Assembly (NCBI GenBank): GCA_019752045.1
Contig: JAIEMP010000011.1
Coordinates: 62,001 to 126,000, forward strand
Length of the DNA: 64,000 nucleotides
Source: Chitinophagaceae bacterium
Lineage (GTDB): Bacteria > Bacteroidota > Bacteroidia > Chitinophagales > Chitinophagaceae
Direction of reading: 5' to 3'
Shown here: positions 1-64,000 of the stretch, piece by piece
Position numbering within the stretch: the stretch's first letter is position 1
Layout: each line of letters begins with the position of its first letter
Position numbers and translations under genes: made by a program
The notes under the pieces: model-generated
The model's input: only the letters and a program-made list of their open reading frames with translations
Databases searched by the model: none
Told to the model about the DNA's origin: nothing

Positions 1-1
1 C

Positions 2-484
2 ATGGTGAGTACGGGCGCTACACCTGACTCAGCGGGTTACTACCGAAAGTCGGGTGCAGATTATTTCAGGTATATGGATATGGGCGATTTTATTGGCTTT
101 GATCAACCTCTATGGGCAGAGTATATTTTTTTAAAAGAAGCAGTAGCAGGTACAAACTTTAAAAGCGCCGCTTTTCAGGGAACAGTTACCATTGCTCCCT
201 ATCCACCGCAAACACTCATCATCCGTTTCAGTAATACAGTTCTTGCAAAAGATATTGCTGTTGCTGTAACAACTTCTGCCGGAACGGTTAATTATTCAAA
301 CGTCATTGTTATGGAAGAAACGTATGAGCGTTTTGAAAGTGGTACATGGGTAAACATCAGTCCGGTGGTGGGATCGCTAAAACGTTATTATGCAAAAAAT
401 ATAGGGATGATTAAATATGAATCAATTACTGGTACTGGTTCCATCAGTGCGTTGTTTGAACTGAAACGATACCAGGTATTCTGA
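2..484 (+). CDS. C-terminal part of an unrecognised protein (cut by window start)
   Basis: The open frame runs from the window edge to a TGA-type stop at 484, and its first ATG at base 2 need not be the true start. The visible 160 residues contain no motif I recognise. They look beta-rich with alternating hydrophobic residues, and the C-terminus ends in FELKRYQVF. The next gene starts 46 bases downstream on the same strand, so the two may share a transcript. It could be the end of a surface or secreted protein, but no function can be assigned from this fragment. Confidence 0.5.
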   Translation: MVSTGATPDSAGYYRKSGADYFRYMDMGDFIGFDQPLWAEYIFLKEAVAGTNFKSAAFQGTVTIAPYPPQTLIIRFSNTVLAKDIAVAVTTSAGTVNYSNVIVMEETYERFESGTWVNISPVVGSLKRYYAKNIGMIKYESITGTGSISALFELKRYQVF

Positions 485-530
485 TTCATGTTGAATTTTA
501 AATAATGATGAACTCTAAACTATAAGCTGC

Positions 531-1790
531 ATGCTGAAGAAGTTGATTGTTTATTTATTTTATCGTCGCACTGTTCGGTTGTTGCTTGTAACAGCATCCG
601 GCATTTTTTTACTGGTACGTTGTATGAGTGATACTGCAGTTGCTGAAAATACTTCACCTTCTTTTTCAGACTTTGCTGGTTCAGATAAATGCATGAGCTG
701 TCATCAAGCTGTTTATGATGCACACTCAAAATCGGCACATTACCTCACCGCAAAACCTGCCGAAGAAAAATGGATACATGGCAGTTTTGAAAAAGGGAAA
801 AATACATATGCTTATTCAGAGCTCATTCAATTATTTATGGAGCGAAGAGACAGTGGATTGTTCCAGGTAGTACATTATAAAGGAGAAGAAAAAAAAGCCA
901 TGCGGTTTGATATGGTCATTGGATCAGGTGCAAAGGGCCAGTCTTTTGTTACATTTAGAGGAGATCGTTTCTATCAATTACCCATCACTTATTTTACGGC
1001 AGCCGATCTATGGTCAAACAGCCCGGGCTATCCTGCCGGTAAAGTGGTGATTGATAAACCCATAACTGCACGATGCCTTGAGTGTCATGTAACATATGCA
1101 GAGGGCGTTGGAGAAAATGTAATGGAGCCCGTTTCATTTAACAGGCAGAATATTATTTATGGAGTTGATTGTGAAAAATGTCACGGGCCTGCAGCAAAAC
1201 ATGTTACCTATCAAACAGAAAATCCAACCGATACTGCAGCAAAGTTTATTGTAAATACTGCATCACTATCACGTCAGCAGCAACTTGATCTTTGTGCACT
1301 TTGCCATGGCGGAAGAATAGATAAAATAACAGCCTCCTTTTCTTATACTGCAGGCAACAATTTATCTGATCATTTTAAGATAGATACGTTAAACGATGAA
1401 GCTGTTAACAACGGAAATATTGATGTGCATGGAAATCAATATGGATTAATGCGGGCCAGTAAATGTTTTAGAATGAGTAAAACAATGACTTGTAATACCT
1501 GTCATAGTCCACATGAAAATGAACGTGGAAAGAAAGAGTTGTTTTCACAAAAGTGCATCAGTTGTCATGCAGTAACAGACAGTAAGTTTAATATTCCCTC
1601 GCACAAAAATGTGCAGCTGATTACCAAAAACTGCATTGATTGTCATATGCCTGCACAGCCGTCTAAAGCAATCACTGTTTTTCTTGAAGGTGAAGAAGTG
1701 CCGAGGGCTTCATTTGTACGTTCTCATTTTATTGGAATTTATCCCGATGAGATCAAGCCTAAATCCGGTCAGCAAAAAAAAATGTATTAA
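531..1790 (+). CDS. Secreted seven-heme c-type cytochrome
   Basis: Seven CXXCH heme-attachment motifs are visible, with their cysteines starting at about residues 54, 182, 214, 255, 321, 342 and 368 (for example CMSCH, CEKCH, CNTCH, CIDCH). A hydrophobic N-terminal segment (about residues 15-30) should export it to the periplasm, where hemes are attached. Clustered CXXCH motifs in a 419-residue protein fit the multiheme cytochrome c554/doubled-CXXCH type, which moves electrons between periplasmic or membrane redox partners. The electron donor is unknown. It lies 10 bases before a glucanase gene, and other c-type cytochromes occur further down the same run, so a role in sugar oxidation is possible but inferred. 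A cysteine at residue 31 does not match a standard lipobox. Confidence 0.85.
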   Translation: MLKKLIVYLFYRRTVRLLLVTASGIFLLVRCMSDTAVAENTSPSFSDFAGSDKCMSCHQAVYDAHSKSAHYLTAKPAEEKWIHGSFEKGKNTYAYSELIQLFMERRDSGLFQVVHYKGEEKKAMRFDMVIGSGAKGQSFVTFRGDRFYQLPITYFTAADLWSNSPGYPAGKVVIDKPITARCLECHVTYAEGVGENVMEPVSFNRQNIIYGVDCEKCHGPAAKHVTYQTENPTDTAAKFIVNTASLSRQQQLDLCALCHGGRIDKITASFSYTAGNNLSDHFKIDTLNDEAVNNGNIDVHGNQYGLMRASKCFRMSKTMTCNTCHSPHENERGKKELFSQKCISCHAVTDSKFNIPSHKNVQLITKNCIDCHMPAQPSKAITVFLEGEEVPRASFVRSHFIGIYPDEIKPKSGQQKKMY

Positions 1791-1800
1791 AACCATTTGA

Positions 1801-3273
1801 ATGAAATACAATAACGAACTCACAACAAGATGGAAAAAATTGCTCAACATTTTTTTGTTTACAGCAATGATCGTACATGTACAATCACAATCACTCACCC
1901 GTGGCCGTTATGGCGATGGCCCCGACAGCATCGCACCTGTCGGCATCATTAAAAATTTAACCGATGATCAGTTGATGGAAGTTGTGCAGAAACAAACCTT
2001 CCGTTTTTTCTGGCATGGTGCACATCCGCATAGCGGCCTGGCTTTGGAAAGAAGCAACACTGTTCTGGCTGAGCACTACTGGGATTATATCAACGAAGCA
2101 TGGGATGAACCGAATTTTTCAAGAACAACTTTTGGCCCTGATGCAGGTGCCATTGGCGGTACAGGCTTTGGCATTATGAGTACCGTGGTGGCAGTAGAAA
2201 GAGGATGGATAGGAAAAGATACTGCTGTTCGCCGCTTAATAAAAATTGCAGATTTTTTAATTAATGCCGATTGCTTTCACGGCATCTATCCGCATTTTAT
2301 GGATGGAAGAACAGGTAAGACAATTAAGTTTGATCGCCTTGATGATGGTGCAGACATTGTTGAAACATCTTACCTGCTCATGGGTTTTTTATGTGCAAGA
2401 GAATATTTTAATGGCAATACACCAAGAGAAGTTTACTTGCGCAAACGCATCAATCAAATGTGGGGTGCAGCCAACTGGAAATGGCATACCAACAATGAAA
2501 AAAAATTATACTGGCATTGGAGTCCTACCAACGGGTTTGATATGAATTTCCCGGTGTGGGGTTACAATGAATGTTTGATCACTTATATCATGGCGGCTTC
2601 GGCGCCTAATCCTTCAAAGGCAATTCCTAAAGATGCATATGATGGTACATGGGCAGGTAGCAATGGATTTAAAAATGGAAGAACTTATTACGGTTATGTA
2701 TTGCCACTTGGTAATTATGATAAAGATCAGGGTGGCCCCTTATTTTTTGAACAGTATACGTTCCAGGGCATCAACCCAAATGGATTAACTGATTCACTCG
2801 GCAACGATTATTTTTTGCAGGGAAAAAATCATACACTCATCAACAGGGAATATTGCAAAGAGAATCCGAAAAACTTTAAAGGCTATAGTGATAAAGTGTG
2901 GGGCCTCACTGCCGGCGACAGTTACAAAGGTTATGTAGCACACAGTCCGGAAAATGATCGTGGTGTTATTCAACCTACTGCTGCTATTTCATCTATGCCA
3001 TACACTCCCAAAGAGAGTATGGAAGCCATGCGTTATTTCTATTACAATCTCGGCGATAAAATCTGGAGCAAGTATGGTTTTGTTGATGGCTTTAGCATTC
3101 ACCACAACTGGTATGCAAAATCGCATCTGGCAATTGATCAAGGGCCCATCATCACCATGATTGAAAATCATCGCACCGGTTTGTTATGGAAATTGTTTAT
3201 GAATATTCCGGATGTGCAGAATGGATTAAAAAGATTGGGTTTTAAATCACCATTAATAAAAACAAACAATTGA
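1801..3273 (+). CDS. GH144-like glucanase (glycoamylase-like domain)
   Basis: This 490-residue protein begins with a hydrophobic signal sequence (about residues 14-30). It carries the all-alpha glycoamylase-like domain (PF10091 type), recognisable from KQTFRFFWHGAHP, the FGIMSTVVAVERGW segment and WGYNECLITYIMAASAP. In Bacteroidota this family is GH144, which includes endo-beta-1,2-glucanases releasing sophorose-type oligosaccharides. The length is normal for the family. The substrate is inferred from the family, not shown by the sequence. The next gene starts on a TTG that overlaps this stop codon by four bases, so the two are translationally coupled. GH3 beta-glucosidases elsewhere in the window could finish degradation. 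Confidence 0.85.
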   Translation: MKYNNELTTRWKKLLNIFLFTAMIVHVQSQSLTRGRYGDGPDSIAPVGIIKNLTDDQLMEVVQKQTFRFFWHGAHPHSGLALERSNTVLAEHYWDYINEAWDEPNFSRTTFGPDAGAIGGTGFGIMSTVVAVERGWIGKDTAVRRLIKIADFLINADCFHGIYPHFMDGRTGKTIKFDRLDDGADIVETSYLLMGFLCAREYFNGNTPREVYLRKRINQMWGAANWKWHTNNEKKLYWHWSPTNGFDMNFPVWGYNECLITYIMAASAPNPSKAIPKDAYDGTWAGSNGFKNGRTYYGYVLPLGNYDKDQGGPLFFEQYTFQGINPNGLTDSLGNDYFLQGKNHTLINREYCKENPKNFKGYSDKVWGLTAGDSYKGYVAHSPENDRGVIQPTAAISSMPYTPKESMEAMRYFYYNLGDKIWSKYGFVDGFSIHHNWYAKSHLAIDQGPIITMIENHRTGLLWKLFMNIPDVQNGLKRLGFKSPLIKTNN

Positions 3274-4544
3274 AAAAACTGCTGATTATATTGGCCTTGT
3301 TTATTCAGTGTATGGCTGTTGCACAACAAAAAAACGCAATAGCTGATACAACATTTCTACGTACTAAAATAAAAGGGTTAATCACAGGCACTTTGCTTGG
3401 AGATGCTCTCGGCGGCCCGATTGAATTTCAAGGGCATCAGGAGATACAGGCATCACCACGTCCGCCGAAATTATGGATTGATACAACTGATTTAATGGAT
3501 GCTGTTGAACTGAAAGCTGCTGCAGAACGAATGTACTTCAGAGAATATAAATACATTCTGCCGCATGTGCAGCCTTATGGCAGCTGGAGTGAGAATGCAG
3601 CACCCGGTACAGTAACAGACGACAGTCGGCATAAAATGATTTTAATGTATATGCTGCGTACAGCGATGCAGAAAAATCAATGGCCTGTTAGTGAAATACA
3701 TTCGGCACATGCATATCTTGATTGGTCGAAATCTAAAACAATCAAAACACATTCCGGTTATGATACCTTGTGCAAACAATGGCTGGGCGAATCGTACAAA
3801 TCAATTAACTGGATACTGGGTAACAGAAAAATAGGCGAAGCGTATCCGGTAGAACGGATGTGGAATGCACTGCCCACCTGTTACGGGCAAATGGCATTAA
3901 CACCATTGGCTGCAATTTATCCGGGACAGCCGCAAAAAGCTTATTTGGCTGCTTATAATACCGCATGGTTTGATATTGGGTTTGCAAAAGATATGAGCGC
4001 CGCATCTGTTGCAGGAATATCTGTTGCATTAACGCTTGATCCAACTAAAATGACCAATGAAGAATTGTGGAAAAAAGTATTTGATGCAATGTTAACTACT
4101 GATCCTTATGATTATTTAAAAATACCCTGGTGCGAAAGACAGGTACAGCGTTGGCTCAACCTGTCTGATGTATTTGTACAACAGGCGAATGGTTCGCCTG
4201 CAAAATTATTTTCATTACTCGATAAAGAATTTATGTACACTACTAAATGGGAAGCACAGGTTCCGTTTCTGGTTGTGTTTTCTATTTTAAAAATTTGTAA
4301 CTACGATCCATTGGCAGCAATGCAGCTTTCTATTGAATGGGGAAACGATCATGATACCTATCCGCAATTTCTTGGTGCATTTGTTGGTGCTCTTTATGGA
4401 GCGGAAATATTTAAAGCAGATATGCGGTCAACCATATCAAAAAGATTGCAACTGGATTATGATGAAAATATAGATGAGTGGGTGAATACATTGATGAAGG
4501 TGCAGGAGTTGGGGAAGAAGAAGATCCTGTTCAAAACAAATTAA
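3270..4544 (+). CDS. Exported ADP-ribosylglycohydrolase-family protein
   Basis: The family signature GTLLGDALGGP is at about residues 40-50, TDDSRHKM at about 116-123, and a C-terminal GNDHDTYPQFLG segment takes the place of the usual metal-binding GGDTDT motif. These acidic residues normally bind two Mg ions. Cytosolic relatives remove ADP-ribose from proteins, but this copy starts with a signal peptide (LLIILALFIQCMAVAQ), so it acts outside the cytoplasm where ADP-ribosyl substrates are unexpected. A glycosidic role on imported sugars is an alternative. The start is TTG, overlapping the upstream TGA, because no ATG precedes the signal peptide in frame. Length 424 residues. Confidence 0.8.
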   Translation: MKKLLIILALFIQCMAVAQQKNAIADTTFLRTKIKGLITGTLLGDALGGPIEFQGHQEIQASPRPPKLWIDTTDLMDAVELKAAAERMYFREYKYILPHVQPYGSWSENAAPGTVTDDSRHKMILMYMLRTAMQKNQWPVSEIHSAHAYLDWSKSKTIKTHSGYDTLCKQWLGESYKSINWILGNRKIGEAYPVERMWNALPTCYGQMALTPLAAIYPGQPQKAYLAAYNTAWFDIGFAKDMSAASVAGISVALTLDPTKMTNEELWKKVFDAMLTTDPYDYLKIPWCERQVQRWLNLSDVFVQQANGSPAKLFSLLDKEFMYTTKWEAQVPFLVVFSILKICNYDPLAAMQLSIEWGNDHDTYPQFLGAFVGALYGAEIFKADMRSTISKRLQLDYDENIDEWVNTLMKVQELGKKKILFKTN

Positions 4545-4555
4545 TGCTTTCGGAA

Positions 4556-4680
4556 ACATCCCCTCCCTGGAGGGGCGAAATTAGGACTCATAATACTAAA
4601 GGAAAATGGGGTGGGTTGTTGAATAAAGAACAGAACGATGAAGAGTGCGACGCAACAGACGATGCCCAATGAACGGGACG
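4556..4680 (+). repeat. Palindromic repeat plus GTGCGACGCAAC module
   Basis: A short palindrome (cccctccctggagggg, 4560-4575) follows the stop codon. Then come gggtgggttgttgaata and the module gagtgcgacgcaacag (about 4641-4656). The same order of parts appears at 57866-57945 and 52782-52922, so this is a copy of the window-wide composite repeat in a shortened form. No gene lies here; the ORFs called across it are low-complexity shadows. Confidence 0.75.
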
Positions 4681-4723
4681 ATGACAACCAAAAAATATTT
4701 TATTCTATTATAAAAATTGAATC

Positions 4724-5911
4724 ATGGAGAATAACAAAACAAAAAGTGGCATCAGCCGACAGCAATTTTTACAACAAACGGCTATGGCAGGTGCGGCCGT
4801 GTTATTGGCAAACCTCGAAAGTTTTGCATTAACAACAGCCGATAAAAAATTAAGAGTAGCAGTGATAGGTTGCGGAAGTGTAAGCAACCGCTACCTGCCG
4901 CAATTGCAATCATCAAAACTGATTGAAGTAGTAAGCTTGTGCGATATAAAACCCGAAAGAGCCGAAGCACAAAACAAACAATATAATGTTGGCGCAAAAA
5001 CCTATCCGCATATTGATGCCATGCTGAAAGGAGTTCCATTTGATATGATGGTAACATTAACCGATATGCAAATTCATGGTGCTTTAAATAAAAAAGCATT
5101 GCTGTCGGGCAAGCATGTGTGGAGCGAAAAACCAATGGCCAATACATATGCAGAGGGAAAAGCTTTGTTAGATTTAGCAAAAAGTAAAAAGTTGCGTTTG
5201 TGGGGAGCTCCTGCGGTAGTAAACAGTCCGCAGTTTGCATTTATGAGCAAAACAATCCAGGATGGAAAGCTGGGAAAAATTGCAGCGGCACACGGACAAT
5301 ACGGACACACCGGCCCAACATGGTCTGCATTTTTTTATGAGAAAGGCGGCGGCAGCATGCCCGATCTTGGTGTGTATAATATGGCCACACTAACGGGCTT
5401 GCTTGGGCCAGCAAGAAGTGTGATGGCAATGACGAGTATTGTAAAACCCGAACGTACTGTTGATGATAAAGGAAAAATAAAAGTAGAAGCAGAAGACAAT
5501 GCACATGTTTTATTGGAGCATGATAAAGGTGTGATCAGTCATGTAATGTGTGGCTTTAATTATTTTGATCCGCATGGTCACGAAGCAGGAAATCAAACAT
5601 TGCATTCTATTCAGATTTATGGTGATTATGGTAATATGCGTTTGATCGGTTACGATTGGGAAACCAATGGTGTGATGCTGGATACATCGGAGAAGGAACC
5701 TGCAAAATTAGTGAGCACCGATAAAGGTGGATACGAATGGCAGGAAGGTGCAAGGGTAACCGGTGAAAGCATCATAACCGGTGTAGAACCAAAAATAAAT
5801 GTAGAGCATGCATTGCATGTATTGGAAATTATTGAAGCAGCAAGAAAATCGCAGGCAACAGGGATGAGGATAAAGTTGAAGAGTAAGTTTCCGTTTCCGG
5901 TAGTGAAGTGA
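4724..5911 (+). CDS. Exported Gfo/Idh/MocA-family oxidoreductase
   Basis: The N-terminus SRQQFLQQTAMAGAAVLLA resembles a degenerate Tat signal, typical of periplasmic Bacteroidota members of this family. A Rossmann motif (VAVIGCGSVSNRYL) starts near residue 47, and the family EKP motif is in HVWSEKPMANTY near residue 135. The C-terminal half is the usual alpha/beta substrate domain, and 395 residues is normal. Such enzymes oxidise or reduce sugar hydroxyls with tightly bound NAD(P), and some produce or use 3-keto-glycosides. The substrate cannot be read from the sequence. It precedes an unrelated AT-rich gene and then a second Gfo/Idh/MocA enzyme. Confidence 0.88.
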   Translation: MENNKTKSGISRQQFLQQTAMAGAAVLLANLESFALTTADKKLRVAVIGCGSVSNRYLPQLQSSKLIEVVSLCDIKPERAEAQNKQYNVGAKTYPHIDAMLKGVPFDMMVTLTDMQIHGALNKKALLSGKHVWSEKPMANTYAEGKALLDLAKSKKLRLWGAPAVVNSPQFAFMSKTIQDGKLGKIAAAHGQYGHTGPTWSAFFYEKGGGSMPDLGVYNMATLTGLLGPARSVMAMTSIVKPERTVDDKGKIKVEAEDNAHVLLEHDKGVISHVMCGFNYFDPHGHEAGNQTLHSIQIYGDYGNMRLIGYDWETNGVMLDTSEKEPAKLVSTDKGGYEWQEGARVTGESIITGVEPKINVEHALHVLEIIEAARKSQATGMRIKLKSKFPFPVVK

Positions 5912-5965
5912 GTATATTGATAGAAAAAATTAATTTTTTTCGCTAACAGTAGAAATGAGAAGATT

Positions 5966-6676
5966 ATGAAAGCCAAAATTTATTCTCATAAACAATTAAT
6001 TGCGACAACTGATTTGCAGGTTGGAGATTTTGGTATGGGCTGTGTTTATGGAATTATAATTCCAACAGATTTTTATTTTGATGAAATACAAAGAAGGGTT
6101 TGGGATTTTTGGAGTACAAATAAACCAAATTATGAAAAATGGTATTCCTTAAGATTAAATGTTCAGCTAGAGAATGGATATTTTCTTTATTCTGCTGGAG
6201 GGTATACTATCGATGATATTCCTGACTTGCCAAATGAGCCAAAAAGAATAGATATCGCAGGAGTTGATATGCATATTATAGAAGATTATTTCTTGCAGGA
6301 AATACCTCGAACCTTTATAGAGGATCCTTGGGAAGAGATTAATATCGGAATGAAGATTGGGTTTGAGGATGAATTAAAAAAGGAAATTGGTGTTTCAGTA
6401 AAATCTGTATTTAATTTTTTTAAATCACAAGGTAAAAAACATGAGCTAGCTGAGTTTGAATTCTCAGCATTGTGTAAATATCGTTGCAATGATGATGTAT
6501 TGTTTGTAGCAAGGAAAGAAGGTTTCGATATGAAATTTGCTGTAATCCATTTAACTTGGAAAGGGAGTAAAGAAGAAAAAGGCTTTCCTGGAGTAGACTT
6601 TTATAATGATTTTGAAGATTTCAAGAGGTTAAGAATGAACCCCGATGTATTGGAATGGAAATTAGACAACGAATAA
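5966..6676 (+). CDS. Unrecognised 236-residue cytosolic protein
   Basis: I do not recognise this family. The protein has no signal peptide or membrane segment, and it is acidic and rich in aromatic residues (WDFWSTNKPNYEKWYSL, FNDFEDFKRL). It resembles small immunity- or SMI1-like proteins in general character only. Its codon use is visibly more AT-rich than its neighbours, and it separates two Gfo/Idh/MocA genes that otherwise belong together, which suggests a later insertion. The start at 5966 is the first ATG after a short AT-rich inverted stretch (aaaaaattaatttttt). No partner toxin is visible. Confidence 0.65.
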   Translation: MKAKIYSHKQLIATTDLQVGDFGMGCVYGIIIPTDFYFDEIQRRVWDFWSTNKPNYEKWYSLRLNVQLENGYFLYSAGGYTIDDIPDLPNEPKRIDIAGVDMHIIEDYFLQEIPRTFIEDPWEEINIGMKIGFEDELKKEIGVSVKSVFNFFKSQGKKHELAEFEFSALCKYRCNDDVLFVARKEGFDMKFAVIHLTWKGSKEEKGFPGVDFYNDFEDFKRLRMNPDVLEWKLDNE

Positions 6677-6716
6677 TATTGCTGTAGCTCATCGTTGATG
6701 AATAAAAAATATAATA

Positions 6717-7898
6717 ATGAATCTTGCCATCCTCGGTTCCGGTTTTATCTCCCGCTTTTATGCCGATGCATTAGTAGCGCAGCGGCGTAAAGATGTAATT
6801 ATTTCTGTGTACAGCCGCACAGAAGCCAACGCAAAAAAGTTTGCGGATGAGTATGAAGTGCCTCATTTTACTACCAGCATAAAAGAATGTGTTGAAAATA
6901 AAGAAGTAGATACAATCATTATTGGTTTGTCAAACGATATGCATTTGGAAGCAGTGCTGGCCTGCGCAGCCGCAGGCAAGCATGTATTGTGTACAAAACC
7001 ATTAGGAAGAAATGCAGAAGAGGCATTACAAATGTTGCAGGCAGTAGATAGAGCAAAGATTGTTGGCGGTTATTTAGAAGACCTTTGTTACACACCAAAA
7101 TTTTTAAAATCATTAGCAGCAATAAAAGCCGGCAGCATTGGTGAAGTTATTTGGACGAAAAGCAGAGAAACACATCCCGGTCCGCACAGCGACTGGTTTT
7201 GGGATAAAGAAAAAAGTGGTGGCGGTTGCATCATTGATCTCGGTTGTCATTGTGTAGAGATCAGCAGAAATTTTATTGGAAAAAATATTAAACCCATTGA
7301 AGTAATGTGCTGGGCCGATACAAGAGTGCACCCGATTGATGCAGAAGACAATGCCATTGGTTTGGTAAAATATGAGAACGGTGCTATTGGACAATTTGAA
7401 GTGAGTTGGACGTTTCGTGGCGGTATGGATTTGCGTGACGAAGTGATGGGTACCGAAGGAACCATCTGGGCCAATAATTTTTTACGCACCGGTTTTGAAA
7501 TGTTTACCAGTGGTAAAGGCGGCGATTACATTGCAGAAAAAGCAGAGAGCAACAGCGGCTGGTTATTTCCTGTTGGCGATGAAGTGCATGAGCTGGGCTA
7601 CAGTCATATGTTTACTGATATGTTTGATGCGATTGATAACAAAGTGCAACCTTCCGAAACATTTTATGATGGCTATATTGTAAACGCCATTTTAGATGCA
7701 GCCTATCTTTCTGCCAAAACAAAAAACTGGGAGCCGGTAAAGTTGGATGTGTGGCGTGGCGATACAACAACAAAAACGTCAAAGCAAATGACCAGCTATG
7801 ATGAAAATTATTTTTTAATAAAAGAAGAAGTATTGCCAAATGGTGAAAAGAAGTTTATCATCAAACATAAAATTACAGGATCAATAGAGAGAAGATAA
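6717..7898 (+). CDS. Cytosolic Gfo/Idh/MocA-family oxidoreductase
   Basis: A Rossmann motif at the extreme N-terminus (LAILGSGFISRFYADAL) and the CTKPLGRN variant of the EKP motif near residue 97 mark an NAD(P)-dependent sugar or inositol dehydrogenase. It has no signal peptide, unlike the paralogue at 4724. At 393 residues it is of normal length. Histidines in GGCIIDLGCHCVEISRNF fit the position of the usual catalytic D-xx-H region. It is followed after a short repeat by an SDR, a ROK kinase and a SIS protein in the same direction, consistent with one sugar catabolic operon. The substrate is unknown. Confidence 0.87.
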   Translation: MNLAILGSGFISRFYADALVAQRRKDVIISVYSRTEANAKKFADEYEVPHFTTSIKECVENKEVDTIIIGLSNDMHLEAVLACAAAGKHVLCTKPLGRNAEEALQMLQAVDRAKIVGGYLEDLCYTPKFLKSLAAIKAGSIGEVIWTKSRETHPGPHSDWFWDKEKSGGGCIIDLGCHCVEISRNFIGKNIKPIEVMCWADTRVHPIDAEDNAIGLVKYENGAIGQFEVSWTFRGGMDLRDEVMGTEGTIWANNFLRTGFEMFTSGKGGDYIAEKAESNSGWLFPVGDEVHELGYSHMFTDMFDAIDNKVQPSETFYDGYIVNAILDAAYLSAKTKNWEPVKLDVWRGDTTTKTSKQMTSYDENYFLIKEEVLPNGEKKFIIKHKITGSIERR

Positions 7899-7900
7899 TT

Positions 7901-7936
7901 CAACCCCGACGGCGGCTGAAAGCCCCGTCGGCGGTT
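7901..7936 (+). repeat. GACGGCGGTT dyad repeat, copy 1
   Basis: Two similar GC-rich half units (caaccccgacggcggctg and agccccgtcggcggtt) lie directly after the stop codon of the dehydrogenase. Related copies follow stop codons at 14998, 19648 and 22099. Each unit can fold on itself through an AACC/GGTT pairing. This is an intergenic repeat family confined to 3' gene ends in this window. Confidence 0.75.
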
Positions 7937-7953
7937 AATAGAAAAATAAATAT

Positions 7954-8730
7954 ATGCTGAAGAATAAAAATATCGTCATCATCGGTGGAACCACAGGCCT
8001 CGGTTTATCAGCAGCAAAAGCCTTTGTGGCCAACGGAGCAAATGTTGTTGTTGTAGGAAGAAGCGAAGAAAGTGTAACCGAAGCAAAAAAAATTTTGGGA
8101 AATAATGCTATCGCCATCAGCGGCGATGCAACAAATCCTGATACTGCCATCAACGCCATCAACAGCTGCATAGAAAAATTTAAAACATTCGATGGCCTCT
8201 ATCATGTTGCAGGTGGCAGCGGAAGAAAATTCGGTGATGGTCCCTTGCACGAACTAACACTGGAAGGCTGGAACAAAACCATGGAGTTTAACCTTACTTC
8301 TTTAATGTTAAGCAACCAGGCTGCAGTAAAACATTTTTTAGAAGCTAAAACGGCAGGAACTATTTTAAACATGGGTTCTGTACTAAGCTATTCACCATCG
8401 CCACAATTTTTTAGTACACATGCCTATGCCGCAGCAAAAGCTGCTATTATTGGTTTTACAAAATCAGTTGCAGCATACTATGCAAAAAATAATATCCGCA
8501 TCAATGTAATTGCACCGGCATTGGTAGAAACACCAATGGCACAACGGGCTGCAAATGATGAAGAAATTTTAAACTTTATCAAAACTAAACAACCATTGGA
8601 CGGTGGACGCATAGGCCAACCCGAAGACTTAAACGGACTGGCCATTTATTTTATGAGTGATCAATCAAAGTTTACAACGGGTCAGGTGATAGCGGTGGAT
8701 GGGGGATGGACAACAGGAAGCCCCACCTAA
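7954..8730 (+). CDS. Short-chain dehydrogenase/reductase
   Basis: A classical SDR of 258 residues. The cofactor motif GGTTGLG is at residues 11-17, the catalytic serine is near residue 142 (NMGSVLS), and the YxxxK pair is Y158/K162 (YAAAK). The C-terminal IAVDGGWTTGSPT is typical of the family. Enzymes of this type interconvert alcohols and ketones on sugars, steroids or fatty acyl groups with NAD(P). In this sugar cluster a polyol or keto-sugar substrate is likely but not shown. The stop codon lies inside the head of a palindromic repeat element, so the last residues may have been altered by that insertion. Confidence 0.88.
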   Translation: MLKNKNIVIIGGTTGLGLSAAKAFVANGANVVVVGRSEESVTEAKKILGNNAIAISGDATNPDTAINAINSCIEKFKTFDGLYHVAGGSGRKFGDGPLHELTLEGWNKTMEFNLTSLMLSNQAAVKHFLEAKTAGTILNMGSVLSYSPSPQFFSTHAYAAAKAAIIGFTKSVAAYYAKNNIRINVIAPALVETPMAQRAANDEEILNFIKTKQPLDGGRIGQPEDLNGLAIYFMSDQSKFTTGQVIAVDGGWTTGSPT

Positions 8731-8909
8731 ATCCTCCCCCGAGGGGAGGACTTGCGAAGAGTATGAAAATTTGAAGATGGGTTAAAAATGATAGAGTAAT
8801 TCAATAATTGTTGAGTAAAGATTTATTGTTGATATGGAAGATAAAATTTTTAGCGATGGTATACTGCACCGCTCCTTCCCTTCGGGGGAAGGAGATGGAG
8901 GAAGGGGCC
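8720..8909 (+). repeat. 190-nt REPIN-like element spanning two genes
   Basis: The head (8720-8755, core cctcccccgaggggagg) contains the SDR stop codon. The tail (about 8862-8909, core ctccttccc..gggaaggag, ending gaaggggcc) lies inside the N-terminus of the ROK gene. Head and tail are imperfect inverted copies of each other. The 190-nt length and the layout match elements at 56400-56588 and 59660-59850. This copy supplies both the end of one gene and the beginning of the next. Confidence 0.85.
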
Positions 8910-9805
8910 TTTTCATCGGCATCGATCTCGGCGGCACCCGCATTAAAGGAGTTGCCATCGACAGCAATGGAAATGTATTACATCAAACCTACACAGCTAC
9001 CAATGATGGCGAAGGTGAAGTATGGAAAGTGGCAATAAAAAAAACAGTAAATGATTTAAAAGAAAAATTAAAAGCAGATGAAATTGGTGTAGGTATTTCT
9101 GCTCCCGGTTTACCTAATAAAGAAAATACAGCCATAGGTTTTATGCCCGGGAGATTAGAGGGATTAGAAAATTTTATCTGGAGTAATTATTTAAACTGTC
9201 CTGTGTATGTTTTGAATGATGGAGTAGCAGCATTAGTTGCTGAAGCAAAAACAGGTGCTGCAAAAAATAGTATCAATGCAATCATGGTAACACTCGGTAC
9301 AGGTGTTGGTGGTGCATTATTAATAAATGGTAAACCGTTCCAGGGTTCGTTTAATAAAGCAGGACATATTGGTCATACGGTTTTAGATAGTGATGCAGAC
9401 TGTGATGTTACAGGTATGCCCGGCAGTTTGGAAGAATGTATTGGCAATTGCACTATTGAAAAAAGAACAAACGGAAAATTTACTTCCACTCATGAATTAC
9501 TGAAAGCACACCGGAATGGCGATGCGTTTGCAAAAGAGGTGTGGTTGACATCAGTAAGAAAATTGGCAATGGGTATTGCATCAGCCAGTAATCTGATATC
9601 ACCTGATACCATTATAATTGGCGGCGGTATTGCAGAAGCAGCTGATGATTTGTTTATACCATTAAATAAATGGATGGATGTGTATGAATGGCAGCCCGGT
9701 GGCATTCGTCCGCAAATTGTAAAAGCAATACATGGAGATATGGCTGGTGCCATTGGTGCCGCATGTTTTGCAATGAGTAAAGAACAAAAAATAATAATCG
9801 AGTAA
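8834..9805 (+). CDS. ROK-family sugar kinase with repeat-encoded N-terminus
   Basis: The ATP-binding motif DLGGTRIKG is at residues 31-39, with the phosphate motifs VLNDGVAALVAEA and GTGVGGALLINGK and the GHIGH metal/substrate motif further on. It probably phosphorylates a hexose such as glucose in the cytosol. The cysteines of the usual ROK zinc site (CxCGxxGC) are not conserved; the region reads DCDVTGMPGSLEE. The first 25 residues (MEDKIFSDGILHRS...) are encoded by a palindromic repeat, and no ATG, GTG or TTG lies between this start and the native FIGIDLGG, so the repeat must supply the start codon. The stop overlaps the next start (TAATG). Confidence 0.87.
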   Translation: MEDKIFSDGILHRSFPSGEGDGGRGLFIGIDLGGTRIKGVAIDSNGNVLHQTYTATNDGEGEVWKVAIKKTVNDLKEKLKADEIGVGISAPGLPNKENTAIGFMPGRLEGLENFIWSNYLNCPVYVLNDGVAALVAEAKTGAAKNSINAIMVTLGTGVGGALLINGKPFQGSFNKAGHIGHTVLDSDADCDVTGMPGSLEECIGNCTIEKRTNGKFTSTHELLKAHRNGDAFAKEVWLTSVRKLAMGIASASNLISPDTIIIGGGIAEAADDLFIPLNKWMDVYEWQPGGIRPQIVKAIHGDMAGAIGAACFAMSKEQKIIIE

Positions 9806-10593
9806 TGAACTTAACAGAAACGTATTTACAAAAATGCAGCGGCATTATTGAAACAGTAAAAGCCCAACAGCAGCAAATGCAGAAGGCTGCTCAATGGTTT
9901 GCCGAAAGTATTCTGGCAGAAAGAATGGTGCATCTCTTCGGCAGTGGTCATAGTCGCATCATGGTAGAAGAAATGTGGCCACGGTATGGATCTTTTCCGG
10001 GCTTTAATCCGATAGTAGAATTATCATTGACGAATCATAACAATGTCATTGGTGCTAACGGTCAACGGCAGGCGATGTTTTTAGAAAACGTAAGCGGACT
10101 GGCTGAACGGATCTTACGCAACTTTCATTTAAGTGAAAAGGATTGTGCATTGATCGTCTCCTCAAGCGGAAGCAATATTGTTCCCATTGAAATAGCCGAA
10201 CTTTTTCAGCAGAATAAAGTTAAAACCGTAGCACTCATCACCAAGGAGCATTCAGCAAAAAGCAAAAGCAAAAGAGCGGATGGAAAAAAGCTGAGCGACT
10301 TTGCTGATATCATTTTAGACAGTGGTGCACCTGTTGGTGATTCAATGATTTATATTGATGGATTAGAAACGCCGGTTTCACCAGGTTCTACCGTTGGGGG
10401 TATTTTGATTGTGAATTGTATTAAAGCAGAACTGGCTAAACTGTTGACAGCAGCAGGTCAACCACCAAAAGTATTAACAGCAAGTGCTATTGCAGGAGAT
10501 GAAAAAGCAAAAGAATTATTTGAAGCCGCTTATGATGAACATGCAGAAAGAATGTCGGAACTTTATAAGCATACCTCTCAACGAAAATTGTAA
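9805..10593 (+). CDS. SIS-domain sugar-phosphate binding protein
   Basis: A phosphosugar isomerase (SIS) fold is indicated by LFGSGHSRIMVEEMWPR near residue 45 and the SSSGSNIVPIEIAE phosphate-binding loop near residue 115. The 262-residue length and the overall pattern fit the UPF0309/YckB-like group of SIS proteins, whose substrates are mostly unknown. Its start codon overlaps the ROK kinase stop by one base (TAATG), so the kinase and the SIS protein are translationally coupled and probably act on the same phosphorylated sugar. No signal peptide is present. Confidence 0.85.
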   Translation: MNLTETYLQKCSGIIETVKAQQQQMQKAAQWFAESILAERMVHLFGSGHSRIMVEEMWPRYGSFPGFNPIVELSLTNHNNVIGANGQRQAMFLENVSGLAERILRNFHLSEKDCALIVSSSGSNIVPIEIAELFQQNKVKTVALITKEHSAKSKSKRADGKKLSDFADIILDSGAPVGDSMIYIDGLETPVSPGSTVGGILIVNCIKAELAKLLTAAGQPPKVLTASAIAGDEKAKELFEAAYDEHAERMSELYKHTSQRKL

Positions 10594-10616
10594 CTCATTT
10601 TCTTTACACAATTGAA

Positions 10617-13358
10617 ATGAATATCAAAAGATCAAATAAAATACTTGTAGTTGTCGGTCTGCTTTTTTTTGCAGGTACTGTCTGGTATTTTTTGATGCGT
10701 CAGGAAGATAAAATTGATTTCAACACACAGATAAAACCCATCTTCAACAAACAATGCATCAGTTGTCATGGTGGTGTACGGCAAAAGGCCGGCTTTAGTT
10801 TGTTGTTTCGAAATGAAGCACTGGCACCAACAGAATCGGGTAAACCGGCCATCATTCCCGGTAATGCATCAGCAAGTGAATTGATCAAACGAATTACCGC
10901 TAATGATCCCGATGAACGAATGCCGTATAAACATGATCCTCTTTCAAAAGAAGAAATAAAAATTTTACGTAAATGGATCAATCAGGGTGCAGAGTGGGGT
11001 GATCATTGGGCTTATGTTTCAGTAAAAGAAACACTGGTGCCCGATGAAGTGGAAGAGGGCTGGAACAGAAATTCAATTGACAATTTTGTCTTAAAGCAAT
11101 TAAAAGAAAATAAACTCACACATTCGCCGCAGGCAAATAAACATGTATTGCTGCGCAGAGCAAGTCTCGATATTATCGGAATACCTGCACCTACACATCT
11201 TCAACAGCAATTCTTAAATGATAACACCGATCAGGCTTATGAACATTTAATTGATTCATTGCTGGCCAGTCCGCACTTTGGTGAAAAGTGGACTTCCATG
11301 TGGCTCGATCTTGCACGGTATGCCGATACCAAAGGATATGAGCATGATGGCAACAGAAAAATATGGCGTTACCGTGATTGGCTCATCAAATCATTTAATA
11401 AAGACATGCCTTATGATCAGTTTTTAGCTGAGCAGTTAGCAGGAGATTTAATGCCCGATGCCGATGAAGACAAATTGATTGCTACTGCTTTTCACCGCAA
11501 CTCGATGTGTAATGATGAAGGCGGCACCGATCCGGAAGAATTCAGGACAGCATCGGTAATAGACAGAGTGAATACCACTTTTGAAGCATTGATGGGAACC
11601 ACTTTTGCATGTGTGCAATGTCATGCTCATCCTTACGATCCGTTTAAGCATGATGAATATTATAAGTTCATGGCTTTCTTCAATAATGCAAGAGATGAGA
11701 ATACAGAATTTGATTATCCACTGCTCCGCCACTTCTCCGATTCGGCCAATGAAAAATTAAATGAATTGGTAAGCTGGTTAAAAATAAATGTAGGCGAAAA
11801 AAGAACGAAGGAAATAACACAGTTTATCAAAACCTGGCAGCCATCTTATAATTCAGTCGTGTTTGATAAGTTTGTAAATACTGAGTTAGGCGATGGAAGA
11901 AGAGTGATGCTGCGAAATAAATCGATCAGCCGTTTGAAAAATGTTGATCTTACGAATAGAGATCAGTTTATTTTTCGCTACGATGCATTTGTAAATAATG
12001 GCAAATTAGAAATTCACATTGATAAACCAGATGGGCCATTGTTATCATCCATTAAATTAGATAAAGGTAAACCCGGTTTAAAAATTACCAGCAACGATTT
12101 TGTTTCGCCGCAGGGTGTGCATGATCTGTATTTCACTTACAGTACAACTGCACCATTAAAAGAAAAGGATGAAGACTGCGCCATGATTGAGTGGATTCAT
12201 TTCACACAAAAATTTCCGGGAGAAGGAAAGCCCGGTTTTGCCGAAATGAAAAAACGATTCTGGGATTTATTAAAACTGCAAATGCCTACCACACCGGTGA
12301 TGATGGATAATCCGGCAGACATGTTTCGCCCCACCAATGTTTTTGAAAGAGGTAACTGGCTTGTAAAAGGCGATGAAGTAAATGCCGATGTGCCCAAATC
12401 ATTAAATCCATTTCCCAATGCAGCACCAAGAAATCGTTTGGGCATGGCTATGTGGTTAACGGCAAAAGAAAATCCATTAACTGCAAGAACAATGGTGAAC
12501 CGGGTATGGGAACAACTGTTTGGAATGGGGCTTGCCGAAACATTAGAAGACATGGGCACACAAGGCATACCACCTGTACATAAAGATTTACTCGATTGGC
12601 TGAGCTGGCGTTTCATGCATGATAATAAATGGAGCATGAAAAAATTGATCAAGGATATTATGATGAGTGCAACGTATATGCAGCAATCAAACGTAAATGA
12701 ATTGCTCATTGAAAAAGATCCTACTAATAAATATTATGCAAGAGGACCAAGAGTAAGATTGAGTGCAGAACAAATCAGGGATCAGTCATTAGCCGTAAGT
12801 GGATTATTAAGCGATAAAATGTTTGGCGAACCCGTCATGCCATGGCAGCCCAAAGGCATCTGGTTATCGCCATGGAATTATGAAGACTGGAAATTGAGTA
12901 AAGGTGAAGATCAATATCGCCGTGCTATTTATACTTTCTGGAAACGTACCGCTGCTTATCCAAGTATGTTATCGTTTGATGGTGTTGCAAGAGAAGCCTG
13001 CCAGGCAAGAAGAATAAGAACCAACACACCGTTGCAAGCATTGGTTACGTTGAATGATTCTGTTTATTTAGAGGCGGCCAATTATTTCGCCATAAAATTA
13101 TTAAAGAAACATAAAGAGGCCAATGTGGATGCTATTCTTAAAGAGGCGTATGCAACGGCTATGTTACACGAAGCAGATGAAAAAAGTTTAGCAGCGTTAA
13201 AAAATTTATATCAAACGGCATTTATCAATTATTCCAATAACAAAGAAGAGAGAGAAAAACTTTTAGCCAACAATGAAATTAAAAAACCGGAAGCTGCTGC
13301 ATTAACGGTGGTAGTAAATGCCATTTTTAATTTGGATGAATTTGTGATGAAGAATTAA
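10617..13358 (+). CDS. DUF1549/DUF1553 (PSD1) membrane-anchored cytochrome
   Basis: An N-terminal membrane segment (about residues 9-26) is followed by a planctomycete-type cytochrome domain with CISCH at residues 47-51, then DUF1549 (about 155-360, containing a second CVQCHAHPYDPF motif) and DUF1553 towards the C-terminus (ARTMVNRVWEQLFGMGL to the end). The 913-residue order PSCyt1-PSCyt2-PSD1 is the normal architecture. These proteins are always paired with a DUF1501 protein, found here just downstream. The reaction is unproven; the family is abundant in polysaccharide-degrading Planctomycetes and Bacteroidota and is thought to act in periplasmic redox handling of sugars. Confidence 0.9.
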   Translation: MNIKRSNKILVVVGLLFFAGTVWYFLMRQEDKIDFNTQIKPIFNKQCISCHGGVRQKAGFSLLFRNEALAPTESGKPAIIPGNASASELIKRITANDPDERMPYKHDPLSKEEIKILRKWINQGAEWGDHWAYVSVKETLVPDEVEEGWNRNSIDNFVLKQLKENKLTHSPQANKHVLLRRASLDIIGIPAPTHLQQQFLNDNTDQAYEHLIDSLLASPHFGEKWTSMWLDLARYADTKGYEHDGNRKIWRYRDWLIKSFNKDMPYDQFLAEQLAGDLMPDADEDKLIATAFHRNSMCNDEGGTDPEEFRTASVIDRVNTTFEALMGTTFACVQCHAHPYDPFKHDEYYKFMAFFNNARDENTEFDYPLLRHFSDSANEKLNELVSWLKINVGEKRTKEITQFIKTWQPSYNSVVFDKFVNTELGDGRRVMLRNKSISRLKNVDLTNRDQFIFRYDAFVNNGKLEIHIDKPDGPLLSSIKLDKGKPGLKITSNDFVSPQGVHDLYFTYSTTAPLKEKDEDCAMIEWIHFTQKFPGEGKPGFAEMKKRFWDLLKLQMPTTPVMMDNPADMFRPTNVFERGNWLVKGDEVNADVPKSLNPFPNAAPRNRLGMAMWLTAKENPLTARTMVNRVWEQLFGMGLAETLEDMGTQGIPPVHKDLLDWLSWRFMHDNKWSMKKLIKDIMMSATYMQQSNVNELLIEKDPTNKYYARGPRVRLSAEQIRDQSLAVSGLLSDKMFGEPVMPWQPKGIWLSPWNYEDWKLSKGEDQYRRAIYTFWKRTAAYPSMLSFDGVAREACQARRIRTNTPLQALVTLNDSVYLEAANYFAIKLLKKHKEANVDAILKEAYATAMLHEADEKSLAALKNLYQTAFINYSNNKEEREKLLANNEIKKPEAAALTVVVNAIFNLDEFVMKN

Positions 13359-13387
13359 GGCGTTGATTTTTGGTTTAAAAAAAATGA

Positions 13388-13470
13388 GCCGCAGATTCGC
13401 AGATTATGTTTTAAAAGATCGAAACCGCTGATTCAAAGAATATGTATTAAATAATCTGCGAATCTGCGGC
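13388..13470 (+). repeat. 19-bp perfect inverted repeat (CGCAGATTCGCAGAT type)
   Basis: The sequence gccgcagattcgcagatta (13388-13406) is repeated as its exact reverse complement at 13452-13470, separated by 45 bases. Within each arm the unit CGCAGATT is itself tandemly repeated. A single arm recurs at 20337-20354. The element fills the spacer between the PSD1 and DUF1501 genes and looks like a small non-autonomous palindromic repeat. No T-tract follows, so it is not a normal terminator. Confidence 0.85.
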
Positions 13471-13488
13471 AAATAATAATAGTAAGCA

Positions 13489-14988
13489 ATGAAAGATCAT
13501 TCAAAAATTATCAACGAATCGCTGGAAGAAAAAAACCGTTTCTTCACAAGGCGACATTTTTTAAAAGAAGCCTCTTTCGGTTTTGGAGGTTTAGCATTGG
13601 CTAATTTATTAGGTGGCTGCAATTTTAATGACAGCACTGCAGCCAGCAATATTTTATTCGATCCTGCAAATCCGTTGCTGCCAAGGTCGCCCATGTTTGC
13701 CGGCAAAGCAAAGTCGGTAATTTATTTACACATGGCCGGCGCACCATCTCAATTAGAATTATTCGATTACAAACCTGAGCTGATGAAAATGGACGGACAG
13801 GATTGTCCGCAAAGTTTATTAGAGGGAAAAAAGTTTGCATTCATCCGTGGTGTTCCAAAAATGTTGGGGCCGCAAGCGAAATTTAAACAACATGGAGAAA
13901 GCGGCGCATGGATCAGTGATTACCTGCCGCACCTCTCCACCATTGCAGATGAAGTAAGTTTTTTAAAAGCAGTAACTACCGATCAGTTCAATCATGCACC
14001 GGCTCAATTATTAATGCACACCGGTTCACCACGGTTAGGAAGACCAAGCATGGGCTCATGGGTAACGTATGGATTGGGAACAGAAAATCAGAATCTGCCG
14101 GGGTATGTAGTGTTAACATCCGGCGGCAGAAATCCTGATAGTGGTAAAAGTGTTTGGGGCAGTGGATTTTTGCCAAGTGTTTATCAGGGGGTGCAATGCC
14201 GTAGTGAAGGCGATCCTGTTTTATTTTTAAATGATCCTGATGGTATCAGCAGAGATTTGCGCAAAGCAAGTATCAATACCATCAATGAAATAAATCAGCA
14301 GCAATACAAAGAATTTAAAGATCCCGAAATATTAAGTCGCATTGCACAATATGAAATGGCGTACAAGATGCAGATATCTGTGCCCGGGGTAATGAACATT
14401 GCAGATGAACCGCAATACATTCATGATATGTATGGCACCAAACCCGGCAAAGAAAGTTTTGCCAACAATGTTTTGCTTGCAAGAAAATTAGTAGAGAAAG
14501 GTGTTCGCTTTGTACAGTTGTTCGATTGGGGTTGGGATGCACATGGCACCGATGCCAATCTTGCCATTGATATTGGTCACATCAACAAATGCCGCAGCGT
14601 TGATAAAGCAATGACTGCATTGATACTCGATTTAAAACAAAGAGGTTTGTTAGATGATGTTTTGGTAGTGTGGGGTGGTGAGTTTGGAAGAACACCCATG
14701 CAGGAAAATCGTGCAGGCAAGGCCGTGCCTTTCAAAGGAAGAGATCATCACACCGAAGCATTTACTATTTGGATGGCAGGCGGCGGTATAAAAAAAGGCG
14801 GCAGTTATGGCGAAACAGATGAAATTGGTTACAGCAGCATCAGTGGTAAAACAACTGCATTCGATATACAGGCAACAATATTAAATCAATTAGGTTTCAA
14901 TCATGAAAAGTTTACGTATCAGTTTCAGGGGCGGCCATTCAGATTAACAGATGTGAGCGGAAGAGTGATAACGGAAATTTTAGCTTAG
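13489..14988 (+). CDS. DUF1501 family protein (Tat-exported)
   Basis: The N-terminus has a Tat motif (TRRHFLKEASFGFGG) and a possible lipobox (NLLGGC at about residue 44), so it should be exported folded and perhaps lipidated. The body is the DUF1501 alkaline-phosphatase-like fold, with WGGEFGRTPM and GRDHHTEAFTIWMAGGG as typical signatures. At 499 residues it has normal length. DUF1501 proteins are obligate neighbours of PSD1 cytochromes, which is the arrangement here across a palindromic repeat. The substrate is not known. Confidence 0.9.
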   Translation: MKDHSKIINESLEEKNRFFTRRHFLKEASFGFGGLALANLLGGCNFNDSTAASNILFDPANPLLPRSPMFAGKAKSVIYLHMAGAPSQLELFDYKPELMKMDGQDCPQSLLEGKKFAFIRGVPKMLGPQAKFKQHGESGAWISDYLPHLSTIADEVSFLKAVTTDQFNHAPAQLLMHTGSPRLGRPSMGSWVTYGLGTENQNLPGYVVLTSGGRNPDSGKSVWGSGFLPSVYQGVQCRSEGDPVLFLNDPDGISRDLRKASINTINEINQQQYKEFKDPEILSRIAQYEMAYKMQISVPGVMNIADEPQYIHDMYGTKPGKESFANNVLLARKLVEKGVRFVQLFDWGWDAHGTDANLAIDIGHINKCRSVDKAMTALILDLKQRGLLDDVLVVWGGEFGRTPMQENRAGKAVPFKGRDHHTEAFTIWMAGGGIKKGGSYGETDEIGYSSISGKTTAFDIQATILNQLGFNHEKFTYQFQGRPFRLTDVSGRVITEILA

Positions 14989-14997
14989 TTAATATAA

Positions 14998-15060
14998 CAA
15001 CCCCGTTGGCGGTTGCAAACCCTGACGGCCCTGCCCGTCCGTTCAGGCGGGGGTTGAAAA
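14998..15060 (+). repeat. GACGGCGGTT dyad repeat, copy 2 (diverged)
   Basis: The unit caaccccgttggcggttg starts the repeat and is followed by a longer GC-rich part (cctgcccgtccgttcaggcggggg) that can fold through CCTG..CAGG pairing. The latter part resembles 52838-52867 in the leuA-leuC spacer, which links two repeat families of this window. Confidence 0.7.
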
Positions 15061-15069
15061 GGATTTGTT

Positions 15070-15136
15070 AACCAGCTTTAGTAACTCCGATCATCGTCCC
15101 TTGCGTCGCACTCTTGTGCTGCATGAATTCTATTCG
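15070..15136 (-). repeat. GTGCGACGCAAC module, reverse orientation
   Basis: The stretch tcatcgtcccttgcgtcgca..gaattctattc matches 22216-22262 almost exactly, and it is the reverse complement of the module seen at 4641, 57900 and 62704 (gaatagaattc..gagtgcgacgcaac). The ORF track extends the following gene through this repeat, which is an artefact. It lies just upstream of the true start at 15176. Confidence 0.75.
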
Positions 15137-15175
15137 ACTATTTTAGAAAGAAAATGTATAAACATTAGTAAAGTA

Positions 15176-16108
15176 ATGAATCAAAACCGGCGAAATTTTA
15201 TCAAAACAACTGCCAGCGGCTCCGCTGCTTTACTATTATCATCATTAGAAAATTTTGCAGCAAGTAATCAACCCATCTTCTCTTCCAATAAAAATTATGA
15301 GTTGAAAATCTTCAATACCGATTGGGGATTTGAAGGAAGCCGTGACGCATTTTGTGCAAAAATAAAAGCAGCCGGTTATGATGGCTTAGAAACAAGCTGG
15401 CCCGATGATGCGAAGGACAGGGAAAATTTATTTGCAGCATTAAAGAAGCATAATCTTGATGTTGGCTTTCTATGTGGTGCATGGGGAAAAACAGCTGCAG
15501 AGCATCTTTCTAATTTTAAAAAATCAGTTGATGCTGCTGCTAAACAATCTGTACAAAAGCCTTTGTACATCAATTGCCATTCGGCAAAGGATTTTTACAG
15601 TTATGAAGACAACAAAAAATTCATCGATTACACCACGGCGGTATCAAAAGAAACCGGAATAAAAATATTGCATGAAACACACCGCAGCCGTATTTTATTT
15701 GCCGCACATATCACTAAACAGTTTATCCAAAAAATTCCTGACTTACGGTTAACACTTGATATTTCGCATTGGTGCAATGTGCATGAAAGTTTATTGGGCG
15801 ACCAAGAAGAAGCAGTAGCCATGGCATTGGATCGTACTGATCATATACATGCAAGAATAGGATATGAAGAAGGGCCACAGGTAAATGATCCCCGTGCACC
15901 TGAGTGGGACTATGCAGTGAAAAAACATTTTGAATGGTGGGATTTAGTAGTAGCACAAAAAAAGAAAAGTGGTGAACGAATGACATTCTTAACCGAGTTT
16001 GGTCCACCGATGTACATGCAAACATTGCCTTACACATTACAAACGGTGAGTGATCAGTGGGCTGTTAATGTGCACATGTTGCAGTTGCTAAGAAAACGTT
16101 ACTCATGA
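15176..16108 (+). CDS. Tat-exported TIM-barrel sugar isomerase/epimerase-like protein
   Basis: I place the start at 15176 because the product then begins MNQNRRNFIKTTASGSAALLL, a clear Tat signal; the longer frame from 15065 reads through a repeat. The mature part (about residues 40-310) is an AP-endonuclease-2/xylose-isomerase-like TIM barrel, with metal-ligand-like segments KILHETHRSR, LTLDISHWC, DHIHARIGYEEGPQ and FLTEFGPPMYM. Such proteins isomerise, epimerise or, in recent work on 3-keto-glycosides, cleave oxidised sugars. Periplasmic export next to dehydrogenases and cytochromes supports a role on non-phosphorylated sugars. The substrate is inferred. Confidence 0.85.
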   Translation: MNQNRRNFIKTTASGSAALLLSSLENFAASNQPIFSSNKNYELKIFNTDWGFEGSRDAFCAKIKAAGYDGLETSWPDDAKDRENLFAALKKHNLDVGFLCGAWGKTAAEHLSNFKKSVDAAAKQSVQKPLYINCHSAKDFYSYEDNKKFIDYTTAVSKETGIKILHETHRSRILFAAHITKQFIQKIPDLRLTLDISHWCNVHESLLGDQEEAVAMALDRTDHIHARIGYEEGPQVNDPRAPEWDYAVKKHFEWWDLVVAQKKKSGERMTFLTEFGPPMYMQTLPYTLQTVSDQWAVNVHMLQLLRKRYS

Positions 16109-16124
16109 TTTTTATAAACAATAA

Positions 16125-17531
16125 ATGATAGGAACTATTACAGAATTTATTGGCCATTTTCACCCGGTATTGGTACACCTGCCGATAGGTATTCTATTGC
16201 TGGCAGCATTACTGTTTTTTCTTTCTGCAAAAGAGAAGTATCAGTCACTGCGACCAGCAGTAGGTATTTCACTTTTAGCCGGTGCATGCAGTGCAATTTT
16301 ATCCTGCATCAGTGGATATTTTTTGTCAACAACCGATGATTATGATCAACAGTTGGTTTTTCAGCATCAGTGGATGGGAATTGCAACTGCAATCCTATCA
16401 GTTCTGGCTTATTTAATTTTTAAACAGCAAAAATCCTGGTTTAAATGGATCATGATCCTGTTAACATTGATGATTATTGTTACCGGTCATTTAGGCGGCT
16501 CACTTACTCATGGATCAGATTATCTCACAGCTTCACTAGGAAATATAAAAAACAACACAGGAAATGCCACACTAAAACCAATTGCAGATGTGCAGGAAGC
16601 TGTGTTGTATGCTGATGTTGTGCAACCGATTCTGCAAAGCAAATGCTACAGTTGCCATGGATCCAATAAACAAAAAGGAAAACTTCGGCTCGATCAACAG
16701 GAGTTTATTTTAAAAGGAGGCAAGAGCGGCGAAACATTAGTAGCAGGAAAAACCGACGAGAGTGAAATGATCAAACGAATACTGTTACCAAAAGAAGATG
16801 ATGATCATATGCCACCTGTTGAAAAACCACAACTCAGTAAAAATGATATAGCGTTGATAAATTGGTGGGTTGCAAGTGGTGCAGATTTTAATAAAAAAAT
16901 TAAAGAGTTGCCGCAAAATGAAAAAATTAAACCTGTATTGCTTGCACTCCAATCGGGACGGGTAACAGAAGAAATTAAAATTTCTGCCATTCCGTTGAAA
17001 CCAGTGGAAAAAGCAAGAGATTCAATTTTACTGAAATTAAAAGCAGCAGGTATTATGATAGTACCTGTTGCGCAAAACAGTAACTATCTGTCGGCTAACT
17101 TTATTACAACCGAAAATATTGATAAGCATATAGGTTTACTCCTGTCGATTGCACCTCAGTTGATCTGGTTAAAACTAGGTAATACAAAAGTTTCTGATTC
17201 AGGTCTTGCAATTCTGGCTAAGTTGCCAAATATTACAAGGTTATATCTCGACAATACAAAGATTTCAGATGTTGGTTTGCAATCTGTAAAACAACTTAAA
17301 CAGTTGCAGTACATTAATCTTACCGGCACATCTGTTACACTGAATGGAATTTTACAGTTGAAGGAACTGAAAAACTTACAGGAACTGTACTTATATAAAT
17401 CCGGAGTAACAAGTGCAGATTATATATCGCTTAAAAATATATTTCAAAAAACAAAAATAGATACAGGTGGCTATAAGCTGGAGATGATTGCCAGCGACAC
17501 CTTATTGGTAAAACCTCCATTAGGAAAATAG
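16125..17531 (+). CDS. Membrane cytochrome: DUF2231-like, PSCyt1 heme and LRR domains
   Basis: Four hydrophobic helices (about residues 10-135, starting HFHPVLVHLPIGILLLAALLF) form a DUF2231-like membrane domain. A planctomycete-type cytochrome domain with CYSCHG follows near residue 173, together with the typical DHMPPVEKPQLS segment near 226. The C-terminal third has leucine-rich repeats (LAILAKLPNITRLYLDNTKISDVGLQSV). The 468-residue fusion links a quinone-facing or membrane anchor to a heme and a protein-binding scaffold. It may pass electrons from the PSD1/DUF1501 or GMC enzymes to the respiratory chain; this is inferred from context. Confidence 0.85.
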   Translation: MIGTITEFIGHFHPVLVHLPIGILLLAALLFFLSAKEKYQSLRPAVGISLLAGACSAILSCISGYFLSTTDDYDQQLVFQHQWMGIATAILSVLAYLIFKQQKSWFKWIMILLTLMIIVTGHLGGSLTHGSDYLTASLGNIKNNTGNATLKPIADVQEAVLYADVVQPILQSKCYSCHGSNKQKGKLRLDQQEFILKGGKSGETLVAGKTDESEMIKRILLPKEDDDHMPPVEKPQLSKNDIALINWWVASGADFNKKIKELPQNEKIKPVLLALQSGRVTEEIKISAIPLKPVEKARDSILLKLKAAGIMIVPVAQNSNYLSANFITTENIDKHIGLLLSIAPQLIWLKLGNTKVSDSGLAILAKLPNITRLYLDNTKISDVGLQSVKQLKQLQYINLTGTSVTLNGILQLKELKNLQELYLYKSGVTSADYISLKNIFQKTKIDTGGYKLEMIASDTLLVKPPLGK

Positions 17532-17575
17532 AAATAAAATGAAACATCAATTAATTCAATCATTAAATAACTAGT

Positions 17576-18604
17576 ATGAATACAATTCCAATTCGCACAA
17601 CAGTAGTAGGCAGTTATCCTTTTCCGGGTTGGCTGGAGTTTGCTTCGCAAAACATGGATAAGTTTGGTAAAGCCGATATTGAAGAAATGATTGAAGACGC
17701 CGTGATCGCTGCTATACATGATCAGGTAACTGCAGGTTTGGATGTAATTACCGATGGCGAACAAACCCGTCTCGATTTCAATTTGTCTTTTTATGGTTTT
17801 ATCAAAGGCATTGAAAATAATGATACCGAAACAAGAAAATTTGGCCCGGCTGCACATGATCAACGTGGAAAAAATAATATAGTAGGAGAGTTGCTTGCAC
17901 CAAATGGTTTAGGGGCAGTTGCAGAATATTTAAGGTTGAAAAAATTAGCACCTGCAGGCCCCACATTAAAAGCAAGTATACCGGGCCCGTTTACACTAAG
18001 CGGTAGATTATTGCCAAATGAAAAATACAAAGACCGCTACGAAATTACTGAGGCATTGCTGCCCATCATCAGTAAAGAACTGGAAGCATTGGTAGCAGCA
18101 GGGTGCACAGAAATAACTGTTGATGAACCCAGCATGAGTTGTTATGCTTATAAAGAAGACACCAAACGTTTTGTTGATATTTTTAACCGTACGGTAAAAC
18201 CCATTGTGGGCAAATGCAATCTCAGCACCCATTTATGTTTTGGAAATTTTAAAGGTCGCCCGGTTGGTTTCAGAACTTTGAAACCCATGTTGCCCGATTT
18301 TTTAGAAATGAATGTTGATGAAATTCATATTGAAATGGCCAACCGTGAATTTGCCGAAATCGAATTACTGGCACCGTTTGCTGAAAAGATGAATGTGGCT
18401 GTCGGCATTATTGATGTAAAAAATTATTACATCGAATCGGTGGAGGATGTGGTGGAAAGAATCAACCGGTGTCTGAAATATATTCCTGCAGAAAAATTAT
18501 CGGTAGCACCGGATTGCGGACTCAGTCAAACAGCAAGATGGGCCAGCAGACAAAAATTAAATAATATGGTGAAGGGAGCAAAGAAAGTAAGAAGCCTCCT
18601 CTAA
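17576..18604 (+). CDS. MetE-like (cobalamin-independent methionine synthase C-terminal) protein
   Basis: The protein corresponds to the catalytic half of MetE (UROD/MetE-like fold), beginning TTVVGSYPFP and containing DGEQTRLDF near residue 65. Candidate zinc ligands are visible in STHLCFGNF near residue 220 and PDCGLSQTARW near 308. At 342 residues it lacks the N-terminal half of MetE, as in many archaeal-type or stand-alone methyltransferases. It may transfer methyl groups to homocysteine or a related thiol. Its presence in a sugar cluster is unexplained. The stop codon lies in the head of a palindromic repeat. Confidence 0.8.
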   Translation: MNTIPIRTTVVGSYPFPGWLEFASQNMDKFGKADIEEMIEDAVIAAIHDQVTAGLDVITDGEQTRLDFNLSFYGFIKGIENNDTETRKFGPAAHDQRGKNNIVGELLAPNGLGAVAEYLRLKKLAPAGPTLKASIPGPFTLSGRLLPNEKYKDRYEITEALLPIISKELEALVAAGCTEITVDEPSMSCYAYKEDTKRFVDIFNRTVKPIVGKCNLSTHLCFGNFKGRPVGFRTLKPMLPDFLEMNVDEIHIEMANREFAEIELLAPFAEKMNVAVGIIDVKNYYIESVEDVVERINRCLKYIPAEKLSVAPDCGLSQTARWASRQKLNNMVKGAKKVRSLL

Positions 18605-18887
18605 CTCCTCCAAAGGAGGAGAACAAAGCAAGAACTCAAAAGTGGTAAGTGCTTTTTGAATACTGCAGCCTTTGATTTTATTTTGAATAAAGATGAAATG
18701 TTGAAATGGAAGATTAGATGTTTATTAAAGATTTGAAGCACCGTCCCTTCTCTTTTGGAGAAGGAATAAGAGGGATGAGGTCTTGGCGTAGAATAAAAAA
18801 CCAATGTTGAAATGGAAGATAAAATGTTAACCGAAGGTATAGTGCACCGCTCCCTCTCTACGGGAGAGGGAGCTGGAGGGAGAGGCC
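18594..18887 (+). repeat. Double REPIN-like element between MetE-like and MBL genes
   Basis: A head (18594-18621, core ctcctccaaaggaggag) contains the MetE-like stop codon. A first tail with the palindrome ccttctcttttggagaagg ends near 18782. A second tail (18837-18887, core ctccctctc..gagagggag, ending agaggcc) lies inside the MBL gene. The sequence atggaaga(t) before each tail recurs (18703, 18812), so the tail unit appears tandemly duplicated. Confidence 0.8.
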
Positions 18888-19645
18888 TATGGTGGCTTGG
18901 ACAAAGCGGCTACCTGTTACAATGGAACGGCAAACGAGTGTTGCTCGATCCATACTTATCAGATTCACTCACAAAAAAATATGCAGCCACGGATAAACCG
19001 CATACAAGAATAGGTGAGATGGTAGTAAAACCGGAGTTGCTGAAAAATATTTCGATCGTTACTTCAAGTCATAACCATACCGATCATTTGGATGCAGAAA
19101 CATTAATGCCCATTTTACAAAATAACTCAGGAATAAAATTTGTTATTCCTGAAGCCAACAGAATTTTTGTGGCCGACAGGGTTAAATGTAAAAACGATTT
19201 TCCTATTGGATTAAATGATGGGCAATCGGTAACTATTGATGACTTTACATTTCACGGCATACCTGCAAAACATAATGAAATAGACCGTGATGAAAAAGGC
19301 AATTGCAAATACATGGGTTATGTAATTGTGTTTGGTCCATATAAAATTTATCACAGCGGCGATACGCTTTGGTTTGATGGAATGGTGGATTTATTAAAGC
19401 CCTTTAATGTGGATGTGGCATTGTTGCCTATAAACGGTAATAAACCTGATCGGAAAGTGGCAGGTAATTTAGATTGCAAAGAAGCGGCAGAACTGGCAAA
19501 AGCTATCAATGCAAAAATGGTTATTCCCTGTCACTATGACCTTTTTGAATTTAATACTGCTGATGTAAACGAGTTTGTGATGGAAGCAGAAAAAATTAAT
19601 CAGCCATATAAAGTATTGAAAGGAGGAGAAAGATATAGTTTTTAA
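18812..19645 (+). CDS. MBL-fold metal-dependent hydrolase (UlaG-like) with repeat-encoded N-terminus
   Basis: The metallo-beta-lactamase motif is HNHTDHLD near residue 89, with further ligands in YHSGDTLWF and PCHYDLFEF, as in UlaG-type lactonases. The native fold begins at about residue 27 (WWLGQSGYLLQWNGKRVLLDPYLS). Residues 1-25 (MEDKMLTEGIVHRS...) are encoded by a palindromic repeat and resemble the start of the ROK kinase, which is otherwise unrelated. All possible starts lie in the repeat. A role in lactone or phosphodiester hydrolysis of sugar derivatives is likely; the precise substrate is unknown. Confidence 0.85.
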   Translation: MEDKMLTEGIVHRSLSTGEGAGGRGLWWLGQSGYLLQWNGKRVLLDPYLSDSLTKKYAATDKPHTRIGEMVVKPELLKNISIVTSSHNHTDHLDAETLMPILQNNSGIKFVIPEANRIFVADRVKCKNDFPIGLNDGQSVTIDDFTFHGIPAKHNEIDRDEKGNCKYMGYVIVFGPYKIYHSGDTLWFDGMVDLLKPFNVDVALLPINGNKPDRKVAGNLDCKEAAELAKAINAKMVIPCHYDLFEFNTADVNEFVMEAEKINQPYKVLKGGERYSF

Positions 19646-19647
19646 TA

Positions 19648-19681
19648 CCCCGTCGGCGACTGAAAACCCGGACGGCGGTTG
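19648..19681 (+). repeat. GACGGCGGTT dyad repeat, copy 3
   Basis: The units ccccgtcggcgactgaaaa and cccggacggcggttg follow the MBL stop codon immediately, in the same place and orientation as copies 1, 2 and 4. Confidence 0.7.
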
Positions 19682-19708
19682 TAAATATTAATTTTAAACT
19701 AGAAACAT

Positions 19709-20128
19709 ATGAACAAATTCTTTTCACCCACACCATGTTCTCAAAACTACGGCATTGCTTTAGTACGCATTATCACAGGTATTTTATTAGTATGGCATGG
19801 CTGGGAATGTTTTGATGCAGAAAAAATGAAAATGTACACCGGGTGGTTTATAGACAGAAAATATTCCAATCCGGAGCTATGGGCTTATGCAGGAAAAGTA
19901 GCAGAACTATTGGCAGGCATTGGTTTTGTGCTGGGATTATTTACAAGACTGGCATCCATTGCAACCATCGCTGCTTTTGCCGGAGTAATTTTTATTTTGG
20001 GAGATAAAGGAAAAATTTTCCAGGGAGATCAGCATCCGTTTTTATTTATTTTATTAGCAGCCGTGTTTTTATTTACCGGTCCGGGTGCTTTGAGTTTGGA
20101 TGGGTTGTTTTTTAATAAGAGTAGATAG
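19709..20128 (+). CDS. DoxX-family membrane protein
   Basis: A 139-residue protein with four hydrophobic segments. It has the family-typical first helix (GIALVRIITGILLVWHGWE), then AELLAGIGFVLGLFTRLASI and a C-terminal helix ending TGPGALSLDGLFF. DoxX proteins are small inner-membrane redox-associated proteins whose reaction is usually unknown. Here it sits between an MBL hydrolase and a GMC oxidoreductase, so a link to quinone-coupled sugar oxidation is possible but speculative. Confidence 0.85.
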   Translation: MNKFFSPTPCSQNYGIALVRIITGILLVWHGWECFDAEKMKMYTGWFIDRKYSNPELWAYAGKVAELLAGIGFVLGLFTRLASIATIAAFAGVIFILGDKGKIFQGDQHPFLFILLAAVFLFTGPGALSLDGLFFNKSR

Positions 20129-20129
20129 G

Positions 20130-20356
20130 TTTCACGCAAAGACGCAAAGAAACAGCGGCGCAAAGAAGAAAATAAAATAGGTTGCTTGTATAGATTGAGA
20201 AAAAAAGCTGCCATGAAAACTAAAGGTACAAGCCCGCCCGGCTGAACGCCGTTCGGACGGGTGAGTGACACAACAGACGATGCCATGAATACTTCGGCTG
20301 GGCTCAGTACTAAAGCTGGGTTCAAAAAAAATATTGGCGCAGATTCGCAGATTATT
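20130..20356 (+). repeat. Spacer made of several short repeat types
   Basis: This 240-base spacer holds ttcacgcaaagacgcaaag and a second cggcgcaaagaa unit (20130-20167), a GC-rich dyad (cccgcccggctgaacgccgttcggacggg, 20228-20257), a gagtgacacaacagacgatgcc module (20261-20283), and one arm of the CGCAGATTCGCAGAT repeat (20337-20354). No gene is visible. The GMC start at 20369 follows at once. Confidence 0.7.
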
Positions 20357-20368
20357 TAATTAAATTAA

Positions 20369-22096
20369 ATGCCCGATAGTACACATATAAATATAAATAC
20401 GAAAGGTAAAGATCAAAATACTTTCGATGCAATTGTGATCGGCAGCGGCATCAGCGGCGGATGGGCTGCAAAAGAATTGTGTGAAAAAGGATTAAAAACA
20501 TTGGTGCTGGAAAGGGGAAGAGATGTGCAGCATAATAAAGATTATCCTACTGCTAATTTATCAAGGTGGGAATTGCCGCATCGTGGACGAGTAACACAAC
20601 AAACTGTAAAATTAAATCCATTAATAAGCAAAGCTGCAGGATATGATGAAGCCACACAACATTTTTTTGTAAAAGATGCAGACCATCCTTATGTGCAGGA
20701 AAAACCTTTTGATTGGATAAGGGGTTACCAGGTGGGTGGCAAATCTTTAACATGGGGCCGTGCCTGTGCAAGATGGAGTGCATATGATTTTACTTCGCCC
20801 AAGCGTTTTGGTTATGGCGAAAGTTTTCCGATAAGTTATCATGATATTAAAGATTGGTACAGCCATGTAGAAAAATTTATTGGTGTGTGTGGCAATGCCG
20901 ATGGCATTCCATCAATGCCCGACGGAGAATTTTTGCCTGCATATGAATTGAATAAAGTTGAGCAGCATTTACAAAAAGTGATTAAAGAGAAATTTAACCG
21001 CCATTATGTGTCGGGACGTTGGGCACATATCACTGAACCAACGCAAATTCATATTGATCAGGGCCGCACACAATGCCTCAACAGAAATTTATGCATGCGG
21101 GGTTGTCCGTTGGGTGGCTATTTCAGTTCGGTAAGCAGCACCTTGCCGTGGGCAAACAAAACAGGCAACTTGACAGTGCGGCCGCATTCGGTGGTACATT
21201 CTATTATTTATGATGAACAAAAAGGAAAGGCAGTTGGCGTAAAAGTGATTGATGCCAACAGCAAAGAAGAAATTAATTTTTATGCAAAAATTATTTTTGT
21301 AAATGCATCGGCATTAAATACCAATTTAATTTTATTGAACTCTACCTCCAATCGTTTTCCCAATGGATTAGGAAATGACAGCGGCGTATTGGGGAAATAT
21401 ATTTGTTTTCATAATTACCGTGGCAGCATGTGGGGTTATATGCCGGGTTTTGAAGATTGGTATTATAAAGTTTCCAAACCTGCAGAATGTATCATTGCCA
21501 ACTTTCGCAATGTAGAAAAAAGAGACACTGATTTTTTGGGGGGTTATGTTGTTTACTCCGGAGCCAGTCGTGAAAAATTAAGTGATGCCAATGCAACTAC
21601 TCTATTAGGTGCTGAATATAAAAATGCATTGAGCCAGCCCGGCCGCTGGACAGTGTACATGTATATGCAGGGAGAAACCATTGCAAAGGAAACCAATCAT
21701 GTTCGTTTGAGTACAACTGAAAAAGATCAGTGGGGCATTCCGTTATTAATTACATCTGTTGATTATGATGATAACGATGATAAGATGGTGCAGGATTTTT
21801 TGCAACAGGGCAAAGCGATGATGGAAGCTGCCGGTGTAAAAGATATCAGCACATGGGATAGCAAACAACCACCGGGCCTCGATATACATGAAATGGGTGG
21901 TGTACGAATGGGCAGCGATCCCAACACTTCAATGCTGAATGAATTTAATCAACTGCATCTTTGTAAAAATGTTTTTGTAACCGATGGTGCCTGTATGACG
22001 AGTGCCGGCAGCCAGAGTCCGTCAATTTTGTATATGGCTTTTACTGCAAGGGCAGTGGCGCATGCGGTGGAAGAAATGAAAAAAGGAAATTTGTAA
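20369..22096 (+). CDS. GMC-family FAD oxidoreductase
   Basis: The FAD-binding motif VIGSGISGGWAAKELCEKG is near residue 21. The C-terminal GMC domain contains MGGVRMG and the CMTSAGSQSPSILYMAFTARA segment, where the catalytic His/Asn pair normally lies. A cysteine-rich stretch (CLNRNLCMRGCPLGG) near residue 232 is typical of the gluconate-2-dehydrogenase/glucoside 3-dehydrogenase type. It has no signal peptide of its own; relatives are exported with a small Tat-bearing subunit, which is not visible next to it here. Electrons probably go to one of the c-type cytochromes in the cluster. Length 575 residues is normal. Confidence 0.88.
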   Translation: MPDSTHININTKGKDQNTFDAIVIGSGISGGWAAKELCEKGLKTLVLERGRDVQHNKDYPTANLSRWELPHRGRVTQQTVKLNPLISKAAGYDEATQHFFVKDADHPYVQEKPFDWIRGYQVGGKSLTWGRACARWSAYDFTSPKRFGYGESFPISYHDIKDWYSHVEKFIGVCGNADGIPSMPDGEFLPAYELNKVEQHLQKVIKEKFNRHYVSGRWAHITEPTQIHIDQGRTQCLNRNLCMRGCPLGGYFSSVSSTLPWANKTGNLTVRPHSVVHSIIYDEQKGKAVGVKVIDANSKEEINFYAKIIFVNASALNTNLILLNSTSNRFPNGLGNDSGVLGKYICFHNYRGSMWGYMPGFEDWYYKVSKPAECIIANFRNVEKRDTDFLGGYVVYSGASREKLSDANATTLLGAEYKNALSQPGRWTVYMYMQGETIAKETNHVRLSTTEKDQWGIPLLITSVDYDDNDDKMVQDFLQQGKAMMEAAGVKDISTWDSKQPPGLDIHEMGGVRMGSDPNTSMLNEFNQLHLCKNVFVTDGACMTSAGSQSPSILYMAFTARAVAHAVEEMKKGNL

Positions 22097-22098
22097 CA

Positions 22099-22135
22099 CA
22101 ACCCCGTTGGCGGTTGAAAACCCCGACGGCGGTTG
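22099..22135 (+). repeat. GACGGCGGTT dyad repeat, copy 4
   Basis: Two direct half units (caaccccgttggcggttg and ccccgacggcggttg) follow the GMC stop codon. This is the most regular of the four copies. Confidence 0.75.
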
Positions 22136-22197
22136 ATTCAAAAATATTTCGATCAAATAATATTTTATGAAATTGAGAACAACGAATATTTTTTTTT

Positions 22198-22262
22198 ACC
22201 CAGCTTCAGTACTACTATCATCGTCCCTTGCGTCGCACTCTTGTACTGCAGGAATTCTATTC
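22198..22262 (-). repeat. GTGCGACGCAAC module, reverse orientation, second copy
   Basis: Nearly identical to 15070-15136 over the whole length (cagctt.agta..atcatcgtcccttgcgtcgcactcttgt), including the gaattctattc end. As at the first copy, it lies directly before a gene with an export signal, and the ORF track has extended that gene through it. Confidence 0.75.
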
Positions 22263-22292
22263 AGCAATCGTACTATTTATAAAACCATTCCT

Positions 22293-24059
22293 ATGACAAG
22301 AAAGTTCAAAATCAATTTTCGATTATTAATTTTCTCCTTTTCTCTTTTTCTCTTTTCTTCTCTTAGCCTTGCGCAGCAAAAAACTTATTGCAACCCCATC
22401 AATATCGACTACGGTTACACACCCATCCCTAATTTTTCCGATTGGGGCAGGCACCGTGCCACGGCCGATCCTGTTGTTGTAAATTATAAAAACGATTATT
22501 ATTTATTCAGCACCAATCAATGGGGCTATTGGTGGAGCAGTGATATGCTCAACTGGAAATTTATCAGCAAAAAATTTTTACGTCCGTGGAATACCGGCAC
22601 CTACGATGAGCTATGTGCACCTGCTGTTGGTATCATCGGTGATACGATGATCGTATTTGGTTCTACATATACCAGCAAGTTTACCATCTGGGGAAGTACT
22701 GATCCAAAAGCAAACAAGTGGTTTCCCATTGTGGACAGTTTCGATATTGGCGGATGGGACCCTTCATTTTTTACCGATGATGACGGCAGGTTGTATATGT
22801 ATAATGGTAGCAGCAATAAATTTCCCATGTATGGTATTGAGCTAAACCGAAAAACATTTCAACCGATTGGTACAAGAAAAGAAATGTATTTATTAGAACC
22901 ATGGCGTTATGGCTGGCAACGTTTTGGTGAGCATATGGATAATACTTTTTTAGATCCTTTTATTGAAGGAAGTCATATGACGAAGTACAACGGAAAATAT
23001 TATTTGCAATATGGTGCACCCGGCACCGAGTTCAGTGGTTATGCAGATGGATTGCTGGTAGGTGATGATCCGTTGGGACCATTCACTGCTATGAGTGATC
23101 CGTTAAGCATGAAGCTCGGTGGTTATGTAAGAGGTGCAGGACATGGTGCTACTTTTCAGGACAATAATAAAAACTACTGGCATATTTCAACTACTGTGGT
23201 TTCTGTAAAAAATACATTTGAAAGAAGACTTGGCATCTGGCCTGCTGGTTTTGATCAAGATGGAGTGATGTGGTGCAATACAAGTTTTGGAGATTATCCG
23301 CATTATCTGCCAACATCATCACGAAATGAAATAAGGCCGAATTGGTTTTTGTTGAATTACAATAAACCCGTTCAAGTCTCTTCTACAATGGGTGGATATG
23401 TTCCTAACAATGCAGTAGATGAACTTGCTAAAACATACTGGAGTGCAACATCAGCCAACAAAGGCGAATACATACAAACTGATCTTGGAAACGTTTCAAC
23501 AGTAAATGCTATACAAATCAATTATGCTGACCAGGATGTAGCTGATGATCATTTAGGAAAAATAAATGGCGGCGAACAATATCATCAATACAAATTGTCT
23601 TCATCTGTTGACGGGAAAAAATGGAATGTGTTGGTTGATAAAAGCAAAAACAAAACAGATGTGCCGCATGATTATGTAGAATTAGAAAAACCGGTACAGG
23701 CAAGATTCATCAAACTGGAAAACATTCACATGCCCACAGGTAAGTTTGCCATCAGCGGACTTCGTGTATTTGGTAATGGCAATGGCGCAAAGCCTGAAGC
23801 TGTTAAAAATTTCATTGTACTGCGTACAGAAAAAGACAAACGCAGTGCATTCATCAAATGGAGACCAGTAGATAATGCATTTGCATATAATATTTATTAC
23901 GGCACTCATCCTGATAAATTGTATACCTGCATTATGGTGCACAGCAACAATGAATACTGGATGAAAGCTATGGATTCTCAAAAAGCCTATTATTATAGTA
24001 TTGAAGCAATCAACGAAAATGGAGTGAGTGAGAGAACGGCAGTTATGAAAGTCGAATAG
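22293..24059 (+). CDS. Secreted GH43-like glycoside hydrolase with discoidin-like domain
   Basis: I use the ATG at 22293 because it gives a proper signal peptide (FRLLIFSFSLFLFSSLSLAQQ); the longer frame from 22167 reads a repeat. The five-bladed propeller is seen in RATADPVVVNYKNDYYLFS, GGWDPSFFTDDDGRLYMY and EGSHMTKYNGKYYLQYG, which hold candidates for the catalytic Asp/Asp/Glu triad. A discoidin (F5/8 type C)-like carbohydrate-binding domain follows (about residues 365-495), and then a fibronectin-III-like tail. The family removes arabinose, xylose or galactose residues; the substrate is not readable. Length is 588 residues. Confidence 0.85.
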   Translation: MTRKFKINFRLLIFSFSLFLFSSLSLAQQKTYCNPINIDYGYTPIPNFSDWGRHRATADPVVVNYKNDYYLFSTNQWGYWWSSDMLNWKFISKKFLRPWNTGTYDELCAPAVGIIGDTMIVFGSTYTSKFTIWGSTDPKANKWFPIVDSFDIGGWDPSFFTDDDGRLYMYNGSSNKFPMYGIELNRKTFQPIGTRKEMYLLEPWRYGWQRFGEHMDNTFLDPFIEGSHMTKYNGKYYLQYGAPGTEFSGYADGLLVGDDPLGPFTAMSDPLSMKLGGYVRGAGHGATFQDNNKNYWHISTTVVSVKNTFERRLGIWPAGFDQDGVMWCNTSFGDYPHYLPTSSRNEIRPNWFLLNYNKPVQVSSTMGGYVPNNAVDELAKTYWSATSANKGEYIQTDLGNVSTVNAIQINYADQDVADDHLGKINGGEQYHQYKLSSSVDGKKWNVLVDKSKNKTDVPHDYVELEKPVQARFIKLENIHMPTGKFAISGLRVFGNGNGAKPEAVKNFIVLRTEKDKRSAFIKWRPVDNAFAYNIYYGTHPDKLYTCIMVHSNNEYWMKAMDSQKAYYYSIEAINENGVSERTAVMKVE

Positions 24060-24089
24060 AGGTTTAAAATATAAGTACTCAATTTTTTT

Positions 24090-24230
24090 ATATCACCCTT
24101 TCAGGGTTAAAGCATTAAAGTGGTAAAGTAATTATAATAATATCATCCCTTTGGGATTTGAAAGCCTGAAAGGCTGATATTATTATAGCTGTTAAATAAA
24201 TAAATGTCTTAAACCCCGAAGGGGTGATAT
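24090..24230 (+). repeat. Nested inverted repeats (ATATCACCCTTT...AAAGGGTGATAT type)
   Basis: The outer arms atatcaccctttcagggtt (24090-24108) and aaccccgaaggggtgatat (24212-24230) are inverted copies. Inside them ataataatatcatcccttt (from 24136) and gctgatattattat (to about 24186) form a second inverted pair. The whole could form a cruciform or a cloverleaf-like RNA. It fills the spacer between the GH43 and NagB genes and contains no ORF of interest. Confidence 0.8.
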
Positions 24231-24269
24231 TAGAAAGTAAAACATTGAAAAGAAAAAAGAAAATAAACA

Positions 24270-25004
24270 ATGGAAACAAAAATTTATCCGGACTACGAAA
24301 CTTTATCAGCAGCCGTAGCACAAATTATGTTTGATACTATTCAGCAAAAACCAACTGCTGTTATTTGTTTGGCATCCGGCCATACACCTTTATTGCCCTG
24401 CCAGTTATTTGTAAAGAAAGCAAACGATGAGCATCTTCATATTTCCGAAGCAACTTTTTTAGGATTGGATGAATGGGTGGGTGTGCCACCGGAGAATGAA
24501 GGGAGTTGTCATTATTTTTTATACAATACAGTTTTTAATCCATTGGGTTTGCAGGCAGGTCAGATACATTTATTTAATTCGATGGCCGATGATTTATCAA
24601 TTGAATGCATTACCATGGATGAAGTAATTGAAAATAATGGCGGCATAGATTTAATGATCGTTGGAATTGGTATGAACGGACATATTGGTTTTAATGAACC
24701 GGAAGTTTCTTTCACTAATTTATCTCATGTGATAGAACTGGATAAAACAACTATTGAAGTAGGACAAAAATATTTTCCTGCCGCCACCACTTTATCCAAA
24801 GGCATCACCATCGGTTTGCAACATTTGATGAATACCAAACAGGTTTTATTAATTGCTAACGGCGAAAAGAAAGCTACTATTATTCAACAAACAATTGAAA
24901 GCGAAGTATCCAACCAGATTCCGGCTACAATTATGCAGACACATAAACACGGAGTGATTATGCTCGACGATGCCGCTTCATCCAAGATCAATAAAATAAA
25001 CTGA
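24270..25004 (+). CDS. nagB: Glucosamine-6-phosphate deaminase-like protein (NagB family)
   Basis: The hallmark VGIGMNGHIGFNEP is near residue 131, and the GLDEWVG segment near residue 69 carries the catalytic base position; both match NagB. The enzyme would convert glucosamine-6-phosphate to fructose-6-phosphate and ammonia in the cytosol. At 244 residues it is slightly shorter than E. coli NagB (266), so a related sugar-phosphate isomerase or lactonase activity is possible. It is followed five bases later by an MFS transporter, suggesting a two-gene transcript for sugar import and catabolism. Confidence 0.8.
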   Translation: METKIYPDYETLSAAVAQIMFDTIQQKPTAVICLASGHTPLLPCQLFVKKANDEHLHISEATFLGLDEWVGVPPENEGSCHYFLYNTVFNPLGLQAGQIHLFNSMADDLSIECITMDEVIENNGGIDLMIVGIGMNGHIGFNEPEVSFTNLSHVIELDKTTIEVGQKYFPAATTLSKGITIGLQHLMNTKQVLLIANGEKKATIIQQTIESEVSNQIPATIMQTHKHGVIMLDDAASSKINKIN

Positions 25005-25009
25005 TCCGA

Positions 25010-26179
25010 ATGAGTAAAGCCACCACCGTCCGCATTATTTATTTTTTGGTTTTCTGTTGCACTGGTGCATGGTTGCCTAAATTATATGATTATTGTATTT
25101 ACAAAGGTCTCACTGGTCCGCAGAGTGCATTGATCTTAAGTATCACACCCATCATGATGTTTGCCGTGCAACCACTCTATGGTTTTTTTGCAGATAAACT
25201 AGGGTATAAAAAAACATTATTGTTCTCTACGTTGTTAGCATCCATCAGTTACCTCGGTTTTTTACTGAATGTTGGCTTTACAGAATTAATTATCGTAACC
25301 ATAATCATGTCGTTGTTTTATAACACCATACAACCTGTGCTGGATAGTATGGCACTGCAGATTGCAAAGACAAACCACAAATTTTCTTATGGCAGTTTAC
25401 GTTTTTATGGCGCAGCAGGTTTTGCTTTTACTACTATCATTACCGGGCAGGTTATTGATGCAGTAGATATCACGGTGATTTTTATGGTTTCATCTGTCAC
25501 CATGTTCTCAGCTTTTATTTTTTGTTTTTTTCTGAAAGATGAAGTGTATGAAAAAACTACGGTTAATGCCTATAGCAATGTGTGGGGAGTAATAAAAAAT
25601 CCTCCACTGATCATTTTATTGTGTTGCGTTTTCCTTGTGTCGTTGAGTGCTACCACTATCTGGAATTTTTATTCTGCTTACCTCAAAGAAAATGGGGCAA
25701 CCGATTCACTCGTTGGATATGGTTTATCATTCCAGGGTTTGTGTGAACTGCCGATATTTTATTTTTCTACCCGAATAATTTTAAAGCTGGGATTAAAAAC
25801 AACATTGCTTATTACTATACTTTCCACTGCCATCAGAATGAGTTTATATTCCATTATCAAAACTCCTGTTGCCACTTTACCGGTTGAGTTACTGCACGGA
25901 CTTTCATGGAGTTTATTTTGGGTAGTGTGTGTGGAGTATGTAAATATGTTGGTAGATGAAAGATGGCTTGCCACAGGCCAGTCGCTTTTATATGCTGCAT
26001 ATTTTGGCGCAGGTGCCATTGCCGGTAATTACTGGACAGAATATTTTTTAAGCAATGGAATGAAATTATCTGAAATCTTTTTATTGAATGCAGGAATAAT
26101 TTTTTTAACCGGGATAGGTGTGTGGATATTTATGCAGAAAAAATCAGCAGGCAATATTATTGCTTCAGCCCCAAAGTAA
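25010..26179 (+). CDS. MFS transporter (LacY/nucleoside-H+ symporter-like)
   Basis: The 389-residue protein has about twelve hydrophobic segments with the MFS loop GFFADKLGYKKTLLF between helices 2 and 3. The N-terminus (TVRIIYFLVFCCTGAWLPKLYDYC) resembles the MFS_1-like (LacY/NupG) subfamily. It should sit in the inner membrane and import a sugar or nucleoside with protons. The location next to a NagB-like enzyme and the cytosolic kinase genes suggests it brings in the end-product monosaccharide. Confidence 0.85.
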   Translation: MSKATTVRIIYFLVFCCTGAWLPKLYDYCIYKGLTGPQSALILSITPIMMFAVQPLYGFFADKLGYKKTLLFSTLLASISYLGFLLNVGFTELIIVTIIMSLFYNTIQPVLDSMALQIAKTNHKFSYGSLRFYGAAGFAFTTIITGQVIDAVDITVIFMVSSVTMFSAFIFCFFLKDEVYEKTTVNAYSNVWGVIKNPPLIILLCCVFLVSLSATTIWNFYSAYLKENGATDSLVGYGLSFQGLCELPIFYFSTRIILKLGLKTTLLITILSTAIRMSLYSIIKTPVATLPVELLHGLSWSLFWVVCVEYVNMLVDERWLATGQSLLYAAYFGAGAIAGNYWTEYFLSNGMKLSEIFLLNAGIIFLTGIGVWIFMQKKSAGNIIASAPK

Positions 26180-26204
26180 TAAACCTCCGGCATGGAGGTT
26201 TATT
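26178..26204 (+). terminator. Bidirectional terminator hairpin after MFS gene
   Basis: An 11-bp perfect stem (aataaacctcc/ggaggtttatt) with a 5-base loop lies between two convergent genes. The flanking A/T runs can serve both strands, although the U-tract is short. Confidence 0.75.
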
Positions 26205-26225
26205 TACATGAAATTTTTAAAATAC

Positions 26226-26819
26226 TTATTTCATTTTTTTCTGTATCATCTTCCCCATTTCCAAATGATGCTCTACTGTTTTCTTTGTACTCATCACCAT
26301 TTTTTTAAATTCAGCATCAGTTACATTTTTTTCAGCATCATTTAATTTGCCAAGAATTTCTTCATGATCCGAAATTAATTTTTCTGTCCAGGCTTTATCC
26401 CATTCATTACCAGGACTTGCATTAATGTTAACTGCATTGGTAGTATCTATGTTGGGCATGTTAATATTGCTGTGAGCTTTTATATACTTGCCTACCTCTT
26501 CGGATAATTTTTTATGATCTGCCAGCATCATGCGGCTGTGATCTTTTATGTCTTTCATTTTTCCATTAGAAATGCCCGCATTTAAAAAAGCAATCTCACC
26601 TGCATTCTTTGGCACCAGGTAATTTAAAGCATCCTGCTCCGGACTGGAAGTTGACATAGGAGTTGTAGTATTCTGATCGTTCATTGTATTGTCTGTTCTA
26701 CTATTATCCATATTGTTAGTAGTATCAAGATTTGTAGTTGTTTTTTCAGTGGCAGTATCATTGCAACTTATTATTAATAAAGCAGCAGCAAAACAACTGG
26801 TTATTTTAATGATTTTCAT
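26226..26819 (-). CDS. DUF4142 lipoprotein
   Basis: The start is set at 26819 because the product then begins MKIIKITSCFAAALLIISCND, a signal peptide with a lipobox. After a Thr/Asn-rich linker, the domain (about residues 70-195) has the DUF4142 pattern of helices with LNAGISNGKMKDIKDHSRMMLADHKKL, related to ferritin-like DUF305 proteins. These are periplasmic proteins of unknown function, often stress-related. It is transcribed alone, convergent to the MFS gene. Confidence 0.85.
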   Translation of the reverse strand: MKIIKITSCFAAALLIISCNDTATEKTTTNLDTTNNMDNSRTDNTMNDQNTTTPMSTSSPEQDALNYLVPKNAGEIAFLNAGISNGKMKDIKDHSRMMLADHKKLSEEVGKYIKAHSNINMPNIDTTNAVNINASPGNEWDKAWTEKLISDHEEILGKLNDAEKNVTDAEFKKMVMSTKKTVEHHLEMGKMIQKKMK

Positions 26820-27203
26820 AATTATGTTTTTGATATAAAATATATTTCTTTCATTAGAAAGTAATAAATATTTATGCCACATTTAATATAGAACCTGAGA
26901 CTACTTTATAGTCTATTTCTTTAATTTAATGATAAAAGCATTTATGACTTAGATTAATGGACTTATTGTAAATAACAGGTAAATAATCTGGTATTTTTTA
27001 TTTTGAGGTATTATTAGCTCAAATTGACCTGTATAATTTACAGTACTATAGAATTATCTTGTAGAATATAAATCCCCACACTGAGAAAATAATTGCTGGA
27101 CTTTTAGTAAAATATTTATTTCAAGATTGAGAATTAATGCTTATAATTATTTTTAAAAGATAAAAGAAAGTGATATCGAATCCGAAAAATATTTGATCCA
27201 ATT
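26820..27203. other. AT-rich intergenic stretch without visible gene
   Basis: This 384-base gap between two minus-strand genes is very AT-rich and contains no ORF, hairpin or repeat I can recognise. It should hold the promoter of the DUF4142 gene, but no perfect CAAAnnTA (minus-strand TAnnTTTG) box was found. Confidence 0.6.
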
Positions 27204-28394
27204 TTACCTCAATCCCTTCTTCATCTCCTCCACACACCAGTTTACAAAATTGATCACTTGGTCTTCAACCGGTGCATAGGGCCCGGGGCGATAGCCATTC
27301 GTTTCTATTCCTCTGAAATTATTTTCACAGAGTTGTCCATCCTGCTCTCCGGTGATTTCCCAAAATTCAGTCAGACGATTCAGATCATAATCGTTTCCTT
27401 CAACTGCATTTTTATCAATCAGCCAGCAAAATTCAACATCAGTTGTTGATGCATTTACAACAGTTACTCTCATCGTCCATATATAATCACTCACCGCATC
27501 CATCCAGAAGTTGGGATAATTCACCAAGCCAATCACTCCTGCATCATAATCTTTATGAGTGCCCATCGGTATAGAAATTTTTTTTCCATCCACACTATAA
27601 CTTTCTACACCCGGTCGCAACGGATAACGAACGGCATACGTAGTAGTGCCGGGAGTTACTTCTACCAGTTCAGTCGCCAATCCGTTTGCCTGCCATGTTT
27701 TTTGTTTGGTAGCCGTAAGTACATCGGTATCTTCCCGAAGGTTGGCACCAATCACTGCACTGCAATATTCGGGATGTGCAGCACCACAATGATAACATTC
27801 ACGAAAATTTTCTGCTACTAATTTCCAGTTGGCTCTTAATGTGTAATTTTTTATAGCAGCAACTTTTGCATCATTGATCTGGAAAGGTGCTAAGTAAGGA
27901 GTTAAACTTTTTTGGATGTTAAAAAAATCAGGAGCTTCATCAGCAATACAAATAAAGATCAATCCTTCTACTGTATCAACATGAACAGATCGTAAGTTGA
28001 ATTCATCTTTACAAAAATCATCAGGCATCATCCGGGCATTCAGTAATGTGCCATCTTTATCATACACCCATTGATGATAAGGACAAATCAATTTCGCCGC
28101 ATTACCTTTTTGTTCTAAACAAATAGCAGATCCTCTATGTGCACAGGTATTATAATGTGCATACACTTCACCTTTATTTCCACGAATAATTATGATTGCA
28201 TCTTTTTGCAGGTTGTAAATAAAATAATCGCCTGCCCTGGGTATTTGTGCCGTGTTACCTGCAAACAACCAGTTTGTTTGCCAGATAGATTTCCATTCAA
28301 AACCTAACAACTCTTCGTTGGTATAGAATGCTTGTTCTAAACTGAAGCCTGGTTTTTGCCGGGAAATCAACTCTTCTATTTGCGATTTTTTCAT
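27204..28394 (-). CDS. Rieske-type aromatic-ring/quaternary-amine oxygenase, alpha subunit
   Basis: The Rieske [2Fe-2S] motif is CAHRG (C84, H86) followed by CPYHQW (C104, H107). The mononuclear iron site is suggested by NFRECYHCGAAHPEYC near residue 195 and the later NYPNFWMDAVSDYIW segment. At 396 residues it has the normal alpha-subunit length. The closest families hydroxylate aromatic rings or demethylate betaines and carnitine; the substrate is not readable. No reductase or beta subunit is adjacent, so electrons must come from elsewhere. A TetR-type palindrome lies 38 bases upstream. Confidence 0.88.
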   Translation of the reverse strand: MKKSQIEELISRQKPGFSLEQAFYTNEELLGFEWKSIWQTNWLFAGNTAQIPRAGDYFIYNLQKDAIIIIRGNKGEVYAHYNTCAHRGSAICLEQKGNAAKLICPYHQWVYDKDGTLLNARMMPDDFCKDEFNLRSVHVDTVEGLIFICIADEAPDFFNIQKSLTPYLAPFQINDAKVAAIKNYTLRANWKLVAENFRECYHCGAAHPEYCSAVIGANLREDTDVLTATKQKTWQANGLATELVEVTPGTTTYAVRYPLRPGVESYSVDGKKISIPMGTHKDYDAGVIGLVNYPNFWMDAVSDYIWTMRVTVVNASTTDVEFCWLIDKNAVEGNDYDLNRLTEFWEITGEQDGQLCENNFRGIETNGYRPGPYAPVEDQVINFVNWCVEEMKKGLR

Positions 28395-28431
28395 GCCAAC
28401 TATTGTTGGATAAATATACTTTTAATTTAGT

Positions 28432-28443
28432 GACCAACTGGTC
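28432..28443. promoter_or_regulatory. Candidate TetR-family operator
   Basis: The palindrome GACCA-AC-TGGTC lies in the divergent spacer between the Rieske and SGNH genes. On the minus strand it overlaps a TTG that stands 19 bases from tatattta, a near match to the TAnnTTTG promoter box, so a bound repressor would block the Rieske promoter. The motif shape resembles known TetR operators with GACC..GGTC ends. No tetR gene is in the window. Confidence 0.5.
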
Positions 28444-28486
28444 TTTATGTGGGATAAATGGAAGAAAATAACTCTTGGCCAATCGC

Positions 28487-28494
28487 TACTTTTG
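28487..28494 (+). promoter_or_regulatory. Putative promoter -7 box for SGNH-PhoD-GH3 genes
   Basis: TACTTTTG is a perfect TAnnTTTG box 27 bases before the SGNH start codon. No clear TTTG at -33 was found, so the call rests on the -7 box alone. Confidence 0.4.
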
Positions 28495-28520
28495 GGCATT
28501 AAGTATTACCTTAAAGCATT

Positions 28521-29189
28521 ATGAAGATGAAGCTCAAAAACGCTCTGTTTTTTCTTATTTCTTTTCTTTTTTTTAGTGTTACTGCTAAGACCCAACCATT
28601 TTTTGAAGACATACAGGCGTTCAAAAAAATGGATAGCATCAGTATGCCTGCAAAAAAACAAATTTTGCTCATCGGCAGTTCTTCTTTTACCATTTGGAAA
28701 GATGTACAAACTTATTTTCCGGGGTATTCCATATTAAATCGTGGCTTTGGCGGCTCCTCTTTGCCGGATGTAATAAGGTATAGTGATGATGTAATTTTCA
28801 AATATCAGCCCAAACAAATTTTGATTTATTGTGGCGAAAACGATTTTGCGGCCAGCGATACTGTTTCAGTACAAACAGTAGTGAACCGGTTTAAAGAATT
28901 GTATCTTTTAATAAGAATGAAATACAAAAAAGTGCATGTGGCATATGTTTCTATGAAACCAAGTCCCAGCCGGAAACACCTGATGCTAAAATTCGATGCA
29001 GCCAACAAAGCCATTCAGCAATTTTTAGCTACACAAAAGAAAACTGCTTTCATTGATGTATATCATGCAATGCTCAAATCAGATGGTACAGCAATGACAG
29101 ATATTTTCCTTGAAGACGAGCTGCACATGAATGCAAAAGGATATGCTATCTGGCAACAAATTATTCAACCATATCTAATAAATAAATGA
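28521..29189 (+). CDS. Secreted SGNH/GDSL hydrolase
   Basis: A signal peptide (ALFFLISFLFFSVTAKTQ) precedes the GDSL block LIGSSSFTIW with the nucleophilic serine near residue 53. Block II glycine (RGFGGSSLPD), block III Asn (GENDFA) and the DELHMNAKGY Asp/His block complete the fold. It probably removes acyl groups from glycans or lipids in the periplasm. At 222 residues it is a typical single-domain enzyme. Its stop overlaps the next start (ATGA), so the following phosphatase is co-translated. Confidence 0.87.
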   Translation: MKMKLKNALFFLISFLFFSVTAKTQPFFEDIQAFKKMDSISMPAKKQILLIGSSSFTIWKDVQTYFPGYSILNRGFGGSSLPDVIRYSDDVIFKYQPKQILIYCGENDFAASDTVSVQTVVNRFKELYLLIRMKYKKVHVAYVSMKPSPSRKHLMLKFDAANKAIQQFLATQKKTAFIDVYHAMLKSDGTAMTDIFLEDELHMNAKGYAIWQQIIQPYLINK

Positions 29190-30232
29190 TGATGAAAAAA
29201 AATGCTTTTGTTATTGTATTGATCCTGATCATTACTGCCTGTAGCGATAAAAAACCGACAGTCACTAAAATCGCTTTTGGCAGTTGTGGCGATCAGGATT
29301 GGCCGCAACCTGTTTTAAGCCTTGCAGCAGCTGAGAAACCAGATGCATTTGTTTTTTTGGGCGACAATATTTACGGCGATACCGATAATATGGATACGCT
29401 GCGTAATAAATATGCAAGATGGCAGGCACAGGCCGATTATAAAAATTTAGCAAGTGCTGCTAAAATCTTTGCTATATGGGATGATCATGATTTTGGACGT
29501 AATGATGCCGGAGTTCATTATCCCTGGAAAAAAGAAGCAAAAGAAATTTTCTTAACTGTTTTTAATGAACCGGCAGAAAGTGAAAGAAGAAAGCATGAGG
29601 GCATTTATACAACAGAGTATATTAAAAACGGCGATAAAATTATTCAGTTACTATTATTAGATGTCAGAACATTCAGGAATGATTTGTTATTGTATGATAC
29701 ATTTGCCAAACTGCCCAGAGAGCATTATTTCTACAAACCGGATTATAAACCACACACATCCCCCGATAGTACATTGCTGGGTGCAGAACAATGGAAATGG
29801 CTGGAAGGCGAACTGAAAAAACCGGCTGATATACGATTGATATGCAGCGGATCTCAGTTCAGCATTGAATATAATGGCTACGAAGCGTGGGCTAATTTTC
29901 CGCATGAACAGCAACGAATGTTAGACCTTATTAAAGCAACAAAAGCAAATGCTGTACTTTTCTTAACAGGCGATGTGCATTATGCAGAAATTTCTAAACT
30001 GCAGGTGCCGGGCTTATATCCTGTTTATGATGTAACGTCAAGCGGCATTACTTCTACCTGGGATTTTGCTGCTCAGAATGTCAACCGTATTGAAGGTCCG
30101 GTAATGGAAAATCATTTTGGGTTACTTACAATTGAATGGAAAAAAGATCCGGTCATTAAAATGGAAATCATTGATAAGAACAACAACCATCGAATTGAAT
30201 ATACGATCAATAAAAGTGAAATCAGTTTTTAA
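29186..30232 (+). CDS. PhoD-like alkaline phosphatase-family lipoprotein
   Basis: A lipobox (LIITAC, about residue 19) follows a short signal peptide. The PhoD-type metallophosphoesterase core is seen in KIAFGSCGDQDWPQ, FLGDNIYGDT near residue 60, IWDDHDFGRND near 97 and TGDVHYAE near 262. The family hydrolyses phosphomonoesters or phosphodiesters using Ca/Fe centres. At 348 residues it is shorter than Bacillus PhoD but normal for the Bacteroidota lipoprotein type. It is coupled to the SGNH gene upstream and lies 22 bases before a GH3 enzyme. Confidence 0.87.
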   Translation: MMMKKNAFVIVLILIITACSDKKPTVTKIAFGSCGDQDWPQPVLSLAAAEKPDAFVFLGDNIYGDTDNMDTLRNKYARWQAQADYKNLASAAKIFAIWDDHDFGRNDAGVHYPWKKEAKEIFLTVFNEPAESERRKHEGIYTTEYIKNGDKIIQLLLLDVRTFRNDLLLYDTFAKLPREHYFYKPDYKPHTSPDSTLLGAEQWKWLEGELKKPADIRLICSGSQFSIEYNGYEAWANFPHEQQRMLDLIKATKANAVLFLTGDVHYAEISKLQVPGLYPVYDVTSSGITSTWDFAAQNVNRIEGPVMENHFGLLTIEWKKDPVIKMEIIDKNNNHRIEYTINKSEISF

Positions 30233-30253
30233 CAGAAATAAAAAAGAAGAGAC

Positions 30254-32560
30254 ATGAAACAAGTAATAGTGATACTAATTTTTTTAAACGGCTTCAGTGT
30301 GCAAACAAAAGCTCAGGTTGCCGTAGATGCAAAAATGAAAGTGTTTATTGATGCATTGATGAAAAAGATGACGGTAGATGAAAAAATCGGTCAACTGAAT
30401 TTACCCGGCTCGGGTGATATCGTAACAGGGCAGGCTGCCAATTCTGATATTGGAAAAAAAATAAAAGAAGGAAAAGTAGGAGGACTCTTTAATATTAAGT
30501 CGGTTGAAAAAATTAAAGCTGTTCAGAAAGTGGCAGTAGAAGAAAGCCGTTTAAAAATTCCATTGATTTTTGGAATGGATGTTATTCACGGTTATCAAAC
30601 TGTTTTTCCTATTCCGTTGGGGTTAAGTTGCAGCTGGGATATGCAACTCATTGAACGAAGTGCAAGGATTGCTGCTGTTGAAGCAAGTGCTGATGGTATT
30701 AACTGGACGTTTTCTCCCATGGTAGATATTGCACGTGATCCACGCTGGGGAAGGATTGCAGAAGGTAGTGGCGAAGATGCTTACCTTGGTTCGCAAATTG
30801 CCAGAGCCATGGTAAAAGGTTACCAGGGAAATAATCTTTCGCTCAACAATACCATTATGAGTTGCGTAAAACATTATGCTTTATATGGTGCTGCAGAAGC
30901 CGGTCGTGATTACAATACAACCGACATGAGCCGTTACCGGATGTACAACGAATATTTTCCGCCCTACCAGGCAGCAGTTGATGCAGGTGCAGGAAGTGTG
31001 ATGGCTTCGTTTAATGATGTGGATGGAATTCCGGCAACTGCTAACAAATGGCTCATGACAACAGTATTGAGAAATCAATGGGGGTTCAACGGATTTGTTG
31101 TTACAGATTATACAGGCATCAATGAAATGATTGATCATGGAATAGGCGATTTGAAAACTGTTTCTGCTAAAGCTTTGCAAGCCGGTATTAATATGGATAT
31201 GGTAGGCGAAGGATTTTTGTTAACCTTAAAGCAATCATTGAAAGAAGGAAAGATTACTATGCAGATGATTGATGCAGCATGCAGAAGAATACTGGAAGCA
31301 AAATACAAACTCGGTTTGTTTGATGATCCCTATCGCTATTGTGATGAACAGCGTTCTAAAACAGAAGTATTTACAGCAGCACACAGGAAAATAGCCAGAG
31401 AAACTGCGGCTCAAAGTTTTGTACTATTAAAAAACAGTCCGATGCGTACAGGAAACGGTGCACCTGTATTACCATTAAAAAGATCGGGAACCATTGCGCT
31501 TATTGGACCAATGGCCGATAATAAAGAAAACATGCCGGGTACATGGAGTGTAGCGGCAGAATTTGATAAGGCCATTTCTGTATTAACGGGATTAAAAGAA
31601 GTTGCAGGTAACAATGTAAATATTTTGCATGCAAGAGGATCGAACCTTGATGCAGACAGTTTATTTGAAGAACGTGCAGGTATGTTTGGAAAATCATTGC
31701 GGAGAGACAGCCGTCCTGCTGATGTGATATTAAAAGAAGCACTTGCAATTGCCAATCAAAGTGATGTAATTGTTGCCGTGCTTGGAGAGAGCGCAGAAAT
31801 GACCGGAGAGTCATCAAGCAGAAGCAGCATTGAAATACCGCAGGTGCAAAAAGAATTATTGCAGGCCTTGCTCAATACAGGAAAACCCGTGATATTGGTT
31901 TTATTTACAGGCAGGCCGCTGGCTCTTAAATGGGAAAATGAACAGGTTCCTGCTATATTAAATGTTTGGTTTGGCGGCAGTGAAGCAGGTTATGCTATTG
32001 CAGATGTGTTGTTTGGTGATGTAAACCCATCAGGAAAATTAAGTACCAGCTTTCCGCAAAATATTGGGCAGGTTCCTTTGTTTTATAATCATAAAAATAC
32101 TGGCAGACCATTGGCAGATGGTCAGTGGTTTCAGAAATTCCGCAGTAATTATTTAGATGTAAGTAACGAGCCTGTGTATCCGTTTGGTTTTGGATTAAGC
32201 TACACATCATTCAGCTACAGCAATATCAAACTCAGCAATACAGCTTTAAAAGGAAATCAAACACTTACGACTTCTGTAACTGTTACCAATACCGGTAATG
32301 TAACGGGTAAAGAAGTGGTGCAACTGTATATCCGTGATGTAGTGGGCAGTGTTACTAGGCCTGTGAAAGAACTCAAAGGGTTTCAAAAAATTGAACTGAA
32401 ACCAGGTGAGAGCAAAACCGTTTCATTCCGTATAACGGTAAATGATCTGAAGTTTTACAATTACGATTTAAAGTATGATTGGGAGCCCGGCGAGTTTCAG
32501 ATCATGATTGGTACCAACTCCAGAGATGTAAAAATGGAAAAAGTAAACTGGCAGAAGTAA
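30254..32560 (+). CDS. bglX: Periplasmic GH3 beta-glucosidase (BglX-like)
   Basis: After a signal peptide, the GH3 TIM barrel contains FGMDVIHGYQTVFPIPLG, SPMVDIARDPRWGRIAEGSGED and the nucleophile Asp285 in VVTDYTGINEM. The alpha/beta sandwich and the C-terminal fibronectin-III-like domain (KEVVQLYIRDVVGSVTRPVKELKGF) follow, giving the full 768-residue BglX architecture. It should release glucose from beta-linked glucooligosaccharides in the periplasm. A paralogue of the same architecture is at 45417; this copy has no repeat insertion in the linker near residue 398. Confidence 0.92.
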   Translation: MKQVIVILIFLNGFSVQTKAQVAVDAKMKVFIDALMKKMTVDEKIGQLNLPGSGDIVTGQAANSDIGKKIKEGKVGGLFNIKSVEKIKAVQKVAVEESRLKIPLIFGMDVIHGYQTVFPIPLGLSCSWDMQLIERSARIAAVEASADGINWTFSPMVDIARDPRWGRIAEGSGEDAYLGSQIARAMVKGYQGNNLSLNNTIMSCVKHYALYGAAEAGRDYNTTDMSRYRMYNEYFPPYQAAVDAGAGSVMASFNDVDGIPATANKWLMTTVLRNQWGFNGFVVTDYTGINEMIDHGIGDLKTVSAKALQAGINMDMVGEGFLLTLKQSLKEGKITMQMIDAACRRILEAKYKLGLFDDPYRYCDEQRSKTEVFTAAHRKIARETAAQSFVLLKNSPMRTGNGAPVLPLKRSGTIALIGPMADNKENMPGTWSVAAEFDKAISVLTGLKEVAGNNVNILHARGSNLDADSLFEERAGMFGKSLRRDSRPADVILKEALAIANQSDVIVAVLGESAEMTGESSSRSSIEIPQVQKELLQALLNTGKPVILVLFTGRPLALKWENEQVPAILNVWFGGSEAGYAIADVLFGDVNPSGKLSTSFPQNIGQVPLFYNHKNTGRPLADGQWFQKFRSNYLDVSNEPVYPFGFGLSYTSFSYSNIKLSNTALKGNQTLTTSVTVTNTGNVTGKEVVQLYIRDVVGSVTRPVKELKGFQKIELKPGESKTVSFRITVNDLKFYNYDLKYDWEPGEFQIMIGTNSRDVKMEKVNWQK

Positions 32561-32587
32561 ACAGATCGTTACGGAATAAATTGCAAG

Positions 32588-32618
32588 CGGCATCACCAAC
32601 AACAGGTGATGCCGATTT
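32588..32618. terminator. Bidirectional terminator between convergent genes
   Basis: A perfect 10-bp stem (cggcatcacc/ggtgatgccg) with a 7-base loop, followed by a T-rich stretch, lies between the GH3 gene and the convergent regulator gene. Confidence 0.8.
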
Positions 32619-32629
32619 GTTTCTATGCA

Positions 32630-35515
32630 TCAGTTAATATTGATGAGATAGTCGAACAGATTAACCTCAGAGCTGATGCCTAATTTTTTACGTAATCTGT
32701 AACGGCTTATTTCAACCCCACGAACAGAAATATTCAGCAGTTGTGCAATTTCTTTGGTTGATAAATTCATGCGCAAGTAGGCACACAGTTTTATTTCATT
32801 ATTGGTAATGGAAGGATGTTTTTCTTTTAAACTTAAAATAAAATTGCTGTGCACCTGATCAAAATGTTTGGTGAAGTTTTCCCACTCCTGATCCATATGA
32901 TCATCTTCACTCAATGTTTTGATCATTTTCTTCAGTTCACTAACCGACTGTGGATTGTCCATCACCTTCATTACATGTGTTAATTCTGTTTTTATTTTGG
33001 TGAGCAGTTCACCTTTTTTTACCAGGTGCATGGCAGAGGAAGCCAGCTCGGAGTTTTTATAATTGATTTCAACTTCCAGCTTTTCATTACGCAAAGTTAC
33101 CAGCTCACTTTCTGTTTTTGAACGTTCCAGTTCGTGAATGTATAAGAGACGTTTTTGTTCTTCTTCAAATTTTGCCTGCTGAAGGATAAACTTTTTTTGT
33201 TGCCACCTGAACACCGTGTAAATACATGCGCAGAGAATGAGAAAGTAAAGTATATTAGCCCAGATGGTTTGATACCATGGTGGCAACATTTTAAAATTAA
33301 AAATGGATGCCTGCGATTCATTGCCGAGGTTATTCCGCACTTTTACTTCAAACTGATAAGTACCTGCAGGTAAATTACTGTATTCTTTTTCTGTACGTTT
33401 CGTCCATTCAGACCAGTTATTATCAAACCCCTTTAAACGGTAGCTGTATTCCAGATTGGCCTGCATGCCAAACAACGCAGATGAAAATTCAAACCGGATA
33501 CTTTTCCATTGATCAGCAATTTCAGGTACTGCATCTGTCTGTTGTAACTGTTTTTCATTCACATCTTTAAAGTAACCACCAAACAGCAGGCTGTCTTTTT
33601 GGTGAATGATCCGCACAGATCGTATCTGCACCTGAAGGTTAGCTGATGTACGTTTATACTTGTCGTAGTTCACATGAAAAAATCCTTTCTCACCTCCCAT
33701 GAAAATATTCTGCTCGTTTACAGGATAGATAAATTCAAAACCACTCAGCAGTTTATTACTCAGTTCCGGCAAAAAAATCACTACCGGTTTTTTGCCTGAG
33801 TAATCAATCACTCCCAGTGATTTTTCATGAATGAACCAGATGTTGCCATTGGCATCTTCTTTCAGATAACGGATACTCTGTGTGCCGAGTAATTGTTTAT
33901 AAACAGGAGATGATTCAAAACTGTTTTTACTGCGGTTAAAGACATAGATTCCTTTTTCAGTAGCTGCAACAACTTCGTTTTTTATTTTAAAAACATGATT
34001 GTTCAGAATGGATGGAAGCCCGTTTTTATTGGTATACGATTTTACTGTAAATAAACCGGTCTTGTTTTTCAGTATCTGATAAATTCCATGATAAGGATGC
34101 GATACCCAGATATGATCCTGTTCATCAATGGTTACAAACCGTGATGATTCAATAAAATCGGGGACTTCTTTCGCCGGTATAAACCGTCCGTTTACATAAT
34201 CAAAAAACTGAACGCCTTTATAGTTACCTGCAACAATCTGTGCTGCCGGGAATGTAGCAGAAACAGGAACAAAATTCCAGAACCCCGGATTGCTGTTTAG
34301 AGGTTGTGCAATATTTTCATTTACAGTGAATGCACCTTCATGGTGGCCCAGTAAAAGTTGGTTATTGATTTCTGCTAAACTCCATGTCTGTCCTTTAGTA
34401 TTGGCAACGGCGGTAAAATCACCTTTGCTGAAACTCAGGTCTGTCATGGGTTGCAGCGGAACACTGAACAGTCCGTTTGAAGTGCCGGTATACAAGCGGT
34501 TTTTAAAAATGGCAGCAGTGTATCCTGATCCGTCCTGTTGATTGGGTATAATCCGTTTTACTGCACTGTTATACGCAATAAAATCAATTCCATTATCCAA
34601 ACCAAGCCACAGGTTACTCTGGTTGTCAAGAAAAATACTCAGTACATTATTATTCTGCAAACCTTCTGTTTTTGCAAAACGCTGAATGATATTTCCTTTC
34701 CAGTCTGCAATGTATACTCCGTTGTTACTGGTGGCAAACGCTGCCCATTCTTTGCTGATAGAAACAGAAGCATAAATCCGGTCACTTTCAAATAAACCTG
34801 AGTTAGGTGTGTTTACTTTTGAAAGATTGTTGGCCGAAAGAATATACAAACCGTTTTTAAGCATTGTGATCAACACACTGTCTTTATTCCCCTGCAGCAA
34901 ACCGGTAACCGGATCATTAAGCGGTAATGTACCCGAAACTGCAATTGGTGACAATACATTATTTTCAAGTTGCATGAGGCCGGCACGGTAATCATGTGCA
35001 TACACCTTATTATTACATACACCCATGTACGACCATTCAGATACTGCTTTGTAGGTTGCAACTGCCAGATTACTGAATTTAAAAATTTTGGTAGTTGAAC
35101 GGAAGTACACATCTTTTTTAAACGAAACAATATCCCATACATCACCAAAAGGCTGATCTTTTTCAGGAATATAGCTGTTGAGTGGGTAGTATTGTAAACG
35201 ACCATTTTTACCCGGCGAAAAATAACCCAGCTCATCCTGCCCGCCCACATAAATTTTATTGTCGTTACCAATTTCAATTGACCTTACAATGGTACGGTTG
35301 GGCAACGGGTATAAGTTCCAGTACCTGCCATCAAAACTCAACAACCCCTCGTTGTTGGCAATATAAATAATGCCGTTTTTGTCCTGCTTTATATCCCAGT
35401 TTTGAAGGCCCGCATTGTACGACGATTTAGAATAATTTATAACATCAGGGAGGCCAATGGTATTTTGACCATTCATCCAGAGCGGAAGAATTAATAAAAC
35501 GAACAATTTTTTCAT
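32630..35515 (-). CDS. Beta-propeller sensor regulator with LuxR-type HTH
   Basis: The start is set at the second ATG (35515), giving a signal peptide MKKLFVLLILPLWMNG. The periplasmic part holds about fourteen Reg_prop-like propeller strands (for example GLQNNNVLSIFLDNQSNLWLGLDNGIDF) and then a Y_Y_Y domain (YSYRLKGFDNNWSEW) near residue 700. One membrane helix (about 760-780), a coiled coil and a C-terminal LuxR-type HTH (LSTKEIAQLLNISVRGVEISRYRLRKKLG) follow. There is no histidine kinase or receiver domain, so it is a one-component membrane-spanning regulator. It is divergent from susC and probably senses glucan fragments and controls that locus. Confidence 0.88.
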   Translation of the reverse strand: MKKLFVLLILPLWMNGQNTIGLPDVINYSKSSYNAGLQNWDIKQDKNGIIYIANNEGLLSFDGRYWNLYPLPNRTIVRSIEIGNDNKIYVGGQDELGYFSPGKNGRLQYYPLNSYIPEKDQPFGDVWDIVSFKKDVYFRSTTKIFKFSNLAVATYKAVSEWSYMGVCNNKVYAHDYRAGLMQLENNVLSPIAVSGTLPLNDPVTGLLQGNKDSVLITMLKNGLYILSANNLSKVNTPNSGLFESDRIYASVSISKEWAAFATSNNGVYIADWKGNIIQRFAKTEGLQNNNVLSIFLDNQSNLWLGLDNGIDFIAYNSAVKRIIPNQQDGSGYTAAIFKNRLYTGTSNGLFSVPLQPMTDLSFSKGDFTAVANTKGQTWSLAEINNQLLLGHHEGAFTVNENIAQPLNSNPGFWNFVPVSATFPAAQIVAGNYKGVQFFDYVNGRFIPAKEVPDFIESSRFVTIDEQDHIWVSHPYHGIYQILKNKTGLFTVKSYTNKNGLPSILNNHVFKIKNEVVAATEKGIYVFNRSKNSFESSPVYKQLLGTQSIRYLKEDANGNIWFIHEKSLGVIDYSGKKPVVIFLPELSNKLLSGFEFIYPVNEQNIFMGGEKGFFHVNYDKYKRTSANLQVQIRSVRIIHQKDSLLFGGYFKDVNEKQLQQTDAVPEIADQWKSIRFEFSSALFGMQANLEYSYRLKGFDNNWSEWTKRTEKEYSNLPAGTYQFEVKVRNNLGNESQASIFNFKMLPPWYQTIWANILYFLILCACIYTVFRWQQKKFILQQAKFEEEQKRLLYIHELERSKTESELVTLRNEKLEVEINYKNSELASSAMHLVKKGELLTKIKTELTHVMKVMDNPQSVSELKKMIKTLSEDDHMDQEWENFTKHFDQVHSNFILSLKEKHPSITNNEIKLCAYLRMNLSTKEIAQLLNISVRGVEISRYRLRKKLGISSEVNLFDYLININ

Positions 35516-35558
35516 TGCAGGCAATCCAATTGGTTTGTGAATGTATATAATTTATTGT

Positions 35559-35625
35559 TGATGTAGTAATGATGTAGTGTAAATAGCCTGAAAATCAATT
35601 TTTTGAATTTTCTGATGTAGTAATG
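35559..35625. promoter_or_regulatory. Candidate operator repeats between regulator and susC
   Basis: The 13-mer tgatgtagtaatg occurs exactly at 35559-35571 and 35613-35625, 54 bases apart (about five helical turns), with a partial third copy tgatgtagtg at 35570. They lie in the 200-base divergent spacer. Direct repeats suit a dimeric LuxR-type HTH protein; the assignment to the adjacent regulator is inferred. Confidence 0.5.
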
Positions 35626-35715
35626 TTGGGCCTCCGTTTTTCTTTTTTGTAGCAGGAGGAAGTAGTTTTAAATTCTCAATTCCCTCGATTATTTTAAAAC
35701 TAAAACGATTGCTTT

Positions 35716-38700
35716 ATGAAATGTAAGATCACAATTCTGTGTCTTGTAATTTTCCTCGGCACTTTTATGCAACAGGCACTGGCGCAGAACATCTCTGTTA
35801 CAGGTACCGTAAAAAACAAGGCTACCGGCGAAGCGCTGGTTGGAGCCACTGTTCAGGTGGTGGGCACATCTACTTCTGTACTTACAGATGCGAATGGCCG
35901 CTTTTCTCTTACTGCCAACAAAGGATCAGTTTTACTGGTTTCTTATGCAGGCATGACCCCTTTCCGTTACACAGTTAACAGCAATACATTGGCCAGTATT
36001 GTAATGGAAGAAAGCGCAGCAACCAGCCTGGGTGAAGTGGTAGTTGTAGGATATGGTACCCAAAAGGTGACCAAGGTATCCGGCGCTATCTCTACCATTA
36101 AAGCCGGTGATATTGACAAACTGAAACCCGTACGAACAGAAGATGTGCTGCAGGGCAGGGCATCGGGTGTAAATGTTATTCAAAGCGGTTCGCCCGGTTC
36201 AAAACCTACCGTACTCATCCGTGGTATTCCTTCTTTTTCGGGAACAGATCCGGTGGTGATTATTGATGGTGTTCCTCAAACGCTTACAGATTTTAATGCA
36301 ATCAGTCCGGCTGATATTGAATCAATCAGTGTATTAAAAGATGCAGCTGCAACAGCAATTTATGGTGTGAAGGGAGGTAATGGTGTTATTGTGGTTACCA
36401 CCAAATCAGGCAAAAAGAATCAGAAATCAGAAATCACCATCAGCAGCAACTATGGTGTACAGGAAGTGATGAATACGATTGGAGTATTAAATGGTACTGA
36501 ATATGCAGCTATCGTAAACGAAGGAAGTGTTACAGCCGGTGGTTCGGTTATTTTCCCCAACCTTAGTACCGTTGGTGTTGGCACCAACTGGCAGAACGAA
36601 ATATTTAAAAATGCCACTTTCCAGACACACACTGTTTCTGCACGTGGCGGCAGTGATAAGATGAGTTATTTTCTTTCAGCAGGGTTTCTTAATCAGGGTG
36701 GTATTGTTGGCGGTAACGATAAATCAACTTTCAACAGAGGAAACTTTACATCTAACCTTTCGTTCAATCTTACTTCGAAGCTCAAGTTTATCTTAAACAC
36801 ATCGGCCGTATTGCTCAATGCAAAAGGCGTACAGGAAAATTCCTTTAATAGTGTGTTGGGCAGTGCAATCAATTTCGATCCTACTGTTCCTGTTTATAAT
36901 ACAGTACCAAACACCGTTGGTAAATATGGTTACAGTAATCTGTTGTTATCAGAAATCTTTAATCCGCTCACCAAGCTCGATAATACATACAACAAGAACA
37001 TTGGTAACAAGCTATACGGTAAGTTTGAAATGCAGTATGAAGTAGTGAAAGATCTTACACTTACTTCACGTTTTGGATACACCAAGTTCGATGGGAATGC
37101 CAAATCATTTAACCCATTGGTATTTTATGGTCCTTTAAACGTTGAAAATACCATGTTTGCTGATGGTTCGCAGGTGCCCGGCCGTTTCAACAGTGTATCG
37201 CATGAAAAATCAAGCAACTTTAATTATACCTGGGAAACATTTGGTAACTACGATTTTGAAATCAACAACAAACACCGTTTTGAAACCGTGTTGGGTGTAT
37301 CTGTTGCTAAAGTAACCGGTAATGCAGCAGGTGCAAGCCGGCAGGATGTGCCGTTTAACTCATGGGAGTTTGCAGATTTTACTGCAGCTACCGGGAATAA
37401 TATTGCAACCAATACCAACGCATTATCAGGTTATTATTATCAGTACTTCAGAAGAAACCTTTCTTACTTCACCCGTATCAATTATGATTATGAAGGAAAG
37501 TATCTGGCGTCTTTCACTGCACGCAGAGATGGTTCTTATGCATTTGGTACCGATAATAAGTTTGCCAACTTCTTATCCGGATCTGCCGGTTGGGTTCTGT
37601 CAAACGAGAAATTCTTTCAATCAAACTTTATCGATCATCTCAAAATAAGAGGCAGCTACGGTTCAATCGGTAATGAGAATGTAAACCCTCAGTTTGTAGG
37701 TATTGTAACCGGTGGTGTTAACACAGGTTATGGTCCAACTGCAAACAGTAACGGATATACTTTTGGAGATGTATTTTTTAACGGCTCTACTGTTGGCTCT
37801 GCAGCAAACAATACGTTGCGTTGGGAAAAACAATTGCAGATGAACGTAGGGTTTGACATTACTTTCTTTAATAAAAAATTCTCTGTATCGGCTGATTATT
37901 TTCAAAAGAATGTAGATGGTCTGCTCTTTACACCTTCTGCTTCATTATATCTGGGTACAGTGCCCATCCCCACTGCCAACATCGGTTCAACATCTACAAA
38001 GGGTGTTGATGTAACAGTGAATTACAATGAAACATTTGGAAAAGATTTCCGTTTCACTACTTCACTCACTTTTACCACTGCTGAAAATAAAGTAACAGCA
38101 ACTAACAGTGATGGTACAGCTAAAATATTAGGTGGTTATTATTTTAACGGACAATCACAAAGTGTAACCGTATTTGAAAAAGGGTTTACTCCCGGATATT
38201 TTTACGGATACCAAACCAACGGTCTGTTTCAAACCTTTGATGAAATTTCGAAAGCACCCACACAAAATGGTGCACAACCCGGCGACATCCGTTTTGTTGA
38301 TACAGATGGTGATGGAAAGATTACTGCTGCTGATCAAACAAAAATCGGAGATCCCTTCCCTGACTTTACCATGGGCTGGAACATTGGACTGGAGTACAAG
38401 GGATTCGACTTTAATATGTTTACCTATGCTTCTGTTGGTAACGATATTTACAAAGCATATGAGCGCAATGCCAACTTCTCAAACAAATCAAGAGAAGTGC
38501 TGGGCCGTTGGACAGGACCCAACACAACCAATGATGCACGTACACCACGATACTCATTTACAGATGCCAACAGCAACATCCGTGTATCTGACAGATATGT
38601 AGAGGATGGATCGTTTGTAAAAATTAAGAACCTGCAGCTGGGTTATACGTTTTCAGAAAAAATAACAAAGAAGTTTCTCAGCCGTGCACGCATTTATCTG

Positions 38701-38841
38701 CAGGTGCGTAATGCATTTACGTTTACAAAATACACCGGATTTGATCCTGAGATTTCTGGAGGCATTCTGGATACAGGAATTGATCGTGGTGCATATCCGC
38801 AGGCAAGAACGTATTCATTTGGTGTAGACATTAAATTATAA
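35716..38841 (+). CDS. susC: SusC/RagA-family TonB-linked outer-membrane transporter
   Basis: The signal peptide (ILCLVIFLGTFMQQALAQ) is followed by a carboxypeptidase-regulatory-like domain (about residues 25-110), the plug domain with VVVVGYGTQKVTKVSGAIS and SPADIESISVLKDAAATAIYG, and a large beta-barrel to residue 1041. Together with the SusD lipoprotein just downstream it should import oligosaccharides across the outer membrane with TonB energy. No extra N-terminal signalling (FecR-type) domain is visible, so control is likely through the divergent regulator. Confidence 0.95.
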   Translation: MKCKITILCLVIFLGTFMQQALAQNISVTGTVKNKATGEALVGATVQVVGTSTSVLTDANGRFSLTANKGSVLLVSYAGMTPFRYTVNSNTLASIVMEESAATSLGEVVVVGYGTQKVTKVSGAISTIKAGDIDKLKPVRTEDVLQGRASGVNVIQSGSPGSKPTVLIRGIPSFSGTDPVVIIDGVPQTLTDFNAISPADIESISVLKDAAATAIYGVKGGNGVIVVTTKSGKKNQKSEITISSNYGVQEVMNTIGVLNGTEYAAIVNEGSVTAGGSVIFPNLSTVGVGTNWQNEIFKNATFQTHTVSARGGSDKMSYFLSAGFLNQGGIVGGNDKSTFNRGNFTSNLSFNLTSKLKFILNTSAVLLNAKGVQENSFNSVLGSAINFDPTVPVYNTVPNTVGKYGYSNLLLSEIFNPLTKLDNTYNKNIGNKLYGKFEMQYEVVKDLTLTSRFGYTKFDGNAKSFNPLVFYGPLNVENTMFADGSQVPGRFNSVSHEKSSNFNYTWETFGNYDFEINNKHRFETVLGVSVAKVTGNAAGASRQDVPFNSWEFADFTAATGNNIATNTNALSGYYYQYFRRNLSYFTRINYDYEGKYLASFTARRDGSYAFGTDNKFANFLSGSAGWVLSNEKFFQSNFIDHLKIRGSYGSIGNENVNPQFVGIVTGGVNTGYGPTANSNGYTFGDVFFNGSTVGSAANNTLRWEKQLQMNVGFDITFFNKKFSVSADYFQKNVDGLLFTPSASLYLGTVPIPTANIGSTSTKGVDVTVNYNETFGKDFRFTTSLTFTTAENKVTATNSDGTAKILGGYYFNGQSQSVTVFEKGFTPGYFYGYQTNGLFQTFDEISKAPTQNGAQPGDIRFVDTDGDGKITAADQTKIGDPFPDFTMGWNIGLEYKGFDFNMFTYASVGNDIYKAYERNANFSNKSREVLGRWTGPNTTNDARTPRYSFTDANSNIRVSDRYVEDGSFVKIKNLQLGYTFSEKITKKFLSRARIYLQVRNAFTFTKYTGFDPEISGGILDTGIDRGAYPQARTYSFGVDIKL

Positions 38842-38862
38842 TCTTCCTTAAAATAAATTACA

Positions 38863-40374
38863 ATGAAGAAGATCGCAATAAAAATATCAACGCTGTTTCT
38901 GTTTACACTGATGCTTGCATCATGTAAAAAATGGGTGGATTACAATCCACGTGAAGATTTCAAAATAACGGAACTGGATTATCTGCAATCAGAATCAGAT
39001 TACCGTACAATGGTGGTAAGTGTTTACACACCGCTGCAATGGATTAATCAGGTAGTTCCTATCGGCGATATTGCATCAGACAATGCTGTAAGCGGTGGAG
39101 AAAATGCATCGGATGTATTATCACTTCAGCAAATAGATGATTACACACATACACCGGTTAACTCTACTTTAACTGACATCTGGGTTTCGGCTTATGAAGG
39201 TGTGAACCGTGCCAATTATATGACGCAGTACAAAGAAAAAAATCTTGCCGGCAACAGTATTGAGTTTGCAGGTAAAGAAGCATTGTATGGCGAAGTATAT
39301 TTCATACGTGCTTACTACTATTTTACACTGGTAAAAATGTTTGGTGATGTGCCGCTGTTTGTAGACAAACGTTTAGGTCTTACTGAAAGTAAAACCCTGC
39401 AACGTGCACCAAAAGCAGAAGTGTACAAACAAATTGAACTGGATCTTAATAATGCAATTACAGCTTTACCTGCCGTTCAACAGCAAAAAGGACGTATTAC
39501 AAAGTATGCTGCACAGGCTCTGTTAGGAAAAGTGTTGTTGTATCAAAATAAGTTTGATGCAGCAGCTACCGTACTGGAAAGCGTTATCACTGCGAGTTCA
39601 TTTTCATTGGTAAATGATTTTGGTTCGATGTTTTTATCAACAGGTGAAAATGGTACTGAGTCTGTTTTTGAAATACAATATTCTAACACTTCACCTTATT
39701 ACAACTGGGGCGGTGTTACAAGAGGTCAGGGAAATTATGCAGCGCAACAATGCGGCATCAGAGGTTTAAATGGTACTGCAGCTATGCCTTATGCAGCAGG
39801 TTGGAGTACCAATCTTCCTGCACAAAATCTTGCCAATGCATATGAAGCAGGCGACCGTCGCAAAGCAGTAACCGTTTTGGATATTGAAGCGTATAAAAAT
39901 GCCAATCCATCGTTTAATATTACGTATCAGGTAGCTCCTTATAAAAATACCGGATTGTATAATCAGAAATATTTACCACGCAAAGGCGAAACATCCGGAC
40001 AGCTTGAACTCAACTATGCCAACAACTTCCGCATTATCCGTTTTGCAGAAGTATTGCTCATGGCAGCAGAAGCATTTAACCGTTCAACTGCTCCAAACGA
40101 TGCAAAAGCACAAACCTATCTCAACAGAGTTCGTCAGCGTGCATTTGGAGATAACATGCACAACATTATTTCTACGGGAGCTGCACTGCGCCAGGCTATA
40201 TGGGATGAACGTCGTCTGGAACTGGGTATGGAAGGAGATCGTTTTTTTGATCTGGTACGCACAGGACAGGCCGCCACAAAAATTACAGGCTTTGTTGCAG
40301 GCAAGCACGAAGTGTTTCCCATACCACAACAGGAAGTACTTGTATCAGGCTTAACTCAAAATAATGGATATTAA
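38863..40374 (+). CDS. susD: SusD/RagB-family surface glycan-binding lipoprotein
   Basis: A lipobox (LMLASC, about residue 21) precedes the TPR-based SusD fold, recognisable from AEVLLMAAEAFNRS, QTYLNRVRQRAFGD and WDERRLELGMEGDRFFDLVR at the C-terminal half. At 503 residues it has normal length. It caps the SusC transporter and binds the polysaccharide at the cell surface. It starts 21 bases after susC, so both are in one transcript. Confidence 0.95.
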   Translation: MKKIAIKISTLFLFTLMLASCKKWVDYNPREDFKITELDYLQSESDYRTMVVSVYTPLQWINQVVPIGDIASDNAVSGGENASDVLSLQQIDDYTHTPVNSTLTDIWVSAYEGVNRANYMTQYKEKNLAGNSIEFAGKEALYGEVYFIRAYYYFTLVKMFGDVPLFVDKRLGLTESKTLQRAPKAEVYKQIELDLNNAITALPAVQQQKGRITKYAAQALLGKVLLYQNKFDAAATVLESVITASSFSLVNDFGSMFLSTGENGTESVFEIQYSNTSPYYNWGGVTRGQGNYAAQQCGIRGLNGTAAMPYAAGWSTNLPAQNLANAYEAGDRRKAVTVLDIEAYKNANPSFNITYQVAPYKNTGLYNQKYLPRKGETSGQLELNYANNFRIIRFAEVLLMAAEAFNRSTAPNDAKAQTYLNRVRQRAFGDNMHNIISTGAALRQAIWDERRLELGMEGDRFFDLVRTGQAATKITGFVAGKHEVFPIPQQEVLVSGLTQNNGY

Positions 40375-40400
40375 TTCCAACACATTTTAAACTGAAGATC

Positions 40401-42470
40401 ATGAACACAATAAAAAATATATTTCGGTTTGCACTTCTGCTGTTGCTGCTTACGGGTTGTAAACAGGAATTAACAGATGATTTATCGTTCCTCGAAAGTG
40501 CAGCTAAGGCCGATAAGTTATCTGCCATGTTCGATATTACGCAGGATAACACAGGCAACGTAACCATTACTCCAAACGGAGAGGGTGCTGTTTCTTATGA
40601 TGTTTTCTTTGGCGATGCCACAACTGCTCCTGCAAAAGTTGCAGCGGGAAAAAGTGTTACACATAAGTATGCAGAAGGTGTATATAATGTAAAACTGGTA
40701 GCTTACAATATCACTGGTGTAACAACTGAAGCAACCAGGCAGCTTACTGTTTCATTCAGAGCTCCTGAAAATCTGGAAGTAATTGCAGAAGTTGATGCAG
40801 TGAATAATTTTAAAGTAAACGTTTCTGCTAAAGCGTTGTACGAAACCATGTTTCGTGTATACTTTGGCGATGTGCCCAACGAAGTGCCGAAAACATTTTT
40901 AGAAGGTGAAACCATCAGCCATACATACGCTGCAGTTGGCACATATACTGTTCGTGTAGTGGCTTTGAGTGGTGGTGCTGCAACAACAGAGTTTACAAAA
41001 AATATTACGATTGTTGATCCGGTTTTATTGCCCATTACATTTGAATCGGCAACTGTACAATACAACTTCATCAATTTTGGTGGAGGTGTGGTAACGGTGA
41101 TTAACAACCCGCAGTCGGGTGGTATCAATACCAGTTCTAAAGTAGGACGGATGGTTAAAAATCCCGGTGAAGTATATGGCGGCAGTCTGATTACATTGGG
41201 AGCACCGATTGATTTTTCTGCTAACAAAGTTTTCAGAATGAAAGTGTTTTCTCCACGTGTTGGAGCAAGAGTGTTACTGAAAGTGGAGAATGCAACAAAC
41301 GGCGGTATCTTTTTTGAAAAAGAAGTAGCCACCACCGTTAGTAATGCGTGGGAAGATCTGGCGTTTGATTTCAATGCTGTAAATACCGCCAACAGCTATC
41401 AGAAAATCGTACTCATTTTTGATCTGGGTGTTGCAGGCGATGGTTCGCCCAACTTTACATTTCTCTTTGATGATATCAGACTAACCAATCAGCTGCCTGT
41501 AGGTTTACTGGCCTTGCCGGTTACATTTGATGAGACGGGTGTAAATTATGCCGTGATTGATTTTGGCGGTAACCAGTCTGTTGCAGCAGTTGATCCTACA
41601 AGTGCAACAAACAATGTAAAACGTACAACCAAACCAAACGGAGCCGAAACATGGGCAGGTACAACAATCGGATCGGGCTTTACAGCACGTATACCTTTTA
41701 CAGCTACAGCTACACAAATGAGTGTACGTATATACTCTCCATCTGCAGGATTAAGAATTCGTTTTAAAGTAGAAGACAAAAATGATAATACCAAGTCGGT
41801 TGAAACAGATAAACTTACTACCGTGGCCAATGCATGGGAAACACTGGTGTTTGATTTTGCCAACCAGGCTGCTGGTACTGCAGCAATGAATTTATCTTAC
41901 AACTACAACATGGGTTCTCTGTTTTTCGATTTTGGAAATCCTGGAAATGGAAAAGTGTTTTTGTGGGATGATGTAAGATTTTTAACGACCAACGTTGCAG
42001 GTGTTGTGCTGCCGCTCGATTTTGAATCTACAACACTCGTTTACAACATTACCAATTTTGAAGGAGGTGATTTAACCATCATCAACAATCCGCAGTCGAA
42101 CGGTATCAATACCAGCAGCCGTGTTGCAAGGATGATAAAAAATGCCGGCCAAACCTACGGCGGTAGCTTTATTACACTGGATGCACCCATCAATTTTTCA
42201 ACACAAAAGATTGTACGGATGAAAGTGTTTTCACCAAGAGTGGGAGCCAAAGTATTACTAAAGGTTGAAAACTTAACAAACGGTGCTCTCTTTTTTGAAA
42301 GAGAAGTGCTCACAACAGTTGCCAACGGATGGGAAGACCTCACCTTTGATTTCAATGCCGTCAACACCGCAAATTCTTATCAAAAGGTGGTGTTGATATT
42401 TGATAACGGTACAATGGGAGATGGTTCACCCAACTTCACCTTTTACTTAGATGATATCAGGCTTAATTAA
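40401..42470 (+). CDS. Surface lipoprotein with two PKD and three repeated binding domains
   Basis: A lipobox (LLTGC, C20) anchors the protein. Two PKD-like domains (about residues 43-120 and 125-205) are followed by three modules of about 150 residues each, starting at LPITFE (210), LPVTFDE (about 370) and LPLDFES (about 535). Modules 1 and 3 are close duplicates (for example FRMKVFSPRVGARVLLKVENATNGG and VRMKVFSPRVGAKVLLKVENLTNGA), and module 2 is more diverged. Each module looks like a beta-sandwich carbohydrate-binding domain. The position after susD corresponds to SusE/SusF-type glycan-binding proteins. The ligand is inferred to be the same beta-glucan. Confidence 0.82.
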   Translation: MNTIKNIFRFALLLLLLTGCKQELTDDLSFLESAAKADKLSAMFDITQDNTGNVTITPNGEGAVSYDVFFGDATTAPAKVAAGKSVTHKYAEGVYNVKLVAYNITGVTTEATRQLTVSFRAPENLEVIAEVDAVNNFKVNVSAKALYETMFRVYFGDVPNEVPKTFLEGETISHTYAAVGTYTVRVVALSGGAATTEFTKNITIVDPVLLPITFESATVQYNFINFGGGVVTVINNPQSGGINTSSKVGRMVKNPGEVYGGSLITLGAPIDFSANKVFRMKVFSPRVGARVLLKVENATNGGIFFEKEVATTVSNAWEDLAFDFNAVNTANSYQKIVLIFDLGVAGDGSPNFTFLFDDIRLTNQLPVGLLALPVTFDETGVNYAVIDFGGNQSVAAVDPTSATNNVKRTTKPNGAETWAGTTIGSGFTARIPFTATATQMSVRIYSPSAGLRIRFKVEDKNDNTKSVETDKLTTVANAWETLVFDFANQAAGTAAMNLSYNYNMGSLFFDFGNPGNGKVFLWDDVRFLTTNVAGVVLPLDFESTTLVYNITNFEGGDLTIINNPQSNGINTSSRVARMIKNAGQTYGGSFITLDAPINFSTQKIVRMKVFSPRVGAKVLLKVENLTNGALFFEREVLTTVANGWEDLTFDFNAVNTANSYQKVVLIFDNGTMGDGSPNFTFYLDDIRLN
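41029..42467 (+). repeat. Intragenic duplication encoding modules 1 and 3
   Basis: DNA at about 41029-41492 and 42008-42467 is clearly similar along its full length (shared runs such as aacccgcagtcgg/aatccgcagtcga and gatttcaatgc.gt.aa.accgc.aa). The intervening module 2 is homologous but much more diverged. This points to a recent copying of the outer module rather than tandem duplication of neighbours. Confidence 0.75.
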
Positions 42471-42490
42471 TTTAATAAAAAGTAATTTTT

Positions 42491-43390
42491 ATGATCAAGC
42501 ATAATCAATATACAATCGGATTTCTTTTTGTGTTGCTCGCCTTTATTACGGGTTGCGAAAAAAAAGAATATTCACTCGGCAATTTAACTACGCCTGCAGC
42601 TCTTACATTAACGACAGTTGTTGCCGGTGCAGATGTTGCCAATCCTAACGGTAACGGAACTGGTACAGTAAACATTACTGCATCTGCAACAAATACTATT
42701 ACTTATAAAATTGATTTTGGTAACGGCGATTCGCTGATAGTGCCATCTGGTACGATCAGTTATAAATACAGAACTCCCGGTACGTTCAGATATAACATTA
42801 CTGTAAACGCAATTGGTACAGGTGGCATTACTTCAACCATCAGTAAAACAATTACAGTTTTTGTTGCATTTGAAATTCCTGCTGATATGCTGGCATCGCT
42901 TACAGGCGGCAGTTCAAAAACATGGGTTACGGATAATGGAGCTATGGGTCATTTTGGTGTGGGACAACCTGATTTATTTTTCCCTAACTATTACGCAGCA
43001 CCACCAAATACAAGAGAAGCATGTGCTTATGATGATGAGATAACCCTCAGCAAAGATGCAAACAACGGTATTTCCATGCAGGTGAATAATAAAGGCGAAT
43101 CGTTTTCTATTGGAGGAGCTACTGCTTTTTATGGTTTCGGCGGTGGTGACGGTTGTTATCCGATCAATACCGGCGGACTTAAAAAGCTCATCTTTATGGA
43201 TGCATCATCAACATCTACACCGGCAACATCTACAAGAATTCAATTTGTAGTTCCGGGTAACGGGATCATTAATTTTGGTACAGGTGCAACGGAATATGAA
43301 ATATTATCTTTTACCAATACAGAGCTTCACCTGAGAAGCGTTGGTGTAACAGGGCTGGCATGGTATATGAAATTAAAAGTAAAACCCTAG
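42491..43390 (+). CDS. PKD-domain surface lipoprotein
   Basis: A lipobox (ITGC, about residue 22) is followed by a PKD domain (about 35-130, YKIDFGNGDSLIVPSGTISYKY) and a C-terminal beta-rich domain (about 135-299) starting LTGGSSKTWVTDNGAMGHFG. This arrangement is common in proteins encoded next to GH16 laminarinases in Bacteroidota and probably binds glucan at the surface. No catalytic residues are apparent. It begins 21 bases after the previous gene and ends four bases before the GH16 gene. Confidence 0.8.
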   Translation: MIKHNQYTIGFLFVLLAFITGCEKKEYSLGNLTTPAALTLTTVVAGADVANPNGNGTGTVNITASATNTITYKIDFGNGDSLIVPSGTISYKYRTPGTFRYNITVNAIGTGGITSTISKTITVFVAFEIPADMLASLTGGSSKTWVTDNGAMGHFGVGQPDLFFPNYYAAPPNTREACAYDDEITLSKDANNGISMQVNNKGESFSIGGATAFYGFGGGDGCYPINTGGLKKLIFMDASSTSTPATSTRIQFVVPGNGIINFGTGATEYEILSFTNTELHLRSVGVTGLAWYMKLKVKP

Positions 43391-43393
43391 TGT

Positions 43394-44416
43394 ATGAATA
43401 AGCTGTCCATCATCAGCATGATGTTAGTGGTTATGTTTTCTTTTTGTAAAAAGAAAAATAATCCACCTCCTGTTGAAGCTGCACCGGAAAATTTCACGTT
43501 GTCTGCTGTGGTCAATACAGATAACAGCGGTAATGTAACGTTTACTGCTTCTGCAGTTAATGCAGTGAGTTATGAGTATGGATTTGGTAACGGCGCATTT
43601 CAAATTGTCACATCGGGTACAGTTACATATAAATACCCGGCATCGGGTACTTATACAGTAAATGTTATTGCAAAGAGTGCATCCGGTAAAACAGCTTCCA
43701 AATCAATACAGGTTACTGTTACTGTTGCCTTATCTCTTGTTTGGAGCGATGAGTTTAATGCCAATGGTGCTCCGGATCCTGCTAAATGGGGATACGATCT
43801 TGGTGGCGGTGGTTGGGGTAACGGTGAGTTACAATATTATACCAGCCGTGCAGAAAATGCAGTGGTTCAAAACGGTGTATTGCGCATCAACCTCATCAAA
43901 GAAAATTTCAGCGGAAGTAATTATACATCGGCACGTTTGCTTTCCCGTGGAAAGTTTTCTTTTAAATATGGTACGGTTGAAGCAAGAGCCAAGCTGCCTG
44001 CAGGTGGTGGCACATGGCCTGCTATCTGGATGTTGGGTAATAATATTTCTACTGTAAGCTGGCCTGCATGCGGCGAAATTGATATCATGGAACATGTAGG
44101 AAACAGTTTGAACCGCATTCATGGTACACTGCATTATCCCGGCAGATCGGGCGGTAATGCAGATGGGAACAGTAAACTCATCAGCAACGCAACAACAGAG
44201 TTTCATTTGTACAAATTAGAATGGACTGCTGCAGCAATAAAAATTTATGTTGATAATGAAATCATCCATACAGTTGTTAACAGCAATGCGTTGCCGTTTA
44301 ATCAGGAATTCTTTTTCATTCTCAATGTTGCAATGGGCGGTTCGTTTGGCGGCGCAGTTGATCCTGCTGTTACAAATGCTGCGATGGAAATAGATTATGT
44401 AAGAGTATTTCAGTAA
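43394..44416 (+). CDS. GH16 endo-beta-glucanase lipoprotein with PKD domain
   Basis: A lipoprotein signal (VMFSFC) is followed by a PKD domain (about residues 28-110) and a GH16 catalytic domain (about 112-340). The catalytic motif EIDIMEHVG places the nucleophile at Glu228 and the acid/base at Glu233. The enzyme should cleave beta-1,3- or beta-1,3-1,4-glucan (laminarin or lichenan) at the outer surface. It lies in the susCD transcript, four bases after the PKD lipoprotein. Exact linkage preference cannot be told from the motif alone. Confidence 0.92.
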   Translation: MNKLSIISMMLVVMFSFCKKKNNPPPVEAAPENFTLSAVVNTDNSGNVTFTASAVNAVSYEYGFGNGAFQIVTSGTVTYKYPASGTYTVNVIAKSASGKTASKSIQVTVTVALSLVWSDEFNANGAPDPAKWGYDLGGGGWGNGELQYYTSRAENAVVQNGVLRINLIKENFSGSNYTSARLLSRGKFSFKYGTVEARAKLPAGGGTWPAIWMLGNNISTVSWPACGEIDIMEHVGNSLNRIHGTLHYPGRSGGNADGNSKLISNATTEFHLYKLEWTAAAIKIYVDNEIIHTVVNSNALPFNQEFFFILNVAMGGSFGGAVDPAVTNAAMEIDYVRVFQ

Positions 44417-44526
44417 ACGTTTTTTTATAATCAATAGCAGAAGTGAATCATGTTTTCTTTTTTAATTAAATATCTTTCACTTTCTTTTTAGCGAAACAAT
44501 TTCTTTTACTTCTCAACCGTATACAT

Positions 44527-45345
44527 ATGATCAGCAGAAATCAATCTGTTTATTTTTTACTTGCTGCATTGTTTTTCTGCAGTTTCAGTTTATATGCAAC
44601 CGCACAAAAGAAATATAAAAAACTGGTATGGGCCGATGAGTTTAATTATACCGGACTGCCCGATTCATTAAAGTGGAGTTATGATCTTGGAAGAGGCTGC
44701 CCGCAAAACTGCGGTTGGGGAAATAACGAACTGCAGTATTATACACAACGTCGCAAAGAAAATGCACGGGTTGAAAACGGGAAACTGATTATTCAGGCTC
44801 ATAAAGAAAATTATCAGGATGCTGCTTACACCTCTGCACGTTTAGTTTCTAAAAATAAAGGCGACTGGACCTATGGCCGCTTTGAAGCAAAAGCAAAATT
44901 ACCTGCAGGCACGGGTATGTGGCCCGCCATCTGGATGTTGCCTACCAACTGGGAATATGGCGGATGGCCGCACAGCGGTGAAATTGATATCATGGAAAAT
45001 GTAGGTTACTGGCCCGACTCCGCTCTGGGTACCGTTCACACCAATGCTTACAATGGTATGAAGGGAACACAACGCACCAACGGTTTACGGATCACCGATT
45101 TGTCAACAGCTTTTCATGTGTATGCCATTGAATGGACGCCGGAGAGTATTCTTTTTTTTATTGATGGTAAAAAGTATAATGAGTTTAAAAACGAACATAC
45201 CGGAAAAGATGCCTGGCCATTTGATAAAGCCTTTCATTTGCTGTTAAATGTTGCCGTAGGCGGTAACTGGGGTGGTAAATTTGGTGTTGATGATAAAATT
45301 TTTCCACAAAAAATGGAAGTTGATTACATCCGTGTATATCAGTAA
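44527..45345 (+). CDS. Secreted GH16 endo-beta-glucanase
   Basis: A single-domain GH16 enzyme of 272 residues with a signal peptide (LLAALFFCSFSLYATAQ) and no lipobox. The catalytic motif EIDIMENVG holds Glu152 and Glu157. The body matches the laminarinase type (WSYDLGRGCPQNCGWGNNELQYYT). It lacks the PKD module of its neighbour and is separated from it by 110 bases of AT-rich sequence, so it may have its own promoter. It probably works in the periplasm on imported oligomers. Confidence 0.92.
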   Translation: MISRNQSVYFLLAALFFCSFSLYATAQKKYKKLVWADEFNYTGLPDSLKWSYDLGRGCPQNCGWGNNELQYYTQRRKENARVENGKLIIQAHKENYQDAAYTSARLVSKNKGDWTYGRFEAKAKLPAGTGMWPAIWMLPTNWEYGGWPHSGEIDIMENVGYWPDSALGTVHTNAYNGMKGTQRTNGLRITDLSTAFHVYAIEWTPESILFFIDGKKYNEFKNEHTGKDAWPFDKAFHLLLNVAVGGNWGGKFGVDDKIFPQKMEVDYIRVYQ

Positions 45346-45416
45346 TAAAACAGCAGCCGATTACAGTATCTTTCAGCCGGCAAACAATTTCCAATCATAT
45401 TTACAATTTCACAACT

Positions 45417-47678
45417 TTGAAATCAAGAGCCTTTAAGCATGTCCTCATGCTGTTGCTTGTGTGTTCTCAGGTGCAGCATGCAACTGCACAGATCAGTAAA
45501 ATTGATCAGCGGGTTGAATCTGTTTTAAAACGGATGACACTGGAAGAAAAGATCGGTCAAATGAACCAGTACAATGGCGACTGGGCAGCTACCGGTCCCA
45601 TTACAAAAGATGGTGATAAACAAAATCAGATCAGAAAAGGAATGGTGGGAAGTATGCTCAACGTTACCGGTGTAAATCATACCAGAACATTGCAGGAAAT
45701 TGCCATGCAGTCACGAATGAAAATTCCGTTGTTATTTGGTCAGGATGTGATACATGGTTACCGTACAACATTTCCCATTCCTTTAGCAGAAGCAGCAAGC
45801 TGGGATATAGAAGCCATTGAACGCAGTGCAAGAATAGCTGCTGTTGAAGTAGCTGCAGCTGGTATTCACTGGACCTTTGCACCCATGGTCGACATCAGCC
45901 GTGATCCACGCTGGGGAAGAGTTATGGAAGGTGCAGGTGAAGATCCTTATCTGGGAAGCATCATAGCAAAAGCAAGAGTAAAAGGTTTTCAGGGAAAAGG
46001 TTTTGGCAACACCGATGCAGTGATGGCTTGCGTAAAACATTTTGCAGCTTATGGTGCAGCAGTTGGCGGCCGTGATTATAATTCGGTTGATATGAGTATG
46101 CGTACACTGTACGAATTATATCTGCCACCATTTAAAGCAGCGCTTGATGCAGGTGCTGCAACATTCATGAATTCATTTAATGATCTCAACGGAATTCCTG
46201 CAACAGGAAATACTTTTTTACAACGTGACCTGCTGAAAAATAAATGGAAGTTTACAGGATTTATTGTGAGCGATTGGGGAAGTGTGGGCGAAATGATTAA
46301 CCATGGTTTTGCAAAAGATAATGCACATGCTGCCATGCTTGCTGCCAATGCAGGCAGTGATATGGATATGGAAAGCAGAAGCTATATTCAACACTTGGCA
46401 AGAATGGTGAAAGAAGGAAAAGTGAAGATGAGTGTAATTGATGATGCTGTACGCCGCATACTAAAAAAGAAATTTGAAATGGGTTTGTTTGATGATCCGT
46501 TTAAATTTTGTAATGAAGCAAGAGAAAAAGAACAATGGAACAATCCTGCACATTTATCTGCAGCAAGAGATATAGCAAAGAAGAGTATTGTGTTATTAAA
46601 AAATGAATCCCCTCTTGGGAGGGGTGCAGGGGTGGGTTTGTTGCCAATCAGCAAACAAACCAAAACCATTGCTGTCATTGGTCCATTTGCAAAAGCGGTG
46701 AAAGACAATTTAGGTTTCTGGAGTTACGACTGGGCCGATGATACAGCAAGAATAAAAACGTTGTGGAGTGGTATTCAAAAAAAATTAAGTGCCGACTCTA
46801 AGATGATTTATGCAAAAGGATGTGGTATTACAGATACAAGTAAGGCAGGTTTTAGTGAAGCGGTGAATGCAGCTATGAATGCCGATGTTGTTGTGGTAAC
46901 GGTTGGTGAAGAAAGAGCCATGAGTGGTGAAGCTAAAAGCCTCAGCAGCATTCAGTTGCCGGGTGTACAGGAAGAATTGATAAAAGCATTGATGGCAACA
47001 GGTAAACCGGTTGTGGTATTGATCAGTGCAGGTCGTCCATTGATTTTTAACTGGACGGCCGATCATGTACCTGCTATTCTTTATACCTGGTGGTTAGGTA
47101 CAGAAGCAGGCGATGCTATTGCTGATGTGTTGTTTGGAGATTTTAATCCATCGGGTAAATTACCCATGAGTTTTCCAAGAACAGAAGGACAGATTCCTGT
47201 TTACTATAATTATTACAATACAGGACGTCCGGCAAAAAATGAAAACGATCTCAACTATGTATCGGCTTATATTGATTTACCCAACAGTCCAAAATTTCCG
47301 TTTGGTTATGGGTTGAGTTATACAAGGTTTGAGTATGGACAACTGCAGCTCAACAAAACATCGTTAAAAGGCAATGAGCAATTGAAAGTAAGTGTTACTG
47401 TCAGCAACTCCGGACAATATGCAGGAGAAGAAGTAGTGCAATTGTACATCAGGGATATGGTGGGTTCGGTTGTAAGACCTGTGAAAGAATTAAAAGGCTT
47501 TCAAAAAATCATGCTGCAGGCAGGGGAAAGCAAAACAGTTTCATTCGTGATTACAACAAACGATCTCCGCTTTTATAATAATGAGTTGAAGTTTGACTGG
47601 GAAGCAGGAGAATTTGAAATCATGATTGGAGGAAATTCAAAAGATGTGAATGTTGAGAATGTAAGCTGGAGTAAATAA
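45417..47678 (+). CDS. bglX: Periplasmic GH3 beta-glucosidase with repeat insertion
   Basis: The full BglX architecture is present: signal peptide, TIM barrel with FGQDVIHGYRTTFPIPLA and nucleophile Asp286 (IVSDWGSVGEM), sandwich domain and Fn3 tail. The start is TTG at 45417; an ATG at 45447 would leave a truncated signal peptide. A short palindromic repeat at 46608-46638 adds an in-frame SPLGRGAGVG stretch at about residues 398-407, in the linker between the barrel and the sandwich; the paralogue at 30254 lacks it. It should release glucose from the GH16 products. Confidence 0.92.
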   Translation: MKSRAFKHVLMLLLVCSQVQHATAQISKIDQRVESVLKRMTLEEKIGQMNQYNGDWAATGPITKDGDKQNQIRKGMVGSMLNVTGVNHTRTLQEIAMQSRMKIPLLFGQDVIHGYRTTFPIPLAEAASWDIEAIERSARIAAVEVAAAGIHWTFAPMVDISRDPRWGRVMEGAGEDPYLGSIIAKARVKGFQGKGFGNTDAVMACVKHFAAYGAAVGGRDYNSVDMSMRTLYELYLPPFKAALDAGAATFMNSFNDLNGIPATGNTFLQRDLLKNKWKFTGFIVSDWGSVGEMINHGFAKDNAHAAMLAANAGSDMDMESRSYIQHLARMVKEGKVKMSVIDDAVRRILKKKFEMGLFDDPFKFCNEAREKEQWNNPAHLSAARDIAKKSIVLLKNESPLGRGAGVGLLPISKQTKTIAVIGPFAKAVKDNLGFWSYDWADDTARIKTLWSGIQKKLSADSKMIYAKGCGITDTSKAGFSEAVNAAMNADVVVVTVGEERAMSGEAKSLSSIQLPGVQEELIKALMATGKPVVVLISAGRPLIFNWTADHVPAILYTWWLGTEAGDAIADVLFGDFNPSGKLPMSFPRTEGQIPVYYNYYNTGRPAKNENDLNYVSAYIDLPNSPKFPFGYGLSYTRFEYGQLQLNKTSLKGNEQLKVSVTVSNSGQYAGEEVVQLYIRDMVGSVVRPVKELKGFQKIMLQAGESKTVSFVITTNDLRFYNNELKFDWEAGEFEIMIGGNSKDVNVENVSWSK
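46608..46638 (+). repeat. Palindromic repeat inside the GH3 coding sequence
   Basis: The sequence tcccctcttgggaggggtgc followed by aggggtgggtt matches the short repeat form at 56799-56826 and 57866-57897. It is translated in frame as part of the GH3 linker. Confidence 0.8.
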
Positions 47679-47700
47679 ATAAATTAAAAAACTTTATATA

Positions 47701-47772
47701 GCCGGTAAGACGGGAAGTAGGGGAGAATACATTATTGTACTTCTTTTATTTCCGTCTTCCCGGCATTTTTTT
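47701..47772. terminator. Large terminator hairpin between convergent genes
   Basis: The arms gccggtaagacgg and ccgtcttcccggc pair almost perfectly, with a further inner gaagta/tacttc pairing, and a run of seven T follows. It lies between the GH3 gene and the convergent acylase gene, and ends the susCD-GH16-GH3 transcript. Confidence 0.85.
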
Positions 47773-47780
47773 AGAACTAA

Positions 47781-49838
47781 TTATTCTCCCGGATGATAAA
47801 CCCGTTCAGCATTTTTATACACTTCTTCTTTATTGAGCGTCATCTTTTTTGTTTTCTGTTGTAAATACATTTCCACCTGATCATCAAAATGTTTGTTGCC
47901 CGGCTTTGCTGAGGCACCATACATATTTACGGTTTCAATTTGCGGCAAGGTATTTTTTTGAAAACGGATAAACATGATCAATCCGTCACCACCAACAGAT
48001 TTTAATTTGCCGTCTTTATAAGGAGCGGTCCATTGTGGAGAGAGCAAATCAGGAAAGCCCCAGAGCGGCCATTCTTTATTTCCACGCACCAGTTTTTGAA
48101 GATCGCCCAAAGTAAGATCAGTTGTGTTGAAATGCTTTATCATATAATCATGTGCATAGGCATAGGTTTCAACAGCCTCATTTTTGGTAATACTTCGTGG
48201 CGCCTGCATACTTAGTTTTTTGGAAAGATGCAGATAGCTCAGCAGAAATACAGCAGCACCTTTGCTGTCGGCGGTTCCTTTTTTATCCCATGCTTTTAAA
48301 TGTTTAATGACTGTTGCAAATTGCGGATAATCAGTTTCATTCAACAGAAACATCGTATCAATATTGTGCGGATATCGAAGTGTTGCGGGCAGTTGCTTAT
48401 CGAATTTGATTTGTTTGAAGCTTGTGTAATCTAATTTTGCAGTGGGCATTTGTTCCACCACTCGCATGCTGCGGTTGTTATGCCAGGTTTCCCAACCATC
48501 AGCAGCAGGAAATTGATTGGCATTTAAATTATCTGCAGCAGCTGTTGCAAAAAAGGGAGAATGATTGGTGTTGAACAGATAGCCGCTTTTTGGATTTACA
48601 TATTGAGGCAGTTCACTGAACTTGCGAAAGCCTGTCCACAATGTTTGGGATGTATTGCCCGCTACAGTTGATTTCCAATTGTATTTAGGCGAAGGGTTAC
48701 GCACAGGCACCAATCCATTGTTTACATAAAAGATGGTGTCGTATTTATCTGCATAGGTAATATTAAACATGGATAAACGCTGATCTTTAATGGCCGCATA
48801 AAACTCGGTAAAGTTTTTTGCTTTATCCATTGCATACCATTGTTCTAAAGCACGGATGTCCATATTGGCTCCAAGACGAATGGAAAAATAACCTTGCTTA
48901 TTTTTCATGGTGGCTCCATACTTACTCCAATACACTTTCCGCTTAACGCCAACCGGAATTCCTTTAATGCGAAGTGTAATGGTTTTTTCTTCTAACTCAA
49001 TCCATTCGCCGTCAAACTTATATTGCTTTTCATTTGCCGGATTCATTTCCAATTGAAACACATCTACACGATCTACATAATTCACCGTATGCGCCCAGCC
49101 AAGGTTTTCATTTACACCATGCAGAATGCAAGGGCCACCTGCCAGTAATCCACCATGTACATTCAATCCTTCTTCGCTGTTAATATGTGCTTCGTAAAAA
49201 GCTTGTGAGCCTGTGTTGGGCTGGTGTGCATTAATTAACAGAAATGCTTCACCTGTGTTTGTTTTGGTTGGATGCACAGCTATTGCATTACTTCCTTTCT
49301 TGTTTAACTCCGGATCGGTTTCAATTGCATTGTTGAAAATGCCCATCAGTGCTTTATCGGCGCCGTTAAAAACAGTAAGTGCAAGAACAGATGAAGAGAT
49401 GTATTCTTTTGTTGTAATGGGGAATATTTTTTTGTGCAGCACTTCATTGGGATGTGCTTTTGCATAAGCGTTGATACCCTGCACATAACCATCAATCAAT
49501 TGTAGAAAAGCAGGAGAGAGGGTGTTCCATTTCTCTTCGGTAATTTCCTTGCAACGAAAAAGTGCGAATGCATAATCACCTGCAGCACCTGCTTTGCCCT
49601 GCACACGGCCCATCAATCCTTTGGCAGGGAGAATAATATCCTGCAGGCTTTTAAAATCATCTTCTGCATGTGCCCATGCCAGGCCATACGCAACTTCAGC
49701 ATCTGTTTTGGCAAAGATGTGCGGTACACCAAAACTGTCACGCACAATTTCAATTTTAGCAGGATCAATTGTTGATTGTGCAGACGCATTAAATGATAAA
49801 AGAAATGTCAGCAAAAAGAGGTGAATCATTATTTTCAT
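47781..49838 (-). CDS. Penicillin-acylase-family (S45) Ntn hydrolase
   Basis: A signal peptide (IMIHLFLLTFLLSFNASAQ) is followed by the alpha-chain start IEIVRDSFGVPHIFAKTDAEVAYGLAWAHAEDDF. The likely self-cleavage site is G-S in KKGSNAIAVHPTKT near residue 184, leaving Ser as the N-terminal nucleophile of the beta chain. FLLINAHQPNTG and NLGWAHTVNYVDRVDVF are also family-typical. The 685-residue precursor is of aculeacin/acyl-homoserine-lactone acylase type. It probably hydrolyses an amide such as an N-acyl group; the substrate is unknown. Confidence 0.88.
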   Translation of the reverse strand: MKIMIHLFLLTFLLSFNASAQSTIDPAKIEIVRDSFGVPHIFAKTDAEVAYGLAWAHAEDDFKSLQDIILPAKGLMGRVQGKAGAAGDYAFALFRCKEITEEKWNTLSPAFLQLIDGYVQGINAYAKAHPNEVLHKKIFPITTKEYISSSVLALTVFNGADKALMGIFNNAIETDPELNKKGSNAIAVHPTKTNTGEAFLLINAHQPNTGSQAFYEAHINSEEGLNVHGGLLAGGPCILHGVNENLGWAHTVNYVDRVDVFQLEMNPANEKQYKFDGEWIELEEKTITLRIKGIPVGVKRKVYWSKYGATMKNKQGYFSIRLGANMDIRALEQWYAMDKAKNFTEFYAAIKDQRLSMFNITYADKYDTIFYVNNGLVPVRNPSPKYNWKSTVAGNTSQTLWTGFRKFSELPQYVNPKSGYLFNTNHSPFFATAAADNLNANQFPAADGWETWHNNRSMRVVEQMPTAKLDYTSFKQIKFDKQLPATLRYPHNIDTMFLLNETDYPQFATVIKHLKAWDKKGTADSKGAAVFLLSYLHLSKKLSMQAPRSITKNEAVETYAYAHDYMIKHFNTTDLTLGDLQKLVRGNKEWPLWGFPDLLSPQWTAPYKDGKLKSVGGDGLIMFIRFQKNTLPQIETVNMYGASAKPGNKHFDDQVEMYLQQKTKKMTLNKEEVYKNAERVYHPGE

Positions 49839-49865
49839 CGTGTAACAACTTTTATATAGCAGAGT

Positions 49866-51407
49866 TTATTTTTTCTGTTTAAATTTTTCATGAATAATAT
49901 CCTGTACCCTGATATTTTCAATTTTACTTTCCAGCCAGCTGATAACATCTAAATACACAAAAGCCCTTGTTTCAAAACGGTTGCCTTCGAATTGTTTTAT
50001 TCGTTGTAAAAGCTTTTCAAAGGCGGGCTTAAGCTGTTGCGGGTGCAATTTAAATGACTGGCGCAAAAACCTGAACATTTCTTCTTCCACTGCACTCAGG
50101 TTTTTCATATTACCCATAAAGCGGTAAACCGATTTAATTAAATATTCCAGTAAATCAAAATTACCCAGTTCATAATGTGCAATCAGGTGCAACAGACGGG
50201 CATAGCATTGCAGATCGGTCCGCAGATCCACTTTCCAGTTAATAATTTTATTGAGGTACTCAATGGCTTTTTCATTATCACCGCTTCCAAAATACAAACA
50301 GGCAATTTTGTAGTAGAAAGTAAGCACACGGTGGCGGTCTATAAACAATTCATACTCTTCCAGTTTCTCTTCGATATGCGGCACCAGTTGCAGCCCTTTT
50401 GTAAAAGTACCTTCCAGAAAATGCTGATTAATTTTTGCGAGGTAGAGATACATAAAACAAAGAATGCGGTAGTTGTCGTTTTGCTTTACCACTTTTCTGT
50501 GTGTAAATTTTTCAAAGCGATCAATGGATTCAATTAATTTTTTTTCCTGCTGCACATCAAAATGAGCACTCATTAAATTGTGCATACCTTTTATATAGTG
50601 TGCAGTTTCTGCCTCCATCATTGCCGGGTATTTTGTATACAGATCAACCCATTTCTGTGCATAGCGGTAATACAGCAGATAGTCCTGCCGTATAAATGAA
50701 ACCCAGCATTGCGATTGATAGAGGTAGAGCTGCTCATAAAAACCGGTTGGTTTTTCTGCACTTGATGGCAAGCGGCTTTCAAAAAAATGTTTTACTTCAT
50801 TACCTTCTTTCTCATTCCGTGCAACCCCGTTTTTTATGTACCAGCTGTATAACTGAAGTGATAAATTGGAAAGCTGCGAGATGGTGCTCAACTGTTGTTC
50901 TACCGTATCTGATTCACGGGCAAGTTGTTCAGCCCTGTTTTGCATACTTCGTGTAATATATAAGGCCTCAATCTTTTTTTCAAAAAACAGGATTTGCTGC
51001 AGATAAGTAATTTGTTCAAACTGCTTGGCCTGTTCTTTCATTTTATCCAGCACTTTAAGTGTTTGCAGATACAGCCCTTTATTGTACAGGATCCGTGCAA
51101 AATCCATCTGTTCATTGAGCTGAATAGTTATATTATCTTCCTGTTTAATTAAACGCAGACTCTGAAGAATGGATTTATACAAATGCGCCTTTAAATTACT
51201 CAGTTGCTGTTTGGCGATCTCTTTGTTTTTGCGGAGCAAAAGGGCCTCATCATATACTTCCATCTTATCCATCGCATCAAAAAGCTGAATGATCTTGAGA
51301 TTGGAATCGGCTGAATTTCGTTTCACATAGAGCTTGAAATTGCGTTTCTCACTCTTTTCCAGCGATTTTATCAGTTGAAATGTTGTATCGGTCGATCGGT
51401 TGGGCAT
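49866..51407 (-). CDS. Helical (TPR-like) protein of unknown function
   Basis: A 513-residue cytosolic protein with no signal peptide. It is predicted to be almost all helical, with TPR-like pairs (ACLYFGSGDNEKAIEYLNKIINWKVD) and charged coiled-coil stretches (FDAMDKMEVYDEALLLRKNKEIAKQQL). I recognise the general type only as a conserved Bacteroidota hypothetical. It is divergent from leuA and probably unrelated to it. No enzymatic motif is visible. Confidence 0.75.
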   Translation of the reverse strand: MPNRSTDTTFQLIKSLEKSEKRNFKLYVKRNSADSNLKIIQLFDAMDKMEVYDEALLLRKNKEIAKQQLSNLKAHLYKSILQSLRLIKQEDNITIQLNEQMDFARILYNKGLYLQTLKVLDKMKEQAKQFEQITYLQQILFFEKKIEALYITRSMQNRAEQLARESDTVEQQLSTISQLSNLSLQLYSWYIKNGVARNEKEGNEVKHFFESRLPSSAEKPTGFYEQLYLYQSQCWVSFIRQDYLLYYRYAQKWVDLYTKYPAMMEAETAHYIKGMHNLMSAHFDVQQEKKLIESIDRFEKFTHRKVVKQNDNYRILCFMYLYLAKINQHFLEGTFTKGLQLVPHIEEKLEEYELFIDRHRVLTFYYKIACLYFGSGDNEKAIEYLNKIINWKVDLRTDLQCYARLLHLIAHYELGNFDLLEYLIKSVYRFMGNMKNLSAVEEEMFRFLRQSFKLHPQQLKPAFEKLLQRIKQFEGNRFETRAFVYLDVISWLESKIENIRVQDIIHEKFKQKK

Positions 51408-51492
51408 CGTAATTCGGTTCTTCTAAAATCCTTTACTGACAGGGGTTTTCGAAATAATGGGCACATTTATCTGTCGTAAAATACATGAAATA

Positions 51493-51500
51493 TAGGTTTG
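51493..51500 (+). promoter_or_regulatory. Putative leuA promoter -7 box
   Basis: TAGGTTTG is a perfect TAnnTTTG box 108 bases before the leuA start. It would start a transcript near 51507, giving a leader of about 100 nt that includes the hairpin at 51532-51590. No strong -33 TTTG was found. Confidence 0.5.
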
Positions 51501-51531
51501 CAGGCCCCTTCTAACTGAAATAATTTTATCC

Positions 51532-51590
51532 TGCAGGTTCATTGCTTCAATCCGGTGAATGAAATGAAGTGATACAACCTGCATTTTTTT
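51532..51590 (+). terminator. Terminator-like hairpin in the leuA leader
   Basis: The arms tgcaggtt (51532-51539) and aacctgca (51576-51583) pair perfectly, and an inner stem attgcttca/tgaagtgat adds nine pairs including two G-T wobbles. Seven T follow at once (51584-51590), ending 18 bases before the leuA ATG. Because the upstream gene is divergent, a plus-strand terminator here can only act on the leuA transcript itself, so this is a candidate attenuator. No leucine-rich leader ORF was found. Confidence 0.6.
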
Positions 51591-51608
51591 ACCTTTTTAA
51601 AGTTTCAT

Positions 51609-52769
51609 ATGGCACACAAACAAGTGTTCATTTTTGATACCACACTCAGAGACGGTGAGCAGGTTCCGGGTTGTAAATTAAACACAACCGAAAAAGTTGA
51701 GCTTGCATTAAAATTAGAAGCGTTGGGTGTTGATATTATTGAAGCGGGGTTTCCCATTTCCAGTCCGGGCGACTTTGAAAGTGTAAATCAAATTTCAAAA
51801 GTAATTAAGAACGCTACGGTATGCGGATTAACCCGTGCAGTACAAAAAGATATTGAAGTAGCGGCTGAAGCGTTGAAGCCTGCTGTTCGTCCACGTATCC
51901 ATACCGGTATCGGAGCGTCTGACAATCACATCAAATACAAATTCAATTCTACCAGAGAAGAAATACTTAAACGTGCCGTTAATGCTGTAAAGCTTGCCCG
52001 TAATTATGTACCCGACGTTGAGTTTTATGCCGAAGATGCAGGTCGTGCAGACCTGCAGTTTTTGGCACAATTGACAGAAGCAGTGATTGCTGCCGGTGCA
52101 ACGGTAGTAAACATCCCCGACACAACCGGTTTTTGTTTGCCGCATCAGTATGCAGAAAAGATGGCTTACTTAATGAACAATGTCAGCAATATCGATCAAG
52201 CAATTCTTTCCTGCCATTGTCATAACGATCTTGGTTTAGCAACAGCTAATTCTATTGCAGGTGCCATTGCAGGGGCCAGACAAATTGAATGTACCATCAA
52301 TGGTATTGGTGAGCGTGCAGGTAATACTTCGTTGGAAGAAGTGGTGATGACGATTCGTAAACACCCCGAACTCGAGTTGTTTACAAATGTAGACCCCAAA
52401 CAACTGTTGCCGATGAGTCGTTTGGTAAGCGAAACCATGCGGATGGTGGTGCAGCCAAACAAAGCTGTTGTAGGCGATAATGCATTCTCTCATTCATCAG
52501 GTATTCATCAGGATGGATTTTTGAAAGAAGCAACCACCTACGAAATTATTGCACCGGAAGAAGTGGGTGCCGATACATCGAAGATTGTACTAACGGCAAG
52601 GAGTGGTCGCAGTGCATTAGCGTATCGTTTCAAAAATCTCGGTTACAGTTTCGATCGTAACCAGGTAGATGAATTGTATGAGCGTTTTCTTACACTTGCT
52701 GATTCAAAGAAAGAAGTGGAAGACGCCGATTTAAAAACATTAGCAGAACAAATTGCAGTAACAGCTTAA
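51609..52769 (+). CDS. leuA: 2-isopropylmalate synthase (short form)
   Basis: The enzyme condenses acetyl-CoA with 2-oxoisovalerate, the first step of leucine synthesis. The HMGL-like TIM barrel shows [12 protein letters not shown] at residues 10-21, the metal-binding HCHNDLGLA near residue 200 and [14 protein letters not shown] near 236. At 386 residues it ends soon after the linker subdomain and lacks the C-terminal LeuA regulatory dimer domain of the long (about 520-residue) form, so leucine feedback is probably weak or absent. A related homocitrate/citramalate-type synthase is possible, but the leuCDB context supports LeuA. Confidence 0.9.
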
Positions 52770-52781
52770 AGCAAGTTGGTT

Positions 52782-52922
52782 ATCCCCTCCTTGGAGGGGC
52801 ATCGGAGTTTTACACTAACAGATAAATCGAAAGGGGTGCCTGCCCGACTAATTCATTCAGGCGGGGGTTTGATGAATAGCATTACTGAACGTACAAGTGA
52901 GTGACACAACAACAGTACAATA
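52782..52922 (+). repeat. Composite palindromic repeat in the leuA-leuC spacer
   Basis: The palindrome tcccctccttggagggg (52783-52799) is followed by gcctgcccg..caggcggggg, which resembles 15029-15055, and then by the module gatgaatag..gtgagtgacacaac (52871-52912). It is a diverged copy of the composite repeat and fills nearly the whole spacer. Confidence 0.75.
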
Positions 52923-52955
52923 GAAAATCAAAAGTTCGAAACAAAAAAGTAAAAA

Positions 52956-54356
52956 GTGGGAAAATCATTATTTGAAAAAATCTGGGAACGTCACGTAGTG
53001 AAAACGATTGAAGGCGGTCCATCTGTTTTATACATCGACACACATTTTATTCACGAAGTAACCAGCCCGCAGGCATTTAACGGGTTGAATAAAAGAGGTA
53101 TCAACGTTTTTCGTCCGAAACAAACTGTTGCAACGGCCGATCATAATGTACCAACACTCAATCAACACTTACCTATTAAAGAAGAGTTGAGTCGTAAGCA
53201 AGTGGAAGCGTTGATTAAGAATTGTGATGAGCATGGAGTGGAGTTATATGGGTTGGGACATCCGTACCAAGGCATTGTGCATGTAATTGGTCCGGAGTTA
53301 GGTATTACACAGCCGGGCGCAACGATTGTTTGTGGTGATAGTCATACATCAACGCATGGTGCGTTTGGTGCCATTGCATTTGGTATTGGTACCAGCGAAG
53401 TAGAAATGGTATTGAGTACGCAATGTTTGCTGCAGAGTAAACCCAAACTGATGCGCATTAATGTGGAAGGTGAATTAAATAAAGGTGTGGTTTCAAAAGA
53501 TATTGTGTTATACATCCTTTCTAAAATTTCTGCCAGTGGTGCTACGGGTTATGCTGTTGAGTTTGCCGGTTCTGCCATCCGTTCTTTGAGCATGGAAGCA
53601 CGGATGACCATTTGTAACATGAGTATTGAAATGGGCGGACGTTGTGGCTTGATTGCTCCTGATGAAACAACCTTCAACTATATAAAAGGAAGAACGTTTG
53701 CTCCGTCGGGTGAAGAATGGGATAAAGCATTGGCGCATTGGAAAACATTTTTCAGCGATGCGGATGCAATATTCGATAAAGAAATAAATATCAATGCAGC
53801 TGCTATTGAACCGATGATCACGTACGGAACAAATCCGGGTATGGGCATCAGTGTAAATGAAACAATACCAACTGCTGCAACGATAAATGAAAATGATCAA
53901 TCGGGTTTAAGCAAATCACTTGCTTATATGGGCTTGCAGGAAGGCACAGCAATTAAAGGACAAAAAGTGGACTATGTTTTCATCGGCAGTTGCACCAACA
54001 GCCGCATCGAAGATCTGCGCATGGTTGCATCATTTGTAAAAGGAAAGAAGAAAGCCGATGATGTGGAAGTATGGATCGTTCCGGGAAGTAAACAAGTTGA
54101 AGCTCAAGCGAAAGCTGAAGGCATTGATAAAGTATTTGAAGAAGCAGGATTTGTGTTACGTCAGCCGGGTTGCAGTGCTTGTCTTGGTATGAATGAAGAT
54201 AAAATTCCTGCAGGTAAATATTGCATCTCTACTTCCAACAGAAATTTTGAAGGAAGACAAGGTGCGGGTGCAAGAACATTGCTGGCGAGTCCGTTAACGG
54301 CAGCTGTTGCAGCGATTACGGGGAAGGTGGGGGATGTGAGAGAGTGGCCCCTCTAA
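52956..54356 (+). CDS. leuC: 3-isopropylmalate dehydratase, large subunit
   Basis: The aconitase-family subunit binds a [4Fe-4S] cluster through cysteines in [12 protein letters not shown] (near residue 345) and [12 protein letters not shown] (near residue 407). It isomerises 2- to 3-isopropylmalate with LeuD. At 466 residues it has normal length. Translation starts at GTG (52956), since the next ATGs are internal and [15 protein letters not shown] is the expected N-terminus. The last residues and the stop codon (WPL-stop) lie in the head of a repeat element. Confidence 0.95.
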
Positions 54357-54522
54357 ATCTCCCCGAAGGGGAGACTTCGCTACGCACATGCTTGCTTTTT
54401 TAAAGTGATCGATAAAATTTAAAATACTGTTTGATAAAATGATTTTTAAAAATAAAAAAAGATTTCCCGAAAAACTGGGGCCTTGCAGTGATGGTCCCGT
54501 TTCGACGGGATCGGAAGGGGGC
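54346..54522 (+). repeat. REPIN-like element in the leuC-leuD spacer
   Basis: The head ggcccctctaaatctccccg (54346, core ctccccgaaggggag) contains the leuC stop codon and continues into acgcacatgcttgctt. A more diverged tail (ggtcccgtttcgacgggatc, then ggaagggggc) ends at 54522, eight bases before the leuD start. Confidence 0.8.
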
Positions 54523-54530
54523 TTTAAATT

Positions 54531-55145
54531 ATGAGTAAAGCATTTACAACAATAACAAGCCGGTTTGTTCCACTCAACATGGAGAATGTTGATACGGATC
54601 AGATCATCCCTGCACGATTTTTAAAAGCAACAACAAGAGATGGGTTTGGTAAAAATCTGTTTCGTGACTGGCGTTATGAAAATGATGATGAAACAAAACC
54701 CAAAGCAGATTTTGTATTGAATCAACCGCAATACAGTGGTGAAATTTTAGTTGCTGCGAAAAACTTCGGTTGTGGCTCTTCACGTGAACATGCTGCATGG
54801 TCTATCCAGGATTATGGTTTCAATGTAGTAGTGAGCAGTTTCTTTGCAGATATATTCAAGAACAATGCATTGAATAACGGAGTGTTGCCAGTAACAGTTT
54901 CGGATTTTTTTTTAGAAAAAATATTTGCTGCATCTCGTGTAAATCCAAATGCTGAATTAGAAATCAACCTACAGGAGCAAACGATTAAATTATTAGGGTC
55001 TGAAGCCCCTCCTTCGGAGGGGTTTGGGGAGGTATTCGAGATCAATGCATATAAGAAAACATGCATGATCAACGGGTATGATGATATTGATTATTTGCTG
55101 AGTATAAAAGAAGATATCATCAATTATGAAAACTCGGCCCCCTAA
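54531..55145 (+). CDS. leuD: 3-isopropylmalate dehydratase, small subunit
   Basis: The swivelling domain of the dehydratase is recognisable from [14 protein letters not shown] near residue 21 and [20 protein letters not shown] near 83. It completes the active site with LeuC. At 204 residues it is normal except for an inserted [10 protein letters not shown] stretch at about residues 158-167, encoded by a palindromic repeat between the last beta strand and [14 protein letters not shown]. The stop codon lies in a second repeat. Activity is probably retained because the insert is in a surface loop. Confidence 0.93.
55004..55032 (+). repeat. Palindromic repeat inside leuD
   Basis: The core cccctccttcggagggg followed by tttggggaggt is the short form of the repeat, translated in frame as [10 protein letters not shown]. 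It equals an inverted-end unit of the full elements. Confidence 0.85.
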
Positions 55146-55287
55146 ATCCCCCAAAGGGGGACTTGGTAACATGTTGCATAAATAACGAATAACCTAAATA
55201 GAAAAAATAAAGAAGATGGATAATACCAATGATGATAGAAAAGCGAATGCCGACAGTTCCTCCCCTTCGGGGAGGTTAGGAGGGGCC
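55136..55287 (+). repeat. REPIN-like element joining leuD and leuB
   Basis: The head ggccccctaaatccccc (from 55136, core cccccaaaggggg) contains the leuD stop codon. The tail cctccccttcggggagg (55259-55275), ending ggaggggcc at 55287, lies within the first 24 codons of leuB. Confidence 0.85.
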
Positions 55288-56397
55288 TATAAGATTGCCA
55301 TATTAAACGGTGACGGGATTGGTCCTGAAGTAACGGCCCAGTCCATTAAAGTATTAAATGCCATTGCACATCAATACGGACATACATTTCATTATAAAGA
55401 AGCATTGATCGGAGCAGATGCAATTGATAAAACAGGAGAAGCATTGCCATCTGCAACAGTTGATATTTGTTTAGACAGTGATGCAGTTTTGTTTGGTGCT
55501 GTTGGTCACCCTAAGTATGATAATGATCCTTCTGCAAAGGTGCGTCCGGAGCAAGGGATTCTCGGCATCCGCAAAGCATTGCAATTGTTTGCAAATATTC
55601 GTCCTGTTACTACTTATCCAACCTTGCAACATTTATCACCCTTAAAATCTTCGCAACTGGAAGGTGTTGACTGTGTCATCTTCCGTGAGTTGACCGGTGG
55701 TATTTATTTTGGTAAGAAATCAACCAGTGAAGATGGAAACAGTGCAAGCGATGAATGTTACTACACACGTCCGGAAATTGAACGTGTTACACATCTTGCG
55801 TTCAGGTATGCACAAAACAGAAAGAAGAAAGTAACGCTCATTGATAAGGCCAATGTTTTGGAAACTTCCAGACTGTGGCGAAAAGTAGTACAGGAAATTG
55901 CTGCACAGTACAGCGACATTGCCATCGATTATATGTTTGTTGACAATGCAGCCATGCAGATGATCTTAAACCCCAAGCAGTTTGATGTGGTGTTAACGGA
56001 AAATATGTTTGGTGATATCATCAGCGATGAAGCAAGTGTATTAAGTGGATCATTGGGAATGCTTCCTTCTGCTTCAGTAGGAAACGGTACAGCGTTGTTT
56101 GAACCAATTCACGGTTCGTATCCGCAAGCTGCGGGGAAAGATATTGCCAATCCAACAGGTTCTATTTTGTCAACAGCAATGATGCTGGATCATTTTGGTT
56201 TACAGGCAGAAGCGCAGGTGATTCGTGAAGCAGTAGACTGGACACTCCAAAACAACTTTGTTACAAAAGATATTGATCCGGTGAATTTTTATTTCACAAG
56301 CACCATTGGTGATTTGATTGCAGATTATGTGAGTGGAAAAATTCCGGGATCTGTTCATAAAGGGAATATTGAGTTAAGGAAGTCGACGATTATATAG
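55216..56397 (+). CDS. leuB: 3-isopropylmalate dehydrogenase with repeat-encoded N-terminus
   Basis: The NAD-dependent decarboxylating dehydrogenase of leucine synthesis is shown by IAILNGDGIGPEV at about residue 27, RPEQGILGIRKAL, ELTGGIYFG and VLTENMFGDIISDEAS. From the native start the length is normal (about 367 residues). The 24 residues before YKIAIL are encoded by the tail of a repeat element (SSSPSGRLGGA), and there is no other start codon between them and the native fold. It follows leuD by 70 bases. Confidence 0.93.
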   Translation: MDNTNDDRKANADSSSPSGRLGGAYKIAILNGDGIGPEVTAQSIKVLNAIAHQYGHTFHYKEALIGADAIDKTGEALPSATVDICLDSDAVLFGAVGHPKYDNDPSAKVRPEQGILGIRKALQLFANIRPVTTYPTLQHLSPLKSSQLEGVDCVIFRELTGGIYFGKKSTSEDGNSASDECYYTRPEIERVTHLAFRYAQNRKKKVTLIDKANVLETSRLWRKVVQEIAAQYSDIAIDYMFVDNAAMQMILNPKQFDVVLTENMFGDIISDEASVLSGSLGMLPSASVGNGTALFEPIHGSYPQAAGKDIANPTGSILSTAMMLDHFGLQAEAQVIREAVDWTLQNNFVTKDIDPVNFYFTSTIGDLIADYVSGKIPGSVHKGNIELRKSTII

Positions 56398-56399
56398 CA

Positions 56400-56588
56400 G
56401 CCCCTCCAAACCTCCCCCGAGGGGAGGCTTGCTGAGCACAAGCCAAGCTTAACTAAGAGGTTGAATAAAATGCCAGTGGTTGGTGTGTGATGATTAAAGA
56501 TATAACGATGATGTGGTAGATAATTAGATTGGTAAAAAAGTGATGCGCCGCTCTTTCCCTTCCGGGGAAAGAGAAGGAGAAAGGGGCA
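56400..56588 (+). repeat. 189-nt REPIN-like element after leuB
   Basis: The head gcccctccaaacctcccccg (core cctcccccgaggggagg) begins just after the leuB stop and continues to gcttgctgagcacaagcc. The tail gatgcgccgctctttccc..gaaaggggca ends at 56588. Length and part order match 8720-8909. This copy is wholly intergenic and is the best reference copy. Confidence 0.85.
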
Positions 56589-56594
56589 TAGTTC

Positions 56595-56625
56595 TTTGTT
56601 TATTTGATTAAAGGCGGTATATTCG
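56595..56625 (+). promoter_or_regulatory. Putative ilv promoter
   Basis: A -33 box TTTG (56595-56598) stands 19 bases before TATATTCG (56618-56625), one mismatch from TAnnTTTG. The predicted start near 56632 is about 11 bases upstream of the leader peptide ATG, which makes ilvEDBNC a separate attenuated transcript from leuACDB. Confidence 0.55.
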
Positions 56626-56642
56626 TTGTACAACAAACAACG

Positions 56643-56744
56643 ATGTTGAAGAACAGTAACAATAATGTCATCTCTGCAATCGCAATAAATATTGTGGCAG
56701 TCATTATTATTCCTGTAATCAACGGAGGTGCAAGTTGTATGTAA
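56643..56744 (+). CDS. ilv leader peptide (33 aa, Ile/Val-rich)
   Basis: This small ORF is absent from the ORF track. The peptide MLKNSNNNVISAIAINIVAV-IIIPVINGGASCM contains eight isoleucines, four valines and one leucine. The run VIIIPVI closely resembles the E. coli ilvGMEDA leader (VVVIIIPP). It starts right after a putative promoter and is followed 25 bases later by a perfect intrinsic terminator. Ribosome stalling at the Ile/Val codons under starvation should permit antitermination. The peptide itself probably has no other function. Confidence 0.85.
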   Translation: MLKNSNNNVISAIAINIVAVIIIPVINGGASCM

Positions 56745-56797
56745 CAAATAAAACGAATTAACATAACGACCCGCCTCCAAAAGAGGCGGGTTTTTTT
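56724..56797 (+). terminator. Transcription attenuator before ilvE
   Basis: The terminator is cccgcctc (56770-56777), loop caaaa, gaggcggg (56783-56790), then seven T. A competing antiterminator arm ggaggtg (56724-56730), inside leader codons 27-30, can pair with cgcctcc (56772-56778) over seven pairs with one wobble and so break the terminator. A ribosome stalled on the earlier Ile/Val codons leaves this arm free. A ribosome that reaches the stop at 56742 covers it and lets the terminator form. Confidence 0.85.
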
Positions 56798-56798
56798 A

Positions 56799-56826
56799 TC
56801 CCCTCCCTGGAGGGGTAGGGGTGGGT
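56799..56826 (+). repeat. Short palindromic repeat before ilvE
   Basis: The unit tcccctccctggagggg followed by taggggtgggt directly follows the attenuator T-tract, 20 bases before ilvE. It is the short repeat form seen inside the GH3 gene and at 4560. Confidence 0.75.
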
Positions 56827-56845
56827 AAAAGGTAAATCACAACAC

Positions 56846-57781
56846 ATGACAAACTATTATAACAACAACACAATACTTTTTCTCAACGGAGAATTTGTAA
56901 AAGCAGCAGAAGCAAAGATGGATTTCTACAGTCAGTCTTTGCATTACGGGTACAGTGTGTTCGAAGGAATTCGATCATACAAAACAACAAATGGAGAAAC
57001 AAAAATTTTCAAAGCTGTTGAACATTATGAGCGGTTGAAAAATTCTGCTGCAGCTATGAATATGCCCTATCACTGGTCAACAGAAGAATTGATTCATGCA
57101 ACATATGAAGTATTAACAAAAAATAATTTACAGGATGCATACATACGGCCCGTTGTATACGCACCGGCAAACATGAAGTTTGATGTAAATGAGCAATCAT
57201 TCATTGTTATTGAAGCATGGGCTATGCAACCGTTTTTAGGAGATCAGTTGCTCCGCATCATGACCAGTTCATTTGAACGGCCCAACCCGAAAGGGTTTAA
57301 GATACATGCAAAGGCAGCAGGGCATTATGTGAATTCCATTTTAGCAAGTCAGGAAGCAAAAGCCGCTGGTTATGATGAAGCACTGTTAACTGATATGAAT
57401 GGGTTTGCTGCAGAAGGTCCCGGTGCTAATTTATTTTATGAGAAAGATGATAAGCTTTTTACACCCGCATTGGGAAATATTTTACCCGGCATTACAAGAG
57501 CAACTGTATTAGAGTTATGTAAAGAGTTGAGTATAGAAGTGGAAGAAACATTTTTCACAATTGAAGAATTAAAAACAGCTGACGCTGCATTCTTTTGCGG
57601 CACTGCAGCAGAGGTGATTGGATTTGAAAGCCTGGATGCGTACAAATTCCCGATGAAATGGAATGAAAGTGTAAGTAGAAAAATTCAGGTGGCGTATAAA
57701 GAATTGGTGGTGGCCCCTCCAAACCTCCCCCGGGGGGAGGTTTACTTCGCACAGCCCTTGCTTAGCGGAGTGGTTAAGTAA
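56846..57781 (+). CDS. ilvE: Branched-chain amino acid aminotransferase
   Basis: A class IV PLP aminotransferase that makes the final transamination to Ile, Val and Leu. SLHYGYSVFEGIRSYKT near residue 31, GFKIHAKAAGHYVNSILASQEAKAAGYDEALL with the PLP lysine region near 155, and the PLP phosphate-binding GITRATVLELCKE near 215 support this. The native protein ends near VAYKELVV. The last 22 residues (APPNLPRGEVYFAQP...) are read through the head and interior of a repeat element. It is the first gene after the attenuator. Confidence 0.93.
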   Translation: MTNYYNNNTILFLNGEFVKAAEAKMDFYSQSLHYGYSVFEGIRSYKTTNGETKIFKAVEHYERLKNSAAAMNMPYHWSTEELIHATYEVLTKNNLQDAYIRPVVYAPANMKFDVNEQSFIVIEAWAMQPFLGDQLLRIMTSSFERPNPKGFKIHAKAAGHYVNSILASQEAKAAGYDEALLTDMNGFAAEGPGANLFYEKDDKLFTPALGNILPGITRATVLELCKELSIEVEETFFTIEELKTADAAFFCGTAAEVIGFESLDAYKFPMKWNESVSRKIQVAYKELVVAPPNLPRGEVYFAQPLLSGVVK

Positions 57782-57945
57782 TTTGAGAAAGTTTGAAATG
57801 TGATGAGTAAAGAACATAAGTTGAAATGCTTAATTACAAATATTGATGAAGAAGTTGAGGCTGGGTCTCCCCTCATGGGAGGGGATTAAGGGGTGGGTTG
57901 ACGAATAGAATAGCCAAACGCAGAAGTGTGCGACGCAACAAAAGT
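57712..57945 (+). repeat. Composite repeat between ilvE and ilvD
   Basis: The head ggcccctccaaacctccccc (from 57712) with acttcgcacagcccttgctt lies inside the ilvE C-terminus. A short-form palindrome tctcccctcatgggagggga (57866-57885) and the gtgcgacgcaac module (about 57927-57939) follow. This copy combines the parts of both repeat types. Confidence 0.82.
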
Positions 57946-57980
57946 TAAATAGAATAATAACAGACGACAACAAAATAAAA

Positions 57981-59693
57981 ATGGACGAACTCAATAAATA
58001 TTCAAAGACATTAACACAGGATGAAACACAACCTGCAGCGCAGGCGATGTTGTATGGTATTGGATTAACAGAAGAAGATCTAAAGAAACCGCAGATCGGT
58101 GTGTGCAGCATGGGATACGATGGAAACACCTGCAACATGCATTTGAATGAGTTGGCAAAAGATGTAAAACAGGGTGTATGGAAAAATGAAATGGTGGGAT
58201 TGATTTTTAACACCATTGGTATCAGCGACGGAATCAGTAATGGTACGGATGGTATGCGTTATTCATTAGTGAGTCGTGATATTATTGCTGATAGTATTGA
58301 AGCAGTGTGCGGCGGATTTTATTATGATGGGCTGATTGCATTACCCGGCTGCGATAAAAATATGCCCGGTGCAATTATGGCCATGGGTCGTTTAAACCGT
58401 CCTTCAATCATGGTATATGGTGGTACAATTGCTGCAGGACATTACAAAGGCGAAGAGTTGAATATTATTTCGGCATTTGAAGCATTGGGTAAAAAAATTG
58501 CAGGCACCATCACGCCTGAAGATTTTAAAGAAGTGGTGAAACATAGTTGTCCTGGTGCAGGTGCATGTGGTGGAATGTACACAGCAAATACAATGGCAAG
58601 TGCTATCGAAGCATTGGGTATGAGTTTGCCATTTTCATCGAGCAATCCTGCGTTGAGTGAGGATAAGAAAAAAGAATGCCTCGATGCAGGCAAAGCAATT
58701 AAAGTGTTGCTGGAAAAAGATATCAAGCCAAAAGATATCATGACAAAGAAAGCATTTGAAAATGCAATTACTACAATCATGATCTTCGGCGGAAGCACCA
58801 ATGCTGTATTGCATCTCATTGCAATGGCAAAGAGTGTGGATGTAGAATTAACACAGGACGATTTTCAACGCATCAGCGATACAACACCTGTGCTCGCCGA
58901 TTTTAAACCAAGTGGCAAATATCTCATGCAGGAGTTACATGCACATGGTGGTGTGCCTGCAGTGATGAAATATTTATTGCAAAAAGGATTGCTGCATGGC
59001 GATTGTTTAACTGTTACAGGCAAAACAGTTGCTGAAAACTTAGAAAATATTGCGCCGGTAAATTTCGATACACAAAAAATTATTTATCCCTTAGAAACTC
59101 CGTTGAAAGCAACCGGTCATTTACAAATATTGTACGGCAATCTTGCAGAAAAAGGAAGTGTTGCAAAAATCAGCGGTAAAGAAGGAGAACGTTTTGTTGG
59201 ACCGGCACGAGTGTTTGATGGTGAAAAAGATTTAGTAGCAGGTATTGCAAACGGAAGAGTGAAAAAAGGAGATGTAGTTGTTATACGTTACGAAGGGCCA
59301 AAGGGTGCACCGGGTATGCCGGAGATGTTGAAACCAACTTCAGCTATAACTGGTGCTGGGTTAGGTAAAGATGTTGCATTGATCACTGATGGACGATTCA
59401 GCGGTGGTTCACATGGATTTGTTGTTGGACATATAACGCCTGAAGCATTCAATGGTGGATTGATTGCATTGGTAGAAGATGATGATATGATTGAACTGGA
59501 TGTTGCTGCAAAAAAAATGACATTGAAAGTGAGTGAAGAAGTAATTGCCGAAAGAAGATTAAGATGGAAACAACCTGCATTAAAAGTAACCAAAGGTGTG
59601 TTGTATAAATATGCCATGTGCGTGCAGGATGCAAGTGAGGGGTGTGTCACGGATGAGCCGGCCTCCCCAAACCCCTCCAGAGGAGGAGCTTAG
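57981..59693 (+). CDS. ilvD: Dihydroxyacid dehydratase
   Basis: The Fe-S dehydratase makes 2-oxo acids in Ile/Val synthesis. Cluster and substrate motifs GCDKNMPGA near residue 118, [18 protein letters not shown] near 193 and [17 protein letters not shown] near 467 are clear. At 570 residues it is about normal, but the last 11 residues ([11 protein letters not shown]) and the stop are encoded by the head of a repeat element. It lies 200 bases after ilvE in a repeat-filled spacer. Confidence 0.95.
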
Positions 59694-59850
59694 CAAGGCA
59701 CAGCCCTTGCTTGTTAAGATGACTAATGAAATGCAGATTGGTTGATGGTTGGTGATTAAAGATTTTAAGTTGAAGAGGAAGAAATGAAGTTTATCATATA
59801 GATAGTGTACCGCCTCCTCTCTTTTGGAGAGGAGGAAGGGAGGTGAGGCC
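59660..59850 (+). repeat. 191-nt REPIN-like element between ilvD and ilvB
   Basis: The head ggcctccccaaacccctcca (core cctccagaggagg) lies in the ilvD end, followed by gcacagcccttgctt. The tail cctcctctcttttggagagg, ending gaggtgaggcc, is at 59813-59850. The ORF track starts ilvB on a GTG in this tail; the native ATG is at 59885. Confidence 0.85.
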
Positions 59851-59884
59851 AAGTAGGCAAACATTGATTAATAAATTATTTGTA

Positions 59885-61633
59885 ATGGAAACGCTTGAAG
59901 TAAAAGAAAAAAAAGTAGAAGAAGTAACATCGAAATCCATCAGTGGTTCTGTTGCTGTATTGGATGTTCTTCTCTGCGAAAATGTATACAGCATCTTTGG
60001 TTATCCCGGTGGAGCTATTATGCCCATCTATGATGCATTGTACGATTACAAAGATCGTCTTCAACATATACTTGTTCGTCATGAGCAGGGTGCTATTCAT
60101 GCAGCACAGGGTTTTGCAAGAGCAAGTGGTAAAACAGGTGTTGTGTTTGCAACAAGCGGTCCCGGTGCAACAAATTTAGTAACAGGTTTGGCCGATGCGA
60201 TGATTGATTCAACGCCATTAGTATGTATCACCGGACAAGTGTTTGCACATTTGCTCGGCACCGATGCATTTCAGGAAACAGATGTCATTAATATAACAAC
60301 ACCTGTTACGAAATGGAATTATCAGGTAACTGATGCAACAGAAATTCCTGCGGTATTGGCAAAAGCATTTTATATCGCAGGCAGTGGTCGTCCGGGTCCT
60401 GTATTGATTGATATTACAAAGAATGCACAGCTGCAAATGTTTCAATACGAAGGATACAAAAAGTGCGATCACATCAGAAGTTATCGTCCTAAACCAATTG
60501 TACGTAAAGAATATATTGAAGAAGCTGCAAAATTGATTAATGAAGCAGAAAGACCATTTGTGATTTTCGGACAAGGTGTTATTCTTGGTAAAGCCGAACA
60601 GGAATTTAAACAGTTTATTGAAAAAGGCGGTTTGCCTGCTGCATGGACCATCATGGGCATGAGTGCAATACCAACTGATCATCCCTTAAGTGTTGGTATG
60701 CTGGGTATGCATGGTAATTACGGACCAAATGTATTAACAAATGAGTGTGATGTGTTGATTGCAGTAGGTATGCGTTTCGATGATCGTGTTACCGGGCGAC
60801 TGGATAAATATGCCAAACAGGCAAAGATCATTCATCTGGATATTGATCCTGCTGAAATTGATAAGAATGTAAAAGCAACTGTTGGTGTTTGGGGCGATTG
60901 TAAAGAAACATTGCCCTTGCTCACTTCATTGATTGAAAAGAAAACACATCCGAAATGGTTACAACTTTTTCATGATTACATGAAAAAAGAAACGGAGAAA
61001 TGTATTGAACCGGAAATGAATCCGTCTGGAGATGTGTTGTCAATGGGTGAAGTAATCAACGCATTGAATGAATTAACAAATGGCAACGCCATTATTGTAA
61101 CCGATGTTGGTCAGCATCAAATGGTCGCCTGCCGTTATGCAAAAATGAATTTTTCTAAAAGCAATATCACCAGCGGTGGATTGGGTACCATGGGTTATGC
61201 ATTGCCGGCAGCCATTGGAGCAGCATATGGTGACCCGTCTCGTACAACCGTTGCAATTATTGGTGATGGTGGTTTTCAAATGACGATACAGGAGTTGGGA
61301 ACCATCATGCAGTTTAAACCAAACGTGAAGATCATGATTTTAAATAATCAGTTTCTCGGAATGGTACGCCAATGGCAGCAGCTGTTTCATGAAAAGCGTT
61401 ATTCGTTTGTTGATATCACCAGTCCTGATTTTGTAGCAGTGGCAAAAGGATATTATATAGACGGGCAACGTGTTAGTGAAAGAGATAAACTAAAAGACGC
61501 TTTGCAAACCATGCTCAATCATGATGGAAGTTATTTATTAGAAGTGATGGTGGGTAAAGAAAATAATGTATTTCCCATGGTGCCGCAGGGAAGAGGTGTG
61601 GCGGAGTGTGTGTTGAGTAAAGAAGAGATATAG
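59885..61633 (+). CDS. ilvB: Acetolactate synthase, large subunit
   Basis: The TPP-dependent enzyme forms acetolactate or acetohydroxybutyrate. I use the ATG at 59885 (METLEVKEKKVEEV) because the upstream extension is repeat sequence. FGYPGGAIMPIYDALYD, the RHEQGAIHAAQGFARASGK segment with the catalytic Glu, and the TPP motif GDGGFQMTIQELGTIMQ..NNQFLGMVRQWQ near residue 460-500 are all present. The length of 582 residues is typical. It is followed by its regulatory subunit ilvN, with a repeat between them. Confidence 0.95.
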   Translation: METLEVKEKKVEEVTSKSISGSVAVLDVLLCENVYSIFGYPGGAIMPIYDALYDYKDRLQHILVRHEQGAIHAAQGFARASGKTGVVFATSGPGATNLVTGLADAMIDSTPLVCITGQVFAHLLGTDAFQETDVINITTPVTKWNYQVTDATEIPAVLAKAFYIAGSGRPGPVLIDITKNAQLQMFQYEGYKKCDHIRSYRPKPIVRKEYIEEAAKLINEAERPFVIFGQGVILGKAEQEFKQFIEKGGLPAAWTIMGMSAIPTDHPLSVGMLGMHGNYGPNVLTNECDVLIAVGMRFDDRVTGRLDKYAKQAKIIHLDIDPAEIDKNVKATVGVWGDCKETLPLLTSLIEKKTHPKWLQLFHDYMKKETEKCIEPEMNPSGDVLSMGEVINALNELTNGNAIIVTDVGQHQMVACRYAKMNFSKSNITSGGLGTMGYALPAAIGAAYGDPSRTTVAIIGDGGFQMTIQELGTIMQFKPNVKIMILNNQFLGMVRQWQQLFHEKRYSFVDITSPDFVAVAKGYYIDGQRVSERDKLKDALQTMLNHDGSYLLEVMVGKENNVFPMVPQGRGVAECVLSKEEI

Positions 61634-61636
61634 AAC

Positions 61637-61807
61637 GGCCCACTCTAACTCCCCCCGAGGGGGAGGATACCAACACACAGCCCTTACTTTTTTGAGTGTT
61701 TGATAAAGTATAAAGAAGTTGAAATTTAAAAGATTGAATCATGAATACGTTACAATTTAATCATACTGCTGCCCAACTCTCCCCCTTGGGGGGAGGCGGA
61801 GGGGGCC
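61637..61807 (+). repeat. 171-nt REPIN-like element joining ilvB and ilvN
   Basis: The head ggcccactctaactcccccc (core ctccccccgagggggag) with cacacagcccttactt follows the ilvB stop by three bases. The tail ctctcccccttggggggag, ending ggagggggcc at 61807, lies within codons 1-22 of ilvN. Confidence 0.85.
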
Positions 61808-62391
61808 GCAAGGAATTCACAATAACAGTTTACACCGAAAACCAAGTTGGGTTATTAAACCGCATCGCTATAATTTTTTCCAAGCGGAAAATTAATATCG
61901 ACAGTTTAAATACATCGCCCAGCGAAGTGGAAAGTGTACATCGTTTCACCATTGTCATCCATGAAACAGAAGAAGTGGTGCGAAAACTTTGCAGACAAAT
62001 TGAAAAGCAGGTTGAAGTATTAAAGGCCTATTACAATACCAATGATGAAATCATCTGGCAGGAGTTGGCCATGTACAAAGTGCCTACTGATATAATTGCT
62101 GAACAGGTAAAAGTAGAAAGGCTGTTGAGTCAGCACGGAGCCAAAGCTGTAGTGATACGTAAAGATTATACGGTGTTTGAAGTAGCGGGACAAAGAGAAG
62201 AAACAGACAATTTAATTAAAGTATTAGAACCTTACGGTTTAATTGAGTTTGTACGCAGTGCAAGAATTGCCATTATTAAAAGCAGTGATGGCTTTCATAA
62301 TAAATTGAAAGAGTTTGAATACAAAGAGCCGGGTGAAGTGGTGATTGAGAATGAGTATTTGAGTGAGAATGAAAAGGTGTTTAGTATGTAG
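61741..62391 (+). CDS. ilvN: Acetolactate synthase, regulatory small subunit
   Basis: The ACT domain FTITVYTENQVGLLNRIAII begins at about residue 25 and continues through SKRKINIDSLNTSPSE. The second half (YKVPTDIIAEQVKVERLL...) is the C-terminal ALS_ss domain. It binds IlvB and gives valine feedback. At 216 residues it is slightly long because the first 22 residues (QLSPLGGGGGGRK) come from the tail of a palindromic repeat; no native ATG remains before the ACT domain. Whether feedback is altered is unknown. Confidence 0.92.
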   Translation: MNTLQFNHTAAQLSPLGGGGGGRKEFTITVYTENQVGLLNRIAIIFSKRKINIDSLNTSPSEVESVHRFTIVIHETEEVVRKLCRQIEKQVEVLKAYYNTNDEIIWQELAMYKVPTDIIAEQVKVERLLSQHGAKAVVIRKDYTVFEVAGQREETDNLIKVLEPYGLIEFVRSARIAIIKSSDGFHNKLKEFEYKEPGEVVIENEYLSENEKVFSM

Positions 62392-62393
62392 GT

Positions 62394-62757
62394 GGCCCCT
62401 CCAAACCTCCCCCGAGGGGAGGCTTTCTAAGGCACAGCCCACGCTATTCAAAGGTGAAGAATAATGTTACGCTATTTAAAAATTTAATAGTCCCGTATGG
62501 ACAAAAGCTTTGTATAAAAAATGATAGTGTTCATGAGCGTCACGTAGAGACGCAACCTGGAAGGAAGACTAGAAGTGGATTGGCAATAATTAGAGTGGTT
62601 GAAGTGTGTTGAGCAAAGAACAAAACTTGATGTGGTAGTTAAATAGAAAGTATGAGGTATACGGTGCCGTCCTTCTCCTTGGGAGAAGGAAAAGAGGATG
62701 AGGTTGATGAATAGAATTCAAAACGTACAGGAGTGCGACGCAACAGTAACTCAATAG
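62394..62757 (+). repeat. Long composite repeat in the ilvN-ilvC spacer
   Basis: The 430-base spacer holds a head (62394, core cctcccccgaggggagg, then gcacagcccacgct), a middle part with cgtcacgtagagacgcaa (62540-62557), a tail with ccttctccttgggagaagg (about 62671-62690) and the module gatgaatagaattc..gtgcgacgcaac (62705-62744). No gene is visible. It is the longest copy of the element in the window. Confidence 0.8.
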
Positions 62758-62821
62758 ATGCTTAGTAGCTGGTAACATAAAAGTAAAAAACAAAAAAAAT
62801 AAAAACATAAACGTTTAAACA

Positions 62822-64000
62822 ATGGCAAATTATTTTAATTCTCTTCCACTTCGTGAACAACTGAACCAATTAGGTGTGTGTGAATTTATGAACCGCAGTG
62901 AGTTTGCGGATGGTGTAAACGTCCTTAAAGGAAAAAAGATTGTGATTGTGGGTTGCGGTGCACAGGGTTTAAACCAGGGATTAAACATGCGTGACAGCGG
63001 ATTGGATATTTCTTATGCATTGCGTAATGAAGCAATTGCAGAAAAAAGAGCATCCTGGAAAAATGCAACTGAGAATGGTTTTACTGTTGGTACATATGAA
63101 GAGCTGATTCCTGTGGCGGATCTTGTTTTGAACTTAACACCCGACAAACAACATACATCAGTCATTAAAGCCATCATGCCGTTAATGAAAAAGGGAGCTA
63201 CGCTTTCTTATTCACATGGTTTTAATATTGTAGAAGAAGGAACGCAAATCAGAAAAGATATTACTGTGATTATGGTGGCACCTAAATGTCCGGGTACCGA
63301 AGTACGTGAAGAATACAAGAGAGGATTTGGTGTGCCTACTTTAATAGCAGTGCATCCTGAAAATGATCCGGAAGGAAAAGGGTTGGCGCAGGCAAAAGCT
63401 TATGCTGTTGCAACAGGTGGACACAGAGCAGGTGTTTTGCGTTCTTCTTTTGTGGCTGAAGTGAAAAGTGATTTAATGGGCGAGCAAACCATTTTATGCG
63501 GTGTGTTGCAAACCGGTTCTATTTTATGTTTTGATAAGATGATTGAGAAAGGTATTGAAGCATCATATGCAGCAAAGCTGATACAGTATGGTTGGGAAAC
63601 GATTACTGAAGCATTAAAGCATGGTGGTGTTACTGCCATGATGGACAGATTGAGTAATCCTGCCAAGCTCAAAGCATATGAATTATCAACTGAGTTGAAA
63701 AATATTTTACGTCCGCTTTTTCAAAAACATCAGGATGATATCATGAGTGGTCATTTCTCTAAAACCATGATGGAAGACTGGGCTAATGACGATGTTAATT
63801 TATTAACCTGGCGCAAAGCAACCGGTGAAACAGCATTCGAAAAAACTTCTCCCACAGCTGCACCAATTGCCGAGCAGGAGTTTTTTGATAACGGTTTGCT
63901 AATGGTTGCATTTGTTAGAGCAGGAGTTGAGCTGGCTTTTGAAACCATGGTAGAAGCCGGTATTAAAGAAGAAAGTGCTTACTATGAATCATTACATGAA
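62822..64000 (+). CDS. ilvC: Ketol-acid reductoisomerase, class II (cut by window end)
   Basis: The frame is open from ATG 62822 to the window end (393 codons), so the ORF track does not list it. The NADPH-binding motif [18 protein letters not shown] is near residue 44, and the KARI signature HGFNIVEEG with [19 protein letters not shown] near 135-170 follows. A duplicated knotted domain, of which GILCG-like [13 protein letters not shown] and the later [18 protein letters not shown] are seen, makes it the long class II form (about 490 residues). It converts acetolactate to dihydroxyisovalerate, feeding IlvD. Confidence 0.95.

Follow-up and report, generated by a model that had tools for sequence, protein, structure and literature searches.

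Palindromes that are read in frame inside proteins have been described in Rickettsia as Rickettsia palindromic elements (RPEs; Ogata 2000/2002; PMC10969869). As summarised there, RPEs resemble the repeats reported here in being dispersed palindromes that sit in frame in metabolic genes of unrelated kinds and are tolerated by the protein, and differ from them in length (~150 bp vs 31–37 nt here) and in host (Rickettsia vs Bacteroidota); a further difference is that here a full-length relative of the repeat carries a nuclease. REP sequences and REPINs, with their RAYT transposases, likewise are short GC-rich palindromes that occur in inverted pairs and overlap stop codons, and some copies lie inside ORFs, including those of tRNA synthetases, while the enzyme gene is flanked by its own repeats (PMC3733652). 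However, our repeats begin with GGCCCCTCYAAA or AACCCACCCC and, by eye, lack the GTAG/CGTC tag of the REP superfamilies, and the enzyme that they flank is a PD-(D/E)XK nuclease of the DUF559 family, where REPs have a Y1 tyrosine transposase. As in MITEs, the terminal inverted repeats are common to the autonomous element, here the DUF559 units with their inverted palindromes.

The flanked nuclease has described relatives of its own. EDxHD/Vsr-like homing endonucleases such as I-Bth0305I (PDB 3r3p; PMC3943268) share sequence homology with it and reside in conserved host genes, and a paper on a Thermosynechococcus genome places DUF559 in the EDxHD family (PMC9403480). The known EDxHD homing endonucleases, however, are linked to introns or inteins or are free-standing, whereas here palindromes form the flanks and there is no splicing unit. 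Inteins with homing endonucleases also sit in frame, at recurrent sites, in conserved essential proteins and with a patchy distribution, but unlike these the inserts described here, of ~150 residues including linkers, have no self-splicing (Hint) domain. Self-splicing is usually held to be what enables homing nucleases to live in conserved genes (PMC3943268). In the literature that we searched on DUF559, Vsr, COG2852/YcjD and palindromes, with most subscription papers outside the search, no palindrome-flanked, in-frame, non-splicing DUF559 is described, and the palindrome–DUF559 unit seems to be a mobile element of a kind not yet described.

The window, that is the whole stretch of 64,000 nucleotides analysed here, belongs to a genome of 4.16 Mb. 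A sequence-only reading of it had singled out two short palindromic stretches translated inside enzymes, one in a GH3 glycosidase and one in LeuD. Both are members of one GC-rich palindrome family with a main A type, GGCCCCTCYAAA-CCTCCCC-NNN-GGGGAGG-CTT, and a rarer sister B type, AACCCACCCC-nnnn-CCCCTC-nnnn-GAGGGG; one unit of 31–37 nt gives ~10–12 residues when translated. Using an A-type covariance model (R1; nine seeds, the LeuD copy among them), we find ~115 copies in the genome at E<0.25 and 135 matches at E<=10, and the core hairpin CTCCCCNNNGGGGAG with at most one mismatch has 40 genome matches vs 0 for a reversed-pattern control. Eight B-type copies are present in the 1.64 Mb, joined from stretches and with genes called by a hexamer model, on which the genome statistics below are based.

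The GH3 copy is of the B type. It lies on the minus strand at 46603..46638 (AACCCACCCC-TGCA-CCCCTC-CCAA-GAGGGG; minus-strand sequence AACCCACCCCTGCACCCCTCCCAAGAGGGGA) within the plus-strand GH3 gene (45417..47678; Pfam PF00933, PF01915, PF14310), and positions 46608–46638 are translated in frame, as first read, to give SPLGRGAGVG (...LLKNESPLGRGAGVGLLPISK...). Over about 30 nt it matches, letter for letter, another copy that lies between genes at C2:475394. Since the copy scores poorly against the A-type model (12.7 bits), its membership of the family follows from its B-type matches. The protein has eight residues more than both same-genus orthologues, those of genomes G013 and G009, and an empty orthologue is shorter at the site (LLKN-DKQL-LPI). 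The GH3 paralogue at 30254, said to have no equivalent of the repeat, indeed has no repeat-derived sequence; its loop at this place is nonetheless about as long, though unrelated in sequence (LLKN-SPMRTGNGAPV-LPL). In the predicted GH3 structure, which is poor (pLDDT 55) and was built on a thin alignment, the insert forms a low-confidence loop between strands 381–386 and 407–411, weakly suggesting that this insert is placed in a surface loop, as first read.

The LeuD copy is of the A type and lies on the minus strand at 55000..55034 in the plus-strand, single-copy leuD gene (54531..55145; TIGR00171, above cut-off). The reading frame bears out its translation within LeuD (55004–55032), and it scores 42.7 bits (E=8e-10) against R1, of which the copy is itself a seed. 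The insert is missing in 21 of the 22 other-species orthologues and present only in G009, whose LeuD is 87% identical; this, together with the extra residues in GH3, indicates that the residues are inserted and not ancestral. Around leuD, A-type palindromes supply the stop codon of the upstream ORF 52956–54356 (54346..54380, plus strand), overlap the stop codon of leuD itself (55136..55167, plus), lie in frame near the C-terminus of IlvE (APPNLPRGEV; 57712..57746, plus) and are at the C-terminus of ORF 57981–59693 (59660..59694, plus). Two others are part of the N-termini of LeuB (DSSSPSGRLGGAY; 55253..55287, minus) and IlvN (QLSPLGGGGGGR; 61773..61807, minus), IlvE and IlvN being identified by protein-family search. 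In LeuB and IlvN the N-terminus comes from the palindrome, and between the palindrome and the conserved core no start codon is left; in LeuB, the start position of the orthologues is lost at the palindrome. Intergenic copies of the A type lie on the plus strand at 56399..56433 (with an inverted hairpin ending near 56580), 61637..61671 and 62394..62428 (the best score, 50.6 bits), and of the B type on the minus strand at 56794..56827 and 57862..57899. The leu/ilv cluster (54346–62690) holds at least 12 palindromes in ~8.3 kb, far over the genome average; they stand at almost all of its gene junctions and within four of its genes. Elsewhere in the window, A-type palindromes mark gene 3′ ends on the plus strand at 8719..8755 and 18593..18627, with inverted partner hairpins at ~8872–8910 and ~18849–18888. 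Inverted pairs ~150–300 nt apart make up REPIN-like intergenic units (repeat family D1; 8719–8910, 18593–18888, 56399–56589 and 59660–59851).

The two host genes named in the sequence-only reading are real, but they are far too few: LeuB, IlvN and IlvE join them, as do ~30 genes outside the window. Of ~95 copies placed in the 1.64 Mb, 41 are wholly within coding ORFs and in frame, while a further 13 run across a gene end, where most provide the stop codon. The intragenic share is below the expectation from a coding fraction of ~88%, and intragenic copies have therefore been purged, though many survive. Hosts named from sequence include TadA, methylmalonyl-CoA mutase, adenine deaminase, IspG, PurH, UDP-glucose dehydrogenase, LeuRS, AcsA and MetH, and the palindromes are translated from either strand into peptides such as SSPSGGGREGA, APSNSPEGGE and SPLGRG. 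Some 30 of the 41 intragenic copies represent a net gain of 4–23 residues relative to same-genus G013 orthologues; five or six are common to G009. Codon alignments of 20 sites show that palindromes replace a few codons, and no clean or consistent target-site duplication is evident in them, the relatives being highly divergent; no movement of elements is seen in species-level comparisons. LeuRS, AcsA, PurH, TadA, IspG and LeuD have one locus each in the genome, and the products of LeuD, LeuB, AcsA and LeuRS score above NCBI family cut-offs. As LeuRS, AcsA and other hosts have no second copy, their interrupted genes are presumably functional.

Is the repeat selected to be readable in frame, as was proposed at the outset? 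Intragenic copies have on average 5.0 open frames of six and random genomic 35-mers have 3.6, but extragenic copies already have 4.4, a modest difference that does not favour such selection. Readability follows mostly from the high GC content; the purging of frame-breaking copies adds to it. The likeness to Rickettsia palindromic elements that had been noted, on the other hand, holds for the dispersed, in-frame occurrence in unrelated metabolic genes.

The main finding had been missed: a DUF559 nuclease gene, which itself inserts in frame in essential genes, is flanked by the repeats. The genome has five DUF559 ORFs (PF04480, Vsr-like PD-(D/E)XK), and all five, read by eye, are flanked by inverted palindromes; those at C7:162957 are of the B type, those at the other four A-like. 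Two palindrome pairs bracket ~110 residues matching DUF559, one in LeuRS and one in AcsA (acetyl-CoA synthetase), and in both the DUF559 unit, including its palindromes, is in frame within a single-copy enzyme. The predicted AcsA structure, also built on a thin alignment, has a confident DUF559 domain at residues ~521–635 (pLDDT 83–96) and a poor enzyme body; the matches listed by Foldseek were all acetyl-CoA synthetases. The DUF559 profile is homologous to 3hrl (endonuclease-like), 3r3p (I-Bth0305I, ‘Mobile intron protein’; E=7.5e-5) and PvuRts1I. Its catalytic pattern is D..ExDG..H, and 3r3p differs from it in aligning N at the second catalytic D. The ratio of repeats to DUF559 genes in this genome is ~115:5. 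Several short repeats, in IspG, MetH and IcmF, occupy sites at which other genomes have the nuclease. For most of the sites with a short repeat, no counterpart that bears the nuclease is known.

The association extends well beyond this genome. DUF559 is carried by 50 of the 117 genomes of the bacterial family, in ~105 copies of which ~48 lie in ORFs of at least 350 residues, and recurrent hosts named from sequence are LeuRS and MetH (two sites each), IcmF/methylmalonyl-CoA mutase, CinA, chorismate synthase, adenine deaminase, ArgB, HisA, MetRS and IspG. When the two 300-nt flanks of each locus are paired, an inverted repeat scoring at least 30 is found at 41 of 74 family DUF559 loci vs 0 of 70 control windows lying another 600 nt away, and at 31 of 80 GTDB loci vs 0 of 70 control windows. 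Across Bacteroidota, 71 of the 80 best DUF559 matches in GTDB genomes lie in long ORFs, a figure biased by taking the best scores to a profile made mostly of embedded copies, so that the family tally (~48/105) is fairer. Hosts among these are RecG (one site, Flavobacteriaceae), ValRS, IleRS, LeuRS, MetRS, PriA and MetH. The LeuRS CP1 site is free of inserts in most genomes of the family; ~14 have the nuclease there and four have smaller inserts, one of them with a degenerate palindrome. In L217 (G041 C90:8580–10112), one 1315-residue LeuRS ORF holds two DUF559 nucleases, apparently one per LeuRS site. DUF559 was also found on contigs labelled Limnohabitans (L294), Saccharibacteria (L321) and Staskawiczbacteria (L328); these labels are probably binning errors, for L294 because its RecG host looks Bacteroidota-like.

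In a tree of 75 DUF559 domains, many copies from different genera cluster according to host site, jumps between hosts also occur, and the five copies of this genome fall in different clades. Across different hosts and genomes, hairpins are more alike where the nucleases are more nearly identical (Mantel r 0.36, 0/2000 permutations); hairpin type thus tracks nuclease lineage, even between different host genes. Embedded copies have D47, D60 and H64 in 45 of 45 cases and E58 in 44 of 45, and the active-site residues are thus essentially invariant. In RecG, where the insert is ~150 residues including linkers, of which ~110 are nuclease, the embedded nuclease is 69% and the host 73% identical, and to judge from these identities this element looks mainly vertical and conserved, so that current mobility may be low. 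The overall pattern agrees with a nuclease that is homing-like or transposes slowly and whose palindromic ends are cognate to it, some of its copies being old, stable and perhaps domesticated.

The short palindromes are probably the non-autonomous form of a non-splicing, homing-like, palindrome-ended DUF559 element. From the insertions, the flanking, the in-frame residence and the hairpin–nuclease pairing seen in the sequences, we infer that the element is mobile and that it works as follows. The autonomous form would consist of a palindrome, the DUF559 nuclease and an inverted palindrome. The nuclease would nick or cut DNA, either an empty allele or palindromes, and the element would then be copied in by repair or recombination. 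In DNA the palindromes would be the ends of the element, and once translated they would serve as Pro/Gly-rich linkers. Without splicing, the only copies to survive would be those that preserve the frame and lie in tolerant loops, and the host enzyme would be a single chain that retains an extra domain or peptide. Short palindromes could be spread in trans by the nuclease, or could remain after internal deletion; the spacing between the two end hairpins is even modulo 3 (9/8/8), so slippage deletions between them would not systematically preserve the frame. A broader reading, quite possible though tentative, is that these are phylum-wide selfish nuclease elements, intein-like without splicing: DUF559 would home in frame into essential genes, the hosts would be functional permanent fusions, and the same nuclease would scatter short palindromes as peptides over the proteome.

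Could the palindromes instead be REPs moved by a RAYT (HUH Y1 transposase), with DUF559 a passenger between two of them? The genome has eight Y1_Tnp matches, REPs within ORFs are known in several species (PMC3733652) and the inverted pairs look like REPINs. We nevertheless consider this unlikely, as DUF559 is consistently flanked, hairpin type follows its lineage, the REP tags are missing and some Y1_Tnp genes bear other palindromes, e.g. AGGTATGCCATACTT. A crude hairpin scan of the eight Y1_Tnp loci gave no match to the repeat, but it was blank at every locus. RAYT as the mover was set aside on the other palindromes at Y1_Tnp loci, the hairpin scan being weak. At L006, a Y1_Tnp (RAYT-like) gene is flanked by its own palindrome, AGGTATGCCATACTT...AAGTATGGCATACCT (1261–1293, 2014–2075).

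Alternatively, rather than being selfish elements, the DUF559 insertions may be domain fusions that are stable and do a job for the host, for instance RecG or a synthetase coupled to DNA processing, and the palindromes incidental linkers. The RecG-embedded copy, old, at one site and evolving almost as slowly as its host, would agree with this; the great diversity of unrelated hosts, the patchy presence, the same nuclease clade in different hosts and the palindromes dispersed without nuclease argue against it, and make it decidedly improbable. Removal of the inserts after transcription or translation, by an intein, an intron or ribosomal bypassing, would leave normal enzymes. Mobile bypassed palindromes exist elsewhere, and the hosts are typical intein or homing targets. 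Pfam, however, finds DUF559 and host domains alone in AcsA and LeuRS, with no intein domain, and no Rfam intron was found; a ~150-residue insert with ~110 residues of nuclease has no room for a splicing domain; and frame and freedom from stops are preserved, neither of which bypassing would require. We regard removal as very improbable. Chance likeness of GC-rich, low-complexity coding sequence, which the Pro/Gly-rich linkers might suggest, is refuted to the point of being negligible by the reversed-pattern control, the near-identical intergenic twin of the GH3 repeat and the insert-free orthologues.

To our knowledge, no enzyme has so far been tied to protein-coding palindromes of the Rickettsia type, and here a candidate enzyme sits between such palindromes. 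If the proposed palindrome-ended DUF559 element is real, self-splicing is not needed for a homing-type nuclease to live in conserved genes. It would also explain the oversized LeuRS, ValRS, IleRS and RecG of Bacteroidota, and the inserts would form a natural record of insertion-tolerant protein sites.

Finally, the window holds other repeats. A separate repeat family, ACAACCCCGTTGGCGGTTGAAAACCCCGACGGC, occurs at 7900, 14997, 19644 and 22098, and inverted repeats with the core GCAGATTCGCAGATTAT lie at 13377–13472 and 20325–20364. A dispersed TTGCGTCGCACTCTT repeat is found at 4641, 15092, 22219 and 62709, twice just within ORF starts (15065, 22167). Elsewhere in this genome (G000), C8:171411–173638 contains a CRISPR-like array of ~30 repeats of 47 bp (GTTGTGTAAGAACTAAGTTACAATACAATTTGAAAGCAAATCACAAC).
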